A DNA stretch of 64,000 nucleotides from Zygnema cylindricum (lineage: Eukaryota; Streptophyta; Zygnematophyceae; Zygnematales; Zygnemataceae). A program made the position numbers and the translations under genes. The notes under the pieces are model-generated. The model searched no databases and was not told the DNA's origin. It was given only the letters and a program-made list of their open reading frames with translations. The DNA lies in NCBI GenBank assembly GCA_037447655.1, contig JBBHKE010002445.1, positions 62,001 through 126,000 on the forward strand. The letters are read 5' to 3'. Shown here piece after piece: positions 1 through 64,000 of this stretch; position 1 is the stretch's first letter, and each line of letters opens with the position of its first letter.

Positions 1-120
1 GACACTATTGGTCAAATGAAACAGACAAACTCTTTCAAAAAACCCTAAGAAAACCTACAAACCCTAAGAAAACGTAAAAACCCTGAAAAACCTAAAAAAA
101 TCCATAAATCCTCTAAGAAT
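1..120. repeat. A-rich, telomere-like degenerate repeat
   Basis: Loose repetition of AAAACCCTAAGAAAACC-type words. The complementary strand reads like degenerate plant-type telomere repeat (TTTAGGG) mixed with T runs. Copy spacing is irregular, so this is not a true telomere array. Similar T-rich AGGGTTTTT blocks occur at 2195-2320 and 5300-5350, inside introns of the neighbouring gene. Positions 120-600 hold nothing else I can support. Confidence 0.4.
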
Positions 121-614
121 CCCATACAAACCACTTAAAAACAAAATCCTCAAAAAGCTCTTCAATTTTGATTCTTTCGAAGGGAAATACTAAAACTCAG
201 AATTAACACATTACTTTTCCCTTTTTTGCAATTTTTTTGCAAAAGCGTTGGTATGAAATTGTTAAAAAAAGGAAAAATATAATTTGAATGACAGAATCTG
301 AATGAAAAAAAAAAATCATCTATAAGGTGAGTAAAACATCCCACAATCTTAAAATTTAAAAACTATGAAATTGCTTCCTAACAATTTACTTTTCCCCTCG
401 AAAGAAATATCAAATTAATACCTGAAACCATATAAGCCTATCAACACCATGAAGAAAAATCTGGGGATGATGAGATCTATAACATTTTCGTACTTTTTGT
501 ACAATTTTGTACCAGAAGATGTACCAAAAAATATACCAAAAAAACTACAAAAAAAGGTACAAATCTCAACTAACATCCTAAGAAATTTCACCATAGTATG
601 GAAATGCTTCAAGT

Positions 615-965
615 CTGGCAGATTTTAAAGGATACTAAGGATACAAAAGAGGTTAAAGGGTACTAAGGACACAAAAGAGTTTAAATAAGCACATGAAAGA
701 TTCAAAAATAATAAGGAAAGGAAGAATATTGAAGGATGCTAAAGATTTTAAAGGATACTAAGGATACTACAGATTTAAAAAGATACTAAGGACATAAAAG
801 AATTTAAAGCATAGTGAGGATACTAAAGATTTTAAAGTAGACTAAGAACACGAAAGATTATAGAGGATGTTAAGGACACGTAATTTTTTAAAGGATAGTA
901 AAGATTTGAAGGGTACTAGGGACACTAAAGACACAAAAGGATACAAAATATACTAAATATTGTAA
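615..965. repeat. degenerate short tandem repeat (AAGGATACTAAAGAT-like)
   Basis: Words such as AAGGATACTAAGGATAC and AAAGATTTTAAAGGATACTAAGG recur with a loose 20-25 base spacing and many substitutions. This is an old A-rich minisatellite. It lies downstream of exon 5 of the inositol monophosphatase gene, probably within its next intron. No exon could be recognised in it. Confidence 0.5.
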
Positions 966-1010
966 AGGATATATGGAAAATAAATGGGATTCAAAAAGAA
1001 AAAAATGAAC

Positions 1011-1159
1011 TTGCCTTCCCCGAAACGTGCACTAAAAAGTTCGTCGTGAAAAGGATCATAAACTACACCCACTTCCATTTGTCCACCATAAGAAACTCCA
1101 ATGGAGACAGTAGAGAAAGGCATGCCTCCTACCTGTCAAAAAAGGGAATATAAAAGTAA

Positions 1160-1195
<36 letters not shown>

Positions 1196-4100
1196 CATTT
1201 GGACTCCGAATCAAAATTCGTGTTATTAACAATGTTTAGTACAGTGGCCCATAATGAGCCACATGCCGAAACATTCTTTAGTGTAGTTGATTCTCATAAA
1301 GTGCTAACGCTAATTCACTAACTTTAAAAGTGATGAGCAATGTAGTTTGATTAAACAAACTCGCAACACTAAAACGCCCCTTAATTTTGCCTATTATTTT
1401 TAGTTACAAACAAACCAACAATTATTATGATAACAATACCACGGGATGAAGATAGTGCTCAGATTTTAAATCCCTTGTAGCTTATTTTTCACCTTCTCCC
1501 ACATGCAAGTACTTCTCAATTCATGTCAGCTAATAACAAGAGAATTTACCCAATAAGCATAAATTTTGAAAATGGGTGCTCACAAAGTCATCAATAAAGG
1601 TCATCATAAAACAAATTTTTCCATATAATTACTTTTCACAAGGCTTCATATGAATTTTTTTGAATACGGGTACTCGCAAAGTCATCAATAAAGGTCATCA
1701 TAAAACAAATTTTTCCATATAATTACTTTTCACAACTCATATGAAATTTTTTGAATATGGGTACTCGCAAAGTCATCAATAAAGGTCATCATAAAACAAT
1801 TTTTTCCATATAATTACTTTTCACAAGGCTTCATATGAAATTTTTTGAATATGGGTACTCGCAAAGTCATCAATAAAGGTCATCATAAAACAATTTTTTC
1901 CATATAATTACTTTTCACAAGGCTTCATATGAATTTTTTGAATATGGATACTCGCAAAGTCATCAATAAAGGTCACCATAAAACAAATTTTTCCATATAA
2001 TTACTTTTCACAAGGCTTCATATGAAATTTTTTGAATATGGGTACTCACAAAGTTCAAAGTGCCATCAATTGGATCCACAATCCACGTCCACTCTCCCTC
2101 TTTTGGAGAATCTAAACAAGACAAATCTCCTTCTGTTGCGGTTTCCTCACCGAGCACTTTATGTAAAGGAAACGCCGCCTGAGTTCACATATTGGTAAAA
2201 GCTATGGTTTTTTAAGGTTTTTTAAAGTTTTTAGGGCTTTTCAGGGTTTTTATGGTTTTTTAGGGGTTTTTAGGGTTTTTTAGGACTTTTGGGGTTTTTT
2301 AGGGTTTTTGAAAGAAATTTCTGCTTGAAGTCACACATCGATTCAAGATGTTGCAATGCATTTCATTCCTTTGCTTTGAAATAACAACAAATTGACAATT
2401 TGTGTCTCTTTTTTAAGAACTTCTAAGGATTTTTTCAGGTGTTTTTGAAAGCAAATGCTGCCCGAGTTCACAAAAACATACACTATGATTGGTAAAAAGT
2501 AGAAATCAATTTGGGCTGTTGTAATGTAATTCATTTTCTTTGTTTTTAAATAAATGTCAGACAGATTCTACAATATACCACCCCTCTCAATTCATGGTTT
2601 AAGGAAATTTTTCATCAACTTGATTACTGACCTAGCTTTTGCAAAATAATATCTGAAATAATACTCACACAATGGTATCAAGTTGGGGAATGGTAACTCA
2701 TAAGTTTTTTGACATGATACTCAAATAGTCGTATCAAATTGGGCAATGACAATTCATAAGTTTTTTGCCAACAACTTTTTTCATAAGCTTGAAATGCCTG
2801 TTTTTTTAAGCAAATATACTGACTCACCTGGACTCGAGAACGAATGAGAGTCTCACATTCTCGGTCCACTTCAGTCACAAGATCCGATCTATCAGTTTTA
2901 CTCTCTACCTGCATCACCCAACCAAATTGTGTGCACATAGAACTAGAATATAAAAATAGAATACAAAAGTAGAATATGAAAATAGAATACAAAAGTAGAA
3001 AATGAAAACAGAATACGGGAATGAAATATAAAACTGTCATGCCAGAGTAAAAACACTTCCAGTAAAATGCTCGTGTTGACAGCCTATCGTGCTACCTTTC
3101 TCAAAAAAAGGAGAAAGAAAAAAAAAAGTTTTTGATATTTGAGGTGCATTTCATTATGCTCTAAACCGGGAAAAAGGCCATTAAAACAACAATTACTTAG
3201 CATGTGTTGTTGTTAGGAAAAAGCAGTAGGGGAAAAGTTTACATAAGTATAAAGATTGTGGAATGTTAACTTTGCCATACAATTCACACTCCATAACACA
3301 CACCAAATCACTATTAAAACAAGTTGTGCTCCAATATACAAAAAAAATGTTAAACACCGATTATTTTATCTGTGTAGAGGTCATTTTGCAAATTAAACAG
3401 CAATAAGCTTAACTTCCTGTACCATATGATACAAGAAAAACTAAATATCAAATAAACTATAAGCAAGAAAGCACACCTGAGAAGCTCTTCCGGATTTCCG
3501 TCGAATCAAAGTTCCAGCCTGTTTTCTCCCAAGCCACATTAAAAATTCAGTATTTAACAGATTATCCAAAAAAATACTCCCAGGTTCACGCAATATACAC
3601 TGCTAATCGCTAGTAATAAAATATTATTTACTGTATATGCGAAACTATTATCAATACCTCCCCTCTCCTCTGCTGCCCCCTCCTTCCCTCTTCTTCTCCC
3701 CCTAAAAGGTCTAATGTGAGTTATTTCAGTTCTTAAATGCTAAAAAAAAAAAAATCCAGAATGACGAATACATTCAAAAAAAGCTTTTAAATATGACCCA
3801 ATACAGAAGGTCAATTTTAGAGAGGTGAGAGGGAGAGAGGGATGAAAGGAGAGGAAGTTAGGGAGAAAAAGGAGAGAAGAGAGGGGAAGAGAGGGGAGAG
3901 AGGAGAGCGGGGAGAGGGGAGAGCGGAGAGGGGAGAGAGGAGAGAGGAGAGAGGAGAAAAGAGAGGAAGAGAGGGAGAGAGGGGAGAGGGCGAGAGTGGA
4001 GAGTGGAGAGTGGAGAAAGGAGAGGAGAAAGAGGAGAGAGGAGAGAAAAAGTGGAAAATGAAAACCATTTGGTATGAATTTAGAGTTGTGTGACATCACC

Positions 4101-5820
4101 AAATGCTGTCCACTTGTGTAAAAAGCATTTTCCAACTATTTTGTATTAAAAACTATTTTGTGTATTGGAGTCAGAAAAGAGAAGGATGTGTGTCACTACT
4201 CTAATAGTGATAAACAATGAACATCTTTTAACATCTCTCTTGGTCAAGCACTTTGAATTCACCAAGCTTCTTTTATCCCTTTAATCCTTTGATCTTCATA
4301 TTTAATGTAAGGCCACAAGGTCTCTCCCCACCTCTAAGCCTTTTACCTCCTTAAGGTTTTTTTCCTTCTTAAGTTTAACTCCTACTTTTTTTACTTTCTT
4401 TGAGTTTTTTTACCTAGCTTTTATACCTCCTTTAGGGCCAAAATGTTTCTCCCCACCAAGCCATCTCTACCTCCTTTTGAGTTAGTTTTTTTAATCATCT
4501 TCATTTCTTTCAACGTCTTGAGTTCCTCTGAAAAAAAAAATGAGTTTTTTTTCCACTTCTCGCAAGTCCCTTTAAGTCCCTTAAAATTCCAGCATTCCAC
4601 TTATAGCTTTTAAAGTGCAAAAACGCGTGGACGCCTTGTATGAGGTTTGAGTGTTTTATAGGGTTTGCCGTACAGTCAATTTTGTATCGGGTCACCCAGT
4701 TCAAAATATGAATTAAACTACACTGTGTATCACTATTAACGTCAATGACACTATATTGTTGCCCCTGAATTTAACCCCTCGAACCTAAAATAATATCAAT
4801 GACACTATTTTTTTTTCTTAATGCTACTTCTAAAATTGGTTCAGAATCAGCTACGCTATTCAAACTGAATTACAACTAATAACACTAATATAAACCCCAC
4901 GCTAATAATTTCTTTACTCGTAAAACACTAATATAAACCGCACACTAATAATACCATTACTCTAAAAGCGTACTAATACCCATACATAAATGGTTATGTT
5001 CCTGTTTTTTTGCCATTTCACCTCCAAATGACAAAATACTTAATTATTGAGCTTTGGCCCTTGAAATTGTTGTACGATTTGGTAAGCAATTATTTCCAGA
5101 ACAAAATTAGTGGTATTACCGTATTAAACGCGTACTTAGGGGCTAAATACACATGTGATACGGGTAACGGCATAATGAGTTTTCATATATTTTTAAACAT
5201 TATGACTCCATTCCATTCCTCATTCTTTCAGAGGACTCTGGCAATACATAATATACAGAGTAAAACCTGATAAAACCAAGCAGGATTTGTTTTGGAATTT
5301 TTTAGGTTTCTTAGGGTTTTAGGGCTCTAAGGTTTTCAGAAGTATTAGGGTTTCTTATAGCACATCCTTCAAGTCCCTCTAGACCCCACCTGTACCTCAG
5401 GCTTTTAGTGTTCGTTCCTCGTATTTTCTGGAGAATCGTTTAAAAAAAAAAAATTATGGAGACAAAAACTAGCAAAAATATCACCTCTACAGCAATATCT
5501 TCAGCGAGTTCAAATATTGCTCCAGCAAGGTCGTCAAGGTTTGCATCTCTATTTGTCGTTTTGCGTTGAGCTTCTGGCTGTAGCAACTGACTTCTGGATT
5601 TTTTTGAAACAAACTGCGAAGAAGAAGTGTGTGTCTTCCTCAGAAATCTCTTCTGCAAAAATGAAGAGGAAGAGGGAGAGGAAGAGGAGGAGGAGGAGGA
5701 AAGACCTTTAAAGGAAGGGAAGAAAGAAAGGGGAGGCAGGCTAGCAACCTTAGTTGGATTGAGAGTTACATTTGTATAGAGGTGAAGGGGAGACGAAAGG
5801 TGACGCATGATTGCACTCAT
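1011..5820 (-). CDS. Inositol monophosphatase family protein, plastid-targeted-like, 3' end outside window
   Basis: Five exons were found by eye on the minus strand: 5820-5485, 3518-3477, 2908-2828, 2178-2050 and 1132-1011. All introns begin GT and end AG, and the reading frame is continuous. Exon 1 (ATG at 5818-5820) gives about 112 residues, starting with a Ser/Arg-rich leader that resembles a plastid transit peptide, then an ELAEDIAVE helix. Exon 2 encodes [14 protein letters not shown]. Exon 3 carries DLVTEVDRE. Exon 4 carries the metal-binding GEET and the catalytic DPIDGT signature, ending at LNF. Exon 5 encodes [16 protein letters not shown] and VGVVYDP. Family members remove phosphate from inositol monophosphate, histidinol phosphate or related substrates with Mg2+; which one cannot be told here. 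The last exon seen ends at a possible GTTCAT donor, or a GC donor (GCAAGT) five bases earlier. The C-terminal third must lie left of base 1. Intron 4 contains a minisatellite derived from the exon 4 donor. Confidence 0.88.
1164..1192. repeat. (TA)n microsatellite
   Basis: About fourteen TA units in the intron between exons 5 and 4 of the inositol monophosphatase gene. Confidence 0.8.
1574..2040. repeat. Minisatellite of about 93 bp, five units, in intron 4
   Basis: Five head-to-tail units begin near 1574, 1667, 1757, 1852 and 1945, each starting GGGTACTCGCAAAGTCATCA and continuing through a shared CATATAATTACTTTTCACAA block. A sixth start at 2041 is the exon 4/intron junction of the inositol monophosphatase gene itself. 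On the minus strand each unit begins with a shortened ATTGATGACTTTGCGAGTACCC copy of that splice donor, so the array seems to have grown from it. Confidence 0.85.
2195..2320. repeat. T-rich AGGGTTTTT degenerate repeat
   Basis: Short irregular TTTTTAGGGTT-like units within intron 3 of the inositol monophosphatase gene. Units vary in length, so this is telomere-like only in composition. Confidence 0.4.
3818..4055. repeat. GAGAGG purine microsatellite in intron 1
   Basis: A 240-base stretch of almost pure purine (GAGAGG and GAGAGGGGA units) on the plus strand. The ORFs on both strands here are low-complexity artefacts. It lies in the long first intron (3519-5484) of the inositol monophosphatase gene; I see nothing coding in the rest of that intron. 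Confidence 0.85.
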
Positions 5821-6110
5821 GGCTGGAGGATTGAGACAGCAGAAGTCCAAAAGTGTAGGAGAGAAGAAAACAATCTTATAAGTTTTGAGTGGGAATTTTT
5901 GATCAACAGAGCTTGAAGAAGTTCAATATCAGATTTGGGATTTCAAATTTCAAATTAAACAGGGTACATGTGAAATTACCGCGTCAATTGTACTAGGATG
6001 TTAAATCATATAACTGTTGAAGTCTTGAACAGCGGCGGTATTGTAGCCGTTTTTATTTTTTTAGTAAGTGTGCATTTCAGACGACTGTCTCGTACAGGTA
6101 GGGTACAGTA

Positions 6111-6327
6111 CACCGTCGATCGTATTTAGCGTGTATGTTTTTTTTGTCTCTTAAAACATATTTTCTCCGTACACATTTGTCCAATTTTCAATTTAAGACC
6201 GCCATTCGTAAGCTGAGAATACAACCTTTCAATCGCAACCGTCAGATCCACAGTCCGACATGTATGTACGGAGAAAAGATGTTTTAAGAGACAAAAAAAA
6301 CATGCATGCTAAATACGATCGACGGTG
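6111..6327. mobile_element. TA-flanked MITE, CACCG family
   Basis: Terminal inverted repeats CACCGTCGATCGTATTTAGCG and its complement, with TA on both sides (6109-6110 and 6328-6329). The interior is itself a long inverted repeat: TTTTCTCCGTACACATTTGTCC near the left end and its complement ATGTATGTACGGAGAAAAGATG near the right. No coding capacity. The TA duplication suggests Tc1/mariner-type mobilisation. It sits upstream of the inositol monophosphatase gene. Confidence 0.85.
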
Positions 6328-6472
6328 TAGCGTTTTTGTTGCTCACGTTTTTTATGTTCGCGTTTTTAGTGTTTACGTTTTTAGTGTCCACGTTTTTAGG
6401 GTTCACGTTTTTATGGTTCACGTTTTTAGAGTTCACGTTTCTACTGCTACCGTTTTTAATGTTTGCGTTATT
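6328..6472. repeat. Tandem repeat of about 18 bp abutting the MITE
   Basis: Seven to eight imperfect copies of GTTCACGTTTTTAGT with a period near 18 bases, starting directly at the right end of the MITE at 6111-6327. Two overlapping ORFs here only reflect the period being a multiple of three. Confidence 0.75.
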
Positions 6473-6849
6473 TTGCCACTTAAATCAAATTTTCTCCATG
6501 AGCACGAATCCAATTTCTGTTCGGAGACAGAGTCGGAAATACATAAAAATCAACAAAAACAAAAGAAGAATTGCATTGTGGCACAAGATCAAAAGAGAAA
6601 ATTTTCAAATGTTTTCATTTTTACAAGAGACTAAAGGTTATCTGTACAAAAATTAAATTAAGCAAAACACTCTTCTCCTTTCCGTTAACCTAAAATCCCC
6701 TCTCCCTCTTCTGATCCAGCCTCTATTTCCGTCTATTGTCACAATGTTTCCCTCCACACGGGGAAAAGATGGTACACCAAAATAACATGAGAAATAATTT
6801 CCCAAGTCAAGAGGTTCGCAACTAAATAAGCCAGCCCCTATTTACACTA

Positions 6850-7045
6850 AAATAACTGCTTTCTCAATCCATCTCTCTCCTCTCCTGTCTCTATTCTCTC
6901 TCTTTTCTCCTCTCTCTCCTCTCCTCCTCTCCTCCTCTCCTCTCTCTCTTCACCTCTTCTCTCTCCTCTCTCTCGAGTCTCTCTCCTCTCGTCTCTCTCC
7001 TCTCCTCACCTCCCTCTCCTCTCTCTCTCTCTCTCCCTCAACTCC
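6850..7045. repeat. CT-rich microsatellite
   Basis: Pyrimidine tract with CTCTCTCCTCTC units, interrupted by a few other bases. It lies in the spacer between the two host genes. Confidence 0.75.
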
Positions 7046-7082
7046 TACCAGATTGTTCCTCTTCCCAAGCAGATCGGAGCTG

Positions 7083-7345
7083 GTTAAACTGATCCGATAA
7101 GATCTGATTAAACGGAACTGTACACTACTGAACTGACTGGATCAACACTGAATGGAACTGGACTTAATAAAACAGAACTGGATGGAACGGAACAAAACGG
7201 AACTGATCTGACCTGAACCAAATAGATCTCAACTGAACTGAACTGAACTCAAATCAACTCAACTGATCGAAACTGAACGGAACGGAATGGAACTAAACTG
7301 AGCTGAATAGAACAGAACAGAATGAAATGAAACGGATCGGAACCT
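7083..7345. repeat. Degenerate AACTG/GAACT pentamer array
   Basis: Runs of AACTGAACTGAACTGAAC with GGAAC and GAACA variants spread over about 260 bases. Decayed pentanucleotide satellite, no gene. Confidence 0.75.
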
Positions 7346-7699
7346 CCGATCCGATAGAGGCGATAAAAAAAAGTCACCTTCAAATCATTTTCGGTTCTTT
7401 AAAGTACAAACACTAATTTTACAACTCAAAGAATGCTCCTCCATACCCTCTGTTGACAAGTTTTAAGATTAAGACAATGAGCATAAATAAATCTACCATA
7501 AGAAAAGAATCAAGTGAGCATCCTTTTGAGTGCACAAAGAAAAAAGAAAGAGGAAACTACGACAGCACAAAGAAAAAAAGAAAGAGGAAAACTAACTCAA
7601 AAAAACCCATAAGTATTCAAACACAAATCGCAGACCGGTGAACTCGTCACGTCACGGATTCGACACACATTTTGAAAACAAAAACTTCAACGGCGATTT

Positions 7700-10690
7700 T
7701 TACTGACTAAACTCCAAAACTTGCGGAAGATTCATCGAATACCCAATTTGTCCTCCTTTCGGTAAACCTTGTCGAGAATTTCGAGGAGAGTTATATGGAG
7801 AGACTCTATGGAAACATTGTCTCGCCCCTAAATTTGACATAGACAAAGTACTGGAAGGATATTTGTTAGGTGACGTCACCTTCCCTCCTCCTCCTACTCC
7901 CTGTCCCACATCCGTTGTCTGGGGAATGTCTCCCTGGAGAATATATTGAGATCCGAGAGTCGTGGTAGGGAGTGAGGAGGGAAATAAGGTGGGAAGGGAG
8001 GTAGGGAGAGAAGTGGGGACAGAGGTGGGGAGAGAGGTAAGGAGGGAGGTTGGGAGGGAGGTAGGGAGGGAGGTAGGGAGGGAGGTAGGGAGGGAGGTAG
8101 GGAGGGAAGTGGGGAGGGAGGAGGGAAGGGATGTAGGGAGAGAGGGAGAAAGTGAGGACATGTGACTAGCGATATTCTGTTGGGATGTCAATTCAGGGAG
8201 GAGGAGGAGGGAAGAAGGAAGAGGACCTGTAACAGCAAAAAGCATATGAGGGTCCAAGGAACTGTCTTGGGAAGTAGATCGAGTAAACTGGGGTAGAGGG
8301 ATAGCTTTCATAAGTTCCTCTAAAAGAGGTCCCGATTCGTTAACAGCTTGGAGAAGGTTTCCTTGGGAGGGAAGAGACCCTAAGAGGACATTTCTGTCTG
8401 CTTCGGGAGGTTCTGGAAGATGACATGAAGGGAGAGGGAGAGGAGAGAGAGAGGGAGAGAGGGAGGGAGTGCGAGAGGGAGGGAGAGAGGGCTTGTCAGG
8501 AAGGAGAGGAGTAGAAAGAAATATCGAAGAATCATTGAATGGAGGGAAGGAAGTGGTCATCGATGAGAGAATCTTGGATTGAGATTCTAGGGAAGGAGGA
8601 ATATTAAATACTGGGAAAGGAAGTGGAGGAGGAGGAGGAGACGGAGAGAGGGAATTTGCTGCAAAAATTGGAGACTGAGACTGAAACTGAAACTGAAAAT
8701 GACACGGAGACGGAGATTGAGACTTGGACGGAAAGTTGTCCTCCTGTTCGTCTGCTTTTGGTCTTTTTCTTGACGGAGTTTCAAAAAAAATTGACGGAGT
8801 CTCCGTTTCCATGTGGGACTGCTCCTTTTTTTTGTCTTCTGCCATTTGACGGAGCTGTTGCCCAAAATCCAATCGAGAGGGAGGGTGAGAGAAAGAGGGA
8901 GGGAGAGACTGAGAGTGGGACTGAGAGTGGGGCTGGGAGAAAGAGAGTGGGAGAGCCTGAGAGTGGGACTGAGACTGAGACTGAGGGAGAGACTCAGAAA
9001 GAGTCTGACAATGAGAGAGAGGGAGAGACACAGAGTGAGACTGGGAGTGCGACTGTGAGTGAGTGAGAGGGAGAGACTGAGAGAGGAACTGATGAGAGAG
9101 AGTTTGACCATGAGAGAGAGGGAGAGACTGAGAGTGAGACCGAGAGAGAGATTGAGAGAGAGATTCTAACTGAGACTGAGAGAGAGATTCCAACTGAGAA
9201 TAAGAGAAAGAGTGAGAGAGGGCTCTCTCCTGGAGCTCTTGAAACTTCAATGTCTCCTGCTGTTGAAATTGAATTTCTTGCGACGTTTCCGACTGAAACT
9301 GTGACGTTTCCAATGTAAACTGTGAGTTTTCCATTCGAAATTGTGATTGGAAAACTTCCAATTGTTCCTGTTTTTGCTGAATCTCCGTCGACAACATTTT
9401 CATTTGCTGTTGCGTGTTTTGTTGTCGAATCTCTTCCGTTGACTCCAGCTTCAAATTTTGAATTTGAGGCTGATTTTGATGCTCTTCTTTTACCTTTTTT
9501 TGCTGATCCAGTCGTTGATTCGCTTTGTGCAATCGTTGACTCGATTGTTGATTAAATTCATTCACTTTTTGACTCAATTGTTGATGTGGATTCAACTGTT
9601 GACTTTGTTGACTTTGTTGGTTGTGAAAATCGATCTCCGCCTGCAGAATTTCCGAGGAAGCCGAGGGACTTCTCTGTTGAAGCAAAAGAGCTCCACAAAC
9701 ATCTCTAGAAACTGATTGAAACTGATTTGTCATTTCTGCAAATTCTTTCAACTGTTCGTGTGAAATTCCTTCCCCGACAAAAATATTTGATTGTCGTTGC
9801 TCCAAATCTTGCGAAAATTTCACAATCTTGGCCAAATTCTCTGCCTCGGTTTGCGTCAAACAGAATTGCTGAAGAGGATTTACTACATTTAATACATTTA
9901 CTCCTCCTCCTCTTCCTACTCCTACGCCTTGTTGTTGTTGAAGATGTTGATTTTCCAGTTCGATCATGGCTTCCATTTGTGAAGAAGTAATGTCGGTCCC
10001 AATTCCTCGTTGTGGAGGAATAGTATTTGTTCCAGTTCCAGTTAAATCTCCATTCAAAATCCCATTCAGATTCACATTCAAATTTCCATTTAAATTTCCT
10101 CCAAGTTCCATCGGCAACTCCATCGTCAAAACTTGCTGAAGTACAAATTGTTGTTGAATCTCCTCTCTCTCTCGCTCCCTCTCCCTCTCCCTCTCCCTCT
10201 CCCTCTCCCTCTCCTCCACCTCCATCTGCTTCCCCTCCTCCTCCACCTCCATCTCCACCTCCTGTTGTTTTTGAGGTTCTCCATTTTCTTCTCCTCCTCT
10301 ACCTCCTGCAGAAAAAACAAGACGCTTCGGAGCAAACTGTTGAATGGGAGCCACAATTTGTTGCAAATCCATCTCCACTTCTCCCAAAATCATCGGCAAT
10401 TCGATCATCTCCGTGTGTCCTCCTCCACCTTCTCCTCCTCTTCCTCCTCCTCCTCCTCCTCCTTCCTCCTTCACCGACTGCAATGCATTCTCCAAGTTCA
10501 CACTCGCACATGCGAGTTTCTTCTCCATGGCTGCCAGCTGTCCCTTCACTCTCTCCGTCTCCCTCCTCTCCCTCTCCTTCTCCCTCCTCTCAGTCACCAG
10601 CTCTTCCTCCAGAAGGAGGATTCTCTGTTTTTGCAATTCGACAACTTCGAGTTGAACGAAATCTCGGATTTGTCGATATCTTTCCGCATC
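7700..10690 (-). CDS. Gln/Ser/Pro-rich coiled-coil protein of unknown function, terminal exon
   Basis: A single open frame of about 996 codons from an acceptor at 10691-10692 (T-run, then GTCAG) to a stop at 7700. I do not recognise the protein. From the N-terminus: a basic/acidic coiled coil beginning DAERYRQIRDFVQLE with heptad-like Leu/Glu spacing for about 80 residues; Gly/Glu and Arg/Glu runs; a long Gln-rich middle with Asn-Leu-Asn-Gly repeats and many NQQSQQ-type words; Ser-Gln-Ser-His repeats; Pro/Ser-rich stretches; seven or more Leu-Pro-Thr-Ser repeats; and a non-repetitive, basic C-terminal 35 residues (RVSPYNSPRNSRQ...). Length and open frame despite low complexity, plus the ordinary C-terminal segment, argue for a real gene. 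Composition resembles transcription or chromatin co-regulators, but that is only inference. The first ~26 residues of the longer frame (to 10768) read intron sequence and are excluded. Confidence 0.62.
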   Translation of the reverse strand, partial: DAERYRQIRDFVQLEVVELQKQRILLLEEELVTERREKERERRETERVKGQLAAMEKKLACASVNLENALQSVKEEGGGGGGGRGGEGGGGHTEMIELPMILGEVEMDLQQIVAPIQQFAPKRLVFSAGGRGGEENGEPQKQQEVEMEVEEEGKQMEVEEREREREREREREREREEIQQQFVLQQVLTMELPMELGGNLNGNLNVNLNGILNGDLTGTGTNTIPPQRGIGTDITSSQMEAMIELENQHLQQQQGVGVGRGGGVNVLNVVNPLQQFCLTQTEAENLAKIVKFSQDLEQRQSNIFVGEGISHEQLKEFAEMTNQFQSVSRDVCGALLLQQRSPSASSEILQAEIDFHNQQSQQSQQLNPHQQLSQKVNEFNQQSSQRLHKANQRLDQQKKVKEEHQNQPQIQNLKLESTEEIRQQNTQQQMKMLSTEIQQKQEQLEVFQSQFRMENSQFTLETSQFQSETSQEIQFQQQETLKFQELQERALSHSFSYSQLESLSQSQLESLSQSLSRSHSQSLPLSHGQTLSHQFLSQSLPLTHSQSHSQSHSVSLPLSHCQTLSESLPQSQSQSHSQALPLSFSQPHSQSHSQSLPPSFSHPPSRLDFGQQLRQMAEDKKKEQSHMETETPSIFFETPSRKRPKADEQEDNFPSKSQSPSPCHFQFQFQSQSPIFAANSLSPSPPPPPLPFPVFNIPPSLESQSKILSSMTTSFPPFNDSSIFLSTPLLPDKPSLPPSRTPSLSPSLSPLPLPSCHLPEPPEADRNVLLGSLPSQGNLLQAVNESGPLLEELMKAIPLPQFTRSTSQDSSLDPHMLFAVTGPLPSSLLLLPELTSQQNIASHMSSLSPSLPTSLPSSLPTSLPTSLPTSLPTSLPTSLPTSLLTSLPTSVPTSLPTSLPTLFPSSLPTTTLGSQYILQGDIPQTTDVGQGVGGGGKVTSPNKYPSSTLSMSNLGARQCFHRVSPYNSPRNSRQGLPKGGQIGYSMNLPQVLEFSQ

Positions 10691-10849
10691 CTGACAAAAA
10701 AAAGAAAAAGACAAACATCGGTAAGAATAAATATATAAGAACAACAAATAAGATGAAAAAAAAAGCAAGAAAATTTGTCAACGATAAAAGGAAATCATGT
10801 GGGTTGATTATAAGAATATTTACCAATACTGAACAAAGTAAAAACCTCC

Positions 10850-11154
10850 CTCCCTCTCTCTCTCCCTCTCGCTCCCTCTCTCTCCCTCTGTCTTTCCCTC
10901 TCTCCCTCTCTCTCTCCCTCTCTCCCTCGCTCTCACTCTCTCCCTCTCCCTCACTCTCCCTCTCCCTCACTCTCCCTCTCTCCCTCTCCCTCTCTCTCCC
11001 TCTCTATTCTCTCTCTCCCCCTTTCTTTTCCCCTTTCCCGCTCTCTCCCTCTCTCTCTCCCTCGTTCTCTCCCTTTCTCTCCCTCTCTCATTCCCCCCCT
11101 CTCCCTCCCCCCTCTTCCCCTCTCCCCCCCCCCCTCCCCCTCTCCCTCCCCCTC

Positions 11155-11191
<37 letters not shown>

Positions 11192-11935
11192 CCCCCCCCC
11201 TCTCCCTCTTGCCCTCCCACTCCCACTCTCCCTCCCACTTTCTCGCCCTCTCCCTCTCCCTCTCCTCTCCCTCTCCCTCTCCCTCTCCCTCTCCCCCTCT
11301 CCCTCTCCCACTCCCGCTCTCCATCTCCCTCTCCCTCTCCCTCTCCCTCTCCCTCTCCTTCTCCCCTCCCTTTCCCTCTCCCTTTCCCTCTCCCTCTCCC
11401 TCTCCCACTCCCGCTCTCCCTCTCCCTCTACTACTCCCACTCTCACTCTCCCTCTCCCTCCCTCCACCCCTCCCTTTCCCTCTCCCTCTCCCTCTCCCCC
11501 TCTCCCTCTCCCTCTCCCTCTCCCTCTCCCTCTCCCTCCCCCCTCTCCCTCTCCCTCTCCCTCTTCTTCTCCCCTCCCCCTCCCCCTCCCTCTCCCTCTC
11601 CCTCTCCCTCTCCCTCTCCCTCTCCCTCTCCCTCTCCCTCTCCCCCCTCTCCCTCTCCCTCTTCTTCTCCCCTCCCCCTCCCCCTCCCTCTCCCTCTCCC
11701 TCTCCCTCTCCCTCTCCCTCTCCCTCTCCCTCTCCCTCTCCCCCTCTCCCTCTCCCTCTCCCTCTTCTTCTCCCCTCCCCCTCCCCCTCCCTCTCCCTCT
11801 CCCTCTCCCTCTCCCTCTCCCTCTCCCTCTCCCTCTCCCTCTCCCCCTCTCCCTCTCCCTGTCCCTCTTCTTCTCCCCTCCCCCTCCCTCTCCCTCTCCC
11901 TCTCCCTCTCCCTCTCCCTCTCCCTCTCCTTCATC
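10850..11935. repeat. Giant CCCTCT/GAGGGA microsatellite
   Basis: Over 1 kb of almost pure pyrimidine (CTCCCT hexamers with CCCCT and TCTTCT interruptions) including a C-run of about 30 bases near 11158-11188. On the minus strand it would lie in an intron between the candidate exon at 11963-12027 and the terminal exon. Larger blocks of about 100 bases containing CTTCTTCTCCCCTCCCCCTCC recur four times (11560-11900), so there is higher-order repetition. Long ORFs on both strands here are artefacts. Confidence 0.9.
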
Positions 11936-11962
11936 TTTTCCTCCTATCCCTTCCCCCCTTAC

Positions 11963-12027
11963 CTTCGAATTTTGACAGCAATAAGCTCCTCCTCCCTCCC
12001 CTCCTTGCCCCTCCACCAGAGCCGCCA
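11963..12027 (-). CDS. Candidate upstream exon of the coiled-coil protein gene
   Basis: A 65-base block with an ideal T-run acceptor (AG at 12028-12029) and an ideal donor AAG|GTAAGG at its other end. Spliced to 10690 it joins in phase, giving ...AYCCQNSK followed by DAERYRQIR. The intron would be the GAGGGA microsatellite. Earlier exons were not found. Support is from splice-site quality and phase only. Confidence 0.33.
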
Positions 12028-12028
12028 C

Positions 12029-12045
12029 TAAAAAAAAAAAAAAAA

Positions 12046-12089
<44 letters not shown>

Positions 12090-12117
12090 AAAAAAATAAC
12101 AAAAAAAAAAAAAAAAA
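12029..12117. repeat. Poly-A tract (poly-T on minus strand)
   Basis: Nearly uninterrupted A for about 88 bases with a few C and T. It could serve as the polypyrimidine tract of the candidate exon just left of it, or be the tail of an old retroposed copy. Confidence 0.7.
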
Positions 12118-14233
12118 CTGATGTTTGTGGTCGCGGATAGCCTTCAGGACTCCGATCCCAAATTTTTGAAACTTAAACCCTAAAAATTTTAAACTGACCG
12201 TAAATTTTTCAAAAATTGAAGTTTTATCCTCCGGTTTGAAAAAACCCCATTGAAAATTAAATCAGTTCCGGAAAACCCGGGACTAAAAATAAAAAATTCC
12301 CCAAGTCAAAAAAAAAAAATTTGAGATGGAAATTTTTTCCCAGTTTGAAAATAAAAAATACGGTTCGAAAATAAAGTAAACGCCTGGAAACTCTCCAAGG
12401 AGAGCATTCTCGCCTCCCGCCTCTTTATTAGGGGGTGGAGGGATAGCGAGGGAAGACCTGAAAATCGCGGGAACACACTTTTCTTTGTTTTCCCGTGACT
12501 CTGGACCAGTAGTGAAGACCCACCTAGATTTTCGTACAGATTACACGGAAGATGGTCCGTACATCTGTCAGACTCGAACAGCATAAGGGCTAAGCCCTAA
12601 AACTACTTTTCCGTACGGAATGGTACTTGTTGTTACGCGAAACTAATGTGTCCGTACAGGTGGACAAGAAGAGGACGCAGCAATGCGACAAAATGTCCGG
12701 TTTGTGACGTGACAGAAGTGTTTTGCTGCACGTCCGCGAAATTTTGTCGCGGAATGGACTTCGGACAAGAGGTACGTAGCGTTTGTCGTTTTTTAGTAAA
12801 TCCGTAATATACGGAAAGTACAAATTGAATTTACCGCATTCGATAAGGTTTCTGAACAGCTGTTCACGTGTCACGTGACGTGGACATCCGTACATGACGC
12901 TTTACAGTTGTTTGGGATCATGGAACGGAGGGGATGTACGGATGAAGCAGAAAACAATAAAGCAATAAATACAAAAGGACGAGTTGGGGACGGTAGTACG
13001 GAAATTCGTAATCCGCGGTGGATCCTCCTCAGAATCTTGTCGCCTTATCCAGTATTGGATAACAAGATGTACGGAACGTTTTTGCCAGCCAGGTGTACTT
13101 TTTCGAAGTGAACGCACTGACACGTGGAATGCAACGAGGAAAAATTGGGGGAGGCGGCGAAGAACCTGAAAAAAAAATGGACAGGGAATATTTGCATTTC
13201 TGTACGGATGTAGCTGCAGTGCTAGAGCTGCTACAAAAGCGACAAATTTTCACGCGATTCCCGCGTTACTAGACGTTTCCACGAAAACATTATTTGGCGG
13301 GAAGAGACAAAACCTGAACTTTTATCGAACACAGTACCTTACAAATAAATGTTGGGCATGCATGAAACGAAAATCGTGATTGAAAGGTACTTATTTTTTA
13401 CATTTGCGCTACCATTCGATTATTTGAGTCAACTAAACACTATTTAGAGTGACTACCTAGTGACCTATTTTGAATAGGCACAAGATCGGGGAGCCCAATC
13501 CGATACAAAAGAAAATATAATCCACTTTTCCACGTGTCGCAGATATTTCCACGGGACAAATAACATGTGCACAAATTTAGGGTTTTAGGAAAGTGTACAA
13601 TTGAAAACTTTACGTCCTTCCGAGCTCTGGATGGCGGCGCACTTGTGAACATTTGTGAACAGGTGTGAACAGGTCATTTACCATCCTAGATTCCGAGTTG
13701 CCGAGATAGACTTTTTGACTTTTCGGAGGCAGCAAAACGGAACACCAAGAGGCGCGAGGAATCTCGAATGGTCCCTCGAATCAGAATAGCCTCTTGCAAC
13801 GCTGGAAATGTAGTGCCACGTGGCGAGTGCTGGATGGGCGAGCTAGATTTGTGGCGGATATACCTTCCCCAGGTTGCTAAACAAATTCCGAAATCTACAA
13901 AATTTAGAGCCAAAGTCCTTGTCCAGATGCGCCCTAACTATAATCTCGACTTGGGGGAGGTACGGTGGCCGCCTACTGCCACGCGCGTGCACACGTTTAT
14001 GTCGTCTAGCGGCAGGTCTCAAATGTCGAGTAGCAAGACAGCTTGTCCGCGAAGTTGCAGTTTGTCAGACAAAGGAAAGCACTGTAGATGAGGATTGTAA
14101 TACGACAAAATTATGCCACTTTCACACGGTGAGATCTAGTTAAGTCTCGGTCCGTACTCTGACCCGCGAACATTTTTAGTCTTTCGTATCGACCTGGAAT
14201 CGTCAAAATCACTTGTCGATTTCTAAAGGAGGC
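12118..14233. other. Spacer without recognisable gene
   Basis: Short ORFs on both strands (for example 12590-12895 minus, 12875-13111 plus, 13768-14091 plus) show no motif, no family resemblance and no continuity, and they overlap one another. Base composition is more GC-balanced than elsewhere and CGTACGG-type words are common. This may be old repeat DNA or contain exons I cannot see. Confidence 0.5.
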
Positions 14234-14242
14234 AGTCTCGAT

Positions 14243-14547
14243 CATGGTTCAAAAGTAGGCGTTTTTATGGTAGGCCTTTGGTCGGCGCCTTTATCGTAAG
14301 TTGTGTTATGGGCTTTTCATGTGATCTTCTTAGATCGCTACTTTTATCAGCGACCGTCCGATCGCCCGAATCTGACGGTGTAAACAAAATTTTTTGGTCC
14401 GAACGTTTTAATTGGTCCAATATTTGGTCCGAATGTTTATATTGGTCCGAATAGGTCCGAATACAATATGGGTCTTAAGGCCATATTGTATGTTTTGCAT
14501 ACAATAGGCATATTGTATGGGCCTACTTTCACCTACTTTTGAACTAT
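14243..14547. mobile_element. Foldback MITE, Mutator-like, copy A
   Basis: 305-base element with inverted ends CATGGTTCAAAAGTAGG and CCTACTTTTGAACTAT. The flanks AGTCTCGAT (14234-14242) and GGTCTCGAT (14548-14556) are a 9-base duplication with one mismatch. The interior contains nested palindromes around ACAATATGG/CCATATTGT. A second copy lies at 21917-22222 in the other orientation. The 9-base duplication fits Mutator-type transposition. Confidence 0.8.
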
Positions 14548-14556
14548 GGTCTCGAT

Positions 14557-16147
14557 CTTTGGCGATATGGAGATTCAGTAACATATCGGCGATATGGACG
14601 TGTAGTTATTTTCCGTAATCGTTTGAAGTACAGATCGAAACTTTAAAACGAAAAAGATCCGACAGTAATAGGACAAAAAAGATGAACTGGAGTATTGCAC
14701 CAAAACTTCGAACATGATGACATCATAGGGGAGTGGTGACGTTGGAAAACTACGCACTATTGCGAACTATACTGTAGTAATTGATATTGGGACGCGCATC
14801 CCAACATTTAACAAACGCCCGACTGCTTACGTCAGAACTGAAGATCGCAAAGATGTATCGGTATTGCATATCGGAATCGGCCAATGCGCTCGGTTTTGTT
14901 TCCATCTGGTAATGATGATCGTACGAAGAACTCGTATTGTGCACAAATAAAATCGTATCATACAGAGATACAGTACAATAATCTGAACTAATTCGAAAGG
15001 TTCGAACTCTAATGCAATGTAATGTAATGTACCATAAGGGTACACTACACTATTTGCATTTTCCTACGTGTTTCCCTCATTTATCATTTAAAAGCCGAAA
15101 ACTCGAACAATGGAAATCTTTGGCAATGGGCAACAATGGCAACACAACTCTGTTTCCTTGTCCCAACGGATTTGTTCGCACGTGTCATATGAACGAGACA
15201 ACGAGTGATGTTCATTTGGCCACTGGTCGTACCGCTTCGTATGACGCTCGGATGACATGAGCGCCTATCGCGGCGATAGACTCGTGTCGTACGGTATGAA
15301 TGCCGCACACGCTCGCGCACGTGTGAAAATGTCGCCAAGCGGAAAGCATACGTCGCGTGTACGGTACTGTAGTGCACTGTACGCGTCAGCGTGCACTCGC
15401 TTGCACTTGCCGGTGTAGCTGTCAGTGCAGCGTACTCATTAATAGCGCGCACGTGATCGTACGAATAGCCGTACACTGTATGCCGCGTCTCGCGTATAAC
15501 CATCCTCACGAGGCACAGGACTCGCGTTGACACGTAATGACACAAGTGGCTTGCATGACTGCCAAAACCTATTAAAAATTTAAAATGCAGCACTGATCGT
15601 ACATAGTCCGTTTCACTACGCACATATGTTACCTGCCAGCAAAACCGTGATAAATGACGGAAGTCCCCATTACCGTTAGAAAATATACCCATTCCTCTCA
15701 CTTACCTCTCCGGCTCTCTCCTTACTCTCTCCTTTAGAAAATCCACCTTCGCATGAATAGAGAAAAAGAGAATACCTTTACAAAAAAAATATTTTGGGGG
15801 GATCTCTCCTCTCGAATTGTGAGGGAGAAAGCAATTGAAAATATCTTACTCGTTAGTCTATCATTTCTTCCTCCTTTCAAACTTGGATGCATCACGAACT
15901 TGCTAGGCCATAACGTCCAGAGTTTAATGGTTGATGGTGACATAAGCATATCTCCATGTACATTCGGTTACTAAGAGTTTTGTTTGACCTCGTAAAGGAC
16001 CCATTTACAAGACATTATCTTTGGTAACCACGACCTTTCCAAGTATATTAGGTTTTCAATGGTACGTCCGATTTCATTTTCTTACTCTTGTGATATATGC
16101 GACCAACTTTCAACTTCCAAGGTTTTATTTTTTAATCAACCTACATG
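14557..16147. other. Spacer without recognisable gene
   Basis: No convincing coding region. The 205-codon minus ORF at 15084-15701 is a chance opening in a CG-richer segment (about 15170-15520) full of GTACGGTACTGTAGTGC-like short palindromes. A CT-rich stretch lies near 15695-15735. Nothing else supported. Confidence 0.5.
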
Positions 16148-17610
16148 GGACACATTTTTATTTGTAAAGTAAGCTCGTAAAGTAATTTGTTAAAAAAAAA
16201 TCATTGTATTTAATGCCCTTGCCCGCTAAGTTGTTATTTCATAACCCTTACCAATGTTAGTATTCAAAAAAACAGGGGCGCCAAACACAAACTTTAGAAA
16301 GTTGCACTGCTTATCGTCGTGCACCTTATACCTATCTAAGCCTCTTACAAATAAATGTTTGTATGATGGATGGCTCTAGCGAAAAAAGTTTAGCCTTCCC
16401 TTACCACCATTTACTATTTACAACATTCGTAAACGGTCTTATTAACGACAACTATACATTTTTTCAAATGAAATCATAGCTAATGGTTGAACATCATCGC
16501 TTAGTCTTTTAAAGACCTTATAAATTGTTGTAACTATTTACCATCAAGCATAATAATATCATTATGTTTTATTTGTTTGTTTCTCGATGAAAAGTATTAG
16601 AAAATGTTTTATATGCACTAAGACCCATGTAAATTTTGTACTAAAAAGCATCGGTGAATTGTGCATTCATGTCGATTATATATTGTTCCTCCAAGCCATG
16701 TTGTTTTCACCCGTGGAGCTAATGTAGTTATTTTGCCTTTCCAACACTTACATCATATTTATTATCTTCGCTAAATAATCCACAAATACGAGATAAGAGT
16801 GTATATGTATCCCGTCACATGCAATTGGCATGATGAAAGTTTACTCACATCGGACAACCGTCAACTCCCTCATCTCCTTCATCTCTAAATTAAGTCACAA
16901 TTTGGATTTTACTGTGTTGGTAGGTTTACTACGCTAGCAAATAATAAAAGACGAACACAACTTTTGACACAATGGTAGCCATAACCAAGTAACCCGTATT
17001 TATAAAAGTTGGCTTGTTTTTTTTCCACACCACAAGACGTTACATTTGTACATGGATTCAAACACGGGTTTGAGTGGCTGATCCAAAATAAACGAATTTT
17101 AAAGTTTCGAACCGAACCATACAAATTTAAAAAGTTCATGAATCACGGAAACAAAGCTACCGAAAACTTCAAATCGGTATGAAAGGGCTTGGTACGAAAT
17201 CGTGCATCACCTTATTATAAGTCATATGATAAAAAATGGGATAAAAACATTAACTAAAACGTACTTTTGCCTTTTTTTGGTTAGTATCATTATCGAATCG
17301 CACACTGGAATATTGTGAATATGCCTCCATGTCGATATTTTATTGCTATACAGATCAGAGGTCGCAAACGGTCAACCGAAACCGTGACCGACCGTTAACC
17401 GACCGCCCGCAACGGATCCGGAACGGATTCGGTTGCCAAATTTTGAGGGTCGGGCGATTGCGGTCGGTTGATTCACAAAAAAAAAACGGTCGGTTACGAT
17501 CAGTCAACCAAAAAAACCCAAAAAAATGAAATTTTTGTAATGTCCATACAATCCAACATTATTGTAATTTGTACTCTTTGGTATCGTAGAAGTACGTGAC
17601 ATGAAGATTA

Positions 17611-18362
17611 GCGTCGCAAATCTGACACGGTAGTAACACTATTCATTTCGCAAATATTAGGGAACGCGACAAAGCGTCGCAAATTTGACATGGTAGTATC
17701 ACTATTCATTTCACAAATCTTAGGGAATGCGACAAAGCGTCGCATATCTGACACGGTACACCGCGCATCGTAATTAGAGTAATGAAAAAATTAGAGTAAA
17801 AAAAGAGAAAAAAATAATTAGAGTAATTTACTCTAATTCATGTGATAGAACTGTTTCAGAAAGGAATTTACTCTAATTTATGCGGTGTACTCTAATTTGG
17901 CAAGTTAATATCCTCTACTGTAAATAAGGTATTTGTACGGAATCTGACAAGGCGTACAGTTTATCGTCATTATGACGTTTGCACTACGCGGATTGTTAAA
18001 ACACAGTTACATGATAATGGCTTGCATTAAATCATTATTTGTATTTTTTTTATTTATAAAAGTACAATTTTGCACGGACGGACGTCATCCGTACTCCACA
18101 CTATTTAAAACGAATATATATTGGAATTAAAAACGCTAATTAAACCTTACCTTAAATAGTATAATGAAAAAATTAGAATAATTTACTCTATTTGATGTGA
18201 TAGAGTCGAAATTTCGAGCGACCGAATTAGAGTAATTTACTCTAATTACGATTCGGGGTGTAGTACACTATTCATTTCGCAAATCTTAGGGAACGCGACA
18301 AAGCGTCGCAAAAGACACGTTAGTAAACACTATTCATTTCACAAATCTAAGGGAACGCGACA
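17611..18362. repeat. 63-bp tandem repeat inside the hAT element, split by a MITE
   Basis: Units start GCGTCGCAAATCTGACACGG at 17611, 17674 and 17737. The third unit is cut at 17758 by the MITE and resumes at 18261; a fourth follows near 18303. Uninterrupted units read GACACGGTAGTAACACT, which fixes the MITE target as the TA in that word. Confidence 0.85.
17759..18260. mobile_element. TA-flanked MITE, CACCG family, nested in hAT
   Basis: Ends CACCGCGCATCGTAATTAGAGTAA and TTACTCTAATTACGATTCGGGGTG, flanked by TA at 17757-17758 and 18261-18262. The host 63-base repeat gives a direct empty site. About 500 bases, no coding capacity. Confidence 0.92.
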
Positions 18363-19453
18363 AATAGTATTTTTTGGCTTATTCATACGTTGTACATTAG
18401 TTAATTTTGTACTTTTTTGGTGACGGGGGGGCACGGTTAGTAGCGAGAAATCGAGTTTCGGTTAACTATTATTTTCGTAAACGCCGGTCGGTTAACTGTT
18501 AACAATTTTGGAGCGTGACATAACCCGGTCGGGCGTCGGTTACTCAGATTTGAAAAAAAAGAAACGGTCGGTTTCGGTTATGTATAATTTTGACTTTTGC
18601 GACCTCTGATACAGATTCCACGCCTGGCCATATTGTTGGCATATCGTTACGATACGCGATACTATTTCCGTGTCCAGTTTTCCAAATTAGTCAGTACGGC
18701 ATCCCTTCGCGGCTGAGATCGACGGTGGTCCTTTTAGCTGCGACTCTCGTAGATTTACTCAAAGGTAGGACGTGTCTAGATTTACCGTACTGTCCACCCT
18801 CTCAGACTTAATTTTGGTTCAATAATATTATCAAGTTGATTAATCTTATATTTGTATGGGATTGGAACACGTGTCGTCAATTGTTTCAAAATATATGAAC
18901 AGTGTGAAAATCAAAAAGAAAATAATGAGATTCTGATGTATATTCCAGCCACTTAAATTTTTACGTACCTTATTATTGTCAGTTCGTACGGGCGGACATT
19001 GAGTACAGTACCGTACTGTAGCTTTGCTTGTCCGTATTAAATCGATAATTTGTGAAACGATGGTCAGCTTGCTCCGGCAGTTACACGTCAGGAGAGTCAA
19101 ATATTTGAGCAGTCAAACGGTCCTTCGGGCGTGTTATAAGATCTTACACGTGCGTTGACCTTGGAATTACATTCGATTATATTTTCTGGCAAGTACAGTA
19201 ATATTTAGCTGTCAGCTCCACCGGATGTCGCCTAGAATCCGGATCAAATCTATCGCCAACTCGAGTTGTGGTTCGGAGGTTTATCGCAAACGAAGCCCAC
19301 TTGTACAGATATAGAGCAACACGACAAAACCATGAATGACAAACAAAAATATTACGGAAGAACACGACAAAGAACATTTCGACTATCCCAAATAGTCGGA
19401 AATGTACGGTTGTTACACCGCGCATCGTTATTAGCGATAAATACAGTACAGTA

Positions 19454-19669
19454 CACCGTGTATCGGAATGAGTGGTTATATTTGTTCGCCACCTAAAACA
19501 TCTTTTCTCCGTACACACTTGTCGGATTTTAAATTTGAGACCGCCAATCGGAAGCTGAGAATTTTACCTTTCAATCGCAACCGTTAGATCAACAATCCGA
19601 CAAGTGTGTACGGAGAAAAGATGTTTCAAGAGATGCAAAAAACATAAACACTAATAGCGATTCACGGTG
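19454..19669. mobile_element. TA-flanked MITE, CACCG family
   Basis: Ends CACCGTGTATCGGAATGAG and CTAATAGCGATTCACGGTG with TA at 19452-19453 and 19670-19671. The interior carries the subfamily palindrome TTTTCTCCGTACACACTTGTCGG and its complement. The same insertion is present in segment B at 35634-35849, so it predates the duplication. Confidence 0.85.
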
Positions 19670-20526
19670 TAGCGTGCTAACACTATTTTATAATTATTGA
19701 CAACAAATGTCGTGACTGACCGTGTGATATTAACTGTAAACACTATATCCAGTGTCCCCTCATTAACAACATATTATAGTGTTCCCATGGTATAATCTGC
19801 CAGTACAGCGTTTACAAGAGTTTTAGGCTTTTAGCAATACTGACCTACGGCTTTGTGGGCAGATCTTCCAGTCCGTACGGAATTTGGGCATTTTCACGTA
19901 CGGCTAAACTGGAAACTGTAAGATTCATTCACAAATCAGCCGTACAGGGAAAATTAGCTGTACGGTTATTTTAACAATATAAGTATTTTTTACTTACCCC
20001 GTCGGATAGAGTCTTTAAATCAAAATGACAGGTGTCCGGAACCTTTCATTTGTCGTCACCCAGCTTCGTCGTCCTCTCTTTTTTTCGCCTCACTTCTCAT
20101 TTCTTCCTTTCTATTTTTATTTTTCCTAATCCACATTAATCTGGAATGTGTGATTAAACAAAGCGATTCTGGTACGGAAAGCCGCCGATTTGAAAATAAT
20201 ATCTTTTGAGTATATGTACGGCCGATTTATTAGGATCGAAGGTGAAAAATGGAAAAAAAGTCAAAAACGGTTCCAGGAATCCACGGGGGGAAAAGTTCTG
20301 TACTTTTACGAAGTTTCTTTGTAGCTTCCTTTCACTCTGTTTAGTACGAAGACTGTTTTAGTGTCCTTATAAATGACGTGGAGTATTATCGACCGCAAAA
20401 AGACAGAGCGGTAAGAAAAGAATTATTACGCTTACCGATACTTTGTGTTAAGTGGGCAAAACAAGCCGTACAGAAAAAGTGTTGATCACGGGAAGTGCCA
20501 TTTATGTTGTACAGGACAGTACAGTA

Positions 20527-20737
20527 CACCTTGTATTGTTATTAGTGATGATGTTTTTTTCACCAGTTAAAATATATTGTGTCCGTACACATTTGTCCGA
20601 TCTGAGTTTGAGATCGCCAATCGGAAGCTGAAAATCTTACGTTTCAATCCCAACTGTCAGATCCACAATCCGACAAGTTTGTACGGAGAAAATATGTTTT
20701 ATGAGAAAAAAAATGATCAGTAATATGATTCACTGTG
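20527..20737. mobile_element. TA-flanked MITE, CACCG family
   Basis: Ends CACCTTGTATTGTTATTAGTG and a degenerate CATAGTTCACTGTG-like end, with TA at 20525-20526 and 20738-20739. It has the internal GTCCGTACACATTTGTCCG palindrome of the same subfamily as the copy at 19454-19669. Confidence 0.75.
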
Positions 20738-20760
20738 TACTGTACTCCAGTACTGAACTG

Positions 20761-20975
20761 TACCGCCAATCGCTATTAGCGTAACGCTAATTCGGTCCCG
20801 CATTTTTTTTCTCAAATTCTCAAATATAATTATTCATACTATTTGAAAAAAACCCTAATTCCTAAATAGGGTAAATGATTTTTTTGAAAAATTTCAAATT
20901 TCCAACTAGCGTTGATAACGGTAATTATTATTATACGCTAAAAAAACTTATACGCTAATAGCGATTCACGGTGTA
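20761..20975. mobile_element. TA-flanked MITE, CACCG family
   Basis: Left end TACCGCCAATCGCTATTAGCG (two bases short) and right end CGCTAATAGCGATTCACGGTGTA. A-T-rich interior with AAATAGGGTAAATGA-like words shared with the copy at 36767-36974. Confidence 0.75.
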
Positions 20976-21916
20976 CTGTACTAATGTACTTATTGGCACC
21001 TGTCGGCCCGTTTGGTTTGCTGTCGGTGCCGTTTCATTTTGGGCGTCAACAAACCAAACCGTTACTAAACTGTATTTGGAAATCTTATACCATACTAAAT
21101 CGCACAATTATAGCGTATTATATCCGTGAAACAGCTACACCATTAATAGTCCTAAATAAGTACATATCATTGAACAATCCTAAGAAAACGTCATCAACCC
21201 TCCCCCAATTCTGTATCACTCCCATTCGGTGCCGCGTGCTACAGCACCTGATTGGTCGTATTAAAATTTGGAATAAGCGTCGATTCGTGCGTACTTTTCA
21301 GCTAAAATTTGGTGAACTGAACTGTAAGCAGTTACGTGGCTTTCGCCCATGGACCGTACTTTATCGACGGAACTGGGTTGATGGAAGTACACCCTCATAG
21401 CGATGGTGTACTGTACGGGTTTCATTGTACCTTTTAGGGAAGTCATTTGTCTTTCTCAACGGGCGTATCAGCTGGCATTTAGACTTTCCGTACAGACGAT
21501 AAGCATGAAAGGTACAGATGGCTCGAAAAAGGTCGGCATATGTTGGCGTCTAACGGAATGTACATCCAAAAAATGTTGAGAAGCCGATCCTACGTGTCAA
21601 ATCGAGCAGCTTTTAATAATGTCACGAAGAAAATTTCGTACGCATGGAGTGTCTGTTGTACTATAAAGTACGATCTCAAGATCCTGAAATGGTTCAACGG
21701 CAAACGGTTTGCAGGACAAGGGAGTATAGTACGATGCTGTTTTTAGTATGCGCTGTACGAAAATCTCCTAAAAAGCAATTTCGTGCGCCTGCTTGCCCGC
21801 AGACGCACTGTATTCTACACGATTTCTAGTCTAAAGTCGGCATCGCACGAAATTCTCGTGAATAGTACACCTTGAATCGTTATTAGCGTATAGAAATTAT
21901 TAGTGTGAATAAAGAA

Positions 21917-22222
21917 CATAGTTCAAAAGTAGGTGAAAGTAGGCCCATACAATATGCCTATTGTATGCAAAACATACAATATGACCTTAAGACCCATGTT
22001 ATATTCGGACCTATTCAGACCAATTAAAACATTCGGACCAAAAATTGGACCAATTAAAACATTCAGACCAAAAAAATAAAAATTACACCGTCAGATTCAG
22101 ACGATCGGACCGTCGCTGATAAAAGTAGCGATCTAAGAAGGTCACATGAAAAGCCTATAGCACAACTTACGATAAAGGCGCCGACCAAAAGCCTACCATA
22201 AAAACGCCTACTTTTGAACTAT
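21917..22222. mobile_element. Foldback MITE, Mutator-like, copy B
   Basis: Ends CATAGTTCAAAAGTAGG and CCTACTTTTGAACTAT, flanked by a perfect 9-base duplication AATAAAGAA (21908-21916 and 22223-22231). It matches copy A (14243-14547) in reverse orientation along its length. Confidence 0.88.
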
Positions 22223-22296
22223 AATAAAGAATTAGTGTCATTTACGCTGAATTGTGTATCAATCCCATTATCAAAAAAATGTTTAATTGTAATTTC

Positions 22297-22756
22297 TAGT
22301 GTTGTGTATCGGTAAGGATTTGTCGATAACCGATATGGGCCGTTTTTCGAGTAGCCGATAATCGATATATCGGTACGGAGATATAAGTACAAACCGTATT
22401 GGTAAACGTACGGCCAGTTCACTCAACTGTACGTGTTATTCCCCCGACGCGCCCTACTCACAACCCCTATCTACTGAGGTGCCTACCAATCAGATCATTT
22501 GTACAAGCCGAAAGTACAATAGCCGGCATAAGATATGTACGACTTTAGTACGGCTCCAGTTAAAACAATGTACCTTTCACATCCTACGCCATTGCTTTGT
22601 CCCTTTTTTCCTTGGGATCCATTGGAAACCTGCCACGTGTACTCCGAACAGAAAGTACAGAAAGTTCAAATATATCGGTAACTCTGACCGTGCGATAACC
22701 GATAACTATCGGTATCGGTGTTATCGCGATAAATTTGTTACCGATACACAACACTA
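22297..22756. mobile_element. Non-autonomous hAT MITE
   Basis: Inverted ends TAGTGTTGTGTATCGGTAA and TTACCGATACACAACACTA, flanked by a perfect 8-base duplication GTAATTTC (22289-22296 and 22757-22764). The interior contains further CGATAACCGATA palindromes. A related left end, TAGTGTTGGGTATCG, occurs at 46243. Confidence 0.9.
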
Positions 22757-22764
22757 GTAATTTC

Positions 22765-24005
22765 TCCATAACGCTGATTTAGGTATACACGATCCGCCGT
22801 CATAACATATACGTTAAAAAAGGTAGAAGTACAAATTCAGATAATCCGTACGACGTTGCGTCCTTCCAGTGTAAAAATCCATAATTCTATTTTTGGTTTT
22901 CTGATATACAATCATTATGGCGTTCATAATTATACACTAAAATAGTTACGAGTAAAAACCGTCGCAACGTACGGGTTTATGTACCTTCATTTAAGTTCAT
23001 TCATAATTCTAATAAGCGTTTGTTTCGCGCGCGGTGAAAATGATTACAGTAAAAAAGGTGAGAGAACAACATAGGACGAAACGTACATTGTCACGCCATA
23101 CATTCGAATCCATGATTCGGGTTGTAAAACGCAGTTACGTTATGACGCTACGTAACCGTACAATTTTAATATGTTCATCAAATTCAGTTTTGTATTGTGT
23201 AATGAACGAAACTATAACGAAAGATATTATATGTTGACGTTTCGTTTCACATAACTTACATTGAATTCAGTGATTGATTTTTTTTTTCTTGTCGTTCGCG
23301 GAGAGAACGAACGTTGTATGACGTTAAATAAGGACCCTTAACCTTAATAAGGTGCCCGGTGGGTTGTTTTATTATAATTCATGCATTGTAATTTTGGGAC
23401 ATAAGTCTAATAAGGATTTGTTTACTTAGATCAAACGTCAAACAAACATCTTATTAGTATCACTGTTAATTCTAATTGAATGTAAAACAGAGAAAAACCA
23501 CTTATTAGGATACATGTTAATTCTAATTGGAGGTAATACACCGACAAAAGCTAATTAACCGCCGTCAAAAGTGTATCATTGGTTGTTGCCGAAAACACGT
23601 GGCATGTTTAATATCGACATATTTATAAAGTTGGTCGGATTTTGTAGATGGTGTTGGAAAAACCGTTTGTCAATGTTACGACGCTCGCAATTNNNNNNNN
23701 NNCCAGTTGACAGCTATTTTAAACAGCAATTTCGGTAGGTAGTATGTTTGTAAAGGCGCATCCTCCGAATTCTATACATATTCCACGTGCTGTTATTCAC
23801 CACGTTTAAGCGTTTCAAACGCAAACGGGGGGCGCAAAAACACTTATGATTGTAACCATTGCCAAAATTTTCTTATTGAATCACCCGTTCCCGTAAGTTA
23901 TGTAGTAAAAAAAAAATGTTTAATGAAATACTCGATTGAAATGTTTATTTTTACACAACTTTTCTTCATTAATTATAAGTGAAGAATTAAATTTGAGATC
24001 TCACT
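22765..24005. other. Spacer with assembly gap
   Basis: No recognisable gene or bounded element. Ten Ns at 23693-23702 mark a scaffold gap. AT-rich words such as TGTTAATTCTAATTG recur around 23465-23530. The 67-codon ORF at 23034-23237 has no features. Confidence 0.6.
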
Positions 24006-24039
24006 TCTCTCTCTCTCTCTCTCTCTCTCTCAGTGGTAC

Positions 24040-24193
24040 CGACGCGAGCATTGTTGTCTATAGATGTTGTTTTGTCAATTTTGGTGTCTTTCTAACTTGA
24101 GAGTCAGCCATGGTGACTCTCTCTCTCTCTCTCTCTCTCTCTTCACTCTAGAGTTTAAATTAAGAAGTGAATATTAATTACTTCTTTTCAACA
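24040..24193 (-). mobile_element. Copia LTR fragment
   Basis: The right part (AGCCATGG...AATTACTTCTTTTCAACA) matches the terminal part of the Copia LTRs at 28327 and 33649, whose minus-strand start is TGTTGAAAAGAGGTAATTAATAG. The left part is lost in CT microsatellite (24007-24031 and 24118-24141). Immediately right of it begins duplicated segment D. Confidence 0.6.
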
Positions 24194-26580
24194 CATTTTT
24201 ATTTGTAAAGTTAGCTCATAAAGTAATTTGTAAAAAAAAAATGATGTATTGAATGCCCTTGCCCACTAAGTTATTCTTTTAAAACCGTTACCAATGTTAG
24301 TATTCACAAAAACGCGGGGGGCAAACGCAAACTTTGCGAATTTGCACCACTTATTGTCGTGCACCTTATACATATCTTAAGCCTCCTACGCGGAAATGTT
24401 TGTATGATGGATGGCTTTAACGACAAATTTTATCGACAGTTGACCTTCCCTTACCACAGTTTAATATTAACGACATTTGTAAATGGTCTAATTAAAGACA
24501 ATTATACATTTTTCAAATGAAATCATAGCGAATGGCAAAACGTCATTGCAATAGTCTTTCTACGACCTTATACAGTGTTGTAACTATTTACCATCACATA
24601 TAATAAACTCATTATGTTTTGTTGTTTTTTTCTTGATGAAAAGTAGTGGAAATTGTTTGATATGCACTAAGGTGTATATGTTTCATGTCACATGCAATTG
24701 GCATGATGAAAGTTTACTCACATTGTACAACTGTCAACTACCTCGTCTCCTTCCTCTCTACCAAGGATCTCTAAATTAAGTAACAATTTGGCTTTTACCG
24801 TGTTGGTAGGTTTATTTCGCTACCAAATAATAAAAGATGAACACAACTTTTGACACAATGGTAGCCATAACCAAGTAACCCGTAATTAGAAGAGATGGCT
24901 TGTACTTTTTCCGCACCACAAGACTTTACATTTGTATATGGTTTCAAACAGGGGCTTGAGTGGCTAATCCAAAAAATGCAAACTTTAAAACTTTCGAACC
25001 GAACTAGACAGATTTAAACAATTCATGAATCATACAAACTAAGCTATCGAAAACTTTAAATCGGTCTGAAAGTGTTGATATTTGTGTATTTTCTAGGTCT
25101 ATATTAGGAAAGGAAAAAAGGCAGAGGTAGTATGCCTCTAACTCCCCTCTCCAAGCCCCCACACTTGTTGTAGTCACTAATGGCTAGATAGGGAGATACA
25201 ACCATGGCTGCCTAGGCCCTTTAGAAGACAAGGGGGTAAATAAGGTAGATTTACCAAAAAGGTACTTGATGGACCCAGGAATTGATCTTGGTACCTACCG
25301 TCCGTCAAGACACCCGTAGCCGTCAGCTTTGCCCGTTAAGTCTAGAACTAGTGCTAAGGTACATAGGGTTTGATAGTTATTTAAATAGTTACAAGTAGAG
25401 AGTTCCATTTAACTAGATTAAGGGTTTATAGGGCATACAAACAATTGTACTTTAAGTACCGGAAAAAGCAAATGGTACAAACATTTGTTTCGACAGTCTG
25501 TATTAAATGACGATATAAATCGAACGGCGGTGGTTAGCGCCGGCTTCGCGGAAAGGACCATTTGGCGCTTTGCAGACGTCGCCACTTCGGATGACACGTG
25601 GCAGCATCATACGTGTTTACGGAATCTCCGGAACGGAAGACAACAAATTTGAATGTGACAAATGTCGCATTATGGCTGTGTCGTACAATGTCCGTACAAA
25701 AAGTACTCAAACACTTGTACTTTCTTGTGCGGTACTGTCTTGTGATTGGTCATTGTTTTAATACTAGGGGGTTTAGAGAGGGGTTTAGGACTTATAATAT
25801 TTTGGGTAGGTAGTAGCCTCTCCCAGAGAGCATCTTGTATAAAAAGCTAACTTTGGCCAGCCATAACTATTAACTCAACTGACAAATTTTAGTGATTCTT
25901 TTTGCTGCGGACTCAAGGGAGTCTAGGCTACACAAAGGTGTAGTCGGTGAGAGTGTTTGCCTACCATGGTGGCTGCATTTCTAAGGGAAAGTCAAAGTGG
26001 GGAATGTTATCCAAAATTCATATTCCAACTTTGCATTATGTGGTGGAACTGAGCACACAAAAAGTCTTATTTCACAAGGGTGGAGCTCTAATGGGGTTTT
26101 GACTGTCATAGGGTCAATCATTTGGGTTTATATAAAATTGGATTCGGCACTATCTAGATTAGCTTCTTTGGATCTGCGAATTCTGTGTGGCAATGGAGCC
26201 CATAGAATTTCAGAAAGGGCATTGTACGAAATCGTGCATTAACATATTATAAAATCATATGAAAAAAATGGGATAAAAATGTTAACTTAAACTTACTTTT
26301 GCCCTTTTTTGGTTAATATCATTATCGAATCGCACACCGAAATCTTGTGAATATGTCTCTATGTCGATATTATATTGTTGTACAAATTCCACACATGGCG
26401 ATATTGTTGGCATATCGTTACAATACGCGATATTATTTCCGTGTCCATTTCTCCAAAGGTAGCCCGTACGGTATCCCTTCGCGCTGAGATCGACGGTGGT
26501 CCTTTCAATAGCGACTCTCGTAGATTTACTCAAAGGTTGGACGTGTATGGATTTACCGTATTGTCCACCCTCTCGGACTT
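24190..26580. repeat. Duplicated repeat segment D (copy of 16148-18790)
   Basis: Matches segment C from ACACATTTTTATTTGTAAAG to CCACCCTCTCGGACTTA. Differences are substitutions, small gaps, and the solo LTR inserted at 25073. Contains no supported gene. Confidence 0.8.
25073..26212 (+). mobile_element. Solo Copia LTR
   Basis: 1140-base LTR starting TGTTGATATTTGTGTATTTTC and ending CATAGAATTTCA, flanked by a perfect 5-base duplication GAAAG (25068-25072 and 26213-26217). The paralogous empty site near 17180 reads TCGGTATGAAAGGGC with a single GAAAG. It shares the LTR core (TTTTCTAGGTCT, AGCCTCTCCCAGAGAGC, GACTCAAGGGAGTC) with the other Copia LTRs. It carries an antisense tRNA-like segment near 25285-25350. 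Confidence 0.93.
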
Positions 26581-27060
26581 AGGGTACTTTCGCATGTGCT
26601 AAAGTTACAATTATTTTCTGTCGTTTTCCTCCATAACTTAGAAAAAAACGAGAAAATTTGCGGCCGTACCAAAAAAACGGAATTACCACCGTACAAGTTG
26701 CGCTACCGTGAAACTTTATATTTATTGTAGTTTGTTGTTTTTTTTTCGATGCATTTTGTCGTCTAACGCGTTTCGACACATTTTCACGTTCTTCTAGCTC
26801 ATCTTCAAACTTTATATAAATTAAACTGGCGAGGTGATTTTAAGTAAAGTTCCAGGATGCGAGCGAATAGACAGACGTTGTCGCACGTGTCGGAAGTTTT
26901 TTGCAATTCTCGTGCGCGGAGTACCTAAAAAAAAACCAACTGCACGTTTACAGCTTGTACGTACCGTTTTCCGTGCGATGTTTTTCCGTATAGAGGCCGT
27001 GGAGGGGTCTCGACCCACCGACGCCATTTCGCAAAAGCAAAGTCCATGAAAGCTCCTCTC
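26581..27060. repeat. Dispersed repeat (copy near 47030-47450)
   Basis: From CTTTCGCATGTGCTAAAGTTACA through TTCCTCCATAACTTAGAAAAAAACGAG to a TTTTCCGTACAAGG-like end, this matches 47030-47450 at moderate similarity. No inverted ends or coding potential identified. Confidence 0.65.
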
Positions 27061-27437
27061 TCTTTCTCTCGCTCCCACTACCCGCCTCTATCTCACAATT
27101 CTTGCAGTGAAAAACGTCAATAATGGTATCAGATGAAAGATCTCTAAAAACATTTTTTTTATTATTATCTTTGGGCATATTTTGATGGCAACTACAGTGA
27201 GTAAGGACAAAAAAACACAATCAAGAAACCATGGCGGAAAGATTTAGATTTGTGAGTCATATTTTGAGCGTGACGTCAAAATGTCGCAAAAACCCTTAAC
27301 ATCTACAATGTCACAACCCACAAGTACACTGTGAATCGCTATTAGCGTTCATGACTCTAATTGAAGTACCCTGTTTTTTTCGGCAAATTCTCAAATATAA
27401 TTAATGATTCTAAATGTTTATAAACGTTATTTGAGGT

Positions 27438-28327
27438 TGAAATTCTGTGGTCTCCATTGACCCACAGAATGAGCAGCCTATGTAAAGCCTCTAGGATAAT
27501 ATTTGCCCCTTCTACTTTCCCGCTGAATAAGCGCCGCCCAGGCACACAAATATTCAGACCACTCTCACCCTTGTGAGGACAAGACTCCCCTGAGTCAAAC
27601 GCAAAAAGAATCACTGAATTTGCTCACCCGAGCAGTAAGTTATGGCTGGTCAAAGATGACCTTTATAGTTACAAGCTCTCTTAGAGAGAGAAGTACCTAA
27701 ATATTACTAAGTCTCGGTCTGCCTACTCACGACTACCTACTATTAAACCCTAGTCCAATAGGAACACTATAAAGTACAAGAAGGTACAATGGGCGATGTA
27801 CTTATTGTACAACTATTGTACGACAAGGTCTACAAGGTGACACCTGTCATATCGGAAGCCATGGTTCCTCCTCCCATCTTCTCCGGTATCAAATAATGTG
27901 GCGCCACGTGGCACCGCGTGACGCTATATCCGTATGCCGCCAAAAAGCTCACTTCGCGTGGCGGCTATAATGCCGGCCGTCCGATCAAAACATATTTTAC
28001 ACGGTTCAGATTCGCGTACATGCAGAAATTGCTCCTTTTGGTTAGTCTGCTGTTAATTAGCTGTTTCGTTAATGTTTATATATTTATGAAACCCGTCACG
28101 TGTATCGTTTCGTAACGCCTTAATGGTTAATGCGTTAGGCTACAAAGAATCTAGAGGTCACGGGTTCAAACCTAGACCTAGGCATCATTTTAGCCAAAAT
28201 ACCCTTAATTGCAAAAACTGCCACTTTCTAAATATGGCGGCAGCCATGGCGCGCCTTTGATCCTTACTCTCTTTCTTTAAAACAAAACTAAATAGGGAAG
28301 TGAACTATTAATTACCTCTTTTCAACA
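27438..28327 (-). repeat. Copia-1 3' LTR
   Basis: Minus-strand start TGTTGAAAAGAGG at 28327 and end CACAGAATTTCA at 27438. It contains a plus-strand tRNA-like segment at about 28112-28185. The short ORF at 27918-28115 is repeated in the other LTR and is probably not a gene. Confidence 0.95.
28112..28185 (+). other. tRNA-like segment, antisense in Copia-1 LTR
   Basis: A-box-like TAATGGTTAATGCG (28121-28134) and B-box-like GGGTTCAAACC (28162-28172) at tRNA-like spacing. A clean cloverleaf cannot be closed, so it is not a functional tRNA. The same segment is in the 5' LTR at about 33434-33507. Comparable antisense segments occur in the other Copia LTRs here. Confidence 0.5.
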
Positions 28328-28340
28328 CTCCCCTTAATTC

Positions 28341-31300
28341 CTAGTCACTTTTCAATTTTAATCCACAGTTTTCTCTGCAATAAATCAACTTAGGGGAAGG
28401 CACTGCTTTTGTCATCATGTCTGCAATCATTTCTCTATCAGTTTTATGAACCAGTTTAATAATTTTATTTTCTACCTTCTCTCTCACAAAGCTTAGTCTA
28501 ATATCCATATGCTTAGCTTTGAAGTGATGTTTCGGATTAGCTGCAATCGAGATAGCAGCTTGATTATCACAAAAAACATTTTGAGTTCCAAACTTCATGA
28601 ACCCAAGTTCTTCAAGAAGAGATTTAACCCACATTAATTCTTTGGTGGCAGCACAAGAAGCCATGTATTCAGCCTCCATAGTGGACTGAGCAACTACTTT
28701 TTGTTGCTTGCTACTCCAACAACATGCACCGGATCCAATTTGCAACACATATCCAGTCGTACACCTCCTTAAAGGCACATCTCCATAACTGGCATCACTC
28801 CAAGTGGTGATATCAGTGTGCTCCCCTCCCAAATGCAACCATAACTCCCTTGTCCCCACCAGATACCTCATCACCCTTTTGGCAGCCTCCCAATCTCTCT
28901 TTCTTGGTTCATTTAGATTTCTACTAAGGACACCTACAGCTGCAGCTATATCCGGACGGGTACAGTTCATAAAATAAATTAAACTGCCTACAATCTGCCG
29001 ATAAGGGATATTTTCCATAAATTTTCTTTCTATCTCGTCCATCTCATCATTAATGATGAATATTCCTCCCTCTTCACTCCCCTCACTCACTTTCTTCAAA
29101 TCCATGGGAGTAGTACATCCGTTTGCTTTCTCCATTTGAAATTTTTCTAGCATATTACCGATTGCTTCTTTTTGAGTGAGTCTTATAATTCTATTCCCTC
29201 TATCTCTCTCCATCTGAATTCCCAAAATGTACTTTGCTTCTCCAAGATCTTTCATATCAAAACTGCTTCTAAGATCCCGTTTTAGTTTGTTAATTTTATC
29301 TAAAGACTTGCTTAAGACCAACAAATCATCAACATAAATAGCAATAAATATCACTCCATTCTCATCCTCAAATAAATATATAGAGTGATCTGAACTAATT
29401 CTGATATACCCCAAACCGGTCAGAAATTCGTCGAGCTTTATATTCCACTGTCGCGGGGCTTGCTTAAGCCCATAGAGTGATTTTATCAGTTTGCAAACTT
29501 TGTTTTCTTCCCCACTTTCCACGAATCCTTCCGGTTGCCTCATGTAAATTTCTTCTTCCAACTCTCCGTGCAAAAAGGCAGTTTTAATATCCATCTGGTG
29601 GATTTCCATATCCTCCGCTGCGGCTATACTTAAAAGGATTCTAACAGAAGGAAATCTGACTACAGGTGCAAAGGTTTCTTCGTAGTCTATCCCCTCTTTT
29701 TGTGTATAACCTTTTGCAACTAACCTAGCTTTGTACCTCTCAATGGTATTATCCGGGTTTAATTTAAGTTTAAACACCCACTTACATCCGATCGGTTTTC
29801 GGTCCGGTGGACAATCTACCAACTCCCATGTATTGGCTTCCATGATAGAGGCCATTTCTTCATTTATAGCTGTGATCCACCGGCTACTTTCTGGAGTGTT
29901 TATGGCCTCTAAGTATGTTTGAGGTTCATCTGGGTGAGACATCTTTGTGAGTTGGTTATTTACTTGTCTTTCTTGAAGTCGTTTACTACTTCTTCTTCCC
30001 CCTTGAAAATCGGACGCCGGTATGGAAGGCATCCTTGGGTTTCGTTTTGGGAGATTTTCAGCTTCCCTATCTTCCAATTCCGGTGTCTCATCAAATTCCT
30101 CATCGGTTTCCACTTCGTATTGTGGCGTTGCCTCGGATGTTGTCCTTTCCTCCTTCTCCTTTGTTAAATCTGCAGATTTTTCTTTTTCTCCCTCTTCCTT
30201 CTCTTCATTTTCAAAGTCAAAGTCAGAAAATTGATCCGTTTCAAATCTGATTTTGACTTCCTTATTATATTTGAATGGATCAATGGACTTCTCTTCATTC
30301 ATCACCACTATGTGTTTTACCAAAATTATATCTCTCTTTTTCAAGTCATACACTCGGTATCCTTTTGTGCACTCATCATATCCTACAAGATATCCTGGTT
30401 TCCCTCTTCCCTCTAACTTCCATTTAGTCTTATCGGAATCCAAACTGTAGACTTGACTTCCGAACACTCTCAAACTAGACAAATCAGGCTTTCTTCCTGT
30501 CCACCTCTCATACGGAGTTTCCTCCTTATTTGCTGAAGTTAGGACTCTATTTTTGATGAAATTAGCATAGTTCATAGACTCAGCCCAAAACTGCAGCCCT
30601 ATCCTCTTATCACTTAACATACTTCTAGACATATCTCCTAAAGTTCTATTAACTCTTTCTGCTACTCCGTTTTGTTCCGGATTATAGGGAACAGTTTTCT
30701 CATGATGAATTCCTTCTTCTTTAAGATATTCTTCAAAATCCCTTGAGGTGTATTCTTTCCCATTATCACTTCTTATCTCTTTTATTGAGGTTTCATGTAG
30801 CTTTTCACTCCATACTTTATACTCTTTGAAACATCTTAATACCTCTGACTTATGTCTGAGAAAGTATACCTTCGTGTATCTAGACCAATCATCTGTGATA
30901 GTTAACATCCATCTCTTCCCCCCATGTGAAGCATACCTAGCAGGTCCCCAAACATCAGTGTGAACTAGATCTAATACTTTCTCTCTCCTAAATGTGGTTG
31001 CCTTTGGAAATGGAAGTCTATGAATCTTCCCTTGGGCACATCCACTACAATCATCAAAGGTCTCATCATCTTCAAAAGTAATACCCTCCACTATTCCCTT
31101 TTTCTTCATTTTCTTTAATCTATCTAGATGCACATGTCCCAACCTTTTATGCCAAAGCATCATCTCACTTGCACACGAGTAGAGAACACTTTTTTCATTG
31201 CAAAGAACAATTCTGAACATTCCTTGACTGCCCTTCTCAGCTATGAAATAAACCTCATTATCAAAGCTTGCTGTGAAGATTCCTTTCCTAGTTCCTGTTT

Positions 31301-31860
31301 CAAACTCCTTTTCATCTAGGACAGCTGTTGAGACTAGGTTCTTGCTAAGTTGTGGAATGTAAAGAACGTCTGAGAGTGTTACAATTGAGGCCTTTCCATC
31401 AACTAGAACCTTCAAGTCAACAGTTCCAACAAGACTTGTGGTTTCTACTCTACCATCTCCGTACTCTATCTCAACTGTTGGGATCTTTCTCAGTTTAGTG
31501 AACCACCGCTTATCTTTGCACATATGCATTGAAGCCCCTGAGTCTATGATCCACCCATCCTCGGGTGGATCCCTCTTACCTCCGAAAGCACACTTTTGTC
31601 TCCGTGGAATATCGACATGCTTTTCAGTGTTTTTCGGATTAAGGAGAAGCTCCTCAAGCTCCTCTTCAGGTTCAGTTTTTTCTTCCACTTCCTCATCAAG
31701 AACTTGAGTCAGGAAAGCCTTTTTCTTTCCTCCGTCCTTTGAGGTTCCTTGACCATCTTTCAGTCGAAGATCTGCAAGTCTGACACAATCTGCCATGTAG
31801 TGTCCCGGTTTCTTGCAGAAGTGACATAATCCTCCTCGAGAAGTTCCTCTCCCCTGTCTA
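28341..31860 (-). CDS. pol: Copia-1 pol: protease, integrase, reverse transcriptase, RNase H
   Basis: Open for about 1150 codons from 31796, and in the same frame back through the gag zinc knuckle to about 31860. In order: aspartic protease with DSGASMH (about residue 85 from the Met at 31796); GAG-pre-integrase HHCC zinc region (WHKRLGHVH, CSGCAQGK); integrase core with HTDVWGP, RSDNGKEY and NPEQNGVAE; an acidic linker; reverse transcriptase with AFLHGELEEEIYM and catalytic YVDDLLVL (about residue 820); RNase H with WSDASYGD, EAEYMA and DNQAA. It makes the enzymes that mature the particle, copy its RNA and insert the cDNA. No internal stop is seen. The stop lies about 13 bases before the 3' LTR. 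Confidence 0.95.
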
Positions 31861-32779
31861 TCAAATCTGCCACCCCTCCTTGTCCTCTTCCACCAAAGTT
31901 TCGATAGGGATCTTTCCCTCTCTCCTCATCACGCTTCCGCCAATCAGCTCCTGCAGACAATGCTTGAACACTTGGACTCCCTCTCCTAAGCTCTATGGTG
32001 ATTTCTTTCACTAAAATCATTCCCACTGTGTCATCCCAATTCCAATTGCTATCTCCTATGTCCTGCAATCGGTTAATGATATTCTCATACTCTTCAGGTA
32101 GTTTTATTATTAGTGTGTTCACTCTTTGTCTCTCAGACCATGAGTTACCTGCACTCTCTAACTCTCCAAACAATGCTCCTAAATCATTGCAATAATTATC
32201 CATACTTCCTCCCTTATAAGTATAAGCTGCAATCTTATTTTCTGCCAACTGTTGCTGCTGCAATGATCCACTCTTATATTTGTTAACTAGTGATATCCAA
32301 ATCTGAGATGAAGATTTGACATGCATAAGGGGAATGGCAATGCCCTTTGCTACACTTTTAAGAATTAAGAGCTTAGCAACCTTGTCTTTGTAGTTCCACT
32401 TTTCATACTCCGATCTTTCGGTCTGAACCCTTGTCACCGTTTTTGGTGGTGCTGCTGCCGGTATCGCCTTCGGCAATGGTGTCACTTGAGTTGCAACTCC
32501 TCCCTTTTCTCCTTCCATGACAATCTCCTCTCCTTCCTCATCTTCATCCTCGGTGATGGTGGCAGCTGTTTTACCAACTGTAGAGGCGGAGGTGCCAGAA
32601 AAACGTGTCCCTCCAAACCCAGGTGGAGGTGGGCATCGAATTTGTCCAGACACTATGCCCCATAGATGCTTCTCAAATAGTTCTCCCTCCATCATCATTT
32701 CCCAATAAAGAAAGTCTGATCCATCAAATATGGGCACCCTAGAGGGTGGGCCCATAACCTGAAATTCTGTGGTCTCCAT
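31760..32779 (-). CDS. gag: Copia-1 gag (frame shifted near its end)
   Basis: Frame of 339 codons beginning with an ATG at 32777-32779, inside the 5' LTR. It reads through the primer-binding site as QVMGPPSRVPIF. Capsid-like region with YWEMMMEGELFEKHLW, SSQIWISLVNKY, QQQQLAENK and VNTLIIKLPEEYENI, as in plant Copia gag (UBN2 type). The expected nucleocapsid zinc knuckle CHFCKKPGHYMADC is at 31785-31826 but in the pol frame. The frames separate at the G-run near 31870-31885, where one G appears to be missing. Copia elements usually use a single gag-pol frame, so this is probably a one-base mutation or sequence error. Confidence 0.92.
   Translation of the reverse strand: METTEFQVMGPPSRVPIFDGSDFLYWEMMMEGELFEKHLWGIVSGQIRCPPPPGFGGTRFSGTSASTVGKTAATITEDEDEEGEEIVMEGEKGGVATQVTPLPKAIPAAAPPKTVTRVQTERSEYEKWNYKDKVAKLLILKSVAKGIAIPLMHVKSSSQIWISLVNKYKSGSLQQQQLAENKIAAYTYKGGSMDNYCNDLGALFGELESAGNSWSERQRVNTLIIKLPEEYENIINRLQDIGDSNWNWDDTVGMILVKEITIELRRGSPSVQALSAGADWRKRDEERGKDPYRNFGGRGQGGVADLIDRGEELLEEDYVTSARNRDTTWQIVSDLQIFD
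32745..32759 (-). promoter_or_regulatory. Copia-1 primer-binding site, initiator tRNA-Met anticodon arm
   Basis: GGTTATGGGCCCACC directly follows the 5' LTR end TTTCA. It is the reverse complement of the anticodon arm of plant initiator tRNA-Met (GGTGGGCCCATAACC), not of the tRNA 3' end. That points to priming by a tRNA half-molecule, as known for Drosophila copia and yeast Ty5. Confidence 0.85.
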
Positions 32780-33649
32780 TGACCCACAGAATGAGCAGCC
32801 TATGTAAAGCCTCTAGGATAATATTTGCCCCTTCTACTTTCCCGCTGAATAAGCGCCGCCCAGGCACACAAATATTCAGACCACTCTCACCCTTGTGAGG
32901 ACAAGACTCCCCTGAGTCAAACGCAAAAAGAATCACTGAATTTGCTCACCCGAGCAGTAAGTTATGGCTGGTCAAAGATGACCTTTATAGTTACAAGCTC
33001 TCTTAGAGAGAGAAGTACCTAAATATTACTAAGTCTCGGTCTGCCTACTCACGACTACCTACTATTAAACCCTAGTCCAATAGGAACACTATAAAGTACA
33101 AGAAGGTACAATGGGCGATGTACTTATTGTACAACTATTGTACGACAAGGTCTACAAGGTGACACCTGTCATATCGGAAGCCATGGTTCCTCCTCCCATC
33201 TTCTCCGGTATCAAATAATGTGGCGCCACGTGGCACCGCGTGACGCTATATCCGTATGCCGCCAAAAAGCTCACTTCGCGTGGCGGCTATAATGCCGGCC
33301 GTCCGATCAAAACATATTTTACACGGTTCAGATTCGCGTACATGCAGAAATTGCTCCTTTTGGTTAGTCTGCTGTTAATTAGCTGTTTCGTTAATGTTTA
33401 TATATTTATGAAACCCGTCACGTGTATCGTTTCGTAACGCCTTAATGGTTAATGCGTTAGGCTACAAAGAATCTAGAGGTCACGGGTTCAAACCTGACCT
33501 AGGCATCATTTTAGCCAAAATACCCTTAACTGCAAAAACTGCCACTTTCTAAATATGGCGGCAGCCATGGCGCGCCTTTGATCCTTACTCTCTTTCTTTA
33601 AAACAAAACTAAATAGGGAAGTTAACTATTAATTACCTCTTTTCAACAG
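32760..33649 (-). repeat. Copia-1 5' LTR
   Basis: 890 bases, TG...CA, almost identical to 27438-28327. Its last 20 bases (minus strand) contain the gag start codon. The tRNA-like plus-strand segment lies at about 33434-33507. Confidence 0.95.
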
Positions 33650-34927
33650 AGGTACCCCATTAAATAGGGTTCATAACTCTAATATGGTGCCATTTTAAAT
33701 AGGGTGGTGTACGTACTGACAAAGCCGTAATATTTTGTACTTTTTTCAGGTAGAAAAGTACAGAAAAAATATTCACGAAGCCCCGTAGTCGCGCTAACAT
33801 TTAATTGCGTAAATATTTTCCGGCATACGCGGATGTCAAAAATAAGCGACGGCGTACGATTTGAACAATTTTGTACATGCACATATTTTAGTGTTGATAT
33901 ATTATGCGCCGGAACTTTTTACAAAGCAGTTTACAAATTAGAGTTAATGATAAATTAGAATAATTTTTTTTTTGGAAAAAACTGAAATTCCCAAATAGCG
34001 TAAGTAACGCTAATTGTTTCATTACGCTATCTATTTCATTACGCTAATAGCGATTCACGGTGCAGCTAGACGTCTACAACCGTCACTATTTTGTACACGT
34101 CATCAACTGTCGCGAATTTTGTAGTCGTCTACAACCGTCACAAATTGCACCCACGTCTACATCTGTCACAATCTAAAGTTACGATTTCATTTTTTTACAT
34201 ACGAATGCTCTGAAAGCTGTACGAAAAATCTTCGCTAAAATGCAAAGTAGCATGACTAAGTTTCTGTTACATGCGAAAACACCCTTAATTATGGTTCAAT
34301 TAATATATCAAGTTGATTAATCTTATAATCCGTGACATTTATGGGATTGGAACACGTGTCCGCAATCGCTTCAAAAAAATGAACAGTGTGAAAATCAATA
34401 AGAAAATAATGAGATTCTGATGTATATTCCATCCAATTAAATTACTACGTACCTTTTTATTGTCAGTTCATACGGCTGGACATTCAGTATCGTACTGTAG
34501 CTCTGCTTGTCCGTATCAAATCGATAATTTGTGACTCGATGGTCAGCTTGCTCGGGCAGTTACACGTCAGGAGAGTCAAATATTTGAGCAGTCAAAAGGG
34601 CCTTCGCACGTGTTATCAACTCTTACACGTGCTTTGACCCTGGAATTGCATTTGATTATATTTTCTGGCAAGTACTGTACTATTTAGCCGTCAGCTCCAC
34701 CGGATGTCGCCTAGAATCCGGATCAAATCTATCTACAACTTGAGTTGTGGTTCGGAGGTTTATCGCAAACGAAACCCACTTGTACGGTTATGGAACAACA
34801 CGACAAAACCATGACTGACAAGCAAAAACATTACGGAGGAACAAGACAAGAACATTACGACAATCCCCAAATAGTCGGAAATGTACGGTAGTAACGCCGC
34901 GCATCGTTATTAGCGATAAATACAGTA

Positions 34928-35626
34928 CACCGCCAATCGCTTTTAGAGTAAATAACGCTAACTCAGTGCCGTATATTCTTTTTTTTTAACCTGAAATACA
35001 ATCCATAAATCTCTTTTTTCCTTTACGCCTTTTAGGGTTCTTTTTTTAATTAGCGTAAATAACGGAAGTACTCCGTAATGTTTATAGTGTGGTGTACGGA
35101 CATGGTTTTCTCTACCAGGATGTACTTTTTGAAATAAAAATGTACAAAGATTCATTTAATGTAATTGCGCACTCATGTGAATGTGCACTGGAAAAAGAGA
35201 CGCAAACTCAAATATTCAAATATTGGCGTACGAATTGTCAGATTTTGTACGGATACATATATTGATGTAGACATCAATACGGCGGGCATTTATAATTCGA
35301 ATAAACCCAAATTAGAGCTACACCTTGAATCGTTATTAGCGTATAGAAATTATTAGTGTAAAGAAAAAATTAGCGTCATTCATTCTAATTTAGTGCCAGG
35401 AGACGTGGCAGATTATGGTCCACGTCCTTAAATAGTGTAGTTTATTATTTAAGGTATTAATGCCAAAATTTTGGGGTGCCGATATAGAGTTCATAACGCT
35501 AATAACGATTCGCGGTGTAGTGATTAATTAGTATATATGTTTTTTTTTTTTTTTCCCAATTAGCATTAATAACACGAATATTTTTTTACGCTATTTATTC
35601 CCTACCTCTAATAGCGATTGGCTGTG
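34928..35626. mobile_element. TA-flanked MITE, CACCG family, with nested copy
   Basis: Ends CACCGCCAATCGCTTTTAGAG and CTCTAATAGCGATTGGCTGTG, TA at both sides. About 700 bases, of which 196 are the nested element at 35322-35517. Confidence 0.78.
35322..35517. mobile_element. TA-flanked MITE, CACCG family, nested
   Basis: Ends CACCTTGAATCGTTATTAGCG and CGCTAATAACGATTCGCGGTG with TA on both sides, inserted into another member of the family. Confidence 0.82.
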
Positions 35627-35633
35627 TACTATA

Positions 35634-35849
35634 CACCGTGTATTGCTATTAGGGTTAATAATTTGTTCGCCCCTTAAAACATCTTTTCGCCGTACACACT
35701 TGTCAATTTTTCAATTTGAGACCACCAATCGGAAGCTGAGAATTTTACCTTTCAATCGCAACAGTTAGATCCACAATTCGACAGTGTGTACGGAGAAAAG
35801 ATGTTTCAAGAGATGCAAAAAACATAAACACTAATAGCGATTCACGGTG
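35634..35849. mobile_element. TA-flanked MITE, CACCG family
   Basis: Ends CACCGTGTATTGCTATTAGGG and CTAATAGCGATTCACGGTG. Orthologous to 19454-19669 in segment A: the following CGTGCTAACACTATTTTATA flank is the same. Confidence 0.85.
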
Positions 35850-35979
35850 TAGCGTGCTAACACTATTTTATAATTATTGACAACAAATGTCGTGACTGAC
35901 CGTGTGATATTAACTGTAAACACTATATCCAGTGTCCCCGTTTTATGAACATTTTATAGTGTTTCTAGGGTATAATCTA

Positions 35980-36650
35980 CACCGTGAATCGTAATTAGAG
36001 TAAATAACGCTAATTCGGTCGCCCTAAATTTTGACTCTATCACGTTAAATAGAGAAAATGATTCTAATTTGTTCATTATACTATTTAAGGTAAGGTTTAA
36101 TTAGCGTAAAAAAAACTAATATAGGTTATTTTTATATAGTGTGGAGTACGGACGACGTCTGACTGTGCAAAATTGTACTTTTATAAGTAAAAAGGTACAA
36201 ATAATAATTTAATAGAATAGCGCTCGCATGTGAAATCGCAATAAACAGAAAAATTAAATCGCATCGAAAAAAAACCCGTTCGCATAATTCCGTCCGTCGA
36301 CAGCATTGTCGTACGTGTGAACATTTACATGAATTTACATGAGAAAAGTTTTTAGTTCAACGACAACAATATGAGTTGAGACAAATAGTATATATATATG
36401 AGACAAATAGTACCTACGTCATAATGGCGTCAAAATATACGGACTGACAGCTTTTGTACGTGTACATAATTTATTGTTCATAATTACAGCGCAGATTATT
36501 ATTGCCGACATAACCCAATATAGAGTACTTAAATAAATTAGAGTAAACTTCCTCGGTGAAAAGGTTATATCACATAAATTAGCGTTCATAACTCTATTTT
36601 TTTTTTTTTTTACTCTAATCTTTTCTTTACTCTAATTACGATTCGCGGTG
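35980..36650. mobile_element. TA-flanked MITE, CACCG family
   Basis: Ends CACCGTGAATCGTAATTAGAG and CTCTAATTACGATTCGCGGTG, TA on both sides. Segment A has no insertion at the matching site (GGTATAATCTGCC near 19790). Internal words TACTTTTATAAGTAAAAAGGTAC and GTGTGGAGTACGGACG are shared with the MITE at 17759-18260. Confidence 0.87.
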
Positions 36651-36766
36651 TACTTGTATATCTTTTACAAGAGTTTTAGCGATATTGACCTACGGCTTTA
36701 AGGGCAGATTTTACAGTCCGTACAGGAATTTGGGCATTTTTACGTACGGTTAAACCGGAAACTGTA

Positions 36767-36974
36767 CACCGTGAATCGCTATTAGCGTTTAGAAATAAAT
36801 AGCGCTATGAAACAAATAGCGTTATTAACGCTATTTGGGAATTTGGGGGTTTTGACGGAAATCATTTATTCTAATTTGATTTTTAAAGGGTTTTAATTTA
36901 TTCAATTTGAGAATTTGGGTAAAAAAACGGGGTACCGCAATTAGAGTCATTGACGCTAATAGCGATTCACGGTG
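36767..36974. mobile_element. TA-flanked MITE, CACCG family, with exact empty site
   Basis: Ends CACCGTGAATCGCTATTAGCG and CGCTAATAGCGATTCACGGTG, TA at 36765-36766 and 36975-36976. Segment A near 19917 reads GGAAACTGTAAGATTCATTC, the empty site with a single TA. Confidence 0.93.
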
Positions 36975-38971
36975 TACTATTCATTCACAAATCAACCGTA
37001 CAGGGAAAATTAACCGTATAGCTATTTTAACAATATATATATTTTATACTTACCCAGTCGGATAGAGTCTTAAAATAAAAATGACAGGTGTCCGGAAACA
37101 TTCATTTGTCGTCATCTGGCTTCGTAGTCCTCTTTTTTTTTTCGCCTCACTTCTCATATCTTCCTTCCAATTATTATTTTTCCTAATCCACGTTAGTCTA
37201 GAATGTGTGATTAAACAAAGCAATTCTGGTACGGAAAGACGCCGATTTCAGAATAATATCATTTGCGTATATTTACGGCCGATTTGTTAAATCAAAGGTG
37301 AAAAATGGAAAAAACAGTTCCAGGGAATCTGGAATCCACGGGAAGAAAAGTCTGTACTATGCACAGTATCCTTGCAGCTTCCTTTCACTTAGTTAAGTAC
37401 GACGACTGTTTTAGTGTCTTTATAAATGACGTGGAGTATTCTCCACCGCAGCAAGACAAGGAGGTAAGATAAAAAATAGGGAATTGATCATGACAGTGAC
37501 TGTTTTGGTTGCGCACAGTCACCTACGTCACTTTGTCAAAAATTGTACGTTTGAAGTACATATTGGTACAAATAAAGTACTGTTGAGTACAAATTTGACG
37601 GTCAATCGGTTGGACAACTTTGACTTTCAAAACATTGTTTCAACCGCTTAAACTTTTGCCGCGCTTGCGGATGTCGACCGTCATCATAAAATTAGCAATT
37701 CACACGGGCGACGAACGTTTACGGTAACAAAACTGCGGCAACCACATGTAAATAAAAGTGTTGCAGACAGTCACTTTTTATCTTATCATGAGCTCCACGG
37801 TGATAGCACTTAGCCGCAAAATTGAAATTTAATCGTCTAAGCGTTAGGGTGAAGCTCCATCATACGTTTATGTAACTGTACGGCAAACTCTACAGACCGG
37901 GTCGATTGAGTCGATGTTCCATCACGTAAGTCTGTAAAAAATCACGGCTAACAAAAAAAAAAATGAAGGTGCGGCTTTGTACGGCGCTGTACGAAAACAT
38001 ACGGCGTCCAGTAACGAAACCCACTTTTAATGGAATGGCCTTCCAGTAAACGCTGCCAGTAGAATTTTCTGTACATTTACTGGGACCGCCTAATGGAATT
38101 CTACCCTAAGGGTAACCCTTACATCAGGCGTTCCCAGTAATCGTAAGGTCACGTTTACTAGCAGTAATATTTGGAACACCTTTCCAGCAGGTCGTGTCAA
38201 CGAGGCAAAAAATGCTTAAGAGTTGAATTGCGATTGCTACCACGTAGGATCCTGTTGAGTCGGCTGAGAATATTGAAAGTTTTGAAAAGTACAATATCTC
38301 AACTGTGTATCTGTACGGGCGGACGTCGATTAAAATATCTAGTAGCGTCACTCTAATGTACAATCTGAATGTTCTTGTATTTGTCGTTGTACCAACGGCC
38401 ACGAAAACCGTTGCAAAATGAAAATTTGTACAAATGTCCATGGATGTACCATTTGTACGTTCATGTAGTGTCGTTGTACAAGCGGAGGCGTGACAAAATG
38501 TCCAACAACCAAGATTTTGTACTCGAACATGGTGGCTTAGATGTTATAAGGTACACGCCATTTGCCACATGTAAGTTTATAACTTCACGTCCGTCGTGGA
38601 TCGACTCTGATTTTACAAGTGGACTAACACACGCGTCCAGTAACCGCAAAGTGTCCTCCTGAGGACAGTCGAATGAGACTAGCCATGTTCTGGAAAGAAG
38701 GGGCGTTTGCGTAGAAAATTGAAAATCGGACGGTGGAAGTTTTCGCCAAAATGTCAGGAGAATCTTTAGCGAATTTCTAATAAACATCTTTTGTAAAAAA
38801 AAAAAAAAACCACTACAACTTAGTACGAAAAGGTACTTTCTCCAGTAAACAACCTCACTTTTCGCCTGATGGAAGGTTACCCTAAGAGTTACATTGAACT
38901 CAAACACAAAGTGAATGAAACCTCTTTAAACTAAAGTACTTTAAGTCTTGTACGGAAATATTAAAACGCAC

Positions 38972-40073
38972 TGTAGAAATTAATAGTTTTTTTAAAGTAT
39001 TTTCTAGGTCTGAATAGAAGTATAGAAAGAAGCTGAGGCAGTCTACCTCTAACTTCTCTCTCCAACTCTCAAACTTGTCGCAGTCACTGAGAAATTGGAG
39101 AGGAAGCTAGAGCCATGGCAACCTAGGCTATCCAGAGGTTTACGGGATATAAATATTAGTTTATTTATGATTACGGAAGTATTTACTAAAATATATGTGC
39201 CACCTCCAGGATTAGATCTTGGAACCTGCCGGCCGGTAAACAGCTGGTAGACGGTAGCTTTAACCATCCAGCAAACAGCTGGTAGACGATAGCTTTAACC
39301 GTTAAGTCTAGAGATAGTGTTACGTATTGTAGGGTTTGATAATAAATTAAACTTTAATACGTAAGATAGTTCATTTAACTGAAACAGTTTACGAGAGACA
39401 TAGATCCAGTAATGTAATTTACGGATTACGTTACAGATAAGAAACCAATACCGCGCATTTATTTATTTAGTAAAACGAATACCGCGCATGTATTTATTAC
39501 GGCTACGATTAAATGTGAATTTAATCGGACGGCCGGAATTAACGCCGAGATCGCGGAAGAGGATTTCGGCGGTTTGTGGTCATTGCCACATCGGATGACA
39601 CGTGGCGGAATGACATTGGATCGCGACATCTCCGAGGATTAAAGGAGCGAATCCGGACATCCCACGTGTTGACAATTAGGCCATGTTGTACAATGTCCGT
39701 ACATAAAGTACATCGGCAGTTGTACTTTTGTGTACGCAACTGTAATCTGATTGGCTCCGTACATCAGTAGATAGAGTCTGTGAGAGAGATAGGACTTTGA
39801 AAAAAATTAGAAGATAGGACCCTCTCTCCCAGAGAGCTTTTGTACAAAAGGTTAACTTTGACCCTCCATAACTTACTGCTCAGGGGAGAAAATTCAGAGA
39901 TTCTTTTTGCTATTGACTCAATTGAGTCTTGCCTTTATAGGAGTGAAGGTGGTCAGAGTTATTGTCTGCCAAGGTGGCAGTTGTTTTTGCTGAAACACAA
40001 AGGGGTCAGGGTTATCCTAGAGGCTTCTTCGAAGTTGTCCACTCTAAAGACTTATGGAGGTCTCAAAGTTTCA
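38972..40073 (+). repeat. Copia-2 5' LTR
   Basis: 1102 bases. A 35- to 40-base block (AAACAGCTGGTAGACGGTAGCTTTAACC) is duplicated within it near 39235-39305, next to the antisense tRNA-like segment. This accounts for its extra length over the 3' LTR. The gag ATG (about 40054) lies inside the LTR. Confidence 0.92.
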
Positions 40074-41073
40074 GGTTATCGGCCCACCCTCTAGGGTACC
40101 AATCTTTAATGGAACTGGCTTCATATATTGGGAAAGTATAATGATAGGAGCTCTATGCGAAAAAAGGTTTTGGGGGATAGTGAGTGGACGATTGGGGCGT
40201 CCGTCAAGTCTTAGAATCCCTCCAGGGTTTGGAGGAAGCAAATTCACCAGGAAAGATGATCCACCGTCAACGGAGGAATCAAAGGAAGGAGAGGTGGTGG
40301 ACAAAGGAAAGGAGAAGGAGACGACCACACCAACAGCAACTGGTTCGACATTCATGTCTCCTATTCCGAGGAACGAGGAGAATGATACTGAAACCTGGGA
40401 CTTCAACAATATGGCGGCAAAGCACTTCATCCTACGCCATCTCACTCAAGGACTTGCATGTCCTCATTTGCAGGTAGAAAAAGCATCCGATCTTTGGATG
40501 GCTCTCATAGAGATGTACCGAAGTGGTACGATTCAACAACAACAGTTGGCTGATCAGAAAGTTAAGGAGTATGTATACAAAGGGGGAAATATGTTGGATT
40601 TTTGCAATGAGCTTGCTACACTCTTCATGGAGTTAGAGAGTGCGGGAAAAGATTTTAGTGAAAAAGAAAAGGTTAACTGTTTACTGATGAAGTTACCCGA
40701 TGAGTTCGAGAACATAGTCAATCGTGTGCAGGACTTGTCGGACTCAAGGTGGATATGGAACTCAATGGTAGGGATGATTCTCGTTCGAGAGAATACGATT
40801 GAGATCCTAAGGGGAGGAAAGAGTGGCTAGGCCTTGGCAACTGTGACCGATTGGAGGAACAAGGATTCCCGGAAACCGGTCGGAAAATATGGGGGGAGGG
40901 AGCAGGAAAATCAAACCGACGAGTTTGGACCAAGGGCTCCCAAAGGATTATGTCATTTTTGTAAGAAACCTGGGCACTATTTGGCAGAGTGCACTAAACT
41001 AATCGAGCTTCGGTCAAAGGAGGGGCAGACCGGTGGTACCCCGAGAGGAAAGAAAAAGGCCCTTGTGACATAG
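40054..41073 (+). pseudogene. gag: Copia-2 gag
   Basis: Gag frame from the ATG inside the LTR: MEVSKFQVIGPPSRVP, then YWESIMIGALCEKRFWG, SDLWMALIEMY, QQQQLADQK and VNCLLMKLPDEFENI. A stop at 40828-40830 (TAG where Gln is expected) interrupts it. The continuation carries the zinc knuckle CHFCKKPGHYLAEC. Same family as Copia-1 gag, with clear sequence divergence. Confidence 0.9.
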
Positions 41074-44000
41074 GTACATGAGGCGGAATCCGAGGACAAA
41101 GACGATGAGCTCCTTTTAGATGAGGAGTTGGAGGCGAAAAACGAGGTCGAAATTCCACGAAGGTAGAAATGTGCTTACGGTGGATTGAAAGGTGAAGCAG
41201 GCTAGATTGTAGATTCAGGTGCCTCCATGCACATGTGTAAAGATAGGCACCTGTTCACTAAGATAAGAAAGTTTCCCACAATAGAGATAGAGTAACGGGA
41301 TGGGACGGTAGTCACCACTACTCTTGTAGGATCGGTAGATCTGAAAGTGTTAGTAGAAGGAAAGACATCCATAGTAACATTCTCCGATGTATTGTTTATT
41401 CCGGAGCTAAACAAAAACCTCATCTCCACATCAGTATTAGATGATAAGGGTTTTTTTACTAGCACTAGGGAAGGAGTCTTTATTGCTAGTTTTGAGGAGG
41501 ATGTCTATTTCATTGCTGAGAAAGGTAGCCATGGGATGTTTAGGCTGGTTTTAAGTAATGAAATGAAGAAACTTTATTATGCTGGTGTTCATGATATTAT
41601 GATGTGGCATAAGAGGCTTGGGCATGTGAATCTAGATAAGTTAAGAGAGATGAAAAAGACAGGAGTGGTGGAAGGGATTAAGTTCAGTGAGAGTGATAGT
41701 ATAAGTGATTGTAGTGGATGTGCTCAAGGTAAAACACACAGATTATTCTTTCCTAAAACATCCACCTATAAGGGAGAAAAAATTCTAGATCTAGTACACA
41801 CACATATTTGGGGACCGGCTAGAATGCCCTCACCGGGGGGGAAGAGATTTATGATGACTATAACTGATGATTAGTCTCGGTATTCTCGGGTGTATTTTTT
41901 GAAAAACAAGTCAGAAGCTGAGGATTGTTTTAGACAATATAAAGCGTGGAGCGAAAAACTCCATGAAACTCCAATCAAGAGAGTAAGGAGTGACAATGGT
42001 GGGGAGTATACTTCTAACCTGTTTGAGGATTTTCTGAGGGAAGATGGAGTCCAACACCAAAAGAGAGTTCCAGAAAACCCGGAACAGAATGGGGTAGCTG
42101 AAAGGTTAAATAGAACACTAAGTGATAGTGCTAGAAGTATGTCGTCAGATAAAATGATTGGAAAATGGTTTTGGGCAGAAGCAATGAACTGTGCTAATTA
42201 CCTCAAAAATAGAGTTCTTACTTCAGTTATAAAAGATCAAACACCTTATGAGAGATGGACAGGCCGGAAACCAAACATATCTCACTTAAAGGTTTTCGGC
42301 AGTCAAGTTTTCAGTCTAGATACAGATCGATCCAATTGGAAGCTAGATCCTAAAGGAAAACCGGGATACTTATTAGGATATGATGAGGATTTTAAAGGAT
42401 GTAGAATTTACGATCTAAAAAGGGAAGATATAATCTTAGTAAAGCATCTAGTAGTTATGGATGAAAGTCTGTGGATCCCTTCAAATATACAAAGTCAGTA
42501 AAAATCAGATTTGAGTCAAAAAATTCCGATGACTTTGAGCTTCCTAACTATCCAGGTTTTAGAGAAGATGACATTCTTGCAGGTACAAATCAGACTGAAA
42601 TGGACTTGGCGGTGGAAACTCCAGTGACAACTCTACCCGAAGCGGAAGACGTGGTGGAAATTGATTTGGAATCAAGGGATAGGGGAGAAGCCGAGATTGT
42701 TTGAAAGAATCCACGAGAACCATCTATTCTGGCCTCAGATTTTGAGGGTGGAAGGAGAAGTAGCAAAAGACTGCAAGAAAAACAGGTTAATAACAAGGTA
42801 AATAAACTATCTCATCATGATGAACCTCAAACTTATGGAGAGGCGATGACTTGTCCAGAAAGAAACCGGTGGAAGACAACCATCAATGAGGAGATGGCCT
42901 CAATTATGGCAGCTGATACTTGGGAGCTGGTGGATTGTCCACCTAAACGAAAACCAATCGGTTGTAAGTGGGTTTTTAGATTAAAACTGAACCCAGATAA
43001 CACAATCGAGCGCTACAAGGCCCGATTAGTGGCAAAGGGATTTACACAAAAGGAGGGAATTGACTAAGAGGAAACCTTTGCCCCGATGGTCAGATTTCCC
43101 TCCGTCCGCATACTTCTCAGCCTGGCAGCAGCGGAAGACATGGAAGTGCACCAAATGGACATCAAGAGAGCCTTTTTGCATGGAGAATTGGAAGAGGAGA
43201 TCTTCATGAGACAACCCGAAGGGTTTGTGGAGGAAGGAGAGGATAGTAAGGTATGCCGACTGATTAAATCTCTTTATGGTGTGAAACAGGCGCCTCCAAA
43301 GTGGAATAAGAAGCTTGATGAGTTTCTTACCAGTTTGGGATATATCCGGATCAGCTCAGATCACTCAATCTATGTTTTCGAAGATGAGGAAGGTTGTATA
43401 TTTATTGCAATTTATGTTGATGATTTGCTTGCTTTAAGTAAATCAATGGAAAAAATTAATAAACTGAAAACCGATCTTAAGGGGAGATTTGAAATAAAGG
43501 ATATGGGGGAAGCCAAATATATTTTGGGAATTCAAGTAGAGAGAGACCGAAAAAGAAAGACTATAAGATTGACTCAAAAGGAAGCAATAGGGAACATGCT
43601 TGAAAAATTTCAAATGGATAAAGCTAATAGTTGTACAACTCCAATGGAGTTGAAGAAGGGAAGTGAGGGGAGTGAGGAAGAAGGAGTCATAGTCTTAGAC
43701 GAGAAATTATCTCCTGAAGAACAGAAGTTCATGCAGACTATTCCTTACAGGCAAGTAGTGGGAAGCCTAATCTATTTTATGAATTGTACCCGGCCGGATT
43801 TAGCTGCAGCTGTAGGAGTGCTGAGTAGAAGTCTGAATGCTCCCACTAAGAGGGATTGGGAGACAGCTAAGAGAGTCCTTAGATATTTGATAAGAACTAG
43901 GGATATATTTTTGCATTTGGGTGGGGAGAATACTGACATCACTACTTGGAGTGATGCCAGTTACGGTGATGCTCTGATGAGGAGATGCACTTCTGGATAT

Positions 44001-44402
44001 GTATTATACGTGGGTGATGGGGCTTGCTGTTGGAGTAGCAAACAGCAAAAAGTTATTGCTCAGGCCACCATGGAGGCTGAGTATATGGCCTCTTGCTCTG
44101 CTGTAAAAGAATTTTTGTGGGTCAAGTCTTTGCTTGGTGAGCTTGGTCACCTTAAGAGTGGTGTGCATAATTTTTTTTTGTGATAATCAGGCAGCAATCG
44201 CTATTTCTGCCAATCCTAAACATCATTTTAAAGCCAAACACATGGACATCAGACTCGGCTTTGTTAGAGAGAAAGTAGAAAACAAAATAATCAGTTTAGA
44301 GTACCGACCAGATAGTGAGATGGTAGCAGAGATGATGACCTAACCGGTGCCTTCCCCTAAGCTTATTTTCTGCAGGGAGAAGTGTGGTCTGAAATTAAAG
44401 AT
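41074..44402 (+). pseudogene. pol: Copia-2 pol, inactivated
   Basis: The Copia domain series is complete but broken: protease DSGASMHM (41213-41236), HHCC region (WHKRLGHVN, CSGCAQGK), integrase core (RSDNGGEY, NPEQNGVAE), reverse transcriptase (IAIYVDDLLALSK), RNase H (WSDASYGD, EAEYMASC, DNQAA). Stops interrupt it at 41071, 41164, 41203, 41293, 41872, 42702 and 43064, among others. Frames change near 42475 and near the T-run at 44170. Several stops sit where Trp or Gln is expected. Confidence 0.92.
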
Positions 44403-44422
44403 TGACTAGAAAATAAGGGGAG

Positions 44423-45491
44423 TGTAGAAATTAATGGTTTTTTTAAAGTATTTTCTAGGTCTGAATAGAAATATAGAAAGAAGCCGAGGCAGTCTACCTC
44501 TAACTTCTCTCTCCAACTCTCAAACTTGTCGCAGTCACTGAGAAATTGGAGAGGAAGCTAGAGCCATGGCTACCTAGGCTATCCAGAGGTTTACGGGATA
44601 GAAATATTAGTTTTTTTATAATTACGGATATATTTACTAAAATATTTGTGCCACCTCCAAGATTTGATCCTGGAACCTGCCGGCCGGTACATAGGCGGTA
44701 GACGGTAGCTTTAACCGTTAAGTCTAGAGATAGTGTTACTTATTGTAGGGTTTGATAATTAATTAAACAATAATACGTAGGATAGTTCATTTAACTGAAA
44801 TAGTTTACGGGAGACATAGATCCAATAATGTAAAAGTTCGGATTACGGTACGGATAAGAAACCAATGCCGCACATTTATTTATTTAGTAAAACGAATTCC
44901 GCGTATGTATTTATTACGGCTATGATTAAATGTGAATTTAATCAGACGGCCGGAATTAGCGCCTAGATCGCGGAAGAGGATTTCGGCGGTTTGTGGTCAT
45001 CGCCACATCGGATAACACGTGGCGGAATGATATTGGATCGCGGCATCTCCGAGGATTAAGGGACCGAATCCGGACATACCACGTGTCGACATTTAGGCCA
45101 TGTCGTACAGTGTCCGTACAGAAAGTACACCGGCAGCTCTACTTTTGTGTACGGAACTACAATTTGATTGGCTCCGTACATTAGTAGATAGAGTCTGTGA
45201 TATAGAAAGGACTTAGAAAAAAAATTAGAAGATAGGACCCTCTCTCCCAGAGAGCTTCTGTACAAAAGGTCAACTTTGACCCTCCATAACTTACTGCTCA
45301 GGGGAGCAAATTCAGAGATTCTTTTTGCTATCGACTCAGAGGAGTCTTGCCTTTACAAGGGTGAAGGTGGTCAGAGTTATTGTCTGCCAGGGTGGCATTT
45401 GTTTTTGCTGAAACACAAAGGGGTCAGGGTTATCCTAGAGGCTTCTTGGAAGCTATCCACTTTGAGGACTTATGGAGGTCTCAAAGTTTCA
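44423..45491 (+). repeat. Copia-2 3' LTR
   Basis: 1069 bases, TG...CA, homologous to 38972-40073 with scattered substitutions and one fewer internal duplication. Antisense tRNA-like segment near 44660-44730. Confidence 0.92.
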
Positions 45492-46242
45492 AAACGAAAT
45501 AAACTTTGTAAACTATAATAAAACGAACCGTCATAAAAATATCAATTGTTATTAAATGAAAAAAATGCACGTCGTCACGCGCGACGAAATCAAGCCACAC
45601 TATGTAGGAATCAACATTCATACATTGACAACAAAATTTCGTTTCGTGCGTTTTAGTATTTTCGTACAAACTTATAGTAGTTCAGTTTAGGTTAAACAGG
45701 TTCCGTTTCACTCTGCGTCTAAGTTCAATGTAACACTTAGACGATTAAATTTCAATTTTGCGGCTAAGTGCTCTCACCGTGGAGCTCACGTAAAGACAAA
45801 AAGTGATTGTGTGCAACGCTTTTATTTACATGTGGTTGCCGCAGTTTTGTTACCGTAAACGTTGCCGACCGAGTGAATTGCTTATTTTATTATGACGGTC
45901 GACGTCCGCAATGGCAGCAAAATTTTTAGCGGTTGAAACAATATTTTGAAAGTCGAACTTGTCCAACCGATTGATCGTCAAATTTGTACTCAAGGGTACT
46001 TTATTTGTACCAATATGTACTTTAAACGTACAATTTTTGACAAAGTGACGTAAGTGACTGTGCGCAACCAAAATAGTCAATGCCATGATCCATTCCCAAA
46101 AAATATTACGCTTACCGATATTTTGTTAAGTGGTCAAAAATAGCCGTACAGAAAAAGTGTTGATCACAGGAAAAGTCATTTATGTTGTTACAGTACAGTG
46201 CACCCATTATGTATTTTTCACCAGTTAAAACATATTTATCCG

Positions 46243-46560
46243 TAGTGTTGGGTATCGAGGACCATTTGCCGATATTCGATATATATCAAATTTAAGGTAC
46301 CCGATAATCGATATATTGCTTCAATATATCGAAAATAAAAATATCGTGATATATCGCGATATATCGTATCGCCAATATATCGAAGCATAAAAAGAAAATA
46401 AAAAAAATCACAGGTCACCAAAGTCACGTGCCTTCGGACAAAGTGACCGTAAAATCTTTTCCGAAAGGAAATACAGATTTTCCCTGAAAGTCAGCAGAGT
46501 GAAGGAGATTTTTGAGGTACATTGACGCGGTACACTTGCGAAGTACACTTACATAATATG
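46243..46560. mobile_element. hAT-like fragment with CGATATATCG palindromes
   Basis: Begins TAGTGTTGGGTATCGAGG, like the hAT MITE at 22297, and contains many CGATATATCG words. It interrupts the duplicated segment after TTTATCCG. No right terminal repeat was found; the end is approximate. Confidence 0.5.
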
Positions 46561-46771
46561 CAAGTTGTCGGTTCCGTTTCATTTTGGGCGTCAACGAACC
46601 AAACAATTCTAAACTGTATTTGGAAATCTTAAACCAAACTAAATATCTATATCCGTTAAACAGCTACACCATTAATAGTTATAAATAAGTAGATATTATT
46701 GAACAATGTTAAGAAAACGTCATCACCCCGTGCCCCCATTCTGTGTGACTCCCATTCGGTGCCGAGTGCTA

Positions 46772-46988
46772 CACCGTGCATCGCTATTAGTGTTAATAAT
46801 TTTTTCACCACTTAAAACATCTTTTCTCTGTACACACTTATCATATTTCAGATCTGACGTTTGCGATTGAAATGTAACATTCTCGGCTTTTGATTGGCGG
46901 TTTCACATTGTAAATCCGACAATTTTGTATAGAGACAAGACATTTTAAGTGGCGAAAATATTATTAACACTAATAGCGATACACGGTG
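46772..46988. mobile_element. TA-flanked MITE, CACCG family
   Basis: Ends CACCGTGCATCGCTATTAGTG and CACTAATAGCGATACACGGTG, TA on both sides, internal CTCTGTACACACTTATC palindrome subfamily. Segment A near 21240 reads GTGCTACAGCACC, the empty site. Confidence 0.88.
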
Positions 46989-46996
46989 TACAGAAC

Positions 46997-48389
46997 ACTG
47001 TAAATTGTTATTAGCGTTTAGAAGTTACGGAACTTTTGCATGTGATAAAGTCACAGTTATTTTTTGTCGCTTTCCTCCATAACTTAGAAAAAAACGAGAA
47101 AATCCGTAGCGGTACCAAAAAAATGTAATTAACACCGTACAAGTTGCGTTAACCTTAAACTCTATATGTACCGCATTTTGTTGTCTACCGCGATACAATT
47201 TGTCGTCCAGCGCATTTCGACCTTGTTTCGCATCATTCTAGCTCATGTTCAAACTGTACATAAAATCACCTCGCGATGTGATTTTAAATGAAGTTCCATA
47301 AGTTGAGCGAATAGGCAGATGCTGTTGCACGTGTCGCAAGTTTTTTACAATTTTTGTGTGCGGATTACAAAAAAGTAAAAAACACTGCACATTTTCAGCC
47401 TGTCCGTACTGTTTTACGTGCGCTGCTTTCCGTACAAGGGGCGTCTCTCTCAAACACACGTGTTTTCACACATACGGCGTAGGAAAAACGTTGGACACCT
47501 GTCATCAAGTGGGAAGATGAAAAACGAAACCGCATTTTTGTGCGACAGCGAAAGGTATTTTAGTGTTTCGACAAGTCGACAATGTGGCGTACGGACACTA
47601 CGAAGTAACAAAAATTGTACAGCGTGCGGAGAGACACCTCAAATTGAATTCGAGTGGAAGTTTCGCCTCATTTTGTGTACCACTTCATTTGTCACAATGT
47701 TTCGTACACGTCTACGTAAGTCACTTTTTTAAGTAACAAGTTATTAGTAATTTCATCTAAATGCTTTGAAAGTTGTACAGAGAATCTTCACTAAAAAACA
47801 AAGTAACAAGACTAAGTTTTAGTTTCATGCGAAGGTACCTTTAATAGTGTTAAAAACTAATTAGTCTTATTAAGGCTAATTTGAGTTTTTCAAGATTTTG
47901 AAAAAAAAAATTACTTTATTGATCCATAACGTTGTTTTGGGTACAACGTATCTACCCTCAGGATCTTCACACTAAAACAGGTAAAAGTACAAAATCTGAC
48001 AAATCATACACCGTCTCCTCATAATACTCTAATTTATTCATCATTCTAATTTGGGTTTTCTCCCGTATAATTAATATACGATCAATATCTTTACATTAAA
48101 ATTGGTACGATCTCATTCTGTCTTTTATTTCAAACGCAGTTTTACGTGAGATAAAGATTATTTTAGTCCATGTTTCATACTTTTTTACTTAAAAAAGTAC
48201 CATTTTTTACGGACTTACATGTTCGTACACCACACTATTCAAGTAGATCGTAAATTATAATTATAAACGCCAATTCACCATAACCTTAATTAACGTAGAA
48301 ATAAACTTAGTGTTATTTGTTATATTTCAAATAAAACCTTTAAAATTGGGGGCACTGAGCGTGCACAACGCTAACAACGATTGGCGGTG
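46997..48389. mobile_element. Probable larger CACCG-family element
   Basis: Left end CACTGTAAATTGTTATTAGCG and right end CGCTAACAACGATTGGCGGTG with TA at 48390-48391, absent from segment A. It includes the dispersed repeat shared with 26581-27060. No transposase; it may be a composite of older insertions. Confidence 0.55.
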
Positions 48390-48899
48390 TACCTAATTGG
48401 TCGTGTTATAATTTGGAAAAAACATAGTTGTTCAAATCGTGCGATTTTTTTTTATTCAGATTTCTACGTATAATTCATGACTTTTGAAAAAATCGCAAAA
48501 AAACGCGGAGTATTTTTTGTGCGGTAAACTCAACGGAAAATTTACGGGAATTGTACGGTTTTTTACGCGAAAAGTATGGACTTTGAGGAAAAGATACGTT
48601 GCACTATTTAATACTTTCTGTCCGGTAAACTGAACACTAATTTTACGGGAAATGTACGGACTTTTACGAAAAGAGACATTGTAGTGTTGCACGATTTGCG
48701 CGCAGTAAGTTTGAATTTTGTATGATGGTGTTCTTCAATTTCTTTTCAGAGAAGCCGCCATAAAAACGAATCTTCAAGGAAGCCGCCATTACTGACAAAA
48801 AATATGACTCTGACAAAAAGGTGGCGTTAGCCAGTGTTTAAACTTAGCCCTAGAAGTTGCCATAGTAGCCCGTCCCCTCAATCGGTGGTAACCAGTTGA

Positions 48900-50172
48900 T
48901 GGAGAAATTATGAAAAGTGCGCTAAATATTTAAAGGAATTGCTAATCGCAGTGACAATTTTGCTCCGCGAAAAAAGTTGCTTCAGCGTTTAAAACTGTAC
49001 ATTTTAAGTATAGATTAGTAGAGTTAAGCACCGTTGAGTTTAGATTTGACAGTCAATCCGTCGAACAATCTTGACTTGGAAAATATTCAAATGTTGTAAC
49101 AACCAGTAAAAAAAGTGCAGCGCTTGCAAACGTCGACTGTCATAAAATAACAACAATTCACACGGCCGACCAAGGTTTACCGATAACAAAAGTCCGGCAA
49201 CCGCATGTTAATAAAATTACCGCGCGCAGGTACTTTCTCACTTCAATTGAGTTGCACTGTGTGAGCACATGTTGGCTTTTAACTTAGCCGCAAAAGCGTT
49301 ACGTTGAACTCACAAATTAAAGGACGACGTGATATGGATAAATAAACTCGCACAAAACGAAAGAAACTTCGTACACGATAACAAAAAGGCATTGTTGTTC
49401 AAATCATATTTTACGCTTGATTCAAACGCGGGAATAATACGTAGAAATCAGAGAGGTCGATTTGAAGAAATTGTTAATGATTGAAAATCCTTACTATTCC
49501 GTACATTTCAAAAAAAATGAGTTTTACATGTACCGCAGTTTGTGCATTTACTGTACAATTTTCGTCTCTTCTCGTAATAGTTTGTACATTTTTGGTACAA
49601 TTCCGTACATTTCTTGTAAAAATTTTGTTCAGATTACCGTAGAGAAAGCACTAATAAGTGCAATGTATCTTTTTGTCAAATTCCGTACATTTTCCGTAAA
49701 AAACCGTATAGCTACCGTCAAAATAACGTACTATTCCCATAAATTGGCCGTTCACTTTACCGTACATAAAGTACATTTCGATTTTTTACGATTTTTTCAA
49801 AAGTCACGAATAATAAGTAAAAATCGGAAAAAATGAAAAATTGCGCGATTTCAACGAGTATGCAAAAAGGTCGCGCCGATAAACATTGATGAAATAAATG
49901 ATAAATACGCACGTCGTCACGAGCGGCCAAATCAAGCCAGAAAGTACTTGCACGCAAACAGTTTTTTTTACATGCAGTTGTCGCAGTTTTGTTACTCGTA
50001 AACCTTGGCCGTCCGTGTGTGTTGTTAATCTTTTATGACTGTCGACGTTCGCAAGCGCGACACTTTTTTAACCAGTTCTTACAACATTTGAATCTTTCCC
50101 GAGTCAAAGTTGTTCGACGGATTGACTGTCAAATCTAAACTCAACGGTAAGTAACTGTACTAATCTGTGCTT
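48900..50172. mobile_element. Second Mutator-like element, right arm cut by the Gypsy element
   Basis: Inverted arms of about 250 bases at 48960-49250 and 49930-50172 share GACAGTCAATCCGTCGAACAA and AACAATTCACACGGCCGACC with the arms of the element at 37479-46097. The internal GCACGTCGTCACG word adjoins the right arm in both. The right arm stops at 50172, exactly where the Gypsy LTR begins. Minus ORF 48456-48692 and plus ORF 49462-49836 are inverted copies of one another, not genes. Confidence 0.7.
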
Positions 50173-51117
50173 TGTCATGCCGTAAAACGTCAGCAGGTAT
50201 TGTGATTAAGTCATGTACTAATTGAAGTTTCGGTGACGTGAAAGGTACATACCCGAGGGTACAACTAGAGATTCGTACGGGACAAAGGTCGAAATATACT
50301 CTCGTACGGAACTACGGGAACACAATGTGAAATCAGCGTGGAACTGGACCATGCTACGGCATCAGACGTCACGAATTCAAGCGGCCACAAACGTGACAGG
50401 TGTCTGAAGTCATGAACCCATGGAGGTTCATGCATCATTTTTGCTTAGCTTAGGGAGGGTTTTTATCCTCGAGGTGTAGATGTAAGGCAATCTGAGGCGG
50501 CCACGCAGCGGTCGTCTCTTGAAACTGCCAGCGTTTTAACATAGAAACCTGCCTGCTCAGAGACATGTAGGAATTAGTGTAACCGTACGGATTAGTGAAA
50601 GCATAGGATAAATGCCATTTGGCCAGATAAAAACTTTTGCAAATTATGTACGGGAATCCAACATTGGAAGGTTGTCGTTTTTTGGCAGGCTTTTTCTCGG
50701 GATTTGTCGAACCTTGTGATTTTAGGGTTTTTCACCTAGATATTTAGTGACACGCTAATTTTTGAGTTAGGGTTTTTCCTTTTTCAGACCCATAGTATCA
50801 TGCTAGTAATTGTCTCTGAGCTTCTCCTTCTCTTTGTACTAAGACCTTACCTAATCTACCGGCGCAAGCCAACTTGCAAGGTTTTTCCTCCAGACCATCT
50901 TCTACTTGCTGTGATTTGTGGATTGTGTCTGTGGACTTGGTGTTTTCTTGCTGTCTGGACGTTGACCGTACACGCTGGTACTCACCTTGCCTAGCCTTGG
51001 AGGAATACCGGTTATCTCGGCTCTTTCATCCGGCTAAGGAAGGGTTCTTACTAGCTGATTGGACTCCTATAGGGAATATTGATGACTTCAGGGCCCAGTG
51101 GCTACTGTCGCAAATAT
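50173..51117 (+). repeat. Gypsy 5' LTR
   Basis: Matches 60570-61501 from TGTCATGCCGTAA to CTACTGTCGCAAATAT with scattered differences. The true LTR may extend further right if the downstream copy is truncated at 61501. Contains GGTTTTTATCCTC and GAATACCGGTTATCTCGGCTC blocks. No gene. Confidence 0.85.
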
Positions 51118-52380
51118 TCCAGTTCTTAATTTGTTTCTTTCTAATTTTCTTTATTCCTTGTGTCAATTGTTTTCTTTCTGTCTAGTTTATTTTCATTCGT
51201 TTCATTTCCAATTTTCTTTATTCTTGGTGTCTTCGGTCTAGTTTGTTTTAAATTTGTTGAAATAAAAAAAAAGGAAAAAAAAAAGTATAAATTTTTTGTT
51301 ATGCTTTGATTTCATTTTATTGTTCGCCTACTTTGTTTTTAAGTTGCTGAATTTCAGATTGTTGAACTGTCCGGTATCGTTTTCTCTTCTTTCTTCCTAC
51401 CGGATTAACTCACTCAGAAAACCTAGAAAACTTAAAAACTCATAAAAAAAAAAAAACCTAAGAAAAATATATATAAATATTAGGTTGCACGAATTATCAT
51501 GAAAATTATCATTGCTTTATAGACGGGCAGAGCGTGGTATAGTGCTGATAGGCGTGCCCTAACAAGCTACTAACTACGTTGGTATTTTGAGCTGCGATCT
51601 CTTCTCGACGATTCGAAATTGGAGGGAGGTTGGAGCATCGCTAGGAGACCTTACAGACCGCTTCGGGTGAGTAATCGGGTCCTTGTGGTTGCAGGCGCAT
51701 GATAGGTTGTTAAGCGCGATAACCTAGAGGGGTTAAAATCCGACCGAAGGCCGTACCTTCATTTTCGCATAGGCATTGTGGTTGCATTTTCTGTAGATCT
51801 GACCGTGATTGGTGTTGGATAGCGACTTCTTGTCTATTACATCTGGCTTTGTTGGGCCAGGATTATTTTTTGTTTACTACATCTGGCCTTGTGGGCCTTG
51901 AATAGTTTTCTGTTTTATTAAATCTGGCCACAAGTGGCCTTGCATTGGTGACATGTTTCTTCTTCGAGTGGCTTGAAGTGACTTTTGTGGGATTGCTTAG
52001 ATCTGGCCGTGAACAGCCTTGTTAGGGGTGTCCACGATTAGACTAACCCCGGTGATAGAGAATAGATCAAATCGTTTACGGGGGTAATTGTTTACGTGGG
52101 TGCTTGTTTGCGTGAATTTGAATACTTCCTGTGTGATTTGATTATTAAATCTCGCGGTGGGCATTTGCACACTGACCCTGAGTAGGGTCCGACATCTAGT
52201 TGCATCCGGATAAGACGACTGTCAGTTTACATTGCAACAGACTGGAACAATTTACCGTTTCTAGCTGGTACCACTAGGAGCTCCAGTCTTTACCGTGGAC
52301 CGGATCGGGATTTGATTCCTGACCGCTCACCTCCTGTCCAGCTTTTAGATCATACTGGTCATTCTGCTCTGTCTTAGCTT
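51118..52380 (+). other. Gypsy 5' leader with repeated ATCTGGCC hairpin motif
   Basis: T-rich, then an A-run near 51425-51480, then a non-coding leader. Between about 51785 and 52025, four units of the form ATCTGGCC...GGCCTTG occur, each able to fold as a short hairpin. No frame is open across the leader. Confidence 0.55.
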
Positions 52381-52499
52381 ACGGGTTCACCCGACTCTAG
52401 ATCTGGTATTACCACTACATATAGATCTACATCATCTGTCTCCTCATCCTCTTCCCATAGCTGGGGGGAAGATTCGGATATAGACTCCTTTGATATCCG

Positions 52500-53858
52500 G
52501 GATCTAAATCTACTACCTTCGCTTTTGCCTTTGAGCGGAAATATACACACAAACTCAGATTCCTATTTTGGGGATATGGCCTCGCCCATAGACACTGGAG
52601 GAGGTAGAAATCAGTTTTGTTTTTCCGGTCTCAAGGACACTATCTCCTTGTCACATTTTCGAATGCTTTTTAATACCGAGATGCGCGATCTCGCATTCCG
52701 GTATTAAGACCGTTATGATTTACGAGTTGCTTTTTTGTTACTTGGGTGATATCTTAAGGGATCTGCCCTATCTTTATATACACGGAAATATACGGTTATT
52801 TGTGCTATGACAGAAATGGCACCCGCATATTCTGGATCTTTAGTCATAACAAGCAGTCCAGAAATTCTTTTCCAAGCTGCGGTACCCGCAGTTTATGACT
52901 CTGCAGGTAACGAAATTTCACCGGAAATACCTGAGGTTCCTCATCAGTTCGCTGTTGCGGCTCGGGTAGCGATTCCAGCTCGCCTTCCAATGCTGGTTCC
53001 ACTAAGGGATCCGGTATCGTTTGTCTTCAGTTTATTATAGGAAGAGTATCGAATGTAGAATCCCGATCATGTTAAAGAACAAATGAATTTTGAACGTCGC
53101 CTAGGCGAAACCGCTCCCGCATTGCGAGCACGTATGGAAACATTACGTGAAGCACTGCCAGATATCATGTCAGACGCAGAGGCAGTTCAAAAATTTGTGG
53201 GGCAATGTCCTACCGAATCTCGACGTTTCATTCAATGCCATTTGACTGAGGCATATGGCCTCAAATTTACCTTCGAGCAGGCTGCAGAGTATGTCATACG
53301 GTATGAAATGCAGACCAGCTGGTGGGACGCACATGAGCGACCCAAATCTTCTCCTAATGCAAACCCGAATCTTAATCCTAATCCACGCAACCCATGGCCC
53401 AATCCGAGACCCCCAAGGACTCCAGCCATGGGAACATTACCAACAAACCCTAATGTTCGTATATGTTTTCGATGTGGTAACACTGGTCACGACGCACGTA
53501 GCTGTCCGGATAAGACCGCCAAATGTACTCATTGTAATCAAACGGGTCATTTTGTACATCGATGTCGCATTAAAAATCCCGATTTGAGTTATCAAAATCA
53601 AATCAAAAACGGCGGTATACTTGCTCGCTCGGCATAATTGGTCACTTCACCCAAAGGAGTGGAGAAAGACAACCCTCCAAAAATCAGTAGGAGGGAACGA
53701 GAGAAAGCCGAGATGCAGGCCATTGTAGCGGCTATGATGAAGGAGCAATTTGCCGCGCTTATGGCGCAAGTCAAACCGTAATTAACCCGAATGGCTCGAA
53801 CTGTGGTCCACATGCCCTCTTTTGCTGACGATCTCTTCGGAAGTCCACTGTTCAATAG
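52500..53858 (+). pseudogene. gag: Gypsy gag with two CCHC zinc knuckles
   Basis: Gag-like region from about 52525 (LSHFRMLFNTEMRDLAFRY, then stop), continuing in 52807-53040 and 53083-53637. A helical capsid part (RARMETLREALPDI, AVQKFVGQCPTESRRF) is followed by an Asn/Pro-rich linker and the two knuckles CFRCGNTGHDARSC and CTHCNQTGHFVHRC (about 53464-53570). The nucleocapsid zinc knuckles would bind the genomic RNA. Stops at 52706, 53038, 53056, 53635 and 53779 break the frame. Beyond 53637 the frame reads on through a Lys/Glu-rich stretch to the Copia LTR insertion. Confidence 0.85.
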
Positions 53859-54861
53859 TGTTGAAATAAGTAGTTTTTATATTTTCTAGGTCTAAATTAA
53901 TTAGCGAAAAACATATAAAGAAAATGTAGGCAGCCTGCCTCCATCTCTTCTCTCTTGTTGTAGTCACTGAAGGAGAGAGAGAGAGCGATGGAGCCATGGC
54001 TGCCTCAGCTCCATAGGAAGGACTAAAGAGTGACTTTAAGTTACTCTCAACAAAAGGTTGAGTCTGGTAAGACTCGAACCCCTGACCGACAGACCGCGGC
54101 GTAGCCGTTAGCTCTAACCAGTCTGTCGTAGAAGTCCGTTAAGAGATATAGGGTTTCATTAATATTTAAACTATTCTGTAATACATAAATCATTTAACTG
54201 AAACTCTTTACGACACACATAGATACACTTTTACGAAATGCGAAGTACTGTACTAAATTGAAACAAATATTTCGCAAGTATTTATTACGGTTCAGATTTC
54301 ATTTCGCGTCAAATTTAACGGCGCACATCATCGCCGAAATCTCGGAATGGTCACTTTGGCATTTAGTGACGTGGTATGACTTGGCGCCACGTGGAGAGAT
54401 GACATTCGGTCGCGGGAATTCCGAGGAACGTACGGACGAGTGGAAAATAGACACGCGTCCGCCTAATGGCCTTGTCGTACAGAGGCCATACAGAAAGTAC
54501 ATCGGCAGTAGTACTTTCTGGTACTACACAGTGTTCTGATTGGTTCGTACGGGCAGTAGATAGGGGTTGTGAGAGAGAACTAGGAAAAACTAGGACTTAG
54601 GAGAAATCAGGTAGATAACCCTCTCTCTCTTTGAGAGTTTGTATAAATTGGCATCTTTGCCACCCTATAACGTATCGGCTGGTTGGCCGTTTTCAGTGAT
54701 TTTTTTTGCAACGTACTCAGGGGAGTCCAAACTACACAGGGGTGCAGTCAAATTGTCAGTTTGCATTTTTGGGTAGCAGTGGTTGTGGCTTGAAGTGGGT
54801 TAGTTAAATAATATCTGGAGGCTTCCTGAATTCTGTAGTCCAATGGAGGACACAAATTGCA
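53859..54861 (+). mobile_element. Solo Copia LTR inserted in the Gypsy gag-protease linker
   Basis: Starts TGTTGAAATAAGTAG and ends ACACAAATTGCA; flanks AATAG (53854-53858) and AACAG (54862-54866) are a 5-base duplication with one transition. The Gypsy reading frame resumes after it. The LTR core matches the other Copia LTRs (TTTTCTAGGTCT, GAGCCATGG, CCCTCTCTC). It carries the most tRNA-like antisense segment, at 54065-54135. Confidence 0.88.
54065..54135 (-). other. tRNA-like segment with A and B boxes, antisense in solo LTR
   Basis: On the minus strand: A box TGGTTAGAGCT (54110-54120), an anticodon-arm-like stretch, and B box GGGTTCGAGTC (54071-54081). Both boxes fit the RNA polymerase III internal promoter. 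The acceptor stem does not close, so this is a tRNA-derived relic rather than a tRNA gene. Confidence 0.6.
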
Positions 54862-55560
54862 AACAGTGGGCGGCTTAGTTTAATGGGACTCTCGATCATA
54901 ATCGTGAGTCTGTATCCATTAACAAGCGTATCCCACTATCATTTGCTAAAGAACCCCGCTCCCCTATTCTAGAAACAGCTTCAAGCATCACCGCTGAAGC
55001 ATTAACTACTTTAGAGAGGAGCATACAAGACACATATAATGTCAAAGAACGGTTGTCCATCCTGTCCACCATGCTTCGCGAGTTAGATAATAACGAAAAA
55101 ACTATAGATCTAACTCTTTCAGCAGTTGCGTTACAAGCATTACAAAACCATCGTAATGCTTTCTCCCTTCAAGCTGTTACTCTTGAAGAGCGATCTAGCC
55201 TCACTCCTCACATCAGTTTTCTAGATAATAAATTGGGCGTGTTCACAGTTAATGGGTTTGCTCCGGCACTTCCTTTCATGGATACAGGTGCAAAGCCAAT
55301 TATCCTCGGTTCTGATTTTGCCATCAAAATAGGTCTTACATCAGATAAGCTGCAACCCACTACCACACGTCTATTGACTTCCGCAGGTACCACAAAACCA
55401 GTCCTCGGTATTACGATAGACCCAATCTGTTTTCAGTTTCAGAGTCAGTCAGCGACGGATTTCGCAGAAATTTATGCTCACGCCTTGGTCACCAAGTGTA
55501 GTGACTATGAATGCTTGGTTGGTCAAGACGTTATCTTCCGAGTTGGGGGGGGGTTGATAT
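54862..55560 (+). pseudogene. Gypsy aspartic protease
   Basis: Frame from the solo LTR (one TAG at about 54875, where Gln would fit) into the open frame 55053-55673. Catalytic FMDTGAK with the Asp codon at 55281-55283, followed by LGSDFAIKIGL and CLVGQDVIF. This is a retropepsin-type protease with D-T-G, which would cleave the Gag-Pol precursor. The frame is lost at a G-run near 55545-55553, where a one-base change separates it from the following methyltransferase frame. Confidence 0.85.
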
Positions 55561-55924
55561 GCATGATGATCAAACATTTTCGTACAGACCTAACAATTTT
55601 CCGGAACACAAAATTTGCTTACCCCTTATCTCGGCTCGACAACCCATGCCTACTACGGCCCATTCGGCGCTGATCTTGCCACCCTATGCCGCAGTTGGCA
55701 TAGGTGCAGACATCATTGAATCTCTAACAGCTGATGAAATCTCACCAGATTCCCCGAGATTACCAGAATTATTTAGGACACCCGGATATACCATTCACTC
55801 TTCAGATTTTAACCGACTATATAAATTTACTATACCAATTCCTTTATCTAGTATTCTAGATCCACCCATTAGTGATATAGATCCTTCCGGGTTCTTGCCC
55901 ATTAAATGGACACCGGTCAATTTA

Positions 55925-56890
55925 CAACCTCACCAAAACGGTCTCGTTATCTTAGACCATTTTGCAATAATAGGGACTTCACTTCTCTATTGCCTTCCGA
56001 ACGGTCTTCTGAAAAAGCATTACTATTGCGTAGATAACGACCCGTTGGCCAGACGTGCTCAGTTGCACCACTATCAAGTCTTGCACAAAAAGTATCCTCA
56101 TCTCTTACCCCAGTCCGATTTTCACGATATGCATTCGGCGTTGCCACAAGATATCCGGCTAATAGGAAATCATCATTTAATGGAATTGGAATCAATTGAT
56201 CTCCTCTTTGCCGGATGGGAATGTTAAGGTATATCTAGGGCCGAGAAAGGTTTAGGTCTCGCAGATCCGCTTACTAAGCTGTTCTTCAAGGTGGTTCGTC
56301 TGATCCATTTCTTCCAAAAACTAGATCATCTTTTAGGGTACGTCTTAGAAAATATAGCATCTTATAATGATCCCCAACCCACGGTTCTAGTTGATTACAA
56401 ACGTATCAAATCATTGATTGGACCACCGCTAATTATCGATGCCGCACGCCACGGTTCGTTGGCCCATTGGGTTCGGTCCGAATGGACTAACCTGGTGGAC
56501 ATGGGTTGGCTCCGAGAGGCTAACCTCGCTGTCCGACCACCTAACTTTTCCATTCACGATGCACTTCTTCCATTTCATAAGGTCAGACATGTATACAGAC
56601 AGACTATCTTCCGCATTTGGTCTTAACATCCCGGGCCAATCACTACATGCAGTGCCTACACTAGTTTCATATCCACATTCTTACGCATACTCCAACAATG
56701 GATCGGGCATGCTTCAGAATACTCATACAGGCAGCTTAAGAGAACCTACATCCCCAGAACGAGAACATCTTTTACATTTCATCTCAGGCACCACTGCTGC
56801 TCCGGGACTCACCGAGAGGCAGCGCTGCACCTTACTTGGTCGTGTCATGGATCCCCAATCACTGTCATTTGTCTTAGGCATGGGGTTCGC
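55925..56890 (+). pseudogene. Cytosine-5 DNA methyltransferase domain inside Gypsy pol
   Basis: Lies between protease and reverse transcriptase. Motifs of the C5-methyltransferase fold occur in the right order: motif I LVILDHFAIIGTSL (cofactor binding, about 55943-55987); a CVDNDPLAR acidic loop; motif IV GWEC with the catalytic Cys codon at 56222-56224; a GLGLADPLTKLFFKVVRLI segment as in PCQ-loop followers; motif VI VLENI (56342-56356); motif VIII AHWVRSEWTNL (56462-56494); then, in the next frame, REPTSPEREHLLHF and motifs IX/X TERQRCTLLGRVMDPQSL (about 56810-56865). It would methylate cytosine using S-adenosylmethionine. Damage: TAA at 56225-56227 where Gln of a Cys-Gln pair is expected, Trp for Arg in motif VIII, and a frameshift near 56585. 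Which methyltransferase class it came from is unclear; motif VIII looks DNMT3-like, the Cys-Gln more like Dcm/DNMT1. Confidence 0.85.
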
Positions 56891-57254
56891 CGCTGGTCGA
56901 TACGCACAGAACCATCCGTCTCAATCAGCTGGGGGGGGGCATACACCATTCAGACACACACCTTCCAAGTCCTCACCTTCTCTTCGGGGTACAATTTTTC
57001 AGCTTGGCCTTTTTCCTTTTCCCGCTAAGTCTGACATAGATCACACTATTTATGATTTTTTGGAACCTAGTCACATGAGTTGGTCTCTCCCAGCATACAC
57101 GGCCACTAGATCTCAAGTACCGGCACGGGCGTCACCACACTGGACAGCTGCATTTCCGTCTAGAAGTTGGCACCACGCAGTAAATTGTTTGCATCAGCTT
57201 CCTGTCGAGTATGAGTTGGGTCACTCCTTGATAGCAGATGAACAGCTAGCATTT

Positions 57255-58490
57255 GCACAAGCCATGGAAGCCATGACCATTAACACTCCTGAAAAACCGA
57301 CATGGAAATTCGGAACTGGACTAACCGAAACTGAACACGAACTGTTAGATAAAGTCATAAACCGAAACGTAGACGCATTTGCTTTCTCCATGAAAGACTT
57401 AGGTCGACACACCACTTACAAAATGTCTATTGACTTGGAAGATGACAGACCTATATTTAAGCCCAAGCATCGTCTATCCGAAACCGAATGGGAATCTGTA
57501 GACAAACGATGCGCAGAGTTAGAAGAGGCAGGTCTGATCTATAGGTCCGATTCCACTTTTGCGGCACCCACCGTCATGCCTCGTAAAAAAGACGCGGAGG
57601 GGAATTTTACAGAACGTCGCATGTGCGGGGACTATCGAGAACTGAATTCACGAACAATCCAGGACCGACATCCAATGCCGTTGGCCGAGGACATTTTTGA
57701 TCACGTGGGCGGAGCTAAATATTTTAGCATCTTAGATCTGCGACAGGGATTTAATCAGATCGAAATAGAGGAAAAAGATCGACACAAAACTGCATTTTGG
57801 GGTAGTGACGGACGTTGGGAATGGGCGGTTATGCCTTTTGGACTGAAAAATGCACCGGCGGTATTCCAGAAAGTCATGGACTCAGTCTTGGGGGGATGTA
57901 AGTTTGCCCGTTGCTATATTGACGATCTAATCATCGCTTCAGCCTCTATAGAGGAACATGCAGTGCATATAGAGTGGGTGTTGAAGGAATTAAAAAAGGT
58001 AGGACTTAAATGTCATCCTGCAAAATGTACCTTTGGGGCCGAAGGGGTTCCATACCTTGGGCACTTTATCTCATCTGAGGGCATTACTCCGCTGGAAGTC
58101 AAAGTGGAAGCAATTAGTAAACTACCGGCTCCAACTGATTTGACTAGCTTGCGTGCATTTCTGGGGTTAGCCAATTATTACCGACGGTTTGTTCCTAGTT
58201 TCAGTACACTTGCATCACCATTAAATGAACTCTTAAAGAAATCTGTCCCGTTCACGTGGGGACCTTCTCAGATCGAGGCATTTCAGGGATTAAAGGACGC
58301 ACTGTCCACTGCTCCCATCCTTCGTCCACCGAATCATAAGTTACCATTTTGCCTACAGACAGACTTTGGTAAGCCAGGTATTGCGGCCATCCTAACTCAG
58401 CGTGAACTCACAGGTGAAGAATATGTGGTGGCTTATGCCAGTCGAAGCAACAACCAAGCGGAATCAAATTACAGTAGTTATGGGGAGAAT
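57255..58490 (+). pseudogene. pol: Gypsy reverse transcriptase
   Basis: Open within the frame 56439-58589. Motifs in order: FKPKHRLSETEWESVDKRC, APTVMPRKKD, RMCGDYRELNSRTIQDRHP, YFSILDLRQGFNQI, WAVMPFGLKNAPAVFQKVMD, catalytic YIDDLIIA (57915-57938), CTFGAEGVPYLGHFIS and LRAFLGLANYYRRFVPSF. It copies the element RNA into cDNA. The domain itself is uninterrupted; the frame is lost downstream in RNase H. Confidence 0.95.
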
Positions 58491-58720
58491 GCCTTGCCGC
58501 AGTTTGGGGTATTGTGCATTTCCGACATTACCTCTATGGCAAGCCTTTTACCCTTCTTACTGACCATCAACCGTTGCATTGGCTCATGACCAATGACAAG
58601 CTATCCGGCAAATTAGCCCGTTGGGCTCTTATTTTACAGGAATATGATATGGAAATAATTCACCGACCCGGGCTTCTCAGCTTGAATGCGGACGGGCTCT
58701 CCAGGAATCCTTTGCCCAAC
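58330..58720 (+). pseudogene. Gypsy RNase H (frameshifted)
   Basis: PFCLQTDFGKPGIAAIL, VVAYASRSNNQAESNYSSY, then a one-base shift near 58485 into the frame carrying HYLYGKPFTLLTDHQPLHWL and RWALILQEYDMEIIHRPG. It removes the RNA strand during reverse transcription. The position normally holding the second catalytic Asp of the Gypsy RNase H start (TDAS) reads TDFG. Confidence 0.88.
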
Positions 58721-58889
58721 TCCATTGATAATGGGGTACGACAGGATTTTGATGGCGAAACGGTTGCCTCCCTCTCGGCGGGAGCGCATCTGATCTACAG
58801 TTTTTCCGCACCTACATATCACAAAACCGAACACGATCCATGGCGGGACAGCCCTTTAATCCTTTTCCTGTCCACTCAGTCTTTTCGGG

Positions 58890-60130
58890 CGGGCACCGTA
58901 CCCATGGAAGAGGAGCGTGTTCGTAAGAGAGCCCAGAGTTACTTATGGATGGGGGGCTCACTTATTCGTCTTCTCTCAGATGGAAGTCACCGGCACGTCC
59001 CACGACCGACGGAACGACTATCACTTATCAACCAAATTCATACTGACCTTGGACACTATGGCACCAAACGGACTTTGAGCTTGGTACAGGCACGGATTGG
59101 TGGTCCGGCATGCAGGCTGATGTGGCGGCTGTGTTGCAGGAATGCAGCACCTGTGACCGGCTACGAACGTCATTTTCTAACCGACAGACCTCCCTTCAGC
59201 CCTTGCCTATTCGGGGTCTCTTTTACAGGTGGTCGTGTGATCTTGCAGGTCCCTTTCCCATTTCGCGAAGGGGCAAGCAGTACATTATGATTATGATCGA
59301 AAATTTCAGCAAATGGGTGGAAGTTGTAGCCCTTCCACAGAAAACTGCCAGACTCACCACGGCAGCTTTCAAAGAGCATGTGCTTCTCCGATACGGAGCC
59401 CCCGCAGAAGTACTTACCGACCAAGGAACCGAGTTCCGCGGTGAATTTCAGGAGATGTTGGACGAGGCGTTAATCGATCACCGGCGGACGAGCCGAGATC
59501 ATCCTCAAGCAGACGGTTTGGCAGAGAGAGCTGTACAAACCTTTAAGCGTGCTTTGCGTAAACATTGCTTGGAAAAACAGATTACAGTGTGGGATGAATC
59601 ATTGGGATATATTGTCATGGGTTATCGCATGTCTGTACAGGCCAGTCTGGCAAATTTCAGCCCTTATTATGTGTTATTTGGCCGAAAACCTCTACTAGGT
59701 AGGAATGTACAGAAAGCCGCGAGCTTACCTCTACCTCTTATGTCTGATTCCCTATTTTTGGAAGAACTAACTAACCGAGCGTTGCTTTTCGCTAGAGAAA
59801 TGCCTATGGCTTTTGAAAATTTACAGATCGCCCAACATCGCGACTCCTTACGGTTTGCAACGACTCGCAGTGGCAGTTACCGGCCACAACAAAAACCCTT
59901 TCGGGTGGGGGATTACGTTTATTTGCGACGGCAAACTTTTGACACACTCGATACGGATGTGTCAGCTCACATTTTGAGGATAACCAAAATCGACGCCAAT
60001 GGATTATTAAGCTTACAAGGGGCTGACACGCGAACTTTGCGCGAGCATTCGAAAAATTGTGCTCCTTGCTATCTACCTGACCTTTCTCACAGCATGGACC
60101 CGTGGCGGATGCCGATTACCGAGGCCACTG
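58890..60130 (+). pseudogene. Gypsy integrase
   Basis: HHCC zinc region: HTDLGHYGTK followed, after a shift near 59100, by CSTCDRL. Core domain: Asp at 59238-59240 (SCDLAGPFP), Asp at 59419-59421 (VLTDQGTEF) and Glu at 59524-59526 (DGLAERAVQ), the D,D-35-E triad. A C-terminal region follows (KPFRVGDYVYLRR, HILRITKIDANG), the GPY/F-like module of Ty3/gypsy integrases. Most of it lies in the open frame 59110-60309, which runs on into a PHD finger without interruption. Confidence 0.93.
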
Positions 60131-60132
60131 AG

Positions 60133-60267
60133 TGCCAATTATGCCGGCGATCTGATGGAGAAACAACAATGCTGCTCTGTGACTATTGCAATCTGGGATT
60201 CCATATGGAGTGTCTCGTTCCACCTCTGCACACTATCCCGGCTGGACAGTGGTTTTGCCACGGGTGT
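60133..60267 (+). CDS. PHD finger at the integrase C-terminus
   Basis: In frame with the integrase (about residues 342-386 of that frame). Spacing is the canonical C4-H-C3: CQLC, LLCDYC, FHMEC and WFCHGC, with the conserved Trp two residues before the last Cys pair. PHD fingers usually read the histone H3 tail, often its lysine 4 state. The position is where chromoviruses carry a chromodomain. The frame ends at 60309, shortly after. No damage is visible in the finger. Confidence 0.93.
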
Positions 60268-60307
60268 CGCGATCTACCAGCTGTCCTGACCAGCTCCTCC
60301 GCAGGCT

Positions 60308-60329
60308 AAGGAGCTGGGGGGGGGGGGAA
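60308..60329 (+). promoter_or_regulatory. Candidate Gypsy polypurine tract
   Basis: TAAGGAGCTGGGGGGGGGGGGAA directly after the pol stop is the only strongly purine-rich run near the 3' end. It lies about 240 bases before the repeated LTR start at 60570, farther than usual, so its role is uncertain. A homopolymer of this length is also prone to sequencing error. Confidence 0.4.
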
Positions 60330-60570
60330 TTCCATCCTTACTTACCTGATCTTGTTTTGTTAATTTTCCCTTGCTAAATCCATGTGTTCGGAATAATTTG
60401 TTTCTTTGAGCATATTCATTTATTATTTCTTGCAGTATATATTCTTTGTCCTCTGATTGTGGTCACAATACTGTACATATGTAATGGTCATTCATTTTCT
60501 GGTGTTTTTTGGCGACCCACGCGGGATGTGATGCATGCCATTCACGGTTGTACTGTCATGCACGACAGCT
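60325..60570 (+). repeat. 246-bp direct repeat, first copy (Gypsy 3' untranslated region)
   Basis: Appears identical to 61502-61747 (offset 1177), including a shared 60-codon chance ORF. It runs from the end of the G-run to the first base of the 3' LTR. Confidence 0.9.
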
Positions 60571-61501
60571 GTCATGCCGTAAGACGTCGGCAGGTATTAT
60601 GATTATATCGTGTACTAATTGATGTTTCGGTGACGTGACAGGTACATATCCGAAAGTACAACTAGAGATTCGTACGGGACAAAGGTCGAAATATACTCTC
60701 GTACGGCACCATGTGGAATCAGCGTGGAACTGGACCACGGTACGGCATCAGATGTCAGGAATTCAAACGGCTACAAACCTGACAGGTGTCTGAAGTCATG
60801 AACCCTTGGAGGTTCATGCATCATTTTTGCTTAGCTTAGGGAGGGTTTTTATCCTCAAGGTGTAGATGTAAGGCAGTCTGAGGCGGCCACGCAGCGGTCG
60901 TCTCTTGAAACTGGCAGTGTTTAAACATAGAAACCTGCCTGCTCAGGGACATGTAGGAATTAGTGTAGCCGTACGGATTAGTGAGAGCATAGGATAAATG
61001 CCATTTGGCGAGATAGTAACCTTTGCAAATTACGTACGGGAATCCAACATTGGAAGGTTGTCGTTTTCTGACAAGCATTATTCTCGGGATTTGTCGAACT
61101 CTACTGTTAGGGTTTCACCTAAATATTTAGTGACAGGCTAGTTTTTGAGTTAGGGTTTTTCCTTTTTCAGACCTATAGTTTCATGCTAGTAATTGTCTCT
61201 GAGCTTCTCCTTTTCTTTGTATTAAGACCTTACCTAATCTACCGGCGCAAGCCAGCCTGCAAGGTTTCCCTCCAGACTGTGTTCTACTTGTCGTGGTGAA
61301 CGAATTGTGTTGTGCGGATTTGGTGTTTTCTTGCTGTCAGAGCGCTGACTGGGCGGTCTGGTTCCAGTCCCGTCCGGCTTTGTGGGAATACCGGCTATCT
61401 CGGCTCCTTCAACCGGTTAGGGAAGGGTTCAGGTCCGCTGGTTGGACTCCTGTAGGGAATATTAAAAGACTTCAGAGCCTAGTGGCTACTGTCGCAAATA
61501 T
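60570..61501 (+). repeat. Gypsy 3' LTR
   Basis: Matches 50173-51117 to CTACTGTCGCAAATAT and then jumps back to the 246-base repeat. Probably truncated at the right. Confidence 0.85.
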
Positions 61502-61747
61502 GGGAATTCCATCCTTACTTACCTGATCTTGTTTTGTTAATTTTCCCTTGCTAAATCCATGTGTTCGGAATAATTTGTTTCTTTGAGCATATTCATTTAT
61601 TATTTCTTGCAGTATATATTCTTTGTCCTCTGATTGTGGTCACAATACTGTACATATGTAATGGTCATTCATTTTCTGGTGTTTTTTGGCGACCCACGCG
61701 GGATGTGATGCATGCCATTCACGGTTGTACTGTCATGCACGACAGCT
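61502..61747 (+). repeat. 246-bp direct repeat, second copy, at the Gypsy/Copia-3 junction
   Basis: Perfect-looking copy of 60325-60570 placed after the LTR instead of before it. It ends at the exact base where the LTR starts in the first copy, and Copia-3 sequence follows without a gap. Confidence 0.9.
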
Positions 61748-63225
61748 CAAAATCAGCCTAAACATCCCTTGGCTTCCATTTTCAGCAGTGAAATAAACTT
61801 CCTCCTCAAAGCTAGCAGTAAAGGTTCCCTTCCTAGTGCTAGTCTCAAAACCCTTATCATCTAAGACAAACGTTGTCATGAGGTTTTTGTTTAACTCTGG
61901 AAAAGACAACACATCAGAGTATGTCACTATGGATGTCTTTCCCTCCACTAAGACTTTCAGATCCATCGATCCTACCATAGTAGTAGTGACTACCCTCCCA
62001 TCCCCATACTCTATCTCTACGGTGGGAATCTTTCTCATCTTTGTGAATAGGTGTTTGTCCTTACACATGTGCATGGAGGCACCGGAATCCACAATCCAAC
62101 CTCCTTCACCTTTCAAACCTCTTAAAGCACAGTTCTGCTTTCGAGGAATTTTGACCTTGGTCTTTGCCTCAAACTCCTCATCCAGCAAGAGCTCGCTGTC
62201 CTCGTTCTCGGATTCCTGTTCGTGTACCTGAGTCATAAGAGCCTATTTCTTTCCTCTTGGAGGTCCACCGGTTTGCCCCTCCTTTTACCAAAGTTTGGTT
62301 AGCTTAGTGCACTCTGCCATATACTGCCCTAGTTTCTTACAAAAATGACACAAACCCCTAGGAGCCCTTTGTCCAAACTCCTCGGTCTGATTTTTTTGCC
62401 CCCCCCCTCTATAATATCCGACCAATTTTCTAAAATCGTTGTTTCTCCAGTCGGTCACAGCTGCCAAGGCTTGCCAACTCTTTCCTCCCGTTCGGATCTC
62501 AATAGTGTTCTTCCAAACGAGAATCATCCCAACCACTGAATTCTTTATCCACCTTCAATTTGACAAGTCTTGCACACGGTTGACTATGTTCTCGAACTCA
62601 TCAGGTAGCTTCATGAGCAAGCAGTTAACCTTCATAAATATAGTTTCAACCAGTCCAGCACTCTCTAGCTTCATAAAAAGTGTTGCGAGCTCATTGCAGA
62701 AATCCAACAACTTCCCCCTCTTGTATACATATGCGTTATTTTTCTGATCGGCCAACTCTTGTTGCTGAATCGTACCACTTTGGTACATCTCTATGAGAGC
62801 CACCCAAAGATCGGATGGCCTCTCTACCTGCAAATGAGGAGATGCAAGCCCTTCAGTGAGATGACGGAGGATAAATTGTTTTACCGCCATATTGTTGTAG
62901 TCCCAGGTATTGGTATCACTCTCGTCGTTCCTCACAATAGGTGACATGAATGCCGAACCAATGACATCGGTGTGATCTCCTCTTTCTCCTTTCCATTGTC
63001 CATCACCTCTCTTTCTTTTGTCTCCTTCGTTGGAGATGGATCTGCATGTCTGGGAATCTGCTTCCTCTAAACCCTGGAGGGATGCCAAGACTGGATGGGC
63101 GCCTCACCCACCCACTCACTATTCCCCAAAACTTTTTCTCACATAGATTTGCTCTCATCATACTCTCCTAGTATATGAAGCCAGTTCCATTAGAGATGGG
63201 CACCCTAGAGGGTGGGCCCATAACG
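61748..63225 (-). pseudogene. gag: Copia-3 gag and protease region, truncated
   Basis: Minus strand. Gag part 63225-62240 in broken frames: QVxGPPSRVP-like start through the primer-binding site, SDLWVALIEMYQ, QQQELADQK, VNCLLMKLPDEFENI, then a CHFCKKLGQYMAEC zinc knuckle near 62290-62345. The His of the CCHC knuckle is replaced by Gln, which would abolish zinc binding. Protease part 62236-61748 with DSGASMHMCKD, TVEIEYGDGRV and ending GMFRLILS. There the element is cut by the Gypsy-derived repeat, and the integrase, reverse transcriptase and 3' LTR are missing. Closest in this window to Copia-2. Confidence 0.88.
63211..63225 (-). promoter_or_regulatory. Copia-3 primer-binding site, initiator tRNA-Met anticodon arm
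   Basis: CGTTATGGGCCCACC directly after the LTR end GAGTTACA. It matches the reverse complement of the initiator tRNA-Met anticodon arm except for the first base, as in Copia-1. Confidence 0.8.
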
Positions 63226-63520
63226 TGTAACTCTGAGATCTCCATAGTTATTAAGAGTAGGCAGCTCACACTTAGCTTCTAAGATATCCCTGACCCCTTT
63301 ATTATTCAGCAAGATTAACTACCACCCTGAAAGACAAAAACTCTAACCACCTTCACCCATGTGAAGGCAAGACTCCCCTAAGTCTCTAACAAAAATTATC
63401 TCTGAATTTGCTCCCTTGAGCAATAAGTTATGGTGGGTCAAAGTTGACATTTTGTACAGAAGCTTTCTGGGAGAGAGGGTCTTGTCTAACAAATTTTATA
63501 AGTCCTACCATAGTGAATGT
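63226..63520 (-). repeat. Copia-3 5' LTR, partial
   Basis: Minus-strand end GAGTTACA at 63226. It matches the Copia-2 LTR through GTGAAGGCAAGACTCCCC, TTGAGCAATAAGTTATG and GGGAGAGAGGGTC, and loses similarity near 63520. The interval 63520-63693 has no recognisable content. Confidence 0.75.
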
Positions 63521-63693
63521 TGAGGTGACACGAAGTGCTGTGGCGCAGCCATTTCGGCTGCTACTTGCAGGGCTTTGGCATCCAGAGCCAGATCTCATAT
63601 TTTGATGTTAGGAGCCATCAACAAGGGTTGACGCTCTTTATAGTTGGCCAAAGCTCCTCCAGCTAGATAGTTGACCATCATAGGAAAAAGAGT

Positions 63694-64000
63694 TGCAATT
63701 CTAAGACTTCCTTAGGTCCTCAGAATGGACAGCTTGCAAGAGGCCTCTAAGATAACCCTGACCCCTTTGTGTTTCAGCAAGAATAGCTACCACCGTGGCA
63801 GACAAAAACTCTTACCATTTTCACCCCTGTGAAGGCAAGACTCCCAGAGTCGATAGCAAAAAGAATCTCTAAATTTGCTCCCTTGAGCAGTAAGTTATAG
63901 AGGGTCATCTTTAACCTTTTGTACAGAAGCTCTGTGGGAGAGAGGGTCCTATATACCAAAATTTTCTAAGTCCAATCTCTCTCTAAAAATCTATCTACTG
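63694..64000 (-). repeat. Second Copia LTR, continuing off the right edge
   Basis: Starts TGCAATTCTAAGACTTCC (plus-strand reading) and repeats the LTR core seen at 63226-63520 (ACCCTGACCCCTTTGTGTTTCAGCAA, TTGAGCAGTAAGTTATAG). It is probably from another Copia insertion of the same family and orientation. Confidence 0.7.

What the first reader, a model, noticed from the sequence alone, without database searches (positions are those of the whole stretch)
55925..56890. A Ty3/gypsy retrotransposon carrying its own cytosine-5 DNA methyltransferase between protease and reverse transcriptase
Six motifs of the C5-methyltransferase fold appear in order (FAxxGTS, catalytic GWEC, VLENI, AHxVRSEWTN, and a C-terminal TERQRxxLLG...MDPQSL) in the same polyprotein region as the protease and just upstream of the reverse transcriptase. 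From memory, charophyte algae and dinoflagellates have independently put DNA methyltransferases into retrotransposons, and such enzymes can methylate CG sites de novo. Self-methylation of new cDNA could let an element hide from, or exploit, host silencing. The insertion point, class of enzyme and host here deserve comparison with those cases.
Basis: partly seen in the sequence, partly recalled or inferred. Interest (0 to 1): 0.95.

Follow-up and report, generated by a model that had tools for sequence, protein, structure and literature searches.

The report
Retrotransposon carrying a DNA methyltransferase
A jumping gene in this genome carries its own DNA-methylating enzyme between its protease and reverse transcriptase; the copy in the window is broken, but it belongs to a large family in which the enzyme is kept by selection.

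Summary
Confirmed. The window holds a broken copy of a Ty3/gypsy-type element (50173-61747) with a DNMT3-type C5-methyltransferase between protease and RT. Separate frames miss PF00145; read through with X at the stop it scores 9e-5, just above the curated cut-off. Stop-free relatives in the same genome score 1e-12. 148 places with the domain are listed from 1404 candidates; the 30 RT loci examined of 143 rows all carry DNMT sequence upstream. DNMT pooled dN/dS is 0.165, RT 0.234.

Repeats are split, A-coding-B-A-B, as published for KnitGypsy-Dnmt3 of Klebsormidium nitens (PMC5890265); one copy shows TG...CA ends and a TTGG duplication. Not found in print: a PHD finger ending the integrase; glutamate for the catalytic-loop PCQ proline in family 1 (32 of 32 copies; family 2 keeps proline, 5 of 5); and the window copy being a mosaic, older 5' and younger 3' of about 56.7-56.8 kb.

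New variant of a known kind. Methylation of its own cDNA is plausible but unshown: the element is not CpG-poor (0.87), two Copia elements beside it are (0.42, 0.52).

The parts
50173..61747 (+). whole element, A-coding-B-A-B, TG...CA ends
   Evidence: self-comparison; the left flank matches other repeats exactly up to 50172, the right flank is Copia sequence; no matching target duplication by eye; same plan in another copy
50173..51117 (+). repeat A1 (older; 86.8% identical to A2)
52861..53826 (+). gag with zinc knuckle, broken by stops at 53038, 53056, 53635, 53779
   Evidence: PF00098 1.3e-6; comparison with L039
53859..54861 (.). insertion resembling a solo Copia LTR (TG...CA) with a 5-bp flank AATAG/AACAG (4 of 5 match)
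   Evidence: absent from L039; 66-79% similar to repeats around the Copia element at 40-44 kb
54879..55673 (+). aspartic protease piece
   Evidence: PF13650 0.0015 and PF13975 0.0055, both below their cut-offs; motif DTG read by eye
55853..56626 (+). DNMT3-type methyltransferase, motifs I to VIII, TAA at 56225
56627..56900 (+). DNMT C-terminal part (motifs IX-X by position), in another frame (ORF 56433-58589)
   Evidence: no hit on its own
56662..56811 (.). interval that holds the mosaic breakpoint
   Evidence: 150-base block at 0.91 identity to L039, next block 1.00
57609..58586 (+). reverse transcriptase and first part of RNase H
   Evidence: PF00078 1.7e-30, PF17919 5.8e-20
58478..59290 (+). 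rest of RNase H and start of the integrase zinc-binding domain, other frame
   Evidence: PF17917 3.9e-18
59047..60309 (+). DDE integrase core ending in a PHD finger (PHD at about 60133-60267)
   Evidence: PF00665 1.8e-12, PF00628 1.9e-10; PDB best PHF12 1.7e-16
60316..60327 (+). G-run directly before B1, possible polypurine tract (by eye)
60325..60570 (+). repeat B1
   Evidence: 100% identical to B2
60570..61501 (+). repeat A2
   Evidence: 1 mismatch in 932 to A1 of the C1344 copy
61502..61747 (+). repeat B2

Best explanation
SHOWN: this is a decayed, mosaic copy of a large gypsy-type retrotransposon family whose Pol reads protease, DNMT3-type C5-methyltransferase, RT, RNase H, DDE integrase, PHD finger; it has split repeats (A-coding-B-A-B), TG...CA ends and, in the one copy with both flanks read and matching, a 4-bp target duplication. 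The methyltransferase evolves under purifying selection. INFERRED: as part of Pol the enzyme is packed with RT and integrase in the virus-like particle and methylates cytosines of the new cDNA before or at integration; the inner B1-A2 junction, which equals the two ends joined with GC between, is template for restoring the ends; the PHD finger on the integrase reads the histone H3 tail and helps to choose where the copy lands. My odds: identity and architecture 0.95; enzyme active in the family 0.7; new cDNA the main substrate 0.45; PHD as integration guide 0.5. The confidence below is for the statement as a whole.
For: Profile hits of four libraries and of stop-free relatives. DNMT between protease and RT in the copies compared and upstream of RT in 30 of 30 RT loci, one with only its C-terminal part. 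dN/dS 0.165 pooled over 404 pairs of 30 copies, lower than RT 0.234. Catalytic Cys in 32 of 32 and motif VI Asn in 31 of 32 family-1 copies. Nearest solved enzymes DNMT3A/3C/3B. Split repeats and TTGG duplication in the C1344 copy. PHD finger in the window, L039, L043, L045 and weakly L040. Published precedent: SymbioDIRS-Dnmt3 domains methylate CG in yeast and cDNA methylation was proposed (PMC5890265).
Against: No activity data. The KnitGypsy-Dnmt3 domain gave no methylation in yeast, called inconclusive by its authors. Family 1 lacks the PCQ proline. The element is not CpG-poor (0.87 against 0.90 for the window and 0.42, 0.52 for two Copia elements), so lasting CG methylation left no trace. 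In a recent burst (L101-L107) three of seven copies (L103, L104, L106) have frame changes beside motif IV while RT is kept, and L105 keeps only the C-terminal part. The target duplication rests on one copy. The three 100% identical PHD copies (window, L039, L043) are not independent.
Confidence: 0.6

Rival explanations
1. The methyltransferase fold is kept for something other than 5mC on the element's DNA: with glutamate in place of the catalytic-loop proline, family 1 may bind RNA or cDNA, methylate RNA, or work with altered specificity.
For: Glu in 32 of 32 family-1 copies against Pro in 5 of 5 family-2 copies and in 29 of 29 viral relatives whose motif could be read, of 33 scanned; no CpG depletion.
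Against: The Cys stays in 32 of 32 copies, E166 of motif VI in 29, N167 in 31, and the two motif VIII arginines in 27 and 24; selection on the domain is at least as strong as on RT.
Confidence: 0.25
2. The enzyme acts in trans on host chromatin or on competing elements, or slows the element down to the host's benefit, rather than on its own cDNA.
For: Host-benefit and host-methylome effects were raised as possibilities in the 2018 discussion; Copia elements in the window are CpG-poor (0.42, 0.52) while this element is not.
Against: Only two Copia elements were measured and host methyltransferases explain them as well; the enzyme is part of Pol, which favours a place in the particle.
Confidence: 0.15
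3. The DNMT is a passenger: captured once, now decaying, without use.
For: The window copy and many listed copies have stops in it; three of seven copies of a recent burst have frame changes beside motif IV.
Against: Pooled dN/dS 0.165, and 0.129 among the stop-free set (28 pairs), lower than RT in both; stop-free DNMTs in long open frames; present in two families about 42% identical.
Confidence: 0.07
4. For this window copy only: the mosaic of an old 5' part and a young 3' part is an assembly join, not a biological recombinant.
For: One sharp breakpoint; the flanks match different repeats and give no target duplication.
Against: Template switching and gene conversion are usual for such elements (established knowledge); the reading of the family does not depend on this copy.
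Confidence: 0.3

Closest known systems
KnitGypsy-Dnmt3 of Klebsormidium nitens (de Mendoza et al. 2018, PMC5890265)
   Same: Gypsy Pol with a non-rearranged DNMT3-type domain; DIRS-like split repeats; purifying selection on the domain (and here)
   Different: Not compared in sequence (none in hand). PHD finger, Glu-Cys-Gln loop and target duplication are not mentioned in the parts of the main text I read (PHD: 0 occurrences); supplements not seen. Copy number here is larger than the K. nitens expansion as described, but no number was read.
SymbioDIRS-Dnmt3 of Symbiodinium (same paper)
   Same: DNMT3 domain in Pol, A-coding-B-A-B repeats
   Different: Those carry a tyrosine recombinase; here a DDE integrase (rve) is found
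DNMT3A/3B of animals
   Same: Nearest solved enzymes by profile, 1.9e-16 and 1e-13; same motif order
   Different: 27-29% identical over about 200 aa; ECQ in family 1 against PCN; no ADD or PWWP hit in the Pfam scans, a PHD finger sits on the integrase instead
DNMT3-like phage methyltransferases (Pelagibacter phage HTVC134P, Croceibacter phage P2559Y and three others)
   Same: Group with human DNMT3A and the retro enzymes apart from HhaI
   Different: Stand-alone phage genes; Pro in HTVC134P; motif not read by the pattern in the other four

Membership tests
KnitGypsy-Dnmt3 type element | DNMT within the Pol reading frame of a gypsy element | tested here: met
   L039, L011: protease, DNMT and RT in one open frame
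KnitGypsy-Dnmt3 type element | A-coding-B-A-B repeats | tested here: met
   window and C1344 complete; B-A-B end in C1407; but a single B at the right end of C783
KnitGypsy-Dnmt3 type element | purifying selection on the DNMT (Ka/Ks under 0.2) | tested here: met
   pooled 0.165; median of pairs 0.177
KnitGypsy-Dnmt3 type element | sequence kinship with the K. nitens elements | not testable with these tools
   protein database off; no K. nitens sequence in hand
KnitGypsy-Dnmt3 type element | charophyte host | not testable with these tools
Ty3/gypsy LTR retrotransposon | order protease, RT, RNase H, DDE integrase | tested here: met
Ty3/gypsy LTR retrotransposon | two complete LTRs flanking the coding region | tested here: not met
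   split repeats instead
Ty3/gypsy LTR retrotransposon | TG...CA ends and short target duplication | tested here: met
   C1344: TTGG; not seen at the window copy or C783
DIRS element | tyrosine recombinase | tested here: not met
   rve integrase found; no PF00589 row in the Pfam scans of the pieces
DNMT3 | canonical motif order, nearest to DNMT3 among solved enzymes | tested here: met
DNMT3 | Pro before the catalytic Cys | tested here: not met
   Glu in family 1 (32 of 32); Pro in family 2 (5 of 5)
DNMT3 | tree position inside eukaryotic DNMT3 | tested here: inconclusive
   in a group with DNMT3A and five phage enzymes (99/95) but beside, not inside, DNMT3A plus phage (98/94); one eukaryotic DNMT3 only, long branch
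DRM | rearranged motif order | tested here: not met
   motif I precedes IV, VI, VIII; DRM2 matched over part only

The most novel reading that the evidence does not exclude
Family 1 is a self-contained writer-and-reader retrotransposon: a DNMT3-type enzyme with a remodelled catalytic loop (Glu-Cys-Gln), kept by selection, marks the cDNA with a pattern that is not ordinary CG methylation, and a PHD finger on the integrase places the marked copy in chosen chromatin; DIRS-like split repeats served by a DDE integrase would make a replication cycle between LTR and DIRS elements.
Probability: 0.2. Interest if true: 0.85.

Novelty: new variant of a known kind. Interest (0 to 1): 0.62.

Why it matters
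In the held library, six DNMT-retrotransposon terms found one paper. A large second set of DNMT-bearing gypsy elements, with a copy whose repeats have no mismatch, would make the open question testable why a transposon carries the very mark used to silence it: two families with different catalytic loops, many datable copies, and a chromatin-reader domain on the integrase. Split repeats together with a DDE integrase and a target duplication also pose a replication puzzle.

Tried and rejected
Separate-frame Pfam scan: no PF00145, explained by the stop and frame change. C-terminal piece alone: no hit in PDB, NCBIfam or PHROGs. Viral contigs with the window sequence: none; with the nine-row profile 28 loci, phage-type by their sequence, not examined for retroelement genes. 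Bacterial and archaeal genomes with the profile: 98 stretches, none confirmed. Q125 as a stop hot-spot: 6 of 32, against up to 4 of 27 in RT, too weak to claim. DNMTs that looked 5'-truncated in L103, L104, L106 turned out to be frame changes. Rows left out of the profile alignment because of stops: L005, L028, L031, L001. Counting B-A junctions, PHD copies and naming the host by the genome search did not complete.

Full report
WHAT IS THERE. One frame carries LDHFAIIGT, VDND, GWEC, ENI and VRSEWTN between 55853 and 56623, with a TAA directly after the catalytic Cys; TERQR...MDPQSL lies in another frame. The separate frames gave no PF00145 match. With X at the single stop, Pfam gives PF00145 at 9e-5, 22.5 bits against a curated cut-off of 22, NCBIfam dcm 4e-5 but far below its cut-off, PHROGs 6e-8, and the best PDB rows are DNMT3A (0.0015). 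The C-terminal piece alone hits nothing; it is recognised by alignment with relatives that read straight through.

THE ELEMENT. Direct repeats give A1 50173-51117, B1 60325-60570, A2 60570-61501, B2 61502-61747; B1 and B2 are 100% identical, A1 and A2 86.8%. Between them lie gag with a zinc knuckle, a protease (below the Pfam cut-off), DNMT, RT, RNase H, DDE integrase and a PHD finger. An insertion at 53859-54861, like a solo Copia LTR, separates gag and protease and is absent from L039. The copy is broken: stops in gag, DNMT (56225) and the integrase region (59044), and frame changes near the G-run at 55545, between motifs VIII and IX, and in RNase H.

A MOSAIC. Against the C1407 copy (L039) the window element is 83-96% identical in 150-base blocks up to about 56.7 kb and 99-100% for 4.4 kb beyond. 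Its RT is identical over 269 codons to that of L011, while its DNMT differs from L011 at dS 0.36. So the window's DNMT belongs to an older part and the 3' part is young, by gene conversion, recombination, template switching or an assembly join. The left flank matches other repeats exactly up to 50172, the right flank is Copia sequence, and no target duplication was seen.

THE FAMILY. The genome that holds the window (352.8 Mb held, unnamed) lists 123 PF00145 matches from 782 candidates and 149 rows, or 148 places since two rows are one copy, for the window's DNMT from 1404 candidates; both lists are capped, so these are lower bounds. Identity to the window runs down to 60%. Of the 123 PF00145 places, 91 do not overlap the P0001 places and were not all examined. 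In L039 Pfam finds zinc knuckle, protease (0.0028, below cut-off), PF00145 (3.1e-12), RT and RNase H in one open frame, then integrase and PHD (2.2e-10) in an overlapping frame. In L040, of a second family, protease (2e-4, below cut-off), PF00145 (1.1e-13), RT, RNase H, integrase and a weak PHD (0.0033, below cut-off) are found, and no zinc knuckle hit. The families are about 42% identical in the DNMT. Of 143 RT rows from 3195 candidates, the 30 loci examined all carry DNMT sequence upstream, L105 only the C-terminal part; the window itself is one of them. DNMT and RT trees of 30 copies with both domains each separate family 2 at 100/100; the rest is weakly resolved. No DNMT-less relative was found, but only the closest 30 RT loci were looked at. 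L015 and L017 have B close behind the DNMT and no RT hit, so they look like internal deletions.

REPEATS AND ENDS. The C1344 copy has A1, coding, B1, A2, B2, with A1/A2 no mismatch in 931 and B1/B2 none in 242, TGTC at the left end, GACA at the right, and TTGG on both sides. The inner junction reads CACGACA-GC-TGTCATGCC: the two ends joined with two bases between. C1407 has the B-A-B end, but no A1 in the 3.5 kb read upstream. In C783 A was found at the left and a single B at the right, without matching flanks. So the split-repeat plan rests on two complete copies (one the window) and one 3' end; the target duplication rests on one copy.

SELECTION. Among 30 family-1 copies (best hits, not random), pooled dN/dS is 0.165 for DNMT (404 pairs), 0.234 RT (299), 0.258 protease (428), 0.295 DNMT C-terminal part (433), 0.278 linker (177). 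Pairs are not independent, the method is Nei-Gojobori, and decayed copies are included. Nine copies without stops in the searched DNMT part give 0.129 for DNMT (28 pairs) and 0.294 for RT (21 pairs).

THE CATALYTIC LOOP. Glu replaces Pro before the catalytic Cys in 32 of 32 family-1 copies (window included; several are close relatives); Cys is kept in 32 of 32; family 2 has Pro in 5 of 5. It is Glu also in the more distant subgroup of L103, L104, L106 and L107. What the change does to catalysis is not known to me.

CLASS. The profile of nine natural rows hits DNMT3A at 1.9e-16, DNMT3B 1e-13, HhaI 2.8e-6, DNMT2 7e-4, DRM2 0.0015; no DNMT1 row at E up to 1. In a 20-row tree the eight retro rows form one clade (100/100) within a group that holds human DNMT3A and five phage enzymes (99/95), apart from HhaI and five other viral rows, and beside rather than inside DNMT3A plus phage (98/94); DNMT3A has a long branch. 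'DNMT3-type' is safe; 'taken from the host's own DNMT3' is not shown, and a viral source is open.

CPG. Observed/expected CpG is 0.87 for the element, 0.90 for the window, 0.42 and 0.52 for two Copia elements in it, 0.71-0.93 over 32 family-1 loci and 0.64-0.73 over five family-2 loci. This speaks against lasting CG methylation of family-1 copies. The 2018 paper found depletion only for SymbioLINE.

PHD. The finger is present in the four family-1 copies whose 3' end is in hand (window, L039, L043, L045); the first three are identical there, so two independent cases, and weakly in L040. Nearest solved fingers: PHF12 1.7e-16, BAZ2B 2e-12, KDM5-type lid 5e-12. That several of these read the unmodified H3 tail is recalled.

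LITERATURE. PMC5890265: parts 1-4 of 7 of the text and passages; supplements not seen. It describes KnitGypsy-Dnmt3 with DIRS-like repeats and purifying selection, no activity in yeast (called inconclusive), and proposes cDNA methylation for SymbioDIRS. PMC12344493: passages only. All other papers: search listings and abstract beginnings only. Six DNMT-retrotransposon terms found that one paper; PHD finger with gypsy, integrase and LTR retrotransposon and split direct repeats with gypsy, integrase and DIRS listed five papers each, not opened, none about such an element by title or abstract beginning; a further search with chromodomain and algae found none.

HOST. Unnamed. The 352.8 Mb held is larger than the K. 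nitens genome as I recall it, so probably another species; that it is a charophyte is a guess from recall.

Noticed in passing
window 59047-60309; L039, L043, L045, L040: The integrase ends in a PHD finger, in the place where chromoviruses have a chromodomain (the comparison is recalled).
   Followed up: partly
L101-L107: Seven copies with the same RT match score, 95-99% identical to L101 over most of 3.8 kb: a recent burst. L103, L104 and L106 have frame changes beside the catalytic motif; L105 keeps only the C-terminal part of the DNMT.
   Followed up: partly
L015, L017: Repeat B lies close behind the DNMT and no RT hit is found: likely internal deletions that keep the DNMT.
   Followed up: no
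window 53859-54861: Solo Copia-like LTR inside the element, flanks AATAG/AACAG.
   Followed up: yes
window 28341-32812 and 40048-44183: Copia elements; the first has a 1194-aa open frame. Both are CpG-poor (0.42, 0.52), unlike their surroundings.
   Followed up: partly
window 10024-12172: Long low-complexity tract with overlapping open frames on both strands, next to a 1025-aa low-complexity frame at 7700-10777.
   Followed up: no
family-1 loci, DNMT codons: Of 32 stops in the DNMT part of 32 copies, 18 are TAG, mostly at CAG codons, as C-to-T decay would give; Q125 next to the catalytic Cys is hit in 6 of 32.
   Followed up: partly
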